DNA from: a virus
Virus record (IMG/VR): IMGVR_UViG_3300025864_000032
Span: 1-36,874 of that record
Reading direction: 5' to 3' (one strand)
DNA: 36,874 bases
Each line of letters starts with the position of its first letter. Within the stretch, counting starts at the first letter, position 1. The translations under genes were made by a program, and so were the position numbers. Shown here piece by piece: positions 1 through 36,874 of the stretch. The notes below the pieces were generated by a model. It did not search any database. It had not been told where the DNA came from and was given only the letters and a program-made list of their open reading frames with translations.

Positions 1-203
1 CTTGCCCTTTTTTTAGCTTGACACCATAATTGATATCTTTCATCTTGTTTTCCACCATTTCTTATTCTAGAAGCTAAACCATGAGTTACACAAGAATCAT
101 ATAAGCATTGACGGGAACAATAATGTCTTTTACTTCTTTCAAAATGAATTTTTCCACATTTAGAATTAAATATTTTACCACAGTAATCGCATTTTATTTC
201 CAT
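1..203 (-). CDS. HNH endonuclease, N-terminal part (gene runs off the window start)
   Basis: This reading frame starts at ATG 203 and runs without a stop off base 1. It begins with a small zinc-finger-like segment (CDYCGK at residues 5-10, then a second pair in HYCSRQC), as many phage HNH proteins do. It continues into a basic stretch ending AKKRA. The matching C-terminal half is at the other window end (36661-36874). Joining base 1 to base 36874 keeps the frame. The start lies inside the last codons of the upstream methyltransferase fragment (stop at 194-196), so the two are translationally coupled. The role is inferred from family: a free-standing homing-type nuclease sitting between two halves of a methyltransferase. 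Relatives usually have a longer linker between the two halves than the direct join gives, so a few dozen bases could be missing. Confidence 0.7.
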   Translation of the reverse strand, partial: MEIKCDYCGKIFNSKCGKIHFERSKRHYCSRQCLYDSCVTHGLASRIRNGGKQDERYQLWCQAKKRA

Positions 204-577
204 ATTATTTCACCCTCAATTCCTTGTTTTTCTAATTCATTTTCTATTTGTTTTAATAATGCCTTTCCAATATTTAGAGATTTCGGAAATCCAGATCCGT
301 ATAAATACATCATAGTATCTCTAATTTCCCAACCTGCGTCTTCAATCGCACAGGCTAAGCGGTGAAAGGTACGAGTGCCGCCAAAGGCCATCAGGATTGC
401 CCCTGGCTTGGCAACACGAAGAGCTTCCTTCCAATATATTTTAGAAGGTATTCCATGATCCCAAGCCTTTCCCATAAATTTTATTCCATACGGAGGATCG
501 CAAATCACAGTATCAATACTATTTGAATCTAATTTTTTCATTTCTAAAAGACAATCCCCGTTAATAATTTTAGTCAT
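194..577 (-). CDS. DNA methyltransferase, N-terminal fragment (catalytic motif half)
   Basis: This 127-residue protein is the front half of a beta-class amino-methyltransferase acting on DNA. The catalytic motif IV, DPPYG, is near residue 28, followed by the conserved block GSGFPKSLNIGKA near residue 94 that occurs in phage orphan methyltransferases. It stops just after that point. The S-adenosylmethionine-binding half (motif I, DPFMGSGSTG) is the separate gene at 35532-36659. The HNH gene lies between them when the window is circularised. ATG 577 has a GGAGTG ribosome site and sits below promoter 616-643. It may be a dead remnant, or the two halves may assemble into a working enzyme, as in known two-subunit methyltransferases. 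Confidence 0.8.
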   Translation of the reverse strand: MTKIINGDCLLEMKKLDSNSIDTVICDPPYGIKFMGKAWDHGIPSKIYWKEALRVAKPGAILMAFGGTRTFHRLACAIEDAGWEIRDTMMYLYGSGFPKSLNIGKALLKQIENELEKQGIEGEIIWK

Positions 578-615
578 TTTTCACTCCTGTTATAAGTTTA
601 TAGTCCTACAAAGCT

Positions 616-643
616 ATTATACTCCAAATTTCAAAAATAGCAA
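616..643 (-). promoter_or_regulatory. Promoter for split methyltransferase operon
   Basis: On the minus strand a -35 box TTGCTA (638-643) and a -10 box TATAAT (616-621) are separated by 16 bases, with AATAAC directly upstream of the -35 box. It matches the promoter family seen at the heads of other early operons here. It lies about 40 bases above the start at 577. Confidence 0.75.
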
Positions 644-701
644 GTTATTTGAATTGTCATACAAAAGCAAACGGCTATAAAAAGAAGCCAGTTAGAAGAA
701 A

Positions 702-743
702 CGATCAATTATCGATCAGTTATCGATCAATTATCGATCAATT
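702..743. repeat. Four 11-base tandem repeats (iteron- or operator-like)
   Basis: Four units of CGATCAATTAT follow each other with exact 11-base spacing (starts at 702, 713, 724, 735). The second carries one base change and the last is cut short. Adjacent units create the palindrome ATCGAT. Helical-turn spacing between divergent promoters suggests cooperative binding of a regulator or an initiator. No candidate binding protein is recognised. Confidence 0.75.
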
Positions 744-952
744 CTTACCTTGTTTTAACTCGGTTGCTTGGCGCTAGCAAAGGTTAAAGTAGGGGGGTGG
801 TAGTTTTATATACCCACTTTCAACCCAGCGGCGTTTTTAGAGTTATTCAAAGAAAAAAACTTTTTTTTAATAATATAATGAAGCCTTGCTACCCCCTACC
901 GTGCCTTCATTTTATAGTTGAGGTTTTATGCGGGTTTCCATTTCTTGTAAAA

Positions 953-990
953 AAAATATAGGACATTTGCCTTTGAAAGGGGACTATATA
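953..990 (+). promoter_or_regulatory. Duplicated promoter-like block, copy 1 (candidate phage-sigma promoter)
   Basis: This 38-base block is repeated at 6043-6080 with 34 of 38 bases the same. It has two conserved parts, AAAATATAGGACATTTGCCT and GGGGACTATATA, around a variable 6-base core. The distance between TTGCCT and TATATA (12 bases) does not fit a normal vegetative sigma factor. It stands upstream of the 1388 methyltransferase. I infer that it is read by the phage sigma-like protein at 34457-34912. Confidence 0.5.
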
Positions 991-1132
991 AGTAGAGGAC
1001 TAACAAAAGATTGATCGAACCCTTTGTAAAAGTTCCGGGCTTCAAGAATTTACTTCATACCCTCCTCCTGAGAAATACCCTCGTTGTAGATGATGTCAAA
1101 GACGGGGGTATTTTAATAAGAAGGCGAATAAC

Positions 1133-1160
1133 TTGCTTTTTTTTAGATTTGGTGTATAAT
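1133..1160 (+). promoter_or_regulatory. Host-type promoter for 1388 methyltransferase
   Basis: -35 TTGCTT (1133-1138) and -10 TATAAT (1155-1160) have 16-base spacing. AATAAC lies directly upstream of the -35 and GGTG just before the -10, as in the other members of this promoter family. The leader to the gene is about 220 bases and contains a hairpin at 1288-1304. Confidence 0.7.
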
Positions 1161-1387
1161 GGTTTCAGGCATCCTTTTTTATCTCGGGGGGTAAGGGGGG
1201 TATAAGAGGAAAAGATTAAAAGAATAAGAGATATTAAAGCTTAAAAGATCAAAAAAAAAAGCCTCCTAACTATGTTCTTTTATCAAACCAACTTAAAAAG
1301 TTGGATTAAACAAGCCACTACTCAACTAAGAAAGAAACTTAAAGACTAAGAACTACCTTTTTAATAATTTGAATACTGGAGAATAAA

Positions 1388-1936
1388 ATGGATAAAGTCT
1401 GGGACTATAAAAGTAAACCTGTTGATAATTTAGCTACCCAAGTTGCTAAAAATAAGGATATCGTAATGACAGATCCTTTAATGGCAAAACTTTTAATAGA
1501 TAAATATACCTTGCTTAAAAAAGGGGATGTGGTTGTTGATCCAGCAAAAGGCACCGGCGCTTTTTATGATAACCTTCCGTGCTTTGTAAAAAAATGTTTT
1601 TTTGAGATAAATGAAGGAAAAGATTATTTGACTTCTAATCAACCTTGTGATATAACGTTGTCTAATCCGCCTTTTGTTCCCAGAAAGTTATTTTGGCAAT
1701 TCCAACAAAAGGCAATGGCAACTACAAAGCGAGAAATCTACTGGTTAATAAATATAGCTTCCTTAAATGTTTTTACTTGTAATAGAATAGAGGAAATGAA
1801 TAGCAAAAAATGGTATATCAATTCCTTTGTGGTAGTCCAAGACAAGCGCTGGTTTGGTCGTTATGTTTGGGTGCGCTTTACTCATAAAGATAAAGGAGTT
1901 TTCAAATATAATAAAAAAATGTTTGGAAACCCTTAA
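1388..1936 (+). CDS. Small adenine-type DNA methyltransferase
   Basis: This 182-residue protein has motif I near residue 55 (VVDPAKGTGAF) followed by catalytic motif IV near residue 92 (SNPPF). The order I then IV and the NPPF form point to the gamma/alpha-like adenine-N6 group, unlike the two beta-class enzymes elsewhere in the window. It is short, with no obvious separate target-recognition domain, so it may be a minimal phage enzyme that protects or marks phage DNA. ATG 1388 follows a GGAG ribosome site. It is alone in its transcript, below two different promoter types (953-990 and 1133-1160). Target sequence and activity cannot be read from the sequence. Confidence 0.75.
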   Translation: MDKVWDYKSKPVDNLATQVAKNKDIVMTDPLMAKLLIDKYTLLKKGDVVVDPAKGTGAFYDNLPCFVKKCFFEINEGKDYLTSNQPCDITLSNPPFVPRKLFWQFQQKAMATTKREIYWLINIASLNVFTCNRIEEMNSKKWYINSFVVVQDKRWFGRYVWVRFTHKDKGVFKYNKKMFGNP

Positions 1937-2181
1937 AAAAAACTTTTTTTTTCTTAAAACCCGCCTTAAACCCGCCAAAAAATCGTTTTTTTACAACTTT
2001 ACAGCCTTTTGCCTGACACCCCTTGCCTTCTTGTTGCCCCTGTCCTTTTGTTAGGAGGGCTTTTAGGTCTTAATTCTTAATGAATTTAAGGTTAGAAAAG
2101 CTTTATAGTACTTATACTTATAATACCTATACCTTTTATAACTATTTACTTCCCTAACATAACTTCCCTAACCTACTTAGC

Positions 2182-2210
2182 CCCCAGAGAATATCTTACG
2201 GGGTTTTTTC
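2182..2210 (+). terminator. Weak possible terminator after 1388 methyltransferase
   Basis: CCCC and GGGG can pair around a 15-base loop containing AGA/TCT, followed by TTTTTT and further T-rich sequence. The stem is short, so this is only a possible rho-independent terminator. Confidence 0.3.
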
Positions 2211-3189
2211 TTTTTTTTCTTTTTCAACCTTGGCTAATTTGTCTTAAAACTTTCTTGATAAAAAGCCTGAAAACCCGCATTAACACTACATATTATAGGC
2301 TCTCGTCTGCCCGAGCGGGCTTTGCGAGGGCAAGGAATTCCTCGCCGCCAAAACCAGCGGCTTATTATCAAAATATATATTTTATGCTTAAAAAACCTAC
2401 TATTCATGCCTCTTTTCAGTTTTACCCCTCCAAAAACTTACCCCGGGGGGGATCTATACCCCCTTCTACGAATTTGGGGCTTTTTTTCTCCCTAAATAAA
2501 CCGCTGGAAAGGCTAAAACCCCTATATTTTGGTTATTTGTCAAGTATATTTGTGCTGTTTTAATAAATTATTTCAGGTTTTTAACCCTAGCAAATATTAA
2601 AAGGTTAGTTTAGTTAGGAATAATCGACAGTTTCAGGTTTTTGAAAGTTGGCTCGCTGCGGGGGGAATATATGCCTTGTCAAGGTAATTATTTAATTATT
2701 TACTACATAAATTGCTTACTTAATTGGAAAAAACAGGAGACCTTTAGAAAATTATAGGGAAAAATATTCCTGCCGAACCGGCCAGGAAGCATTGGCACTT
2801 TTGGTAGTCTCTGGGGCAGGAAAAACCCCTCTTTTCCTCTCTTTTCCTAAAACCTGTACCGCTTGTATTCATCATAGTTCCACAGAACGAAGGCCCGGCC
2901 TAGCGGTCGATCAACTATTGAGGATCCATCATAGTTTTCGGGATCGCTTGTGTTTAAGCCCCTCTTCAAAAACCCTTTTTATTTCGGACTCCGAAGTAAA
3001 AATATAATTCGGATCCCGTAGTATAAATTTTTTAATTCTTTTATAGAAAACCCTAAATTCTTAAAAGCTATTTGCACTTTTACCGCTTTATTTTTTGCTA
3101 AAATTCGGGCTTTTTTTATAGTTAATTTTTTATTTGCTGGGCGCTAAAAAATACCCCGCTAAAAAAATACCCTATAAATACCCGAAGGG

Positions 3190-3217
3190 ATTATATACCA
3201 AAAAAACAAAAATGCAA
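3190..3217 (-). promoter_or_regulatory. Orphan leftward promoter
   Basis: On the minus strand TTGCAT (3212-3217) and TATAAT (3190-3195) are 16 bases apart, with AACTTGC and GGTATATAAT context identical to the promoters of the real operons. No gene lies downstream on this strand before 1388, so it may make an untranslated or antisense RNA. Confidence 0.55.
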
Positions 3218-3395
3218 GTTTTGAGAAAACAAAAAAAAACTTTTTTTTTAGGTATATATTATAGGGCTATTTGCTGGGGCTAAAAACTAGGGGCTGGAAT
3301 TATAAGGGGCTAGCTATAATATCTAGGCCACGGGGCTATAAAGGGGTTATTTGCTAAAAGGGATCCCTTGTTTTTATACGGTATAGCGCCGTAAC

Positions 3396-3423
3396 TTGAC
3401 AAAATAATTATAGCTATTATAAT
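3396..3423 (+). promoter_or_regulatory. Strong host-type promoter
   Basis: Consensus -35 TTGACA (3396-3401) and -10 TATAAT (3418-3423) have 16-base spacing. It points toward the small gene cluster at 3626-4167. Confidence 0.7.
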
Positions 3424-3462
3424 AAGGTTATAGCAAAGTTAAAACAAAAAACAAAAAATAAC

Positions 3463-3489
3463 TTGCTATTTGAAAATAACAACTATAAT
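3463..3489 (+). promoter_or_regulatory. Second promoter for small gene cluster
   Basis: -35 TTGCTA (3463-3468) preceded by AATAAC, and -10 TATAAT (3484-3489), spacing 15. It is the same family as the other early promoters and sits 67 bases after the first one, in tandem. Confidence 0.6.
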
Positions 3490-3625
3490 ATATATAACAA
3501 GATATTTGGAGGCGCTAAAAAATAACAAAAAAACTAAATACATAGGGGGCGGAGAAGGTACGGGAAAGAATACCGGCTAGGTATAAACTAGCGGTTACAA
3601 AATTTTAAGGCTTAGGAGGCCAAAA

Positions 3626-3844
3626 ATGAAAACTAACAAAATAAAAGATAATACCGGGGCGGCTATTGTTAATAAAGGTAACATGTTGACGGGGGAAGAA
3701 AAGGACTTCGTTTTAAGTTTTTTATACGAAAGCCTAGAAAACGAGGAGAATCAGCCCGGGAGTTTTAAAAATAGCGAGGCTATACGGATATATACTAAAG
3801 TTTTCCTTTTAATTGGAAAACTAACCACTAGTACCGAAGGTTAA
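3626..3844 (+). CDS. Small hypothetical protein (72 aa)
   Basis: I do not recognise this protein. ATG 3626 has an excellent ribosome site (TTAGGAGGCC, 8 bases upstream). The protein is soluble and mildly acidic, with a helical central part (GEEKDFVLSFLYESLENEE) and no cysteine motif or membrane segment. It is the first of three tiny genes driven by tandem early promoters at 3396 and 3463 and closed by the terminator at 4181. Position and size suggest an early host-takeover or regulatory protein, but nothing in the sequence shows a function. Confidence 0.65.
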   Translation: MKTNKIKDNTGAAIVNKGNMLTGEEKDFVLSFLYESLENEENQPGSFKNSEAIRIYTKVFLLIGKLTTSTEG

Positions 3845-3854
3845 GGGGGCTATA

Positions 3855-3941
3855 ATGGAAAATATAGAATGGGGCGTTACGGCTATTATTTTTATGGCGT
3901 TAATTTTAGGTACTATAATTTTTATAGCTATTTTAATTTAA
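3855..3941 (+). CDS. Tiny single-pass membrane peptide (28 aa)
   Basis: ATG 3855 follows TAAGGGGGC, a ribosome site of the same form as that of the next gene. The peptide is almost entirely one hydrophobic segment: a short acidic start (MENIEW) and then about 20 residues rich in Ile, Leu, Phe and Ala to the end. It lies 10 bases after the previous gene and 10 before the next, in one tight cluster. A membrane-acting early peptide is the simplest reading. No family is recognised. Confidence 0.6.
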   Translation: MENIEWGVTAIIFMALILGTIIFIAILI

Positions 3942-3951
3942 GGGGGCACTT

Positions 3952-4167
3952 ATGGACGCAAGGGAAGAACTAAGGGATCAATTATGGAGAGAAGAGAAGA
4001 AGGCAGAGGAAGCAAGACAGGACGCAGAGGACGAGGCAAGGGCAGAGAAGAAGTTTAATAGGGACGCAATGCGGGCCAAGTGCGGACTGTTCCAAGTTAG
4101 AGATTGGGACAACTACCAAGAGGCAGGGCAGGAAGGGAAGGAGGCGGAACAAGAGGCGAGGGACTAA
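3952..4167 (+). CDS. Highly charged helical protein (71 aa)
   Basis: The protein is dominated by Glu, Lys, Arg, Asp and Ala, with a predicted continuous helix or coiled coil through residues 1-42 and again from about 55 to the end. In between is a short WDNY stretch and one cysteine. ATG 3952 has the ribosome site AAGGGGGC. It is the last gene before the terminator at 4181-4210. Such charged small early proteins can bind nucleic acid or host enzymes, but no known family is recognised. Confidence 0.6.
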   Translation: MDAREELRDQLWREEKKAEEARQDAEDEARAEKKFNRDAMRAKCGLFQVRDWDNYQEAGQEGKEAEQEARD

Positions 4168-4180
4168 ATAGGGGATCACG

Positions 4181-4210
4181 GCGGGGGGCCAATAACCCCC
4201 CGCTATTTTT
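4181..4210 (+). terminator. Rho-independent terminator
   Basis: Perfect stem GCGGGGGG (4181-4188) with CCCCCCGC (4196-4203), a 7-base loop, then TATTTTTAT. It closes the 3626-4167 cluster. Confidence 0.85.
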
Positions 4211-4324
4211 ATAAACTTTTATAAACTACGGGCTAAAAGGTTATAAGGGCGGCGTATAGTACCCCCTTTGCTTTGCGATAGCTGGGGTTAAGGTATAGGG
4301 GCGGCGTTATTATAACCCCCTGGT

Positions 4325-4363
4325 TAATTAAACAATTAAACAATAAAACAATTAAACAATTAA
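4325..4363. repeat. Short tandem AATTAAAC repeats
   Basis: The octamer AATTAAAC and close variants are repeated four to five times in 39 bases, just before a G-run and the A/T-only segment. Confidence 0.6.
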
Positions 4364-4458
4364 GGGGGCGGGGAGTTAAAAAAAATTTTAATAAAAGATT
4401 AAAACAATTAAAAAAATAATAAAAAATAGTTATAAAAAAATTAATAATAAAAAAAAGT

Positions 4459-4500
4459 TATTTGCACTTTTGAAAAAAGGTATTTGCACTTTTGAAAAAA
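4459..4500. repeat. Direct repeat TATTTGCACTTTTGAAAAAA, two copies
   Basis: Two exact 20-base copies (4459-4478 and 4481-4500) have a 22-base period. The core TATTTGCACTTTT occurs a third time near 3069. A regulator or initiator site is possible. Confidence 0.7.
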
Positions 4501-4611
4501 AGTTAGGGGCTTCCCCAATTTTTGTTTTTTTGCTAGTATCTACTGGTCCCAAAATAAATTTTGTAAGGTTTCCTATAATTTGCTTTCTTTTCTAATTGGG
4601 CTTTTAATAAC

Positions 4612-4639
4612 TTGCTTTTTTTCTTTTTTGGTATATACT
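4612..4639 (+). promoter_or_regulatory. Early promoter for SprT-like operon
   Basis: -35 TTGCTT (4612-4617) preceded by AATAAC, and -10 TATACT (4634-4639) preceded by GGTA, spacing 16. It lies 50 bases above ATG 4689. Confidence 0.7.
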
Positions 4640-4688
4640 ATGGTTAGAGTTGTAATTTAACTCAAATTAAACGCTTAGGAGGCGGGAA

Positions 4689-5030
4689 ATGAAGGCAACT
4701 GAAGCAGAACTAACCGCTATTGCTAATGCTTTATGTGATAAATATGGTTATGAACATGTAGAGGTAACTTATAATCCTCATTTAAGAAGAGTAATCTCAA
4801 ATTGTGATTATGCCAAACACCATATCTCTATTGCTACTAAATATGTTCTTGAAAATAATAAATGGTTTTTAATTAGAGTTTTGAAACACGAAATCGCTCA
4901 TCTAAAATATCACACCCACGATAAAGCTTTTGAAAAAGCGTGCAACCGTATGGGTATTATAGGTGGCCCTTATATACAAAAGCCTTTTCGTAGTCCTAAT
5001 AATAACTGGGAGGTTCCAAATGAAAACTAA
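4689..5030 (+). CDS. SprT-like zinc metalloprotease (113 aa)
   Basis: A compact SprT-type domain. The zinc-binding HEIAH is at residues 67-71 and is followed by HTHDKAF, whose histidine (residue 77) is the likely third ligand. Bacterial SprT and eukaryotic Spartan share this arrangement. Spartan cuts proteins crosslinked to DNA, and the bacterial role is less clear. The phage protein has no obvious zinc-ribbon tail. ATG 4689 follows TTAGGAGGCGGG. It leads a four-gene unit with overlapping or touching ends (to 5886) under promoter 4612-4639. A function in DNA-associated protein turnover during infection is inferred from the family. Confidence 0.75.
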   Translation: MKATEAELTAIANALCDKYGYEHVEVTYNPHLRRVISNCDYAKHHISIATKYVLENNKWFLIRVLKHEIAHLKYHTHDKAFEKACNRMGIIGGPYIQKPFRSPNNNWEVPNEN

Positions 5031-5214
5031 TACTAGAATAACTGCCTTACGCTTAGGTAGTCCTTATATGCTAACTCATCAAGATATTGAAGAACAAATT
5101 AAAGAAGCGGCTTTTACCCCTTTTGAAAGATCTATGCTTGCCTATAACCTTTTAGAAACCTTTACTGTTGTCCGGGTTCTTAGCTATGATAATAGCACTT
5201 GGAATCTAAAATGA
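5020..5214 (+). CDS. Small hypothetical protein (64 aa)
   Basis: I chose ATG 5020, which has a GGGAGG site 6 bases upstream, over a longer upstream frame. That longer frame would begin inside the SprT gene with an implausible hydrophobic leader. The gene overlaps the SprT end by 11 bases and the next start by 4 (ATGA), so translation is coupled. The protein is soluble with a helical middle (THQDIEEQIKEAAFTPFER). No family is recognised. Confidence 0.6.
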   Translation: MKTNTRITALRLGSPYMLTHQDIEEQIKEAAFTPFERSMLAYNLLETFTVVRVLSYDNSTWNLK

Positions 5215-5477
5215 ATAAACAACTAGACCAGCCTACGGCGGAAGCGCTTTATAATAAGTATATGAGTATAAATGCTTGGCAACTTTGTGTAAAGAACAAA
5301 ATTACTGACTATAAAGAAATGACAAGACTTATGACTTTAGTCTATGAAGCCGGAGAAAGAGCAGGAAAAGGACTCGAACATAAACTTATCTGGGATCTTT
5401 TAGAAGCCTCTTGTTGCCATCCTATTGACGGGGACAAATTAAAAGCGGAAACCTCCCCTAAGGAAAAAAATGGATAA
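5211..5477 (+). CDS. Hypothetical helical protein (88 aa)
   Basis: ATG 5211 overlaps the previous stop in an ATGA junction, which decides this start over an in-frame ATG 12 bases earlier. The protein is alpha-helical, with two cysteines in a CCHP stretch near its end and an acidic-basic tail. The next gene begins inside its last codons. No family is recognised. Its place in a coupled unit with a SprT-like protease suggests an early function. Confidence 0.6.
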   Translation: MNKQLDQPTAEALYNKYMSINAWQLCVKNKITDYKEMTRLMTLVYEAGERAGKGLEHKLIWDLLEASCCHPIDGDKLKAETSPKEKNG

Positions 5478-5886
5478 TACTAATTATACTTTCATATTTT
5501 TTTATCGCCACAAAAAAGTTGGGAGTTGGCCTTCTATAAGCACTAGTGTTGTAAAAGAATATTACGCGCCTATTCTAAAAAATATACAATTCGAGTTTAA
5601 GTCAGATTATAGCCTTTTGTATGAACCGGCTACAAAGCGTCTTAGTGGTTTAGAAATAACTAGTTTTTATTCAAAACCCTTATTGGCTATTACTAAAAAT
5701 TATTCTAAAATTTATTTTTATTTGAAAGAAACCGCTGAATTTTTTAGTTTAGATAAATTTACAACAAGTGGTAATATAAGAGAACCTTATTATCTCAATG
5801 AAATAAAACTAAAAGTTGTAGAAAAGCCTACCCAACGCCTGCTTTTCCGCCGTTATCGTTCCCTGCTTCTCTTGGAGGCTTTATAA
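5470..5886 (+). CDS. Hypothetical protein (138 aa)
   Basis: ATG 5470 lies within the last codons of the previous gene, with AAGGAAAA just upstream. The protein is rich in Tyr, Phe and Lys and looks like a mixed beta-strand fold, ending in a basic-hydrophobic tail (RLLFRRYRSLLLLEAL). No membrane segment or catalytic motif stands out. It is the last gene before the terminator at 5947. I do not recognise a family. Confidence 0.6.
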   Translation: MDNTNYTFIFFYRHKKVGSWPSISTSVVKEYYAPILKNIQFEFKSDYSLLYEPATKRLSGLEITSFYSKPLLAITKNYSKIYFYLKETAEFFSLDKFTTSGNIREPYYLNEIKLKVVEKPTQRLLFRRYRSLLLLEAL

Positions 5887-5946
5887 CCCCCTTAATTGCC
5901 CCGTTGCTTGCCCTTGGCTGAACTAAAAGCCATCCCCCCTTATATT

Positions 5947-5988
5947 TCCCCTACTCGACTCCTTAACCTTCGTGTAGGGGACTTTTTT
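5947..5988 (+). terminator. Rho-independent terminator after early rightward operon
   Basis: Stem TCCCCTAC (5947-5954) with GTAGGGGA (5974-5981), a 19-base loop, then a run of six T. It separates the SprT operon from the tRNA and structural operon. Confidence 0.75.
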
Positions 5989-6042
5989 ACCTTCGGAGAT
6001 ACTTTTAAGGCATTTTAGGGCATTTGTAAGCGTTTTTTAGGC

Positions 6043-6080
6043 AAAATATAGGACATTTGCCTCAAACAGGGGACTATATA
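6043..6080 (+). promoter_or_regulatory. Duplicated promoter-like block, copy 2 (candidate late promoter)
   Basis: Same 38-base block as 953-990 (34 identities), placed directly after the terminator at 5988 and before the tRNAs and about 18 kb of structural and lysis genes. No other promoter candidate of that strength was noticed before the terminase genes. This makes it the best candidate for the late promoter. It is followed by a perfect hairpin TAAAGTT/AACTTTA (6121-6141). Confidence 0.6.
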
Positions 6081-6224
6081 TATATGGGGTAGGAATAATC
6101 TGAAGTAAATGACTTCTAAGTAAAGTTCTCGCCAAACTTTATTAAGCTTAGAAAAACTTTTCAGTTATTGGAGTTGAGCATACTTAAGCTTTTAAGCTGG
6201 CAACCAACCTTACCCTAAATTAAT

Positions 6225-6298
6225 TTCCTTGTCGTCCAAAGGCAGGACAAAAGCCTTTGAAGCTTTCAATTGAGGTTCGAATCCTTACAAGGAAGCCA
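6225..6298 (+). tRNA. tRNA-Gln (anticodon TTG)
   Basis: Full cloverleaf. The acceptor TTCCTTG pairs with CAAGGAA and the D stem is GTCC/GGAC. The anticodon stem AAAGC/GCTTT closes the loop CTTTGAA, which holds TTG. The T arm TGAGG-TTCGAAT-CCTTA follows, then discriminator G and an encoded CCA. It is the first gene after the candidate late promoter. Confidence 0.93.
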
Positions 6299-6781
6299 AA
6301 AGAAAGATCGTACCTTGCCAGCTACCAAAAGGCGAGGGCAAAAAGAAAAGAATTTATTAGAATATATTCGAGGGGGGCGGCTCGTTAAACGCCCTTTAAG
6401 CAGTACTAGAACTTCGGTTAAGGTAATTCATAGCTATCTTGAAATTTTGAGCAGGAAACAGGGATTATAGGTCCGAAGTCTTGCAGTAGAGTTACTATAA
6501 AAGGAAGTCGCGCTCCGATTATGAGTAAAAGGTTAAGCGCTAATAACGACTTAACCAATATATAAAAAGTTATAACGGGGCTCTAATAAACAACGGAGTA
6601 TTAAACTTGTATGGAAATCCGTAGCCTCAAAGAAAAATATATGGCACCCGGGGTATGTGGGTAAACTGCCCCAATATAAAACTTTTGTGTGGGAAATGGA
6701 TCAACGGGCAATGGCTATCCGCCAAAATCTGCTCATGGGGAATAATTCGTAATAAAGGGAAAGAATTATTACACAGAAACT
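6299..6781 (+). other. Structured leader between the two tRNAs
   Basis: No third tRNA with a proper T loop is found. The stretch holds several stems: GGGCG/CGCCC near 6375-6395, a perfect GGTTAAG/CTTAACC (6531-6537 with 6550-6556), and a nested pair GGGGCT/AGCCTC with ACGGA/TCCGT (about 6577-6628). It also contains short open frames without good ribosome sites, including one at 6576-6752 that looks protein-like. It could be a transcript leader, a decayed gene, or both. Confidence 0.4.
6576..6752 (+). pseudogene. Protein-like open frame without a clear start
   Basis: The frame reads 58 codons to TAA 6750 and has gene-like composition (for example GKLPQYKTFVWEMDQRAMAI). However, there is no ATG before 6696 and no convincing ribosome site. 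A GTG at 6657 would give 31 residues. It overlaps the nested hairpin at 6577-6628. It may be a decayed or very small gene upstream of the terminase genes. Confidence 0.25.
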
Positions 6782-6855
6782 ATGGCTTTGGGGTAGTGGG
6801 AACCTTCTTCGCTTGGAACGAAGCGTCGTTAGTTCGATTCTAACAAGCCGTACCA
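6782..6855 (+). tRNA. tRNA-Pro (anticodon TGG)
   Basis: Acceptor ATGGCTT pairs with AAGCCGT (one G-T pair) and the D stem is GGGT/ACCT. The anticodon stem CTTCG/CGAAG closes the loop CTTGGAA, which holds TGG. T arm GTTAG-TTCGATT-CTAAC, discriminator A, encoded CCA. The ribosome site of the terminase small subunit begins at the next base. Confidence 0.93.
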
Positions 6856-6867
6856 GAGAGGAAAAAT

Positions 6868-7503
6868 TTGGTAATAAATTGGAAAAAAATAGAAACGCTA
6901 TATATCGAGCAGGAAAAAACTTTATCCCTAAGAGAACTCAAAGAACAAGCCAATGTTGTTTTAGGAATAAGGGTTTCTCATACTGTTATCGCCGAACACC
7001 TTAATAAAGAAGGCTGGGCAATTAAGCGGGAAAACTATTGGAACGAGAAAGGTTTTCAAACTACCCTTCAAAATATCCCTGCCCTTGAAAAGAAAAGTAA
7101 AGAAAGAACTTATGCAAAAAAACTTGACAATTTAATTAGTGATACTTTTAATACCATTAAAGCCGGCATAGATAAAATACGAGAGCAACAAAGTTCGGAA
7201 AGTGGTATGAATATTGATCCCTCAAAACTTCGAGACCTTGGCACGCTTTTAGAAGGTTTAACCAAGATAAAAAAGAATACTGAGGAGAATCAAAATCCCT
7301 TAAACCCCGAGAAACCTAATGCCGATGAAGCCGACAAACAATATGAAAAACAAGCAAAACATCTTGCCGATTGGTTCGAAAAAGCAATTAACAAATCCCC
7401 TGAAACGGGAATTGACGGAATACCTTTGGATGTGGATGGATCAGAAGGAGGAATTGCTGACCTCGATAGCGAAACCTTATCTGGCGGTACAGGAAGCCCG
7501 TAA
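6868..7503 (+). CDS. Terminase small subunit (candidate)
   Basis: 211 residues directly before the large terminase, which it overlaps. The N-terminal 50 residues hold a helix-turn-helix-like segment (LSLRELKEQANVVLGIRVSH), as expected for DNA recognition at the start of packaging. The middle is helical and charged, and the C-terminus is acidic and Gly/Asp-rich. The start is TTG 6868: the frame has no nearby ATG, and AGAGAGG lies 6 bases upstream, abutting the 3' end of tRNA-Pro. The role rests on position and domain layout, since small terminase subunits vary widely in sequence. Confidence 0.7.
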   Translation: MVINWKKIETLYIEQEKTLSLRELKEQANVVLGIRVSHTVIAEHLNKEGWAIKRENYWNEKGFQTTLQNIPALEKKSKERTYAKKLDNLISDTFNTIKAGIDKIREQQSSESGMNIDPSKLRDLGTLLEGLTKIKKNTEENQNPLNPEKPNADEADKQYEKQAKHLADWFEKAINKSPETGIDGIPLDVDGSEGGIADLDSETLSGGTGSP

Positions 7504-8884
7504 GTTAATCTTAGCTTTCACCGAAGCCCACGCCCAAGAACTAAAAACAAAACTAATTAACGATCCCGACCTCTGGAAAGAGATCTGTCAGTTTGACCAA
7601 TATGTCTTAAAGAATAAATGGTTTCCTTATAATCCTCAACCTCGCCAAGCGCTTTTTATTTGGGACAAGACTAAAGAATTACTTTATGGTGGCGCGGCCA
7701 GAGGGGGTAAATCCGTAGGGCTGTTAATGTGTGCGCTTATGTTTGTAGATATTCCCGGCTTCTCGGCGCTTATCGTAACAAAAACTTTAATTCAATCTAA
7801 ACTTTCTGGCGGTATAATTCAGTTAAGCAAGGATTGGGAACTAGCCCAAAAAGGCGCGGTTTATAACGCTTCCGATTTCTGTTGGACTTTTCCTTCTGGG
7901 GCTAAACTGCAATTTGGTTATCTTAATAATGCCGATGATACCATGCGGTATAAATCTACCTCTTGGTCGCTGATTTGTTTTGACGAACTTACTAACTTTG
8001 AAAGTGAAGACACTTATACTTATCTTTTCTCAAGGTTAAGTCAAACTACCAATAGCGACATCCCTCAAAAAATGAGGTCGGCTTCTAACCCTGATGGGCC
8101 CGGCCACGACTGGGTAAAAAATAGGTTTCACTGCGGCAAAGACGATATGGCAAAAGATCCTACAAGATTGTTTATGCCCGCTAAACTTTGGGAAAACTTC
8201 GGGCATAATAGGGAAGAATACGCAAAAAATCTTGCTAAACTTCCTGAAATTACTCGCAAGCAATTAGAAGACGGCGATTGGGACATTACCCCCGATGGAC
8301 AAATGTTTAAAATGGCTTGGTTTAAGAAAGGCCCTGCCGATGGTACTTTACCAAAAGGCGTGGTTATCAAGAAAGCCGCTAGATATTGGGACTTGGCAGG
8401 CAGTGCCGCTAAACCGGGGAAAGATCCTGATTACTCCGTAGGCGCTAAAATAGGTTATGGTTCCGATGGTAATTATTATATTTTAGATATAGTTCGTTTC
8501 CGAGAAACCCCCGGCGCTGTTAGAGCAATGGCTAGAATGGTGGCGGAAGGCGACGGTTTACAAGTTTGGAATGGAATGGAACAAGAAGGCGGACAATCAG
8601 GTATGGAACAAGCCCTGAGTTATCGAGACACGGTTTTTAAGGGTTTTAAATTCAAAGCTTATAGAACTACGGGTAGTAAAGAAAATCGGGCAGAACTTTT
8701 TTCGTCTGCCGCGGAAAATGGTTTAATTTGTATCTTGGTAGCGCAATGGAACATTGATTTACTAAATGAATTCTCTATGTTTCCCTTAGGCGCGCATGAT
8801 GATATAGTAGATGCTTGCTGTGGGGCTTATAATATGCTACAAGAACATAAATCAAACAAAGCTTATACTATTAGGTATGCTTAG
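7430..8884 (+). CDS. terL: Terminase large subunit
   Basis: The packaging motor ATPase and nuclease. With ATG 7430, the Walker A motif GGAARGGKS is at residues 87-95 and Walker B with the catalytic acid, LICFDELT, at 181-188. The C-terminal RNase-H-like nuclease follows, with acidic positions in RYWDLAGS and in HDDIVDA near the end. The true start is uncertain. ATG 7430 or 7436, or a TTG at 7454 just after AAGGAGG (7445-7451), are all possible. The open frame continues upstream to 7319 but inside the previous gene. The 74-base overlap with the small subunit suggests coupled synthesis. Confidence 0.93.
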   Translation: MWMDQKEELLTSIAKPYLAVQEARKLILAFTEAHAQELKTKLINDPDLWKEICQFDQYVLKNKWFPYNPQPRQALFIWDKTKELLYGGAARGGKSVGLLMCALMFVDIPGFSALIVTKTLIQSKLSGGIIQLSKDWELAQKGAVYNASDFCWTFPSGAKLQFGYLNNADDTMRYKSTSWSLICFDELTNFESEDTYTYLFSRLSQTTNSDIPQKMRSASNPDGPGHDWVKNRFHCGKDDMAKDPTRLFMPAKLWENFGHNREEYAKNLAKLPEITRKQLEDGDWDITPDGQMFKMAWFKKGPADGTLPKGVVIKKAARYWDLAGSAAKPGKDPDYSVGAKIGYGSDGNYYILDIVRFRETPGAVRAMARMVAEGDGLQVWNGMEQEGGQSGMEQALSYRDTVFKGFKFKAYRTTGSKENRAELFSSAAENGLICILVAQWNIDLLNEFSMFPLGAHDDIVDACCGAYNMLQEHKSNKAYTIRYA

Positions 8885-8896
8885 GGAAGGTGGAAA

Positions 8897-10363
8897 ATGA
8901 CAGATAATTTTGGTAATCCAAATCCTCTTACGGAATGGAATATAACCCCCGTAGAATATTCTTTTTTACAAAATGAGGAAAACCAGCAAAGGTTAGAAAA
9001 TCAACATTATGATTTATTGGAACGCTATCTCTTAGGCAATATAAATATAAAAATTCCTAAAATCGTGAGAGATGAAATTTCTCAAAGAGAAGTTGTTACA
9101 AATTTCTTGCGCCCAGTTTTAGAAAGTTATGTGCATATGTTGGGAATAAAATCTATCACGGCTTCTGAAGCCGCGCTTCAACCGCAAGTAGATGAATATT
9201 TAGAAAACATTGGTTTTGACACCTTAGAACACGAAATTTATTCTACTGCTGGCTTATTTGGGCGTTGTTATTTACAACTCCTTTATAACAAGGAAGCAGA
9301 TTTAATTGATATCATTGTTTTAGATCCAAGAAATATTAGAAAAAATGTAGATGCTGAAAATATCAATATTACTACTTCCGTGATTAAAACTTGGTTAGAT
9401 CTAGATTTTAATGGTCGGCCTATTGAAAGAGTGGAAAAATATTATCCCGATAGAATAGAAAGTTACTTCACGCCTGCGGGAGAGCGGTTTCCAATTCCTT
9501 ATTTAGATGGTGAAACTCCTTCGGTGCGCCCTAATCCAGCTGGCTTTATTCCTATCTTTGAAATAAAGAACCGAGGCGGTATTTCGGAAATAGAAAATGG
9601 TATAGGGATCCAAGATTCTATAAATCAATGGCTTTTAGAAGCTATGGAAAGCGGTTTGTTCAAAGCAAGCGGCCAAATCTATATTATCGGCGTAGATACG
9701 GAAATAACCGAGAAAGAAGTTAAAAAGTCCGATGATACCGGGCCAACTATTGTTAAAGGGCTTGGAAGAAAGCCTTATGATGTTTGGACCCTCGGGCCAG
9801 AAGTTAAAACGGTTGGAAAAATAACGGGGGAAGATATAGGGCAATTCTTTACTGCCGTAGATAAGAGAATAGAACATTTGGCAATTATAACTGCTACTTC
9901 TATCAGTTATCTACAAACTACTTCCGTGCAAACGGGGGCTGGCGTAGTGGCGCTTCAACGCGCAGAAACCGACAAAGTTCGCGCAAGTCAAAAGGCTTTT
10001 TCTAACCAATTAAAAAAGATTTTGAAGCAAGCCTTGTTCTTATCTGGAATAATTACTAAGGTAGATATTGAATGGGAAGATCCCGCTCAATTTGGCAATA
10101 AGATAGATGACCTTAAAGAATTCCAAGCAGGGTTGCTTTCAATACAGGATTATCATTCAAGACAAGGCGTGCCTGCGCTAAAAATTGCTTCAATAATTGC
10201 TAATATAAAGCAAGAACAAGCAGATGGTTTATTAAAAAATGTTGCGAAGGCGGCAACTCCCACAACTGGGGTTCAAAGTTATGGGAACGAAGCCTTAGTT
10301 CCACAGGTGGCGGAACTTCCTGCGGTTAATCCCGATAATGGTTCTGACGCTGGAGTAGCGTAA
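8897..10363 (+). CDS. Portal protein
   Basis: 488 residues, the usual size for the SPP1 gp6-type portal ring through which DNA enters and leaves the capsid. It lies between large terminase and scaffold, where the portal normally is. The sequence has the expected mixed N-terminal part, a long helical C-terminal part with the QTTSVQTGAGVVALQRAE helix, and an Ala/Pro-rich tail. ATG 8897 follows GGGAAGGTGG, 12 bases after terL. A perfect hairpin ACAACT/AGTTGT (10378-10394) lies after its stop in the 100-base gap before the scaffold gene. Confidence 0.88.
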   Translation: MTDNFGNPNPLTEWNITPVEYSFLQNEENQQRLENQHYDLLERYLLGNINIKIPKIVRDEISQREVVTNFLRPVLESYVHMLGIKSITASEAALQPQVDEYLENIGFDTLEHEIYSTAGLFGRCYLQLLYNKEADLIDIIVLDPRNIRKNVDAENINITTSVIKTWLDLDFNGRPIERVEKYYPDRIESYFTPAGERFPIPYLDGETPSVRPNPAGFIPIFEIKNRGGISEIENGIGIQDSINQWLLEAMESGLFKASGQIYIIGVDTEITEKEVKKSDDTGPTIVKGLGRKPYDVWTLGPEVKTVGKITGEDIGQFFTAVDKRIEHLAIITATSISYLQTTSVQTGAGVVALQRAETDKVRASQKAFSNQLKKILKQALFLSGIITKVDIEWEDPAQFGNKIDDLKEFQAGLLSIQDYHSRQGVPALKIASIIANIKQEQADGLLKNVAKAATPTTGVQSYGNEALVPQVAELPAVNPDNGSDAGVA

Positions 10364-10377
10364 AACTCAATTCGTTA

Positions 10378-10394
10378 ACAACTCGTAAAGTTGT
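10378..10394 (+). other. Hairpin between portal and scaffold genes
   Basis: ACAACT (10378-10383) and AGTTGT (10389-10394) form a perfect 6-base stem with a 5-base loop. There is no T-run, so it is not a classical terminator. It may be an RNA-processing or stability element at the boundary before the highly expressed scaffold and capsid genes. Confidence 0.4.
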
Positions 10395-10463
10395 AGCCCT
10401 TAAAATTAAGTAATTCGCAGTAGAAGCGCTTTCTATTGATTTTAAGTAGCAAAGGAGATTGAA

Positions 10464-11075
10464 ATGGCAGATAAAGCAGTTGCAGAAGTAAAGGCTGGCG
10501 AAGTAAAAGCGGAAGAAGTTAAGGCGGAAGAAGCGGAAGGCGAAGAGTTAGATATTAAGGAAATTCAAAGTAATAAGGCCAATGACCGAATTCGTCAATT
10601 AGCCAAAGAAAATAAAGACTTAAAAACTCAACAAGCCCTCACGGAAGCCAATCGTTTGAAAGAAACTAATGATTTTAAGACGCTTTACGAAACCGAACAT
10701 GCTCAATTTGAGAAATTAAAAAGTGATTTTCTAACTTCAACAATGAAAAACAAATTTATTATCTCTGCCCAGAAATTAAATATTATTGATCCTGATTTGG
10801 CTTTTAGAGCCTTAGAGGATTATAAGGATTTATATACAGTAGAGGAAAACGGCAATGTGCTTGGTTTTGACAAGGTTTTAGCTGCACTAATCAAGGACAA
10901 GCCTTATCTCGTTGGAGCTAAGAAAGCAGAACCTTTAACTACTACTTCTGGCAAAGTAACGGCTACTGCCGAACATATCTATACTGCGGAAGAAATAAAA
11001 GGCATGAGTTACGAAGAAAAAAAGAAATTTGCGAATGTAATTGAAGAGCAAATGAAAAAAGGTTTAATTAAATAA
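10464..11075 (+). CDS. Capsid scaffold protein (GP20/DUF4355-like)
   Basis: 203 residues with the standard scaffold pattern: a very acidic and lysine/alanine-rich disordered start, a long coiled coil through about residues 30-95, and a conserved C-terminal part ending in basic helix EEQMKKGLIK that would contact the coat protein. It lies immediately before the major capsid gene. ATG 10464 has AAAGGAGATT upstream. The protein organises coat assembly and then leaves the head. Family assignment rests on composition, position and size. Confidence 0.8.
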   Translation: MADKAVAEVKAGEVKAEEVKAEEAEGEELDIKEIQSNKANDRIRQLAKENKDLKTQQALTEANRLKETNDFKTLYETEHAQFEKLKSDFLTSTMKNKFIISAQKLNIIDPDLAFRALEDYKDLYTVEENGNVLGFDKVLAALIKDKPYLVGAKKAEPLTTTSGKVTATAEHIYTAEEIKGMSYEEKKKFANVIEEQMKKGLIK

Positions 11076-11082
11076 TAAAAAA

Positions 11083-11097
11083 TTACCTTGGAGGTAA
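11083..11097 (+). promoter_or_regulatory. Ribosome-site hairpin before major capsid gene
   Basis: TTACC and GGTAA can pair around TTGGA, so the ribosome site GGAGG sits in the loop and 3' arm of a small hairpin. The whole leader from the hairpin through the ATGGC start is base-for-base the same (26 bases) before the tail tube gene at 14131-14156. Confidence 0.7.
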
Positions 11098-11103
11098 ATT
11101 AAA

Positions 11104-11970
11104 ATGGCGGATCTAACTAGTTTAGAACAAACTTTATGGAGTACTAAACTCAAGATGGCTTTTGAAGCACAAGCTTCTTATGCCAAGGCTATCAATTACG
11201 ATTGGCAGTCTGAAATGGTTTTGAAGAAAGGCATGGTAGTTGCTATTGACACCATCACCGGCGTCGTAGTTGAGCCTTATACCGGCGCACCAATTGTTAC
11301 CGACGGCGACGATCTTGTTTCCGATGATATTCAATTAGTGATTGACCAAGCTTCTCAACTTCACTTCAAAGTGAAGGATTATGATCAAGCGCAGATTTTT
11401 GTTAATCTAACCAGCGAAGGCATTAAATTAGCAGTTCCAAAGGTAAAGGCCGCAATAGAAACGGCGCTTGCTGGGGAATATGTTAATGTGCTTACCGGCA
11501 ATACTATCGGCGAAACCCTTACGCCCGTAACTCCCGTTGTTACTGAAGGGACTGGGAATGTTTATGAAACCCTTGTGGATGCTAGCGTTCTCTTAGATGA
11601 GAAGAATGTTCCTGATACCGATAGAGCAGTAATTCTTCCGCCTTGGGTCTATGCCTACTTACAGAAGGATGACCGTTTTATTGCCAAGAGTACTGCTACT
11701 TCTGAAACCGCGCTTTCTACGGGTTATGTTGGAGAAGCGGCTGGGTTCTCCATCTATAAGAGCAACTTCGTTGCAAAAGACGGAGATACTTGGAAGGTTA
11801 TGGCAATGCACAGAAGTGCCGTTACAATGGCTATGTTCTTAGATAAGATCGTGGTTTCCCAAATGGAAAAAGAGTTCGCTACCCTCTTCAAGGAACTTGT
11901 TCTCTTTGGTATCAAGACCGTTTATCCTGAAAGCATGGTTGTGGTTACTTTCGGCAAGGCTGGTGCTTAG
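11104..11970 (+). CDS. Major capsid protein
   Basis: 288 residues directly after the scaffold, with the features of an HK97-fold coat protein: an N-terminal helical arm, a long strand-rich middle, and the conserved ILPPWVYAYLQKDDRF segment near residue 180 seen in several capsid families. It is the only gene followed by its own strong terminator (11988-12018) and has the special leader hairpin at 11083. Both fit very high expression. ATG 11104 is set by the GGAGG in that hairpin. Confidence 0.88.
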   Translation: MADLTSLEQTLWSTKLKMAFEAQASYAKAINYDWQSEMVLKKGMVVAIDTITGVVVEPYTGAPIVTDGDDLVSDDIQLVIDQASQLHFKVKDYDQAQIFVNLTSEGIKLAVPKVKAAIETALAGEYVNVLTGNTIGETLTPVTPVVTEGTGNVYETLVDASVLLDEKNVPDTDRAVILPPWVYAYLQKDDRFIAKSTATSETALSTGYVGEAAGFSIYKSNFVAKDGDTWKVMAMHRSAVTMAMFLDKIVVSQMEKEFATLFKELVLFGIKTVYPESMVVVTFGKAGA

Positions 11971-11987
11971 TTTTAATAAAGAAATCG

Positions 11988-12018
11988 GGGGTAAGCCTCA
12001 AAAGCTTACCCCTTTTTT
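11988..12018 (+). terminator. Rho-independent terminator after major capsid gene
   Basis: Perfect 9-base stem GGGGTAAGC (11988-11996) with GCTTACCCC (12004-12012), a 7-base loop and six T. It probably attenuates transcription between capsid and neck genes, since no strong promoter is seen directly after it. Confidence 0.9.
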
Positions 12019-12031
12019 AGAAGGTGGCTAA

Positions 12032-12337
12032 ATGACGGTTAATGAAACACTGATAGTTAGCAACATAAAAGACTTATGTCCTATAATAGAACAATATTAT
12101 AAGACCGAAGCGGCTAATCAAAAAATAATTCGGCTCTATGTTAGAAATGCCGATTATGAAGAACTTACCGAAGCAAAAACTATTTTAGATTTGCTACATG
12201 CTATTCAAACCTTAGCCCCGGTTTCTTTCTCTATGGGGGCTTTGAGTGAAAACAAAGGGGAATCTTTGGCGCAAGCCATTGCCCATTGGCGCACCCAAGT
12301 CTATGGCAGTTTAGGTACTACAAGGGCTAGACGCTAA
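12032..12337 (+). CDS. Head-tail connector (adaptor-like) protein
   Basis: 101 residues, first gene after the capsid protein. It is mostly helical, with an N-terminal helical bundle and a basic end (TTRARR), which fits the size and fold of the adaptor ring proteins that sit under the portal. ATG 12032 follows AAGGTGGCTA. Its stop overlaps the next start by one base (TAATG). The assignment rests on gene order and size. Confidence 0.6.
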   Translation: MTVNETLIVSNIKDLCPIIEQYYKTEAANQKIIRLYVRNADYEELTEAKTILDLLHAIQTLAPVSFSMGALSENKGESLAQAIAHWRTQVYGSLGTTRARR

Positions 12338-12714
12338 TGTTAGATCTTTTAGGACTTCCAACTTTTCTAAGGCCTTTTGAATTTTATGCGCTTAAAGCAG
12401 CTACTATTGTAAGCGGCGTGCCTACCTATGAAGCCCCTGCTTATCTAGGAACTTCAGAAGGCGTAATCGTTAGAGATAATGTCAATCCTTTTAAGCCCTC
12501 GGCTTTCGGGATAGAAATTAGTTATACTTTTCTTGCTTACTTAGATATAACTTCGTTTAATGCTGACGAACTATTGCTTAAAGAAGGTTATTATCTAAAA
12601 ACTGAAAGTAATCAGCTTTTCTTAATAGTTGCTTTGGAAACTTTAGATAATATTCTAGTTTTAGCTTTACAAGAAAAGCAAGCGCTAATAGGGAAAGCTT
12701 GGAAAAAGGAATAA
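12337..12714 (+). CDS. Head closure (stopper-like) protein
   Basis: 125 residues, strand-rich, second in the neck block. The pattern of short beta strands and the position between adaptor and tail-completion genes match the head-closure proteins that seal the filled head. It starts within the TAATG junction and ends directly before the next ATG. The sequence itself carries no diagnostic motif, so this is a call from order and size. Confidence 0.55.
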   Translation: MLDLLGLPTFLRPFEFYALKAATIVSGVPTYEAPAYLGTSEGVIVRDNVNPFKPSAFGIEISYTFLAYLDITSFNADELLLKEGYYLKTESNQLFLIVALETLDNILVLALQEKQALIGKAWKKE

Positions 12715-13203
12715 ATGTTTACGGTAAAAATTCCCGATATGACCCAAGTTTTACAAACTTTTCTCGACAAAAATGTAGAAGTTGCTATGATTAAAACTTT
12801 AGATATCGTTCGACTAGTGGTAGAAACGGACATTAAAATAACTTCGCTAAGTGCTTTTGACGATTACGAAACTACCGACCTTAGTTCTAACGAAAAACCA
12901 AGAACGGCTGGCGCTTTAAGAGCCTCTATTAGAACTAGCCTTCCTTATTTAGTTGGGCCTCAAGTTTATGGCTTTGATGTTTTAGTAGGCGATAATAAAA
13001 TTTCTACTTTCACGGGTATTTATTATGCGGAAAATATGGAATTTAATATTGTAGATACTATTGGCCCTTTTTCTAAAGATGGTTTCGAATATCAAAGCGA
13101 CCACGCTTTTGTTTGGCCCACGCTAAATGTTAATATGCCGAAATATACTCAATTAGTACAAACTAATTTTATTGCCGAAATGAATGCTTTAATGGGGGTT
13201 TAA
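12715..13203 (+). CDS. Tail completion protein (HK97 gp10-like)
   Basis: 162 residues. The N-terminal helix followed by a block where RTAGALRASI precedes a strand-rich part containing YYAENMEF fits the HK97 gp10 family, in which a chemically similar 'G.LR.SI ... YA..vEfG' pattern is usual. The role is to complete the neck so that head and tail can join. It begins one base after the previous stop and is followed by the tail-terminator candidate after one base. Confidence 0.65.
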   Translation: MFTVKIPDMTQVLQTFLDKNVEVAMIKTLDIVRLVVETDIKITSLSAFDDYETTDLSSNEKPRTAGALRASIRTSLPYLVGPQVYGFDVLVGDNKISTFTGIYYAENMEFNIVDTIGPFSKDGFEYQSDHAFVWPTLNVNMPKYTQLVQTNFIAEMNALMGV

Positions 13204-13204
13204 G

Positions 13205-13600
13205 ATGACCTTAGCCGACAAAGTTCTAGCTGCCCAAAGAATAGAAAATTATATTGCTTTGGCAAAAATATATATTGAAAGTTTATTGCCCCCGGAATTA
13301 GAAAAATTTAAGTCGCTAATTGCGCCAGTAAAAAATGATACCGATATTGATATGGTAAAAAATGTTCCTTTTTATGTTTACAAATATAGGGAACTTCAAG
13401 GCTGGACGGGTTTTAAGACTTATGTTTTTGGGTTAGATTTAATTACTAATGAAAATGCCGATGTTATGACGCCTTATATAGAAGAAGGCATGCGCTTTCA
13501 CTATTTTGATTTAATTACCGCTTATTCCAGTGCTGTTGGCGACTTTAAGCGGCTACATTTAGATTTTAATATTTCGTATCCTATAATTTGGGAGGATTAA
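13205..13600 (+). CDS. Tail terminator-like protein
   Basis: 131 residues at the place where siphoviruses keep the tail terminator, between the gp10-like and tail tube genes. It is a mixed alpha/beta protein with an N-terminal helix and a C-terminal strand-rich part. ATG 13205 has a GGGGGTT site upstream. The terminator ring ends tube growth and forms the interface to the head. The assignment is from gene order. Confidence 0.55.
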   Translation: MTLADKVLAAQRIENYIALAKIYIESLLPPELEKFKSLIAPVKNDTDIDMVKNVPFYVYKYRELQGWTGFKTYVFGLDLITNENADVMTPYIEEGMRFHYFDLITAYSSAVGDFKRLHLDFNISYPIIWED

Positions 13601-13601
13601 A

Positions 13602-14123
13602 ATGGCAGCAGTTCAATTAACGAAACAAACGCTTTCAGATTTACTTAAGGTAACTACCTTAGTGGAAAGAAATTTTGTGCCTTGTGCTAGCGATGGAAAT
13701 CTTATAACGATAGATGACAGATCTTTTTTCGAAATTCGTAATGAAGATATCGTAAGTCATACCGTTAGTTTTGTTACAAAACCTGAAAATTGGGGCATAA
13801 CAATACCCCTTGTTTTTACAATTCCAGCGGGCAAGACGCTAACTTCTGATTTACTAACTACCTATTTTAAGGACAGTATTACCCTTACTTATGACGCTGT
13901 CTCAATCCCGGGGGCAAATCCTTCGGCTTGGTTAATCGGCACTACTTATGTGAAGGATGTTTTAGTTTATCACGGCGCGGTAGCCTATAAGGCTATTGAA
14001 GCAACGGAAACGCCGCCGAATCTAGCTATTGAACCGGGCGTAACTTCTGGCTGGGCTTCTTTCTGGGCGGTATATGCGGTTCCAGTAGTTGCAGTCTTGA
14101 AAATAAATGTTTTTGGTTATTAA
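13602..14123 (+). CDS. Virion protein with C-terminal carbohydrate-binding-like domain
   Basis: 173 residues. The first 105 residues form an unassigned strand-rich domain. Residues about 107-160 (SAWLIGTTYVKDVLVYHG through WASFWAVY) follow the small CBM5/12-like layout, where W, Y and W ring residues surround 'gd.V.y.g..Y.a'. Such modules bind polysaccharide and decorate phage heads or tails. It sits between the tail-terminator and tube genes, so it is probably a structural decoration. ATG 13602 is preceded by GGGAGGATTAA. Confidence 0.6.
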   Translation: MAAVQLTKQTLSDLLKVTTLVERNFVPCASDGNLITIDDRSFFEIRNEDIVSHTVSFVTKPENWGITIPLVFTIPAGKTLTSDLLTTYFKDSITLTYDAVSIPGANPSAWLIGTTYVKDVLVYHGAVAYKAIEATETPPNLAIEPGVTSGWASFWAVYAVPVVAVLKINVFGY

Positions 14124-14130
14124 CTAAATT

Positions 14131-14145
14131 TTACCTTGGAGGTAA
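14131..14145 (+). promoter_or_regulatory. Ribosome-site hairpin before tail tube gene
   Basis: TTACC/GGTAA stem with TTGGA loop, identical to the element before the major capsid gene. The identity continues through the spacer and into the start codon (to base 14156), although the flanking sequences differ. It links the two most abundant virion proteins. Confidence 0.7.
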
Positions 14146-14151
14146 ATTAAA

Positions 14152-14565
14152 ATGGCAAACACACCAATGATGAGAGGAATTTCCGCCGCTTCCGTAACTT
14201 GTGGAGATCTTACAATTAGTTCTCCTGATACCCTTGTATTAGAAGATATTAAGGTTTCTGGTAGTTCTAAAGAAGACGATCTTGCAGGTAATAACGAAGG
14301 GCAAACGATTGTAGATTCAAATATTTCAGAAATGAAACAAGAAGCTAGTTTTGAGTTTGAAGCCAATGATTTAAGCGCTTTCCCTATCGATTTGATGGGG
14401 CAATCTATGGCGATTTCAGTAACCACGGATCCTTCTTACAGTCACACTTCGGTTACAAAAATTGCTACCGGGCTTGTTACTTCTGCCGAAGTTGATATAG
14501 TCAAGAGCGGCTGGCATAAGATTACTGGCAAGATGGTACAGGTTATAGTAACCACAGGAGTTTAA
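14152..14565 (+). CDS. Major tail tube protein
   Basis: 137 residues, the size of simple tail tube proteins, placed between the neck genes and the frameshifted chaperone pair. It is strand-rich with one helix (NDLSAFPIDLMG) near the middle, as in the tube fold shared by siphoviruses and myoviruses. The leader is the duplicated hairpin at 14131. Tube subunits stack as hexameric rings around the tape measure. ATG 14152 is fixed by that leader. Confidence 0.75.
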   Translation: MANTPMMRGISAASVTCGDLTISSPDTLVLEDIKVSGSSKEDDLAGNNEGQTIVDSNISEMKQEASFEFEANDLSAFPIDLMGQSMAISVTTDPSYSHTSVTKIATGLVTSAEVDIVKSGWHKITGKMVQVIVTTGV

Positions 14566-14568
14566 TTT

Positions 14569-14853
14569 ATGGAAAATTCAAAGTTTATTTATAACGACTT
14601 AACGCTACAAGATGTAGAGGACATTCAAACTAAATTTAAGGTCTGCTTTTTTAGCGTAGAAGATATGTCTCGCCCTTCCTTAGACCTAGTACTTTATGTC
14701 GTAAATATGGCAAGAGAAAGAAACGAACTTCCGCTTTTAGAAAAGAAAACGGCTAAATTCAAAGAGGTCTCGGAGGAATGGGGAAATTTTTTCAGACCTT
14801 CGATCCCTGCAACTGGGACGAAGACACCCTTGGACGCGTCAATTCCTGTTTAA
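14569..14853 (+). CDS. Tail assembly chaperone, short form (gpG-like)
   Basis: 94 residues, between tail tube and tape measure. It is the zero-frame product of the conserved two-frame chaperone module of long-tailed phages. A slippery run TTTTTTC (14787-14793, read T TTT TTC) overlapping A AAT TTT lies near its end. A -1 slip there joins its first 75 residues to the overlapping frame ending at 15017, giving about 149 residues. The short form and the fused form together bring tube subunits to the tape measure. Confidence 0.8.
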   Translation: MENSKFIYNDLTLQDVEDIQTKFKVCFFSVEDMSRPSLDLVLYVVNMARERNELPLLEKKTAKFKEVSEEWGNFFRPSIPATGTKTPLDASIPV

Positions 14854-15017
14854 GTCCGCTTATGGATTACATAAATAGCCAAACCTATAAGGTAAATTAT
14901 TATGATATTCTAAATATGCCTTTGTTAGTTGGTATTGGTTTGAGAACAATACTTCGTGGTGAAGGTTATAAATTAGTTTCTGGAAAAGATAAAGTCAAAG
15001 CTATTGAGAGTTGGTAA
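14778..15017 (+). CDS. Tail assembly chaperone extension (gpT-like, by -1 frameshift)
   Basis: This frame overlaps the end of the short chaperone and lacks a convincing ribosome site for its own ATG 14778. It is best read as the extension made by a -1 frameshift at 14784-14793. Residues supplied after the slip run from about base 14793 to 15014. The pattern CNWDED...NSCLSPLMDYINSQ is typical of the T half of the lambda-like gpG/gpGT pair, though no sequence match was made. The tape measure follows after 35 bases. Confidence 0.75.
   Translation: MGKFFQTFDPCNWDEDTLGRVNSCLSPLMDYINSQTYKVNYYDILNMPLLVGIGLRTILRGEGYKLVSGKDKVKAIESW
14784..14793 (+). promoter_or_regulatory. Slippery site for programmed -1 frameshift
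   Basis: AAATTTTTTC read as A AAT TTT TTC in the zero frame holds two overlapping heptamers of the X XXY YYZ type. It lies inside the overlap of the two chaperone frames, exactly where tailed phages place it. Confidence 0.8.
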
Positions 15018-15052
15018 AAAATGAAAAAATTATTTTATAAAGAGGTGAAATA

Positions 15053-16984
15053 ATGGCCCAAAATGCTGGCATACAAGTACCTATTGGTTTTTTAGCAGAT
15101 TTAACCGTAGTTACTCAAGCCTTTCAAAGTATGACGGACAATATTTATACCGCTTTTGCTGCTTTAACAGAAAGTATAGATGCTCTCTTTGTTGTTACGG
15201 CAAGCGTAGCAGCCGCTAACATCAAGGACGCTATCAATGGGGTTGGGGGCAGTCTTAAACCCTTAGCGGTACAAGTAGATACCGCCGCCATTACCGGGCA
15301 AGTAGCCGCCGCAACTAATGCTGCTACTGCTTCGGCCGCGGCAAATATGGCCTTACCTTCTAATATGTTGACCAGTGATGCTGCTATGAAAAAAATTCTA
15401 GCTCCCCAGAAAACCACCGATACTACGACTAGGGCTGGGGCGCCTGCGGTTGCCCCGGTAAGTGGTTTGGCTACGGCGGTTAGTGGTATTGCTAAGGTAG
15501 CAGGGCCTTTACTTGGTATTTATTCCGCCGCTATGATAGCAAAAAAAGGCGTTGCCTTTCTAAAAGATTCCTTAGATACTTTTGCCGAAGTTTCAGATAA
15601 ATTAGAAATTACGGGCAATGTATTAAAAGATATGGGGGCTTCCGATACTCAAATAAAGAAAAATGAAGAGTTTATGAAAAGTCTTGCTCTAAGTACAGGT
15701 TTTTCCGTAGGCGATATTTCTACGGGGATGGCAGGGCTAACTATTAAAACTGGCGATGCTTCCGAAGCCGTTAGTGCGCTACAAGCTTCCATGAATGTAG
15801 CAAGGTTAAGAGGTATGAGTTTAGCCCAGTCTTCCAATATGGTTTATCAAGCCATGATGGGGCAAAAGCGTTCTATGAACCAGTTAGGCGTTGGCTATAT
15901 GCAAGGCAAGTCACAGGTAGAGATCTTAAATGCTATTTTAGGTAAAGTTGGTGGGACTTTAGATGCGGTTGCTGATGATTTCGAAACTTCAAAAATGCGC
16001 GTGGCTAGTTCTATGGAACTTATGAAAGCTTCCGTAGGACAATCCCTTTCAGGTATTATGACGAATGCCAACGAAGCAGGTTCAGGCTTTGCCGCTTCTA
16101 TGATAGTTATTTTCGACCAAATCTCAAAAAATTTAGGGGCTAATACTACCGATTGGAGAACTTGGGGCGCAGAAGTTGGAATAGTTTTAGGCGGTATAGT
16201 ACAAGTTATAACCGGCGTTGTAAAAGCCGCCATAGCCCAATTAACTTGGTTAATGAATTCGGCTATGAATATTATTAAATGGATAGCTACCGAAAATAGT
16301 GTTTCAAAAACCGATGGGCTTATGGCAGGTATTCACGCAGCAAATTCCGAATATGGTATCAATCAAACCCAAACTAACAAAGATCTTTTAGATGCTAGCG
16401 TAAAAGATGCAGCTTTAATAATTACCGGGGAAAACAATATCGGGCATGCTTCTACCATTGCGGCCACGGCTATTAAAAATCAAGCAGATCTCTTTGCTAA
16501 AGCAAAAACAGATAATAAAGGTATTTATGATGCCGCTCAAAAAACCGCCGAAGCCAATGCTGCGGCAGCCAAAGCTTTGAAGGATCAAACTAAGAGTTTG
16601 AAAACTAATTTAGATATTATGAAAGCAATAAATATTCAAGGCGTAGATGCGGGGCCTTTTAGTCAATTCCTAGGCGGTATTAGTAAAGCAAATCTAACGC
16701 CACAGGTAGCGCTTGCTAAAGCAGCGGTAGCAGCAGTTCCAAAACCGGCCGCCTTAACAGTTCCTAAACCTGCTGCAAAAGTGGTTGCACCAAAAGATAG
16801 TAAAATAAAAGTAGAAATTTATTCTACCTATAATAAGAACCAAGATGATTATAGTAATACTGGGGGAAAGGCACCGTTAGTTTTACCGCCAGACTTTGCC
16901 GATAGAGTGGCTAAAAGTCTTGCTTCAAGAATTGCTGGGGGCGCTTATGCTCAACCCTTTACTTATAGTGTAGGAGGGGATTAA
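15053..16984 (+). CDS. Tape measure protein
   Basis: 643 residues, the longest gene of the window, directly after the chaperone pair. It is Ala-rich and mostly helical, with hydrophobic stretches around residues 150-170 (VAGPLLGIYSAAMIA) and 375-405 (VGIVLGGIVQVITGV). The C-terminal third is Ala/Lys/Pro-rich. Tape measure proteins fill the tail tube and set its length. By the usual 0.15 nm per residue this predicts a tail of roughly 95 nm. ATG 15053 follows AGAGGTGAAATA. It is short enough that peptidoglycan-hydrolase domains, common in longer homologues, are absent; that activity is supplied by the 18914 gene. Confidence 0.88.
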   Translation: MAQNAGIQVPIGFLADLTVVTQAFQSMTDNIYTAFAALTESIDALFVVTASVAAANIKDAINGVGGSLKPLAVQVDTAAITGQVAAATNAATASAAANMALPSNMLTSDAAMKKILAPQKTTDTTTRAGAPAVAPVSGLATAVSGIAKVAGPLLGIYSAAMIAKKGVAFLKDSLDTFAEVSDKLEITGNVLKDMGASDTQIKKNEEFMKSLALSTGFSVGDISTGMAGLTIKTGDASEAVSALQASMNVARLRGMSLAQSSNMVYQAMMGQKRSMNQLGVGYMQGKSQVEILNAILGKVGGTLDAVADDFETSKMRVASSMELMKASVGQSLSGIMTNANEAGSGFAASMIVIFDQISKNLGANTTDWRTWGAEVGIVLGGIVQVITGVVKAAIAQLTWLMNSAMNIIKWIATENSVSKTDGLMAGIHAANSEYGINQTQTNKDLLDASVKDAALIITGENNIGHASTIAATAIKNQADLFAKAKTDNKGIYDAAQKTAEANAAAAKALKDQTKSLKTNLDIMKAINIQGVDAGPFSQFLGGISKANLTPQVALAKAAVAAVPKPAALTVPKPAAKVVAPKDSKIKVEIYSTYNKNQDDYSNTGGKAPLVLPPDFADRVAKSLASRIAGGAYAQPFTYSVGGD

Positions 16985-16985
16985 C

Positions 16986-17414
16986 ATGGCAAGATTAACT
17001 TTACCTATAAATGACGCAGTTTCTTGGGGTATAAACGGCAAGCAAATTGCAGGCGTAAGTATTACCAGTGATTCTGGCGATATGATTCGCCAAAATATGG
17101 CCAAAGAAGACGGCATAAACGGCCCTATCATTTTTCAAGGCGCCCCGGAAATTTTTAGAAGTATAACGATAAGATGTTTAGGCGACTTTGGACTTAATAA
17201 TTTTAGAAACGCGCTTAAGTCTGAACTAAATTATGCTTATTCCCAAGTAACTATTAATTTACAGGAGATTTCAACAACTTATTACTATTGGGAACTTCAA
17301 GAAAGTAATAACGAAAACGCCTTAGATACTAGAAATACTCATATTTATTTTTTCACTATGAATTTACTAGGCCCAGCCCCGCTTGGCACTATGTATGTTA
17401 TTCCCGCTTCTTAA
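16986..17414 (+). CDS. Tail-tip protein (distal-tail-like position)
   Basis: 142 residues, strand-rich, immediately after the tape measure (one base between stop and ATG). In siphoviruses this position usually holds the distal tail protein or a small baseplate component that caps the tube. No motif identifies the family. The ribosome site is GGAGGGGATTAAC within the end of the previous gene. Confidence 0.55.
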   Translation: MARLTLPINDAVSWGINGKQIAGVSITSDSGDMIRQNMAKEDGINGPIIFQGAPEIFRSITIRCLGDFGLNNFRNALKSELNYAYSQVTINLQEISTTYYYWELQESNNENALDTRNTHIYFFTMNLLGPAPLGTMYVIPAS

Positions 17415-17422
17415 GAGGTTAG

Positions 17423-18574
17423 ATGGCACTTAGAGGTATAGGGCTTTATGCAATGCCCAAAGTTTTAATCTATCCTACCCAGTTAGGGCGAGAACATCCT
17501 GAACAAAAAGAACGGTTTGTTCCCCTTTCAATAAACCTAAGTGGTTCCGTTTTTGGGAATGGAAGTGCTAGTGCTACGGTTATTGATATGGGTGAGGACT
17601 TTGTAAAAACGGGGCAAATAATTACCCCCGGCAGTTCCAGAAGTCCTTTACAAAATTATTATGGCGGCCGTTGGAATATTGATATTGGCGATACTTATAA
17701 ATACCAATTTCTTTTAACTAGCGCGGATAGCACTCGACTTCTTGGCGGCAGACGCGTAGATTTAAGTTTTGATGACTTAAAAAATAGTTGGGCGCTCTTA
17801 AAAACTAATGAAATTTATTCTCAATATACCACTTATGAAGCCTTAGTAAATGCTTTAATAACGGAAGTTACTCATATTTCTGGGAATGATCCTGCCCAAT
17901 GTCCTGATACAATAAGTATTGCTACTCATCCGGCTTTAAGTCTTTTTTGTACCGACGGGATTTATAAAATAGATAATTCTACCTTTCTTAATGAAATTAT
18001 GAAACTTTTACAAATGGCAGGCTTTTGTTTATTTGCAGAGCCAAATTCAGGAGATTTAAGAATTGTTTCTATAACGCCGCTCACAACAGTTTTTGCTACC
18101 CATACCATAAATGCTAATACAGCCCCTTTGGGGTTAATGATAAAAGACGCAAAATTTAGTCTTAATTATATGGGTATTCCAACCGCGGTAATTGTTACCG
18201 ATGGTAATAGTCCAAGAACTTTTACCTACGGAAGATATGTAGGAACTGGTGGGGTTGCTGGGGTTGGGGGTAGTTTAATTGATAATCGAAATTATGATAT
18301 TTCTAACAGAAATCAACCTTCTTATGCCGTAGTTTATGGGCTTAGCAACGCTCAAATGCAAGCAACGGCAGAAAGTATTTATACTTTTGGGGCTGCGGGG
18401 GCAAGAGTACTACAAGTAACTATGGCAGGGATTCCTTTCTCGCCGATCCTTTGGACTAATTTAGTTTGGACCGACGATCAAGAAAACACTGGGACTTGGT
18501 TAGTAACAGATTTTTCTATTGATATTCAACCCAATGCTTTACATACTACAATAACGGCTTTTAAGGTAGGTTAG
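17423..18574 (+). CDS. Tail hub / baseplate protein
   Basis: 383 residues, next after the distal-tail position. It starts with strand-rich segments, has a helical middle (YTTYEALVNALITEV; FLNEIMKLLQMAGF), and ends with a strand-rich domain in which TWLVTDFSIDIQPNALHTTI resembles the last strand block of gp27-like hub proteins. Hubs form the trimeric base on which fibres and lysin sit. ATG 17423 follows AAGAGGTTAG. The call rests on order and secondary-structure pattern. Confidence 0.55.
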   Translation: MALRGIGLYAMPKVLIYPTQLGREHPEQKERFVPLSINLSGSVFGNGSASATVIDMGEDFVKTGQIITPGSSRSPLQNYYGGRWNIDIGDTYKYQFLLTSADSTRLLGGRRVDLSFDDLKNSWALLKTNEIYSQYTTYEALVNALITEVTHISGNDPAQCPDTISIATHPALSLFCTDGIYKIDNSTFLNEIMKLLQMAGFCLFAEPNSGDLRIVSITPLTTVFATHTINANTAPLGLMIKDAKFSLNYMGIPTAVIVTDGNSPRTFTYGRYVGTGGVAGVGGSLIDNRNYDISNRNQPSYAVVYGLSNAQMQATAESIYTFGAAGARVLQVTMAGIPFSPILWTNLVWTDDQENTGTWLVTDFSIDIQPNALHTTITAFKVG

Positions 18575-18581
18575 AGGTTTA

Positions 18582-18917
18582 ATGAACTTAAATAATTTAA
18601 TAAATATTAAAATAGGGGAAGCCAACAACGCAAAAAAAACTATTACTATTGCCGGGGCAGATACGCCTACGGTAGCAAGTATTTTGTTTTATGATCCCAC
18701 CAATGGGCGCTATGTTAAATTTCTAAAGATGTCAATTAGTAATCCAATTATTGTGGTAAGCCTTTTTGGGGCAGTTACCGGGCAATATGTAGAAGTAGGC
18801 GCTTATACCTATTCTACCGATAATAAGTATGTTATAGGTTTTACTTGCGTCTTTACCGGGGCTTGTCAAAATGTTATGTGGCAAGCTACGGGCATTGGTA
18901 ATGGTAGTATAATATGA
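18582..18917 (+). CDS. Small structural protein of unknown role (111 aa)
   Basis: 111 residues, strand-rich and Gly/Thr-rich. It lies between the hub and the tail lysin, with a four-base ATGA overlap to the latter. Its ribosome site is AGAGGTTTA. Composition and place suggest a small tail-tip or adaptor protein. No family is recognised. Confidence 0.6.
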   Translation: MNLNNLINIKIGEANNAKKTITIAGADTPTVASILFYDPTNGRYVKFLKMSISNPIIVVSLFGAVTGQYVEVGAYTYSTDNKYVIGFTCVFTGACQNVMWQATGIGNGSII

Positions 18918-20287
18918 CCTTAGAACAAGCAGCTAGAGCTTTTGCAACCGCAAATCCAACCGATAACGGGGCAGATTGGGCAGGGCTATGTGGCGTTCTT
19001 GCTTACCGAATGTGTTTAGAATATGGCACGCCCCCAAGTTCCGTTCCTGCTACGGCAAAAGCAGCGGGAGATGCCGCTGGCACTCTAAATACTAATCCTG
19101 CTTTAGCCCCGATAGGCGCCTTTCATTATTGGGACTATGGCACCGACGGGCATGTAGGTTTAGAGGTAGGCGGCGGTGGCAGCAAAGTCTTTATGGCGAG
19201 TACTTATATTAGTGAAGTCCTTGCCCCCGACCTTGGCTTTCAAACGGTTAGTATTTATACAAGACCGCCAACTTTTACTTATAGAGGTTGGAGCCTAAAT
19301 TACGGCGTTAATGGTAGAATAACTAATTCAGAAAATCTTACTTCTCCTTCAGCAGCTCTGATTTGGGGAGAATTACGCCCAGCGGGCAATGTAGATAAAA
19401 TTTGGAGTTTTAGTGCTGCGAATTTAGAAGGCAGTAGAATTTTTGCCGTTAGTGCTAATATTTTTTATTACAGTTTAGATAGAGGCATAACTTGGGCGAC
19501 AGTTACTTTGCCAGTAGTCGTTGCTTCAATGGCTTGGGCTGAAACTTTACAAAATTTAGTTATTGCAGCAACTTCAAATGCCGGCGTTATTTATTATAGC
19601 CACGATTATGGAATAACTTGGACGGCAACTTCAACCGGCGTTGCAACTGATGGAAAACTATATCAAGCAAGTAGAAACGGAAATATTTTTATTTATTCCG
19701 ATAGTTATATTGGCGGGGGCAACGAAAGAAAAAGTTTAGACGGCGGCATAACTTGGCCAGCAATGGGCAACCATGTAAGTTACCCTCGGACTTTTGCTTT
19801 GGACCCTTCTGGAAATTTTCTCTATATAAGCGGAGAAAACTACGGGGGCGATAACGCAAGAAAAAGCATAAACCAAGGTAGCACTTGGACCGTAGCCCCG
19901 GTTTTAAGAAATAGAGTTTCTATTAGTAATGCTGGTGCTTTTATTTTAGGCGCAACAATTTCCTTAAAGTATAGTTTAGACTATGGCGTTACTTTTAATG
20001 CTTTTGCTCTACCCGGCTATAATGCTTTTATTACTTCCGATGACGCAGCTTTAATGTTAGTAGCCAATGGGCCTTTATTATATTCAAGTTTAGATAAAGG
20101 CATAACCAGAACTTTAGAAACTCCCTTAGTTGGGAATACTTCACCTTGGGAAAATTTGAGTATAACTTCTGATGGAAATATTATCACTGCTGCCACCGCC
20201 CAACGGTTATTTATTAGTTTTGCCGTGCCAATTAGTATTCCTTTAGTTCCTTCCTTATTTATTTATGATAAAATTGGTTTAATTTAA
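18914..20287 (+). CDS. Tail-associated lysin fused to an Asp-box beta-propeller
   Basis: 457 residues in two parts. Residues 1-135 form a cysteine-histidine hydrolase domain (NlpC/P60- or CHAP-like) with Cys26 and His80 in DGHVGLEV. The same domain, colinear without gaps over its first 85 residues, forms the separate endolysin at 23865. Residues about 180-440 carry six Asp-box repeats of the form S.D.G.TW (near 187, 229, 274, 318, 354 and 392), which predict a BNR/sialidase-type propeller, here without visible sialidase catalytic residues. It probably opens the cell wall during DNA entry while the propeller binds a surface sugar. The start overlaps the previous stop (ATGA). Confidence 0.75.
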   Translation: MTLEQAARAFATANPTDNGADWAGLCGVLAYRMCLEYGTPPSSVPATAKAAGDAAGTLNTNPALAPIGAFHYWDYGTDGHVGLEVGGGGSKVFMASTYISEVLAPDLGFQTVSIYTRPPTFTYRGWSLNYGVNGRITNSENLTSPSAALIWGELRPAGNVDKIWSFSAANLEGSRIFAVSANIFYYSLDRGITWATVTLPVVVASMAWAETLQNLVIAATSNAGVIYYSHDYGITWTATSTGVATDGKLYQASRNGNIFIYSDSYIGGGNERKSLDGGITWPAMGNHVSYPRTFALDPSGNFLYISGENYGGDNARKSINQGSTWTVAPVLRNRVSISNAGAFILGATISLKYSLDYGVTFNAFALPGYNAFITSDDAALMLVANGPLLYSSLDKGITRTLETPLVGNTSPWENLSITSDGNIITAATAQRLFISFAVPISIPLVPSLFIYDKIGLI

Positions 20288-20297
20288 GAGGTGCAAA

Positions 20298-20651
20298 ATG
20301 AATATTAATAATGAACAAGCAACCTGCAATCTACAAATTATAAAAGGCGATACTTTTCGCTATTCGTGGAAATTTCTTGCTACTTCGCTTGAGGGTTATA
20401 GAGTTGTAAGTCAATGGCGAGACCTTTTAGGGGATGTTGCGATAACTTGCGATTCCACTGCTAACCCTAAAACTATGCTTATAACCTCTGGAACAAATTC
20501 TACTATTACCCCTGTTATAACCGCAGAACAAACAGCTTCCCTTGATGGCACCTATTATTATGATATTCAAATAATGGCACCAGATGGTACCGTAATGACA
20601 CCAATTAAAGGCACAATAGGAATAGCTCCTGATGTAACGAGGTTATCGTGA
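20298..20651 (+). CDS. Tail fibre / baseplate attachment protein
   Basis: 117 residues. The opening LQIIKGDTFRYSWKF and the closing strand-rich part with YYDIQIMAPDGTVMTPIKG follow the layout of small baseplate proteins that precede collagen-like fibres in many phages. It overlaps the fibre start by four bases (GTGA) and has an AAGAGGTGC ribosome site. I infer that it anchors the fibre to the tail tip. No catalytic motif is present. Confidence 0.6.
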   Translation: MNINNEQATCNLQIIKGDTFRYSWKFLATSLEGYRVVSQWRDLLGDVAITCDSTANPKTMLITSGTNSTITPVITAEQTASLDGTYYYDIQIMAPDGTVMTPIKGTIGIAPDVTRLS

Positions 20652-21658
20652 TAATCCAACTATTACAAACAAAGCAAGATTTAATAGTAGAAGTAGTTAA
20701 AACCCTTGTAATAGAAGTTTGTAAGCAGGGTTTAACGGGAATACAAGGAGTTACTGGAGAAAAAGGCGACACAGGTATTCAAGGATCGACGGGCGCCCAA
20801 GGTATTCGTGGCGTTGATGGAATTATAGGAAAAGACGGGGTTTCAGATATTCCCGGACCAAAAGGTGAAACGGGAGATCAAGGACTTCAAGGAGAAAGAG
20901 GGCTCCAAGGTATTCAAGGTACTACTGGTTTAACCGGTACCCAAGGGATTGACGGTATTGTAGGGCCAAAAGGAACTACTGGCATTACCGGGGAAAGAGG
21001 GGAAACAGGTATTCAAGGGGAAACAGGTTTAACGGGGGAACAAGGTATTCAGGGCGTCCTTGGTATTCGGGGAGAAATTGGTTTAACTGGCGCAAAAGGA
21101 GATACAGGTATTCAGGGTAGCCCCGGCACTGACGGCGTTGACGGCGCGCAAGGGCTTCAAGGAGAGACAGGAATAGCAGGTTCAACGGGCGAAAAAGGCG
21201 CTACGGGAGAAACTGGTATTCAAGGTATAAAAGGGGACACGGGGATTACTGGTTCGCAAGGTATTCAAGGACTACAAGGGGAAATTGGAATAACGGGCGA
21301 AACCGGCATCCAAGGCATCCAAGGTGAGATTGGAGTAATAGGAGAAACCGGCGTTCAGGGAATCCAAGGCATTCAAGGTATCCCCGGAACTGATGGGGCT
21401 GACGGAATAACCCCAATTAAGGGCGTTGATTATGTTGACGGAATAGATGGCACACCGGGCGCAAAGGGAGACAATGGTAGTCAAGGTATTCAGGGCATAC
21501 AAGGCGAGACTGGGGCAGCGGGAACAACCACATGGGCTGGCATTACTGACAAACCCTCTGCAACCGTGGACGAACTAAATTACTCTTCGGGTTTGACGGC
21601 GAATATTCAGACGCAGTTAGGCGATGTCGCAGCGGCGCTGGCTGCGATTGTGGGCTGA
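20648..21658 (+). CDS. Collagen-like tail fibre
   Basis: 336 residues starting at GTG 20648. After a short N-terminal attachment segment of about 25 residues, residues about 28-290 are nearly uninterrupted Gly-X-Y triplets rich in GIQG, GETG and GEKG, so the protein should form a collagen-like trimer. The last 45 residues (DELNYSSGLTANIQTQLGD) resemble a fibre motif common in phage tails. Base composition changes in its last 130 bases, just before the next gene, which suggests a recombination joint there. The fibre probably presents the adhesin encoded next. Confidence 0.85.
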   Translation: MIIQLLQTKQDLIVEVVKTLVIEVCKQGLTGIQGVTGEKGDTGIQGSTGAQGIRGVDGIIGKDGVSDIPGPKGETGDQGLQGERGLQGIQGTTGLTGTQGIDGIVGPKGTTGITGERGETGIQGETGLTGEQGIQGVLGIRGEIGLTGAKGDTGIQGSPGTDGVDGAQGLQGETGIAGSTGEKGATGETGIQGIKGDTGITGSQGIQGLQGEIGITGETGIQGIQGEIGVIGETGVQGIQGIQGIPGTDGADGITPIKGVDYVDGIDGTPGAKGDNGSQGIQGIQGETGAAGTTTWAGITDKPSATVDELNYSSGLTANIQTQLGDVAAALAAIVG

Positions 21659-21659
21659 C

Positions 21660-23096
21660 ATGAGTATTGCAACTAACCTTCTTTCAATAGCCGCAAGCAA
21701 AACAGACTTAGCAGAAAACCTCACAACGAAGGGCGTAACGTCCGCCGATACTGAAGCACTGGCGGCGTTGGTTGGAAAGGTACTTGATGTTCCAACGGGT
21801 TATACGGGGTACGCCCCGCCTTCTGACTGGATAAACATTGACACCATAACAAACGGCAATATCAACCTGTTGGTTTCCGACGGTTCTCTTGCAACGTATG
21901 CCTTCATCTGTTCCACTTCAACCGGAACGTATCACGTTGACTGGGGTGATGGAACAAATGCGGATTTCGCATCTGCTACGAAAGCAGAACATACTTATGC
22001 CGTTGGCGCGGGTCAAGCGTGTAGCCGTGGATATACGACCTTCAAGATAGTGATAAGCCCCAATACGGGCAACTTGACGGCGTTTGCAGTTACCTCTCAT
22101 TCTCTGGCGACACAAACCCAATACCACGACGTTTTATCTTGCGTGATTGCCGCAACCTATCTGACGACGCTGGCAAATGCGTTTTCCCTATTAACGGGGA
22201 TTTTAGTTTATTGTTATGTATTGGAAAGAGTTAAATTAGTTGGCACATTTACGGTTCTGCTAAATGCTTCATGCATGTTCAGTAGTTGTTATTCCCTTCA
22301 AACCGCTGATGTTAGTGGCATGGTAGCAGTAACAAATGCCAGTAGCATGTTCAATAGTTGTTATTCCCTTCAAACCGCTGATGTTAGTGGCATGGTAGCA
22401 GTAACAAATGCTTCATACATGTTCAGTAGTTGTTCTTCCCTTCAAACCGCTGATGTTAGTGGCATGGTAGCAGTAACAAATGCCAATAGCATGTTCAGTA
22501 GTTGTTCTTCCCTTCAAACCACTGATGTTAGTGGCATGGTAGCAGTAACAAATGCCAATAACATGTTCAGTAGTTGTCTTTCCCTTCAAACCGCTGATGT
22601 TAGTGGCATGGTAGCAGTAACAGATGCCAGTAGCATGTTCAATACTTGTCTTTCCCTTCAAACCGCTGATGTTAGTGGCATGGTAGCAGTAACAAATGCC
22701 AATAGCATGTTCAGTAGTTGTCGTTCCCTTCAAACAATAACGGCAACAACCTTTTCCAGAGATGCAGCATCCGTCACATTTCTGATGGCGTTCTCTATCT
22801 GTGAGCAGTTGACTGCGATTAACTTTCCTGCTGCCAAGATGACAGTATTGACGGCGAAAGGTGTACCTGGAAAGTTGAACAAACTTGCAACGATCACCAT
22901 GCACGCAAGTAGTACGTTGAACGGTACAAACCCGACAATGGACTTGCAGTACAACACCCTGTCTGCGGCACAGTTGAACGCCATCTTTACGGCGCTTCCA
23001 ACGATAGCCAAAACAATCAATATCACGGGCTGTACGGGAGCGGCAACGTGCACAAGAACCATTGCTACTACAAAGGGTTGGACGGTAGTGGGGTGA
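21660..23096 (+). CDS. Adhesin with leucine-rich-repeat-like (DUF285-type) array
   Basis: 478 residues from ATG 21660, which follows the previous stop by one base. A longer upstream frame (from 21624) lies inside the fibre gene. Residues 1-48 resemble a fibre-attachment segment. Residues about 80-125 contain YHVDWGDGT...HTY, typical of PKD-like domains. From residue 203, seven 24-residue repeats follow the BspA/DUF285 pattern (MF..C.SLQTADVSGM). The C-terminus ends in an LTAAQL-like block (SAAQLNAIFTALPTI) and GWTVVG. It probably contacts the host receptor. The DNA is richer in G and C than its neighbours, suggesting recent transfer. Confidence 0.75.
   Translation: MSIATNLLSIAASKTDLAENLTTKGVTSADTEALAALVGKVLDVPTGYTGYAPPSDWINIDTITNGNINLLVSDGSLATYAFICSTSTGTYHVDWGDGTNADFASATKAEHTYAVGAGQACSRGYTTFKIVISPNTGNLTAFAVTSHSLATQTQYHDVLSCVIAATYLTTLANAFSLLTGILVYCYVLERVKLVGTFTVLLNASCMFSSCYSLQTADVSGMVAVTNASSMFNSCYSLQTADVSGMVAVTNASYMFSSCSSLQTADVSGMVAVTNANSMFSSCSSLQTTDVSGMVAVTNANNMFSSCLSLQTADVSGMVAVTDASSMFNTCLSLQTADVSGMVAVTNANSMFSSCRSLQTITATTFSRDAASVTFLMAFSICEQLTAINFPAAKMTVLTAKGVPGKLNKLATITMHASSTLNGTNPTMDLQYNTLSAAQLNAIFTALPTIAKTINITGCTGAATCTRTIATTKGWTVVG
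22266..22738 (+). repeat. Seven 72-base tandem repeats inside the adhesin gene
   Basis: Units begin at 22266, 22338, 22410, 22482, 22554, 22626 and 22698. They are nearly identical at DNA level, with changes concentrated at a few codons, such as the residue after the conserved Cys (Tyr, Tyr, Ser, Ser, Leu, Leu, Arg). Such arrays gain and lose units by recombination. Confidence 0.9.
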
Positions 23097-23100
23097 TAAA

Positions 23101-23298
23101 ATGACAAAAACTGTTTATCCAGAAATGCTTGATTTGTTTGCCGAAGAAGGTATGGACTTATTGGGGCCCGAAGGGATTAGAGGAAAACGTGTTAGTATTC
23201 CTATTGATGGAGACCTAACTTTATGGCAAGAAGTAGCTGAACTGCCCCCTATAATACTTGAAACTTGGGAATTACCTTTACCACCTGAAACTAACTAA
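23101..23298 (+). CDS. Small acidic protein (65 aa)
   Basis: ATG 23101 follows the adhesin stop by four bases, with GGGGTGAT upstream. The protein is acidic and proline-rich toward its end (WELPLPPETN) and has no membrane segment or known motif. Its codon use returns to that of the phage backbone after the adhesin. A chaperone or tail-tip accessory role would fit the position, but the function is unknown. Confidence 0.6.
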   Translation: MTKTVYPEMLDLFAEEGMDLLGPEGIRGKRVSIPIDGDLTLWQEVAELPPIILETWELPLPPETN

Positions 23299-23324
23299 AA
23301 AATTCTAAACCGGGGGATAAAAAA

Positions 23325-23825
23325 ATGGACGAAAAAAAGATTGAAGAAACCTTTAATCAAGTAACAGCACGCTTGGAAGAAGTAGCAAAAACGCAAGAGG
23401 TTGCTAACCGAAGTAATGAACGGTTAGGCTGGGTTATGAACGACCCCAATGTAGGAATAATAGTCCAATTAAAAACCCTTGCAGAAACCGTAGGAAAAAT
23501 TCAAGTAACGATTATAGGGCAACAGGATGAAATAAATTTGTTCAAACAATGGATAAAAGACCAAGAAAAACGCCATATAGAAGAGGAAATTGCTAAGAAG
23601 GAAGCTTTAATAGTAGTAGCCCTTAAGGTAGAAAAAGATGAAAAAGCCAAAAATGAAGCCTTAATTGTAGTCGCCCTTGCCGCAGAAAAAGCCAGTGATA
23701 AGGCGGACAAGAAACGAGAGCCCTTAGTAAATAATCTTTGGAGTTTAGCAAGAGAAATTATTTATGGTTGTTTAATTGGTGGCATTGCTTGGTTAATCGC
23801 AGTGAATAGACTATTGCAGAAATAA
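23325..23825 (+). CDS. Coiled-coil protein with C-terminal membrane anchor (XhlA-like lysis protein)
   Basis: 166 residues. The first 135 are charged and form a long coiled coil with two near-repeats (KKEALIVVAL... and KNEALIVVAL...). The last 25 contain one membrane segment (IIYGCLIGGIAWLIAV) followed by a short basic tail. This topology matches XhlA-type haemolysin/holin-associated proteins, which act at the membrane before or with the endolysin. It stands directly before the endolysin gene. ATG 23325 follows GGGGGATAA. Confidence 0.65.
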   Translation: MDEKKIEETFNQVTARLEEVAKTQEVANRSNERLGWVMNDPNVGIIVQLKTLAETVGKIQVTIIGQQDEINLFKQWIKDQEKRHIEEEIAKKEALIVVALKVEKDEKAKNEALIVVALAAEKASDKADKKREPLVNNLWSLAREIIYGCLIGGIAWLIAVNRLLQK

Positions 23826-23864
23826 CACGAGTTAGGTTACACGGTTTGTGTAGGAGATGAAAAA

Positions 23865-24464
23865 ATGACCTTAGAAGCACAAACAAGACAATTTGCGAAA
23901 GCAAACCCAAAACATAACGGGGCAACTTGGCATTTATGGTGTTTAGCTTTAATCCAGCGGTTTCTTTATGCTTTTGGAATTCCACCCTCTACGCTTTATT
24001 CTAATGCTTTGGCAGCCGCCACGGCAGCGCAACCGCTCAATAAGGATTATACAAAAGCGCCAATCGGTGCCTTTCACTACTGGATCTATAAAAATGACGG
24101 GCATGTTGGGCTTGAGGTCAGAGGCGGCGGAAAATTGATTTTTATGGCAAGCGCTAACTTAACGGAAAGTTTAGGCGACGCTATTGGTTTCACCACGATG
24201 GACAATTATAAGAAAGGAGGCCTCCCCTATATGGGTTGGGCCATGACTTGTGGAAAAGATGGAAAAATAAAGACAGAGGTTGTAAAACCCCCGGAGGTAA
24301 CTATGCCAGCATTAACCCCTTACGAAATTGAAACGCAACAAGCCATAATCAGAATGGCAAAAGCAAAAATTATTTCTGACGCCTTAGCAGATTTGACGAG
24401 AAAAGATCTTTGCGTGATACTCTGCCGCTTCGCAGATGCGCTTTCAAAAAATATAAAAATATAG
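23865..24464 (+). CDS. Endolysin (cysteine-histidine peptidoglycan hydrolase)
   Basis: 199 residues. Residues 1-135 repeat the hydrolase domain at the start of the 18914 tail lysin, with the same Cys26 and His80 (DGHVGLEV) and the shared block APIGAFHYW. The remaining 60 residues include a Pro-rich linker and a helical part (YEIETQQAIIRMAKAKI) that may bind the wall. No signal peptide is seen, so release should depend on a holin. ATG 23865 follows AGGAGATG. It sits between the XhlA-like and holin-like genes, a normal lysis cassette. Confidence 0.75.
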   Translation: MTLEAQTRQFAKANPKHNGATWHLWCLALIQRFLYAFGIPPSTLYSNALAAATAAQPLNKDYTKAPIGAFHYWIYKNDGHVGLEVRGGGKLIFMASANLTESLGDAIGFTTMDNYKKGGLPYMGWAMTCGKDGKIKTEVVKPPEVTMPALTPYEIETQQAIIRMAKAKIISDALADLTRKDLCVILCRFADALSKNIKI

Positions 24465-24474
24465 GAGATGCTTT

Positions 24475-24900
24475 ATGGATTGGACAACGATTATTGTAAC
24501 GGTTATAACGACGCTAATTGGCCCCGTAATGTTGGTATTGGCGCCTATGATAGTAACAAAATTTTTTGAGATGCATTCCGCCCAACTAGCAGTAGTTAAG
24601 CAGACGAAGGAAGCGCACAAGGAATTGGCGGCTGCCATAATTCTTGAGGTCGAAAAGGTTTATGGAAATTTAATGAGTTCCGAGAAACTGCAAATTGCAG
24701 TAGCAAAACTAGGGGCAATCCTTGGGGATGAAAATACAGAAGCCTTAAAAACTTTGTTAGAATCTACCTTAGTTATCCTTCAAAAAGAATGGGGCAAGGC
24801 TTGGGATAATATTCCAGATCCTTCTACCCTTCCAACCCTTCCTGAAGTTCCCGACCTTTCCGAAGTACCGGCAACTACCGAAACCCCAATAACTCCTTAA
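24475..24900 (+). CDS. Holin-like protein
   Basis: 141 residues, one N-terminal membrane segment (about residues 3-28, TTIIVTVITTLIGPVMLVLA), then amphipathic helices and a Pro/Thr/Glu-rich tail. This is the layout of one-segment phage holins such as the LL-H type. It immediately follows the endolysin gene, with AGGAGATGC upstream of ATG 24475. It is the last gene of the rightward operon. An alternative is a membrane accessory to lysis, with the true holin being the 23325 protein. Confidence 0.6.
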   Translation: MDWTTIIVTVITTLIGPVMLVLAPMIVTKFFEMHSAQLAVVKQTKEAHKELAAAIILEVEKVYGNLMSSEKLQIAVAKLGAILGDENTEALKTLLESTLVILQKEWGKAWDNIPDPSTLPTLPEVPDLSEVPATTETPITP

Positions 24901-24910
24901 AAAACGTTTT

Positions 24911-25127
24911 TTTTACTGAGGTGAGAAAGCAGACTCACACGCCTACAATTAAAATCGCAATTTGCCTCGCAAGGGTAGATTCTAAGAAATGGTACGGAAC
25001 GAGATGATGGTATATGCGCCCATCCAGTAAAAAAATATCGCCCAGACAAATGGCGAAAATTCGACTGGCAAATAAACAGTAAGGCCCGACATAGGTGTAA
25101 GTCCTGAACTGGGTCTGGCGATAACTA
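24911..25127 (+). ncRNA. Candidate structured RNA at the end of the late operon
   Basis: No plausible gene lies in this stretch, yet it holds several helices in order. They are GTGAG/CTCAC (24921-24938), GATGG/CCATC (25006-25024), and a long closing helix ATCGCCCAGAC (25037-25047) with GTCTGGCGAT (25113-25122), which has one bulge. That last helix encloses at least two smaller hairpins (ACTG/CAGT, AGG/CCT). It ends 6 bases before the terminator. The strand is inferred from the plus-strand terminator that follows. No known RNA class is recognised. Confidence 0.4.
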
Positions 25128-25157
25128 AAAAGCCCCCTTAATTGAGGGCTTTTTTTT
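25128..25157. terminator. Bidirectional terminator between converging operons
   Basis: AAAGCCC and GGGCTTT pair around a 10-base loop, with a T-run on the plus side (25150-25157) and an A-run on the other side that becomes a T-run on the minus strand. It ends the late operon from the left and the early operon from the right. Confidence 0.85.
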
Positions 25158-25230
25158 ATGGGGTAGGCAAAGAGAGGGCAAGGCATAATTAACCCCCGCC
25201 ATCGGCACGGAACAGGGCAGATCGAGGCGA

Positions 25231-25557
25231 TTATAAGTCTGCTTTACCTTCGACAAACTTTAATTCTTCATTACTTAACTCAAATTCCGCGTCTTCTGTT
25301 GTTTCATCAACCTTATCACAGGCTAGCTTAAAATATTTTTCTGCGGTTATGCCTTCTTGAAAAGCCTTTTCATCTAAAAAGTCAATTAACCTTGACAAAG
25401 CTGATAAACCAAAAGGAGAAGGAGTTTTGCCATAAAGTTCAATATTCTCTAATAGATTTTTCTTTAAGTCATTGACAAAGGTGCATTCAACGGTACCTTC
25501 CGTGGAACAATCCCCCGTTTCGAACTTTTCTTGTATTGTTGGTAAATTGTTTTCCAT
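25231..25557 (-). CDS. Hypothetical acidic protein, paralogue of the neighbour (108 aa)
   Basis: It shares its opening MENNLPTIQEKFE and the general layout (helical core, an ITAEKYFK-type block) with the upstream gene at 25567-25788, so the two are a tandem duplicate. It is acidic with three cysteines. The ribosome site TAGGAGGTAAT is strong. It is the last gene of the leftward operon before the terminator at 25128. Function unknown. Confidence 0.6.
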   Translation of the reverse strand: MENNLPTIQEKFETGDCSTEGTVECTFVNDLKKNLLENIELYGKTPSPFGLSALSRLIDFLDEKAFQEGITAEKYFKLACDKVDETTEDAEFELSNEELKFVEGKADL

Positions 25558-25566
25558 TATTACCTC

Positions 25567-25788
25567 CTAAAACCCAAGCCCAGTATCTTCAGTTATACCA
25601 GTATTCTTAAATTCTCTTTCTGCTGTAACCCCGGCTATAAAGGCTACATCGCAAAGTTTTCCAATAAAAAGATATAATTCACTTTTTAAGTTATCTATTA
25701 TTTCCGCTTCTTTAGTTCCTTTAATGTTATAAGTTTGATTGGTAATTTTTTCAAACTTTTCCTTTATTGTTGGTAAGTTGTTTTCCAT
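25567..25788 (-). CDS. Hypothetical protein, paralogue of 25231 gene (73 aa)
   Basis: It opens with MENNLPTIKEKFE and carries VTAEREF, matching ITAEKYF of the next gene, but is 35 residues shorter at the end. AGGAGATAA lies upstream of ATG 25788. The pair probably arose by duplication, followed by loss or gain at the C-terminus. No family is recognised. Confidence 0.6.
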   Translation of the reverse strand: MENNLPTIKEKFEKITNQTYNIKGTKEAEIIDNLKSELYLFIGKLCDVAFIAGVTAEREFKNTGITEDTGLGF

Positions 25789-25798
25789 TTTTATCTCC

Positions 25799-26221
25799 TT
25801 ATTTATACGGGTAGGACACTTCGCCCTCTCCCCCGTTTTTTATATCTGTTGCTACTTCGTCTAAATAATGCTCAATATTCTCATAAAACTCTTTATTTAC
25901 TTTAACCGTTTTAATTGCGGTTAATTCTAGTTCCTCATACTTATATCCAAGTTTTGCTTTCACAAAGTTTGTGAAACCCACAGGATCTCTATGGGCTGAA
26001 AGATTACCGCCAATATGACAATAATAACAAAGCGTTAAAGCGTTTCTCATATACCACCGAGTTGCATTTATTGACCGAGTAAAGATATGGGCGCATTGCG
26101 CAGAAGGTAAAGCTTTCCCGCACTTCTGACAAACCCCCTTATCCCTTTGACGAATAAGCAAACTGAACTTCTTGTCTAAACGATCTCTTAAAATAGTTTT
26201 TTCAGACTTCTTTATTTTCAT
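25799..26221 (-). CDS. NinG/Rap-like HNH protein
   Basis: 140 residues. A zinc pair CQKCGK near residue 35 and CYYCH near residue 69 bracket AHIFTRSINATRWYMRNA, the layout of lambda NinG (Rap), a recombination nuclease acting on branched DNA. It is shorter than lambda NinG. It begins directly after the previous stop. Its place in the leftward early operon with other nucleic-acid enzymes fits a role in phage recombination or replication-fork processing. A generic HNH nuclease is the alternative. Confidence 0.7.
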   Translation of the reverse strand: MKIKKSEKTILRDRLDKKFSLLIRQRDKGVCQKCGKALPSAQCAHIFTRSINATRWYMRNALTLCYYCHIGGNLSAHRDPVGFTNFVKAKLGYKYEELELTAIKTVKVNKEFYENIEHYLDEVATDIKNGGEGEVSYPYK

Positions 26222-26518
26222 CTAACAACCTGCTGGCAAATCGCTGTCCCATTCCTCGGTTAGCACAGCGCCTTCTTTTACTACTTCCCCCTGATGTAAA
26301 ATAGCTTCTGGAATAACTAGCACCACCAACTTTTGATTTTCGCAATCATAACTTACACATTTTTGATAAGCTTCCAAATCAACAGCCCCTACTTCAAAGC
26401 CTACCTTATAATTGCCTTCTATTTTGTTATGTTTTAGTTGGCCCACTATTTGGGCGCTTCTAAACACCGGGAAGCCTGATTTTTTTAAGATCTCTACCAT
26501 TTTTTCTAATTCTGTCAT
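26222..26518 (-). CDS. Hypothetical protein (98 aa)
   Basis: ATG 26518 follows TGGAGATGT. The protein starts with a helix (MTELEKMVEILKKSGF) and continues as mixed strands with two cysteines (CVSYDC) and an acidic end. It lies between a TPR-like protein and the NinG-like gene in one operon. No family is recognised. Confidence 0.6.
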   Translation of the reverse strand: MTELEKMVEILKKSGFPVFRSAQIVGQLKHNKIEGNYKVGFEVGAVDLEAYQKCVSYDCENQKLVVLVIPEAILHQGEVVKEGAVLTEEWDSDLPAGC

Positions 26519-26537
26519 TTTACATCTCCAATTTTTA

Positions 26538-26855
26538 CTAAAAGCCTAAATGTTTAAGTCTTTCAGTTATTTCTTGAGTGAAACTGTCAAATAAATCGTT
26601 TCCTTCCGTTAAGTGCAAGGCCTTATAATAATATTTAGCGGCCAATACTCTATCGTTTAATTTCTCATAGCAGATTCCTGTCCATTTCATTACCAACAGA
26701 TTGCCCGTTTCCTGTTCTAAGGCTCGCTGTAATAAGAATAAAGCCGTACTTGGATGCCCCCGGTAGATTTCCATTATGGCGGTGTCCATATCGCCCTCAT
26801 AGGTTATTTCAGGATGCTCTTGTATATATTTAATTGCTGCGCTTTGTTCTACCAT
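26538..26855 (-). CDS. TPR-like helical repeat protein (105 aa)
   Basis: Two to three helix pairs with tetratricopeptide spacing. PSTALFLLQRALEQETGN is followed by MKWTGICYEKLNDRVLA and then KYYYKALHLTEGN, which fit the TPR consensus of small-large-aromatic positions. Such repeats hold partner proteins. The gene overlaps the previous HExxH gene by one base (TAATG). The function in the phage is unknown. Confidence 0.6.
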   Translation of the reverse strand: MVEQSAAIKYIQEHPEITYEGDMDTAIMEIYRGHPSTALFLLQRALEQETGNLLVMKWTGICYEKLNDRVLAAKYYYKALHLTEGNDLFDSFTQEITERLKHLGF

Positions 26856-27280
26856 TATACCAACCTGTGAGCGTTTTCTTCTCGTAGTACTTCCCTGCCG
26901 ATTTCTCGGGCAAGGTCTTCGAAACGTTCTGGCATTTTGTAAAGCGCAGAGATTTCAAAGCGGCCTTCCAAATAATGGGCCAGCTCATGCGCAATTTCTT
27001 CCAAACGATTTGGTGCTACTATGGTGCAATCCCCTTTGTCCGTTGGGATTAAAAGCGCCCTTAAACCGCCTCGGATAAGGATTTTTGGTGTCATGGTGAT
27101 TAAAGGATCGTAAGTTCTTATTAAAACTATATTCTCATCTATTCCCGTCTCTTCCTCTTCTTCTGGGGGTGAAGGTTTAGGTACTATAATATCTACCACT
27201 ATATCTGCCCCGCCATTTTTTAATACGGGGGCTTCTTCCACTTCCATTTCATCAGCTTTAATATAACCTATTTTTTCCAT
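26855..27280 (-). CDS. HExxH metalloprotease-like protein
   Basis: 141 residues with HELAH at 98-102 in IAHELAHYLEGRFE, the zinc signature of small gluzincins such as the ImmA/IrrE group. The first 50 residues are acidic and disordered (PEEEEETG). Unlike ImmA there is no regulator gene beside it. ATG 27280 has AGGAGGTACT upstream. It could be a protease or a zinc-binding structural domain. It is the second HExxH protein in the window after the SprT-like gene. Confidence 0.6.
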   Translation of the reverse strand: MEKIGYIKADEMEVEEAPVLKNGGADIVVDIIVPKPSPPEEEEETGIDENIVLIRTYDPLITMTPKILIRGGLRALLIPTDKGDCTIVAPNRLEEIAHELAHYLEGRFEISALYKMPERFEDLAREIGREVLREENAHRLV

Positions 27281-27289
27281 CAGTACCTC

Positions 27290-27379
27290 CTAACCCGCAG
27301 CTACCGCTAAATCTGTTTTCTCGTCCCATTCGCCCCAGAATTCCCAAGGGTATTTTTCGAATTCTTTTCTTTTAATCAT
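27290..27379 (-). CDS. Tiny protein (29 aa), Trp-rich
   Basis: Begins at ATG 27379 inside the last codons of the DUF7768-like gene (8-base overlap) and ends just before the ribosome site of the next gene. The peptide is rich in Trp, Glu and Lys (EKYPWEFWGEWDEK). The tight coupling on both sides supports a real small gene. No function can be inferred. Confidence 0.5.
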   Translation of the reverse strand: MIKRKEFEKYPWEFWGEWDEKTDLAVAAG

Positions 27380-27800
27380 AGTTGCCTACTATTATATTAA
27401 TATTTACTCCATTTGTTCCCACTATATCTTCCATTTCAATTAAACAATTAGAGAATATAAAAGTGCTTTTTGAAATATCTCTTTCTAAACTTCTAAATAT
27501 AACTTCTCGCTTGACTTTTTTTGCCACCTTTATTCCTTCCTGCATCCCTTTTGAGATGCCTTTGTCGATATATACAATAGTGGCGCTGGCGTGTTCGGCG
27601 ATAGTTAGCCCTGCCACTATTCCTTTTGCTCTTTCTTCCGGGAGCTCGTCGTTTAAGATGCCTTTCTGGGTATAGAGCAGATGGGAAGCGAAGGGGACTT
27701 CTCCTCTGGTTAAACTGTCGGTCATGCACTTGCGGGCGTATTCGAGATTTTCCTCAACATTTCCTGCGTAAGGACTTTCAATAACTACGAAATCTTTCAT
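27372..27800 (-). CDS. DUF7768 (deoxyribosyltransferase-like fold) protein
   Basis: 142 residues. The opening VIESPYAGNVEENLEYARKC, the middle GEVPFASHLLYTQKGIL and the later VYIDKGISKGMQEGI follow the DUF7768 pattern seen in many phages. The domain resembles nucleoside deoxyribosyltransferases and related nucleotide-binding proteins, but no activity has been established to my knowledge. ATG 27800 has GAGGAGGCAAC upstream. Confidence 0.75.
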   Translation of the reverse strand: MKDFVVIESPYAGNVEENLEYARKCMTDSLTRGEVPFASHLLYTQKGILNDELPEERAKGIVAGLTIAEHASATIVYIDKGISKGMQEGIKVAKKVKREVIFRSLERDISKSTFIFSNCLIEMEDIVGTNGVNINIIVGNYD

Positions 27801-27815
27801 TTTGTTGCCTCCTCT

Positions 27816-28160
27816 TTAATCGTCGTCGGCGTAAGTTCTGCCTTGCACACCGGCTAAACCTTCCAGATAAGCTTTTTCTAACTTCCATTCAATAAGGCGT
27901 TTGGCATCGTGGTGACATAGTTTTCTTTCTTTTGGCTTTTCTTTCTGCCACTCTTCATTCCATTTTAGCAAGCGCTTCCAAAACATCTTTTCCACAGCTT
28001 CAATCTCTTTATAGTAGGACATCTCTTCTTGGAGTTTTTCCTGCTCGTCCTTTCGAACAATTGTTTCGAGTTTATTTAATAAGGTGGATCTTAGTGGCAT
28101 ATAAGAATTTGCTATTGCTGCTTTTGCTTGTTCTATTTGTTTTGTTAGAATTTTTCCCAT
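27816..28160 (-). CDS. Hypothetical coiled-coil protein (114 aa)
   Basis: Almost wholly helical and highly charged, with a coiled-coil stretch through residues 30-85 and a Trp-rich part (FWKRLLKWNEEWQKEK). A lone CHHD motif is near residue 83. ATG 28160 follows GAGGTGAAAA. It sits between the metallophosphoesterase and the DUF7768-like gene. No family is recognised. Confidence 0.6.
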   Translation of the reverse strand: MGKILTKQIEQAKAAIANSYMPLRSTLLNKLETIVRKDEQEKLQEEMSYYKEIEAVEKMFWKRLLKWNEEWQKEKPKERKLCHHDAKRLIEWKLEKAYLEGLAGVQGRTYADDD

Positions 28161-28169
28161 TTTTTCACC

Positions 28170-29381
28170 TCACCATTGGAATTTGAATTCGTTCTCTACA
28201 TGCTTTGGAGTTAAAGGCATTTGGTAGAACTTTTTTCCATAGAACGGAATCCATTCGACTTGCACTCGGTCAATTATACCATCGCAATTTTGATGCACCG
28301 TTACTATAGTTCCGCCGACCATTGCTTGTAGGCGACGCTTTCGCATGAAGGGTGTCTGGTCCTCGAAGCAACCCCCTTGGATCATATGGATTTCTCTTGG
28401 ATAACAATATTCAAATTTATGGAAGTGGCCTATTAAAACTATTCTCGGTTTTTCCCCTGCGCCTAAACTTTCTGCATATTTTTGAGAAGTATAGCTGGTA
28501 GCATACGCACTGCCCCCGCCCCCGTGAATTATTCGGATAACCTGTTCTGTCTTTGCGCCTTTAAGGACTATATCTCTTTCCATATGCCCTATGTATTTGA
28601 TGTCAAAGCGCCCTTGGGCTTCTGCTTTTAGTTGCATTAGTTGGCCCACATTTATAAATTCCCGCTGAGTATACCAAGCTTCGTGGTCGTCCCCGGTTTC
28701 GATATCTATTTCCAGATTTTTCTTTTGAGGTACTACATCGATGAAACGCTGGATTTGGTTTTCTACCCCAGAACATTGAATATCATATTTGTTAAACCTT
28801 GCTTCGCCATCAATAGGATTTCCTGCTACAAAGAGTTTTGTTATGCCCTCGTTGACGAGGATGTTCATATAAGCGTCCAGCGCATCCAGCCGTTCATACT
28901 TCGAGTTAATATGCCAGTCCGGCGCATGCCCGAATTTGAAAGTGCGCCCACTGGAATTAAAGAAGCTTTTTGCGTCGATTTTTAAGCTTTCCTCTTTGTT
29001 TATGGTGCTGGACAATTCTATTACGCCTTGATTTACTTCGATATTTATGCTTTTTTCTCGCAGTTGCTTTACCGCTTCCAAGATTTTTGCTGGCGCCAAA
29101 TTCATTAAATCACAGACTTCGATTAAATTGACTTTATTTGTTTTTTTCTCAGAGATATATTTCAGCAGTTTGTCTTCTACCGGCACGTTATTGGCTCTGC
29201 TTTGAACATTTGCCCGCACATTTTGAGTGCCAAGCCCTTCCATGGCGTGCTTTCTCACGGCATCAGGGTTGCGATTAAGGGTTGCCCCAAGTTCTGTCCA
29301 GATTTTTGCAGTTACTCCTTCCTTGTTGGCGGCATTGATTTTGTTTAAGATTATTAGATCGTCTTCCGGCGTGTATTTCAT
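28170..29381 (-). CDS. Metallophosphoesterase with N-terminal DNA-binding region
   Basis: 403 residues from ATG 29381, chosen for its AGCAGGAGGTAA site and ATGA overlap with the deformylase stop. A longer frame begins inside that gene. Residues 1-50 look like a Myb/SANT domain (IWTELGATLNRNPDAVRKH), and residues about 70-125 like a winged helix. The phosphoesterase part follows, with PDWHINSK, GNPIDGEARF, GDDHEAW and GHFHKFEY as the metal-binding motifs. It probably hydrolyses phosphodiester or phosphate ester bonds. The DNA-binding front suggests a nucleic-acid substrate. Confidence 0.8.
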   Translation of the reverse strand: MKYTPEDDLIILNKINAANKEGVTAKIWTELGATLNRNPDAVRKHAMEGLGTQNVRANVQSRANNVPVEDKLLKYISEKKTNKVNLIEVCDLMNLAPAKILEAVKQLREKSINIEVNQGVIELSSTINKEESLKIDAKSFFNSSGRTFKFGHAPDWHINSKYERLDALDAYMNILVNEGITKLFVAGNPIDGEARFNKYDIQCSGVENQIQRFIDVVPQKKNLEIDIETGDDHEAWYTQREFINVGQLMQLKAEAQGRFDIKYIGHMERDIVLKGAKTEQVIRIIHGGGGSAYATSYTSQKYAESLGAGEKPRIVLIGHFHKFEYCYPREIHMIQGGCFEDQTPFMRKRRLQAMVGGTIVTVHQNCDGIIDRVQVEWIPFYGKKFYQMPLTPKHVENEFKFQW

Positions 29382-29962
29382 TTTACCTCCTGCTTTAATG
29401 CTTTTTGTTCCAGCTGATAGATTGCCCAAAGTTTTGCTTGCGTGAAGTTACCCCCGTTAAGATGCTCTATTTCGTGTTGCCAGATCAAAGCATTTTCCCC
29501 GTCGAGAATAGACATCATGTGTCTGCCGTTTTGGTTTCTATAGCTTACCGTTATTCTTGCGTGGCGAGTTACTTGTCTCTCAATCCCCGGATAGGAAAGG
29601 CAACCTTCGAGAGAAGGCACCATATCTTTTGAAGTTTGAATTATCTTAGCGTTTATTATCACCTGCACCATTTCAAGATTAAGCGCCCTTTCTGCTTCCG
29701 AAACCTGCCGTTTGAACACAAAAATGTTTTTATTACTACCGATTTGGTTTGCCGCAAGGCCAACAGCATAACTATTTGAAGTCAGTTCCTTGGTTAGGAA
29801 ATAAATAACCTTTTTTACCTCGATGTCATCCACCTTCTTAACATTAACCGCCTTCCTGTTTAAGCAAGGATTTGGCGCAAGGACTATACGGCTGGTTTCT
29901 GTTTTTACCTTTACTACTTCCGGCGTTGTTTCTATTTCTTTTACTTCTGTATCATAACTCAT
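29378..29962 (-). CDS. def: Peptide deformylase
   Basis: 194 residues with the three deformylase motifs in order: GLAANQIG (G.AA.Q.G), EGCLSYPG (EGCLS, with the metal-binding Cys), and QHEIEHLNG (HE..H, two histidines and the catalytic Glu). The first 30 residues are an extra N-terminal extension. It removes the formyl group from new proteins. Phage copies are known, notably in cyanophages. ATG 29962 follows GAGGAGGAAT. The next gene begins in its stop (ATGA). Confidence 0.9.
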   Translation of the reverse strand: MSYDTEVKEIETTPEVVKVKTETSRIVLAPNPCLNRKAVNVKKVDDIEVKKVIYFLTKELTSNSYAVGLAANQIGSNKNIFVFKRQVSEAERALNLEMVQVIINAKIIQTSKDMVPSLEGCLSYPGIERQVTRHARITVSYRNQNGRHMMSILDGENALIWQHEIEHLNGGNFTQAKLWAIYQLEQKALKQEVK

Positions 29963-30295
29963 TTATTCCTCCTCACTATCAAAACCAGCCCATTCAGATA
30001 AATTATTATCTTCTAATTTATCTAATTTATCTTCACTAATACCTTTTTTTAATTCTAAAAACCATTTTTTATGGCCCAAAATTGCTTGTTTCTTATCGAG
30101 ATAAGTTTCTACAATATACCAATGATCCCCGTCAATACATATTCCAGTTTCCCATTTTCCAGTATCAACAGCAAAACAAGTATCAATCTCTCCATTTTCT
30201 AATTTATCATTTATAGCAGTTTTTCTTGCTTGTTCTACTTTATCGTTGAAATTATTACTTCCAAATTGTGATAAGAAATTATCTAATCCGCTCAT
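29963..30295 (-). CDS. Hypothetical acidic protein (110 aa)
   Basis: The N-terminal half is helical, and the middle is strand-rich (CFAVDTGKWETGICIDGDHW). The C-terminus is strongly acidic (DKLEDNNLSEWAGFDSEEE). ATG 30295 has AAGGAGGTAA upstream, and the stop abuts the deformylase start. No family is recognised. Confidence 0.6.
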   Translation of the reverse strand: MSGLDNFLSQFGSNNFNDKVEQARKTAINDKLENGEIDTCFAVDTGKWETGICIDGDHWYIVETYLDKKQAILGHKKWFLELKKGISEDKLDKLEDNNLSEWAGFDSEEE

Positions 30296-30306
30296 TTTTT
30301 ACCTCC

Positions 30307-30663
30307 TTATACCTCAAAGCATTGAATTACTTCTTCCTTGTGAATTTCAGTGAAGCGTTCACCTGCCCCTCGAAGGAAGTTTTGGAAGAAATTCCATTTT
30401 TCTATTGGAATAATATCTCCTATTTCTATTGTGAAATCGTGTTCTAAACCAATACGACCTCTAATATGCAGAAATATCGTGTTAGGATGAGATACAGTAG
30501 CATTATAACTTATTCCCTCTTGAAAATATCTAAGTATTTGAGCATCTGTTAATATTGCGTCGAGATCTCTGTGATTTAAGACATTTGCTATTTGAACTAT
30601 CTCTACCTCCTTAATACCTTTCTCGTCTCTTATTTCCTTGTAATAAATTTCTGTCTGTTTCAT
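30307..30663 (-). CDS. Hypothetical protein (118 aa)
   Basis: I chose ATG 30663, which overlaps the previous stop as ATGA and has GAGG upstream, over a frame beginning at 30732 inside the preceding gene. The protein has helices at both ends and a strand-rich middle (IFLHIRGRIGLEHDFTIEIGD). No family is recognised. Confidence 0.6.
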   Translation of the reverse strand: MKQTEIYYKEIRDEKGIKEVEIVQIANVLNHRDLDAILTDAQILRYFQEGISYNATVSHPNTIFLHIRGRIGLEHDFTIEIGDIIPIEKWNFFQNFLRGAGERFTEIHKEEVIQCFEV

Positions 30664-30986
30664 ACCAGCGCCTCTATTTTTATCTGTTGAGAGATCCAGT
30701 CCCAGTCGTAATTGGTTTTTGTAGCTTCGCAAATTAAAAGTGCTAATTCCCGGTTGAACTTTTTAACAAGGGCGTCTTCCTCTGCCATTAGTGCCGCCGA
30801 ACAAGCTTCTCGCTCCGCTTCGTTCTTGCCAATAATTAAACCATCTCGAATAAGCCCCTGTTTCTTGTTGATCTGCTGATCCTTTGCCACATCAATAGAC
30901 AAGTTAGCTTGGTAGAGCTTCTCGCACATTTCTTTGCGTTTTTCTGTTATCTTTTTTAACTGTTCGCCTAAGAATAACTTATCCAT
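30660..30986 (-). CDS. Hypothetical coiled-coil protein (108 aa)
   Basis: A charged helical protein with a long coiled coil through most of its length (KKITEKRKEMCEKLYQ ... AEREACSAALMAEED) and a C-terminal Trp pair. It starts inside the end of the 49-residue gene with GAGGAGGAAC upstream. No family is recognised. Confidence 0.6.
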   Translation of the reverse strand: MDKLFLGEQLKKITEKRKEMCEKLYQANLSIDVAKDQQINKKQGLIRDGLIIGKNEAEREACSAALMAEEDALVKKFNRELALLICEATKTNYDWDWISQQIKIEALV

Positions 30987-31128
30987 TTTGTTCCTCCTCT
31001 TCCTGAATTTTGTAGATTTTTTCTAACTCTTGTTGAAGTTCGTCACCAATTTCACTAGTTGCATATTGTTCTAAAGCTGCTTCCAAACCTTCAACTATAA
31101 CCTTCAAATCTAAATTGTCTCTCTTCAT
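30979..31128 (-). CDS. Small acidic helical protein (49 aa)
   Basis: First gene of the largest leftward operon, beginning at ATG 31128 with ACAGGAGGCTT upstream, about 50 bases below promoter 31179-31206. The helical peptide ends in IQEEEEQNG. It overlaps the next gene by eight bases. No family is recognised. Confidence 0.6.
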   Translation of the reverse strand: MKRDNLDLKVIVEGLEAALEQYATSEIGDELQQELEKIYKIQEEEEQNG

Positions 31129-31178
31129 TTTAAGCCTCCTGTTGCTTAGTTTGTAGGACTTTTTGCCCTACTAATTAT

Positions 31179-31206
31179 ATTATATACCAAATCCCAAAAA
31201 TAGCAA
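31179..31206 (-). promoter_or_regulatory. Promoter of the deformylase/NinG operon
   Basis: Minus-strand -35 TTGCTA (31201-31206) and -10 TATAAT (31179-31184) preceded by GGTA, 16-base spacing. It heads a gene series running to 25231. Confidence 0.8.
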
Positions 31207-31214
31207 ATTATATT

Positions 31215-31430
31215 TTAATTCTTGTTTTTTCTGTAAGAACTATACCAACCAATAATAATTATTAAACTTATTTGAAGTATTAAAATAAAACCTAAGATCT
31301 GCCAGTATTGCCCTGTTTGCTTGCCGCCTACGAGGATTAGTGGTGCCACTACTACTTTTACCCATCCCAGCTCAAAAGCCGCTAACAAAGCCCCGTAAAG
31401 AGCTAAAAGAAGCAGCCAGAAAAGAATCAT
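31215..31430 (-). CDS. Small membrane protein, two predicted segments (71 aa)
   Basis: Two hydrophobic segments, about residues 3-20 (LFWLLLLALYGALLAAFEL) and 45-62 (ILGFILILQISLIIIIGW), are joined by a GKQTGQYW loop. The tail is basic (SSYRKNKN). It begins in the previous stop as ATGA. It is the last gene before promoter 31179. It could be an inner-membrane superinfection or host-modification protein, but no family is recognised. Confidence 0.65.
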   Translation of the reverse strand: MILFWLLLLALYGALLAAFELGWVKVVVAPLILVGGKQTGQYWQILGFILILQISLIIIIGWYSSYRKNKN

Positions 31431-31642
31431 TCCTCTGCCTCCTCTTTTTCTTTATCCTTAACAGAAGCAGTTTGTTTTGCCATAAGCTGTCTTATTTTTT
31501 CAAAAATAATTTCTTTTTTACTCATATTTCCATGATCCTCGTTTTTCATATCAATAAAACGCTTTTGTTCTTTTTTCTCGTTGTCCTTTATTTGTTTAGC
31601 GGCTCTTTCTCTTGCCAGTCGGAGTTGAATAGTTTCTTTCAT
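31427..31642 (-). CDS. Small charged helical protein (71 aa)
   Basis: Composition is dominated by Lys, Glu, Arg and Ala, with one long predicted helix and an acidic tail. It starts in an ATGA junction with the previous gene and ends in an ATGA junction with the next. No family is recognised. Confidence 0.6.
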   Translation of the reverse strand: MKETIQLRLARERAAKQIKDNEKKEQKRFIDMKNEDHGNMSKKEIIFEKIRQLMAKQTASVKDKEKEEAEE

Positions 31643-31776
31643 TTTTCCCCCTGTGCTTGGGTAAGCAGCATTACATCTACAAAGGTTACTATTTCCATCA
31701 CAATTTCGTTGGCAAGCCCCAGCGCTATTAACTTTTGAAATAATTTTATTTTTTGATCCATTACTTTGTTATTCAT
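31639..31776 (-). CDS. Small hydrophobic helical protein (45 aa)
   Basis: ATG 31776 lies in the last codons of the zinc-finger gene (8-base overlap) without a separate strong ribosome site, so coupling is likely. The stop forms an ATGA junction with the next gene. The peptide is one amphipathic helix (KLIALGLANEIVMEIVTF). No family is recognised. Confidence 0.55.
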   Translation of the reverse strand: MNNKVMDQKIKLFQKLIALGLANEIVMEIVTFVDVMLLTQAQGEK

Positions 31777-32113
31777 TATTGCACGCCAGTGAGAAGTAAT
31801 ACCAGATATACTTTAATAGCCCAACAAAGCCTGAACCGTGACAGTAAGGACACCAACCAGTAGGAGTATCTTCTTCTGGGTCAAAGCAACTTCCTTCACA
31901 ATAAGGACATTCGTGAGAAAGGTACCATTTAGCAAGAAACTCCGTTCTAAAATAAAACCAGTATTTCCAATCTATCTGACGGAAGATATTTACCGAACCA
32001 GTCCCTTTGCAAAAATCGCAAGGTATATCTTTATCTTCCTTGTGCCATTTATCTTTGAAGCCATAACCGAGACATCTTGGACAAGTAAAACTCAAAAAAT
32101 CATTTTTTTTCAT
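31769..32113 (-). CDS. DnaJ-type zinc-finger protein (114 aa)
   Basis: Four CxxC motifs, most of them in the form CxxCxGxG: CPRCLGYG, CDFCKGTG, CPYCEGSC and CPYCHGSG. Together they would bind two zinc ions as in the cysteine-rich domain of DnaJ. No J domain is present. Between the pairs is an aromatic-rich stretch (WKYWFYF). Such orphan zinc fingers occur in phages and may act as small chaperone-like or RNA-binding proteins. ATG 32113 follows AGGAGGATAA. Confidence 0.75.
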   Translation of the reverse strand: MKKNDFLSFTCPRCLGYGFKDKWHKEDKDIPCDFCKGTGSVNIFRQIDWKYWFYFRTEFLAKWYLSHECPYCEGSCFDPEEDTPTGWCPYCHGSGFVGLLKYIWYYFSLACNNE

Positions 32114-32403
32114 TTTATCCTCCTGTCGCTACTACGATCTGTTGCAAATAAAGCATTTCTTTGTTTTATCAATAAATCTTTTGCATCTGCTTTTTCATTC
32201 ATAGCTTTTAGATATTTTATTACTCTAATAGCGTTTTCAATATAATGAAGTTCTTGCTCAAAGTCCTCTAAAACTAACTTGGTTGTTTTAATTCTACCAA
32301 TAACATTTTTTTTAAGAGCTTCCCAATAAGGGAAATCATTTCGAATTTTCAAACCTTGCGCTTGGAGTTCTTCAAAAAATTCTGGGTCTGTGAATTCTTT
32401 CAT
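32110..32403 (-). CDS. Hypothetical helical protein (97 aa)
   Basis: Charged, mostly helical protein with a coiled-coil-like centre (KTTKLVLEDFEQELHYIE). It overlaps the next gene by four bases. ATG 32403 follows AAGGAGGAAA. No family is recognised. Confidence 0.6.
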   Translation of the reverse strand: MKEFTDPEFFEELQAQGLKIRNDFPYWEALKKNVIGRIKTTKLVLEDFEQELHYIENAIRVIKYLKAMNEKADAKDLLIKQRNALFATDRSSDRRIK

Positions 32404-32412
32404 TTTTCCTCC

Positions 32413-32604
32413 TTAAAACTTCTCGTTAAAGATTTTTAAGCGTTTGGTTTTGTCATCTATATTGTTTAAGCGTTTGCACTCTTTAGCAATATTTTCTAAG
32501 GGTTTGAAACCGCCCCAAGTAAAGATAACCTTGGCTTCGTTATCGTAGATAGAATAACCTTCGGTGCCCTCTTGGTAAGGAATATAGCGTTTAGTCGTTT
32601 TCAT
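32413..32604 (-). CDS. Small hypothetical protein (63 aa)
   Basis: Basic protein with a short strand part (YSIYDNEAKVIFTWGG) and a helical end. ATG 32604 follows GGAGGGCG and overlaps the previous stop by four bases. No family is recognised. Confidence 0.6.
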   Translation of the reverse strand: MKTTKRYIPYQEGTEGYSIYDNEAKVIFTWGGFKPLENIAKECKRLNNIDDKTKRLKIFNEKF

Positions 32605-32915
32605 CTCGCCCTCCAGATAGGTCTTTCAAGATCAATGGTTGTGCCATTAATAGCTAAGTGAAGTTTTTCCACGATAGCTTTTTCTTTTTCGTGATATAGC
32701 CTTTCTAATTCTCTATATTCTATATCTAAATCTGAATTAACCCACACCCCGTCGAGAACTGTACCATCGCACTCAATATTATCATATTCGAAACGCCCAT
32801 TTTTTATGTTCTTAAAGTGAAGGTGCCACGGCGTTCCGTCTGTTTGAAAGATCTTTGCTTCAATTCTTGCGCTCTTGTAGTCAAGGAAAATTGTTTTTTG
32901 TTCTATTCTATTCAT
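32601..32915 (-). CDS. Hypothetical protein (104 aa), own promoter and ribosome site
   Basis: ATG 32915 (MNRIEQKTIF) has CAGGAGGTACT upstream and promoter 32964-32991 a further 35-50 bases away. It should therefore be made as a separate protein, although the frame upstream is open and continues into a membrane protein. The sequence is mixed strand then helix, with an acidic-basic helix near residue 80 (YRELERLYHEKEKAIV). No family is recognised. Confidence 0.65.
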   Translation of the reverse strand: MNRIEQKTIFLDYKSARIEAKIFQTDGTPWHLHFKNIKNGRFEYDNIECDGTVLDGVWVNSDLDIEYRELERLYHEKEKAIVEKLHLAINGTTIDLERPIWRAR

Positions 32916-33269
32916 ATTAGTACCTCCTGAGTACTTATTGCAGTAGTTTTCGCTGCTATTAGTATTATATACCAAAGTTTGTTTTTGGCAAGTTATTTTT
33001 GCTTGGTCTATTAAATTACCAAGCAAACCTGCAAAAATTAAACAGATAAAAACAGCTAAGAAAATATCACCTACGGATATTACCAACTGGAAAGCCCTTA
33101 AATAAAAGATATCGCTTAAAGCAAATCTTAACGAATTTACTTTTCCCCAAGGATTGATTTCTACTGCCATTGGTGCCGTCCAGCCTTTGGTGCCAATAAA
33201 ATTGCAGCTAAAGCCTAAGATATAAGCGAGAATTCCCGCCTTAATTAAAAAAACGTTTTTTCTGTTCAT
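32601..33269 (-). CDS. Membrane protein reading in frame into the next gene (222 aa)
   Basis: From ATG 33269 the frame encodes about 85 residues with hydrophobic segments (FLIKAGILAYILGFS; VISVGDIFLAVFICLIFAG). It resembles the DUF5317/signal-peptidase-like small membrane proteins with the pattern 'NPWGKVNSLRFALSD'. It then runs without stop through a non-gene-like stretch (the promoter and leader of the 32915 gene) into that gene. Either a fused protein is made or a stop was lost. The start overlaps the methyltransferase stop (ATGA) with GAGGTGAAA upstream. Confidence 0.6.
   Translation of the reverse strand: MNRKNVFLIKAGILAYILGFSCNFIGTKGWTAPMAVEINPWGKVNSLRFALSDIFYLRAFQLVISVGDIFLAVFICLIFAGLLGNLIDQAKITCQKQTLVYNTNSSENYCNKYSGGTNMNRIEQKTIFLDYKSARIEAKIFQTDGTPWHLHFKNIKNGRFEYDNIECDGTVLDGVWVNSDLDIEYRELERLYHEKEKAIVEKLHLAINGTTIDLERPIWRAR
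32964..32991 (-). promoter_or_regulatory. Internal promoter for the 32915-31215 operon
   Basis: Minus-strand -35 TTGCCA (32986-32991) preceded by AATAAC, and -10 TATAAT (32964-32969) preceded by GGTA, spacing 16. It lies within the open frame of the membrane protein. Confidence 0.8.
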
Positions 33270-34456
33270 TTTTTCACCTCTGGAAATAAGGATTCTTGTA
33301 TTATTGCTATTGCTTTTTTATAACTAAGCCGTTTTTTCTTTTCAGGTTTTGCCGGCGCAGCTATTCTTGCTTCTGCCATTTTTATATATTCAGGATTTAA
33401 TTCTATTCCTACATAATTTCGATTAAGGCTTTTAGCCACCAGCCCGGTGGTTCCTGCGCCCATAAAAGGATCAAGGACTATTCCACCAGAAAAGCCTGCC
33501 TCACAATCGCAGTCGGTATAACCAATAGTTTTAGAACTTGCTGGACTAATTTGTTTTCCCCCAGTTTGAGTTGCTAAACCTTGTTCCCTTTTTAATTTGG
33601 CAGTAGTAGATAATTCCAAAACAGCATTTTTATGTTCTATTATTCTTATTTTTGGTTTTCCACATTTATTACAAACAAATTCGGGACATCCTGCCAATAG
33701 CATCGGGGTTATAAGTTTTGGTGGGAAGGTAGCAAAGTGAGCCTCGGTACAGGGCTGAGTAGCAACCGTCCAGACATCGCGCTTGTTGCGGCCCGACTTT
33801 TCAACATCTTCATGGCTGAAACCGCCAGACTGGGGATTGTCCCGCCGCTCATAAGCCGCTTCCTTGAAACCTTCGCTACTATTCCACGGGGCAGTCGGTT
33901 CCTTTATCGCTTCTGCATCGTAGTAGTACCTCTCGCTTTTGGTCAGCATGAAAATGTACTCATGGGATTTAGTACACCTATCGGTTACAGATTCCGGCAT
34001 AGGATTTGGTTTATTCCAGATTATATCACTGCGAAGGATCCAGCCGTCAGCTTGGAGAGCAAAGGCAAGTCGCCACGGCATACCAAGTAATTGTTTATGC
34101 ATTGAAACACTTTTGTTTACCGTAGCTGGACGCATTTCCATTGGTCTGGTATCTATTGCCTTTGGGCCTTTTGAAAAACCTTTGGAGGAAAGCCCCATAC
34201 CACTGCCACCATAACTATCGCCCATATTAAGCCAAAAAGTCCCGTCCTTTTTTAATACTCTTTTTGCTTCGTGAAAAACTTTAACTAAATTCTCTACATA
34301 TTTTTCTGGGGTTTTTTCTAAACCTAACTGCCCGGCTACCCCGTAATCCCGTAAGCCAAAATAGGGCGGACTGGTAATTATACAATGCACGCTTTCACTT
34401 TCGAAAGTTTTTAAGACTTCTAAAGCGTCGCCTTGAAAAATTTTGTTAAGCTCCAT
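33266..34456 (-). CDS. Beta-class DNA methyltransferase with zinc-ribbon insert
   Basis: 396 residues. Catalytic motif IV is SPPYFGLRDYG near residue 29, the form often found in cytosine-N4 and some adenine enzymes. The cofactor motif I, DPFMGAGTTG, is near residue 330, giving the beta order. In the target-recognition region a CNKCGKP pair and a CDC pair probably bind zinc. The basic tail ends in EVKK. ATG 34456 has GGAGGCATA upstream. The gene is in one transcript with the sigma-like factor and probably methylates phage DNA against host restriction. Confidence 0.88.
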   Translation of the reverse strand: MELNKIFQGDALEVLKTFESESVHCIITSPPYFGLRDYGVAGQLGLEKTPEKYVENLVKVFHEAKRVLKKDGTFWLNMGDSYGGSGMGLSSKGFSKGPKAIDTRPMEMRPATVNKSVSMHKQLLGMPWRLAFALQADGWILRSDIIWNKPNPMPESVTDRCTKSHEYIFMLTKSERYYYDAEAIKEPTAPWNSSEGFKEAAYERRDNPQSGGFSHEDVEKSGRNKRDVWTVATQPCTEAHFATFPPKLITPMLLAGCPEFVCNKCGKPKIRIIEHKNAVLELSTTAKLKREQGLATQTGGKQISPASSKTIGYTDCDCEAGFSGGIVLDPFMGAGTTGLVAKSLNRNYVGIELNPEYIKMAEARIAAPAKPEKKKRLSYKKAIAIIQESLFPEVKK

Positions 34457-34912
34457 TTATGCCTCCTTTAATTTCTTTTTAATATTTATAAAATAATTAT
34501 GATATTGGTCTTCTTTAATCTGCATAACTTCCATTATTCTTTTTTTAGTAGCGCTTTTAGTTTCATTATTTGCCAATCCTTCTCGGAAGGCTTCAAAAAA
34601 AACTTTTTCTCGATTAGTTAAACTGGTAAGGTCAAAAACAAAACCGTCAGTTTTTTCCACAAAAAGGTTAGCCGGTAATTCCAAAGGCGTTAGCTTAGTT
34701 TTCTCATAATAATCTTTAATACTGTTATTAAGCAACCCTAAGAGATAATTCTTGGCAAGTTTTTCGGGAGTTGTTTCAAATTTAGCAACTACTTGCCAGA
34801 ATTCTTGCTCTAACTCTTCCCGATCCTCTCGGTTAGTAACTTTCTTGACAAGGAAGCGAGAAAAATAGTTTTTATTTGCCTTATAATATTCGTTAAATTC
34901 CTGCTCGTTCAT
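34457..34912 (-). CDS. Sigma-70-like RNA polymerase factor
   Basis: 151 residues. Residues 1-75 match the region-2 pattern of small sigma factors (FNEYYKANKNYFSRFLVKK, then EELEQEFWQVVAKFE and LLNNSIKDYYE). Residues about 93-150 form a region-4-like helix-turn-helix (SLTNREKVFFEAFREG then TKKRIMEVMQIKEDQ). It lacks regions 1 and 3, as in the ECF group. It is likely to redirect host polymerase to the duplicated promoter blocks at 953 and 6043. Its own transcript starts from a host-type promoter (35503-35530). ATG 34912 follows CCGGAGGCAA. The call could be wrong at this level of divergence. Confidence 0.65.
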   Translation of the reverse strand: MNEQEFNEYYKANKNYFSRFLVKKVTNREDREELEQEFWQVVAKFETTPEKLAKNYLLGLLNNSIKDYYEKTKLTPLELPANLFVEKTDGFVFDLTSLTNREKVFFEAFREGLANNETKSATKKRIMEVMQIKEDQYHNYFINIKKKLKEA

Positions 34913-35309
34913 CTTTTGCCTCCGGCGTTAAAGTTTCAAAATATTGTTTTACCAAATTTTCTGCTATAATCGTAGGCGCAAGTTCAGGATCATAAAGTTC
35001 TTTTATATTCTTAACAAAGTTATTAGCAAAGGCAAAAAAGACTTTATCAAAGGCAGCTACCATTAAACCCCGCTTATTGTATTCAATATAAAAATAAAGG
35101 AGGGTATAAAGCGAAGTAAAGTCCGCTTGGGTAGCCCGACTAACTAAAAATAATTGGTCGTTGAAACTTCTTAAAGCCTTGTTTAAGGTTAATAAGATAT
35201 CGGTATGCTTAGCTAAGTCCCTTCTTTGCTGTTCCAACTGATGATTTAAGAGAAAGGTATAGCCAACTAGTAAAAGGACTACCACCGCAAAAATAATATT
35301 AAAGTTCAT
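34893..35309 (-). CDS. Membrane-anchored helical protein (138 aa)
   Basis: One N-terminal membrane segment (residues 3-22, IIFAVVVLLLVGYTFLL) precedes a coiled coil (HQLEQQRRDLAKHTDI) and a helical domain. It starts in an ATGA junction with the 57-residue gene and overlaps the sigma gene by 20 bases. A membrane-held regulator of the adjacent sigma factor is conceivable, as anti-sigma factors have this topology, but that is speculation. No family is recognised. Confidence 0.6.
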   Translation of the reverse strand: MNFNIIFAVVVLLLVGYTFLLNHQLEQQRRDLAKHTDILLTLNKALRSFNDQLFLVSRATQADFTSLYTLLYFYIEYNKRGLMVAAFDKVFFAFANNFVKNIKELYDPELAPTIIAENLVKQYFETLTPEAKDERAGI

Positions 35310-35479
35310 TTTTTACCCCCATTTTTCTTCTCATAATCTTCTAAAGAATTAAACCCTTCGTCGTGGGCGTCGCAATAAAAACTTTCTAAAAATTTATCAA
35401 TAAAAACATTTTTTTCTTCTTCGGTTACTTTCTTGGCTAAAATCGCTTTTAATTTTTCCCTAGCTTTTATTTTATTCAT
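35306..35479 (-). CDS. Small hypothetical protein (57 aa)
   Basis: First gene of the sigma operon. ATG 35479 has ATGGAGGTGAA upstream, about 25 bases below the promoter. The protein has a basic helix at the start and an acidic part with CDAHDEGFN in the middle. The stop overlaps the next ATG. No family is recognised. Confidence 0.6.
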   Translation of the reverse strand: MNKIKAREKLKAILAKKVTEEEKNVFIDKFLESFYCDAHDEGFNSLEDYEKKNGGKK

Positions 35480-35502
35480 AGTTCACCTCCATGGTTAATA
35501 AT

Positions 35503-35530
35503 ATTATACTCTAAAAATCGTTTTTTGCAA
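35503..35530 (-). promoter_or_regulatory. Promoter of the sigma factor / methyltransferase operon
   Basis: Minus-strand -35 TTGCAA (35525-35530) preceded by AATAAC, and -10 TATAAT (35503-35508), spacing 16. It starts at the end of the split methyltransferase gene. Confidence 0.8.
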
Positions 35531-35531
35531 G

Positions 35532-36659
35532 TTATTTTGGAAAGAGTTCTTCCTCTACTTCTTTTGGCTTTTTAATTGCTTTTGTTTTAATAGGCTTATA
35601 TTCTCGCCAAGCCTTATCGTGCTGCCAATTTATACCAGAAGCTTCGGCATTTTTAATCCGTGCCGGCGTCCAATATTCCTCTTCCTTATCAGGAACAACG
35701 GGAGACTGATTATCTATAACCTTTTGCTTAGCAGGAACAGGCTTTTTAACAGGCTTAGTTTTAATAATAAGTTTAGGCGCATTAGCAATTCGTTTTTCTG
35801 CAATCTCGCAATATTCTTTAGAGATTTCTATTCCTATAAATTCCCTGCCTTCCAAGACACAAGCAATGCCGGTGCTGCCACTACCCATAAAAGGATCCAA
35901 AACTACGCCCCCAGTAGGGGTTTTAGTTAATTTACAAAGGTAGCGCATTAAAGAAACAGGTTTTATTGTCGGATGCGTGTTAGTACTTAATCCAATTCCT
36001 GCTTGGCGTCTTCTTTCGCCAATTCCTCCAGAATTCCATTTATTTGTATCAACTTCTGGCATATCTTCTAGTCCTGCATTCCTTTCATATTTAGAAGCCT
36101 TGGCACAATAAAAGAAACGGGAAGCACCGCCTTTATCATTGGCATATTCCGTTATTTTATCAATATTTCCGCCGATATCACATTGAGAATTTCCTTTATT
36201 GGCTTTTCTTGCTTCTATACAGTTAGCTATACTATTTTTGGATCTAGCCCCGGTTATAGAAGTGAAAGGGTTTTGTTCATCCAGTAACCGTGCCGCCTCT
36301 TCATCAAGCAACAGATTGGCGGGCCAACGACCCCTTACCGTAAGGTCTGTTTCAACGCCACCATGGGCAACGCTTCCACCAACCATTGCATCTTGATAAC
36401 CGCCCTTATGTGTTTCGCCGCCCTCTGTTCCTATCCTTCCCCCATCAATGTTCAGTCCTGCCACGCCCCACTTCTGCGCGTTCTCAGCATAGGTTCCTTC
36501 GAGGGGCTTCATGGCAACGATGATTGGCTCCCATGCTGGTTTTAACGCGGAACCGCTTGATTCAAATTGTTTAACTATATTAGGTTTTATAAATTTTCCG
36601 TCATTATCTTGGATTACTTCTAATTCTTGATTATTTAATCTTATTATAAATTTTTTCAT
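35532..36659 (-). CDS. DNA methyltransferase, C-terminal fragment (cofactor-binding half)
   Basis: 375 residues, the matching back half of the 194-577 fragment. It has the recognition-region block ALKPAWEPI (near residue 38), the GVAGLNIDGGRIG motif, SRFFYCAKASKYER, and the cofactor motif DPFMGSGSTG (near residue 255), followed by FIGIEISKEYC. Its first 34 residues do not resemble the family. It has a good ribosome site (TGGAGGG) placed inside the end of the HNH gene, whose stop is one base before ATG 36659. It lacks catalytic motif IV, so it cannot act alone. Confidence 0.85.
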   Translation of the reverse strand: MKKFIIRLNNQELEVIQDNDGKFIKPNIVKQFESSGSALKPAWEPIIVAMKPLEGTYAENAQKWGVAGLNIDGGRIGTEGGETHKGGYQDAMVGGSVAHGGVETDLTVRGRWPANLLLDEEAARLLDEQNPFTSITGARSKNSIANCIEARKANKGNSQCDIGGNIDKITEYANDKGGASRFFYCAKASKYERNAGLEDMPEVDTNKWNSGGIGERRRQAGIGLSTNTHPTIKPVSLMRYLCKLTKTPTGGVVLDPFMGSGSTGIACVLEGREFIGIEISKEYCEIAEKRIANAPKLIIKTKPVKKPVPAKQKVIDNQSPVVPDKEEEYWTPARIKNAEASGINWQHDKAWREYKPIKTKAIKKPKEVEEELFPK

Positions 36660-36660
36660 G

Positions 36661-36874
36661 TTAACCCTCCATATCTTTTAAGATTTTTTTTATTTCTTCT
36701 ATGGTGGTATTTCCTTTTATTCTATTAGCCCTATAAGAAATTATTCTTATATTTTTTTTAATATAACCAAGTTTATTATCAATTCTGTCTATAGAAGGAC
36801 TATTGTCTGAAAGTTTTCCTATACCTATTATTATTTCTATTCCTAAAATAGGACATAATTTTGGAATTTCGGGA
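36661..36874 (-). CDS. HNH endonuclease, C-terminal part (gene runs off the window end)
   Basis: The frame enters from the window end and stops at 36661-36663. It carries the block CPILGIEI, then DNSPSIDRIDNKLGYIKKN and ISYRANRIK. These match the C-terminal pattern of a common phage HNH/endonuclease-VII-like family ('CPvLGi... DRID..GY..gNv..iS.rANriK'). Its N-terminal half is at 1-203. The stop is one base before the methyltransferase fragment at 36659, so the HNH gene lies tightly between the two methyltransferase halves. Confidence 0.75.
   Translation of the reverse strand, partial: PEIPKLCPILGIEIIIGIGKLSDNSPSIDRIDNKLGYIKKNIRIISYRANRIKGNTTIEEIKKILKDMEG

Follow-up and report, generated by a model that had tools for sequence, protein, structure and literature searches.

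The virus contig IMGVR_UViG_3300025864_000032 from IMG/VR (36,874 bases, the whole stretch analysed here and called the window below) probably belongs to a phage that uses its own sigma factor to activate its late genes, as a few other phages are known to do. What makes this probable is that the genome carries two nearly identical copies of a 38-base block, one of which lies ahead of the genes for the particle, together with a gene for a sigma-like protein. An earlier note on this DNA had proposed such a late switch; the sigma-like protein, its early promoter and the placement of the second block (block 2) speak for the proposal, but the first (block 1) is not supported as the promoter of the methyltransferase gene.

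The genome and its two promoter classes

A minus-strand HNH-like open reading frame remains open across the joined ends of the record (positions 1 and 36874), and the record is therefore most likely a complete, circularly permuted genome. The structural genes form a single plus-strand operon. The early genes lie in two stretches, one on the minus strand, which starts at about 600 and passes through the record ends to reach 25231, and one on the plus strand at 1388-5886; the labels "early" and "late" are based on gene content and promoter type. Among cultured phages, the terminase reaches at best about 40% identity (psiM2), and the closest cultured terminases are those of methanogen viruses. 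An archaeal host, for which the block would be a BRE/TATA promoter, would agree with these terminases but is barely credible, and this reading was put aside: the repeated TTGC-16-TATAAT promoters, the hairpin-plus-T terminators, and the CCA-encoding tRNA-Gln together with the sigma-like protein all indicate a bacterial host, and the capsid is nearest to those of bacterial phages.

One promoter class, which came from the other noncoding repeats of the genome and is clearly different from the block, has the form AATAACTTGC-N11-TTTGGTATATAATA and is sigma-70-like (TTGCnn-16-TATAAT, with extended conservation). At seven sites, at least 21 of 24 positions agree with its consensus, while shuffles average 0.25 sites with 18 or more, a count that is somewhat favoured by the drawing of the consensus from these same sites. 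The seven begin at 649, 3223, 31212, 32997 and 35536 on the minus strand and at 1127 and 4606 on the plus strand, all of them in or before early genes, and a weight-matrix scan adds 3393 and 3460 (plus). The interval 6000-25000 holds nothing of this strength, only one weaker match (7121) inside coding sequence. A search of other viral contigs did not turn up this early pattern.

Two stretches among the early genes have features of their own. At 697-740, four tandem 11-bp repeats (CGATCAATTAT) lie in a divergent control region and look like an operator or an origin. The stretch of about 1.7 kb at 1937-3625 is gene-poor, with facing host-type promoters, one of which, at 3396, is a perfect TTGACA-16-TATAAT.

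The duplicated block and the late operon

The duplication itself, and the 34 identical bases of 38 that the earlier note had counted between its copies, are borne out. The identity is unevenly spread, with 20 identical bases (AAAATATAGGACATTTGCCT) followed by a six-base middle containing two matches and then by 12 identical bases (GGGGACTATATA). The core ATAGGACATTTGCCT-N6-GGGGACTATATA occurs exactly twice in the 36,874-nt window and in none of 100 dinucleotide shuffles, the next best site in the window matching at 18 of 28 positions. When protein-coding repeats and shared ribosome-binding leaders are left out, the two blocks are the strongest long-distance repeat in the genome. A two-part recognition site would leave just such a diverged middle between conserved halves, and on one reading the putative elements are a -35-like GGACAT and a -10-like GACTATATA with 15 nt between them, an assignment that is our own and of which two copies are no proof. 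The spacing is non-standard, as had been claimed: TTGCCT is separated from TATATA by 12 nt in the block, as against 16 nt in all seven host-type promoters, and a scan for standard sigma-70 promoters (TTGACA-like and TATAAT-like elements 16-18 nt apart) gave no match at either block.

Block 2 begins about 55 bases downstream of the intrinsic terminator that closes the upstream early operon and, in line with the earlier note, precedes two tRNA genes and the structural genes (Table 1). The latter comprise an open reading frame in the usual position of the small terminase, followed by genes for the large terminase, portal, major capsid, tail and fibre. Since no comparable host-type site exists between 6000 and 25000, this operon shows no host-type promoter of its own; among the promoter candidates, block 2 alone is suitably placed for it.

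Table 1. Coordinates of the blocks, promoters, genes and candidate RNA in the window.
Feature	Position	Strand	Details
Block 1, candidate phage-sigma promoter	953..990	+	GGACAT 961-966, GACTATATA 982-990; 34/38 to block 2
Block 2, candidate late promoter of tRNA and structural operon	6043..6080	+	GGACAT 6051-6056, GACTATATA 6072-6080
Host-type early promoter of leftward early operon	615..649	-	22/24
Host-type early promoter, between block 1 and methyltransferase ORF	1127..1161	+	22/24 to early consensus
Host-type early promoter of 4689-5886 operon	4606..4640	+	23/24
Host-type early promoter upstream of sigma-like gene	35502..35536	-	21/24
Candidate short RNA from block 1, ending in hairpin 1072-1114	996..1118	+	folds; unpaired UCCUCCUGA near 1063-1071
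Intrinsic terminator closing upstream early operon	5947..5988	+	TCCCCTAC...GTAGGGGA stem, then CTTTTTT; -16.6 kcal/mol, z -2.1
tRNA-Gln(TTG)	6225..6298	+	CCA-encoding
tRNA-Pro(TGG)	6782..6855	+	
Late operon	6868..24900	+	PHROGs: terminase, portal, major head; ORF list
P0001, ECF-like sigma factor, 151 aa	34457..34912	-	region 2, residues 4-73; HTH about 92-151

Another explanation would take the blocks for something other than promoters: a duplicated RNA or protein-binding element (a processing site, an operator, a replication or packaging site) or a plain duplication. Both copies do precede noncoding sequence rather than a start codon, and their promoter role is a prediction. However, conserved halves around a diverged centre speak against a recent plain duplication, no internal dyad symmetry is apparent in the blocks, and block 2 lies between a terminator and an operon otherwise without a promoter, so that this explanation appears improbable.

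Several elements of the late region deserve mention in their own right. Apart from the tRNAs, Rfam has no match in 6081-6868, and the roughly 480 nt between the two tRNAs (6299-6781), which hold no evident gene and had no Rfam match when permissive E-values were allowed, may represent a large phage RNA. The major capsid gene and the open reading frame at 14152 are preceded, at 11071-11108 and 14119-14156, by translation leaders that are nearly identical, carry a small hairpin (TTACCTTGGAGGTAAATTAAAATGGC) and are perhaps a common high-expression start. At 20648-23096, collagen-like glycine repeats are followed in the next open reading frame by six 72-nt repeats; this is probably a fibre. The 3' end of the operon carries a skipping-rope RNA (24911-25032, plus strand; RF02924, 43.4 bits, above the gathering score), downstream of which a terminator at about 25132-25157 is common to the convergent operons.

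Relatives for comparison are few. Capsid and terminase searches gave one near relative (99% capsid identity, a 12.8-kb fragment), and the capsid gave a second (77%, a 5.2-kb fragment); because both fragments begin inside the late operon, the block region has no comparable relative. Neither the exact core nor a relaxed version of it had a match in viral contigs, the 80 terminase and 80 methyltransferase relatives contained only two weak, chance-like sites, and a distant blastn of cultured phages matched only tRNAs or chance stretches. Capsid and terminase searches of genome contigs identified no host.

The sigma-like protein and the proposed switch

The small sigma-70-like protein recognised by the earlier note, here P0001, does contain region 2, which is the only Sigma70_r2 match in the six frames of the window. 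PF04542 (E 4.7e-4) and TIGR02985 (E 6e-5) have their sole match in the window there, and as targeted searches of this genome both are significant; several sigma models show the same region-2 similarity, all around residues 4-73 and all below their curated cut-offs, and P0001 scores far below the cut-offs of ECF subfamilies. A profile built from nine plasmid and phage ECF factors matches it with an E of 1e-6 (best of 2000 shuffles 0.19), a value mildly favoured because one of the nine members was picked for its match to P0001. Its best plasmid tblastn matches are annotated sigma factors (E 0.2 each; pairwise 5e-9). No relatives of P0001 were found in viral contigs, cultured phages or the fetched loci.

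For region 4, there is no PF08281 match and no sequence support. In structure prediction, which the earlier note had asked for, the isolated C-terminal 62 residues gave a confident HTH model (pLDDT 89). Its superposition on SigA region 4 takes in 59 of the 62 residues (Z 6.3, rmsd 2.5), but LuxR/NarL-type domains fit it equally well; the full-length single-sequence model was poor (pLDDT 63.5) and had no usable matches. The modelled C-terminal HTH thus agrees with a region 4 without singling it out. A host-type promoter for the sigma operon, also claimed previously, is present at 35536, upstream of the P0001 gene, which is the second listed open reading frame (after 34893-35309) downstream of it; this is consistent with an early synthesis of P0001.

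The uniqueness of the block, the terminator, the confinement of host promoters to early genes and the sigma region 2 together make a sigma-driven switch from early to late transcription the best reading, in which the blocks would constitute one phage-specific promoter class read by P0001; we hold it with moderate confidence. That the blocks are promoters, that P0001 reads them, and the timing are what we infer. According to this scheme, host RNA polymerase with its housekeeping sigma would transcribe the early operons from the AATAACTTGC/TATAAT promoters, and this early transcription would yield the ECF-like P0001, which would then recruit the host core polymerase to GGACAT-N15-GACTATATA in the blocks. 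The tRNAs and the packaging and structural genes would be read from block 2 as one long transcript; block 1 would yield a short RNA, perhaps with some read-through into the methyltransferase gene. Weighing against the switch are the presence of only two blocks and the fact that one of them is followed by a hairpin rather than by a gene. The sigma scores below curated cut-offs, the lack of a sequence match to region 4, the equally good fit of LuxR/NarL domains to the HTH model and the failure of the searches to find a relative with the block or the sigma gene also count against it.

Alternatively, the block could be a late promoter or control site that the housekeeping sigma of the host reads with the help of a second phage protein. 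This partner, either an activator or a Q-type antiterminator, would bind part of the conserved block, and P0001 would then serve another purpose such as host takeover. The TATATA in the block could act as a weak -10, and there are two early candidates for the second protein. One is a zinc-ribbon protein (31769-32113) whose PHROG matches are Q-like but weak; the other is an HTH protein of the UPF0122/YlxM-like kind (32110-32403, E 0.0017). However, the Q-like match covers only the DnaJ-type zinc ribbon (PF00684), the UPF0122 match lies below its cut-off, and the conserved 38 bases span both of the usual promoter elements, as is expected of a sigma target and not of an operator. This alternative is therefore considered unlikely. 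The UPF0122 (YlxM/p13) candidate, an early protein of 97 aa encoded on the minus strand, may be a second regulator.

Block 1 and its candidate RNA

The earlier note had placed block 1 before the methyltransferase gene. Geometrically this is right, as the open reading frame starts at 1388, but as a methyltransferase promoter block 1 is less convincing: the hairpin at 1072-1114 and the host-type promoter at 1127-1161 intervene, and it is therefore more likely that block 1 would make an RNA of about 120 nt. A variant of the sigma-driven switch, which concerns this block only, holds that it does drive the methyltransferase gene, as a late or middle promoter from which polymerase reads through the hairpin, so that ORF 1388 is served by both promoter classes. 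The T tract after the hairpin is weak (TATTTTAATAAG), and genes served by both host and phage promoters have been described in 7-11 (PMC4331800); on the other hand, the hairpin is strong (-20.5 kcal/mol) and the host-type promoter already serves ORF 1388, which makes this variant rather doubtful.

The candidate RNA holds the only CCTCCTCC of the genome, at 1061 and partly in a predicted single-stranded stretch, as well as its only CCUCCUCC. Rfam gave no match after block 1, and the folding z-scores of the RNA regions after block 1 and at 6081-6868 are unremarkable. The predicted pairing of the RNA is stronger with the ribosome-binding sites of early genes than with those of late ones (p 0.011). 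However, the anti-SD tail of 16S rRNA has the same bias (p 0.018), and the excess of the former over the latter is not significant (p 0.13). A role in early shutoff, whereby early mRNAs would be bound at their strong AGGAGG ribosome-binding sites through pairing with the exposed UCCUCCUGA and a single phage sigma would turn late transcription on and early translation off, is therefore kept only as a speculative reading, and a highly improbable one.

Comparison with known systems

With this analysis, an uncultured phage that has no close cultured relative gains a testable map of early and late transcription, a candidate minimal sigma of 151 aa and a defined candidate target. Should the sigma-driven switch prove true, the known sigma-promoter pairs would be joined by a small, divergent one that does not come from the usual model phages, and a sigma switch would again have been readable from one genome alone.

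In T4 (gp55) and SPO1 (gp33/gp34), a phage sigma redirects the host core polymerase to late promoters. No sequence relation to these systems was found, either in the protein or in the promoter, and no co-activator or clamp link was identified here. The ECF sigma factors of bacteria and plasmids recognise bipartite promoters with a GGAC-type -35, to which the block may be likened. P0001 resembles them in its region 2 and in its small two-domain layout but differs in that it has no sequence match to region 4.

The closest parallel in organisation is with 7-11 and phiEco32, in which sigma-70 promoters serve the early cluster, a phage sigma is encoded, and the structural cluster is headed by phage promoters that are few and well conserved and were found by pairwise comparison of intergenic regions (PMC4331800); the sigma family of phiEco32 is of the ECF type (PMC7881722). 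There are differences. The sequence of the block is unrelated to the long motif of 7-11 (tgtgatgttata), and the sigma gene of 7-11 has phage promoters ahead of it as well, whereas that of P0001 has none; unlike in phiEco32 and 7-11, no anti-sigma candidate was identified in this genome. P0001 has 151 aa as against 214 aa for gp36 of phiEco32 (Kuravirus), and the two are only marginally similar, with a match over 32 residues, in region 2 only (pairwise E 0.013). The layout, however, is alike: as in phiEco32 and 7-11, host-type promoters are confined to an early cluster that has the sigma gene inside it, and the structural cluster lies on the other strand with a conserved motif of low copy number, here block 2, at its head.
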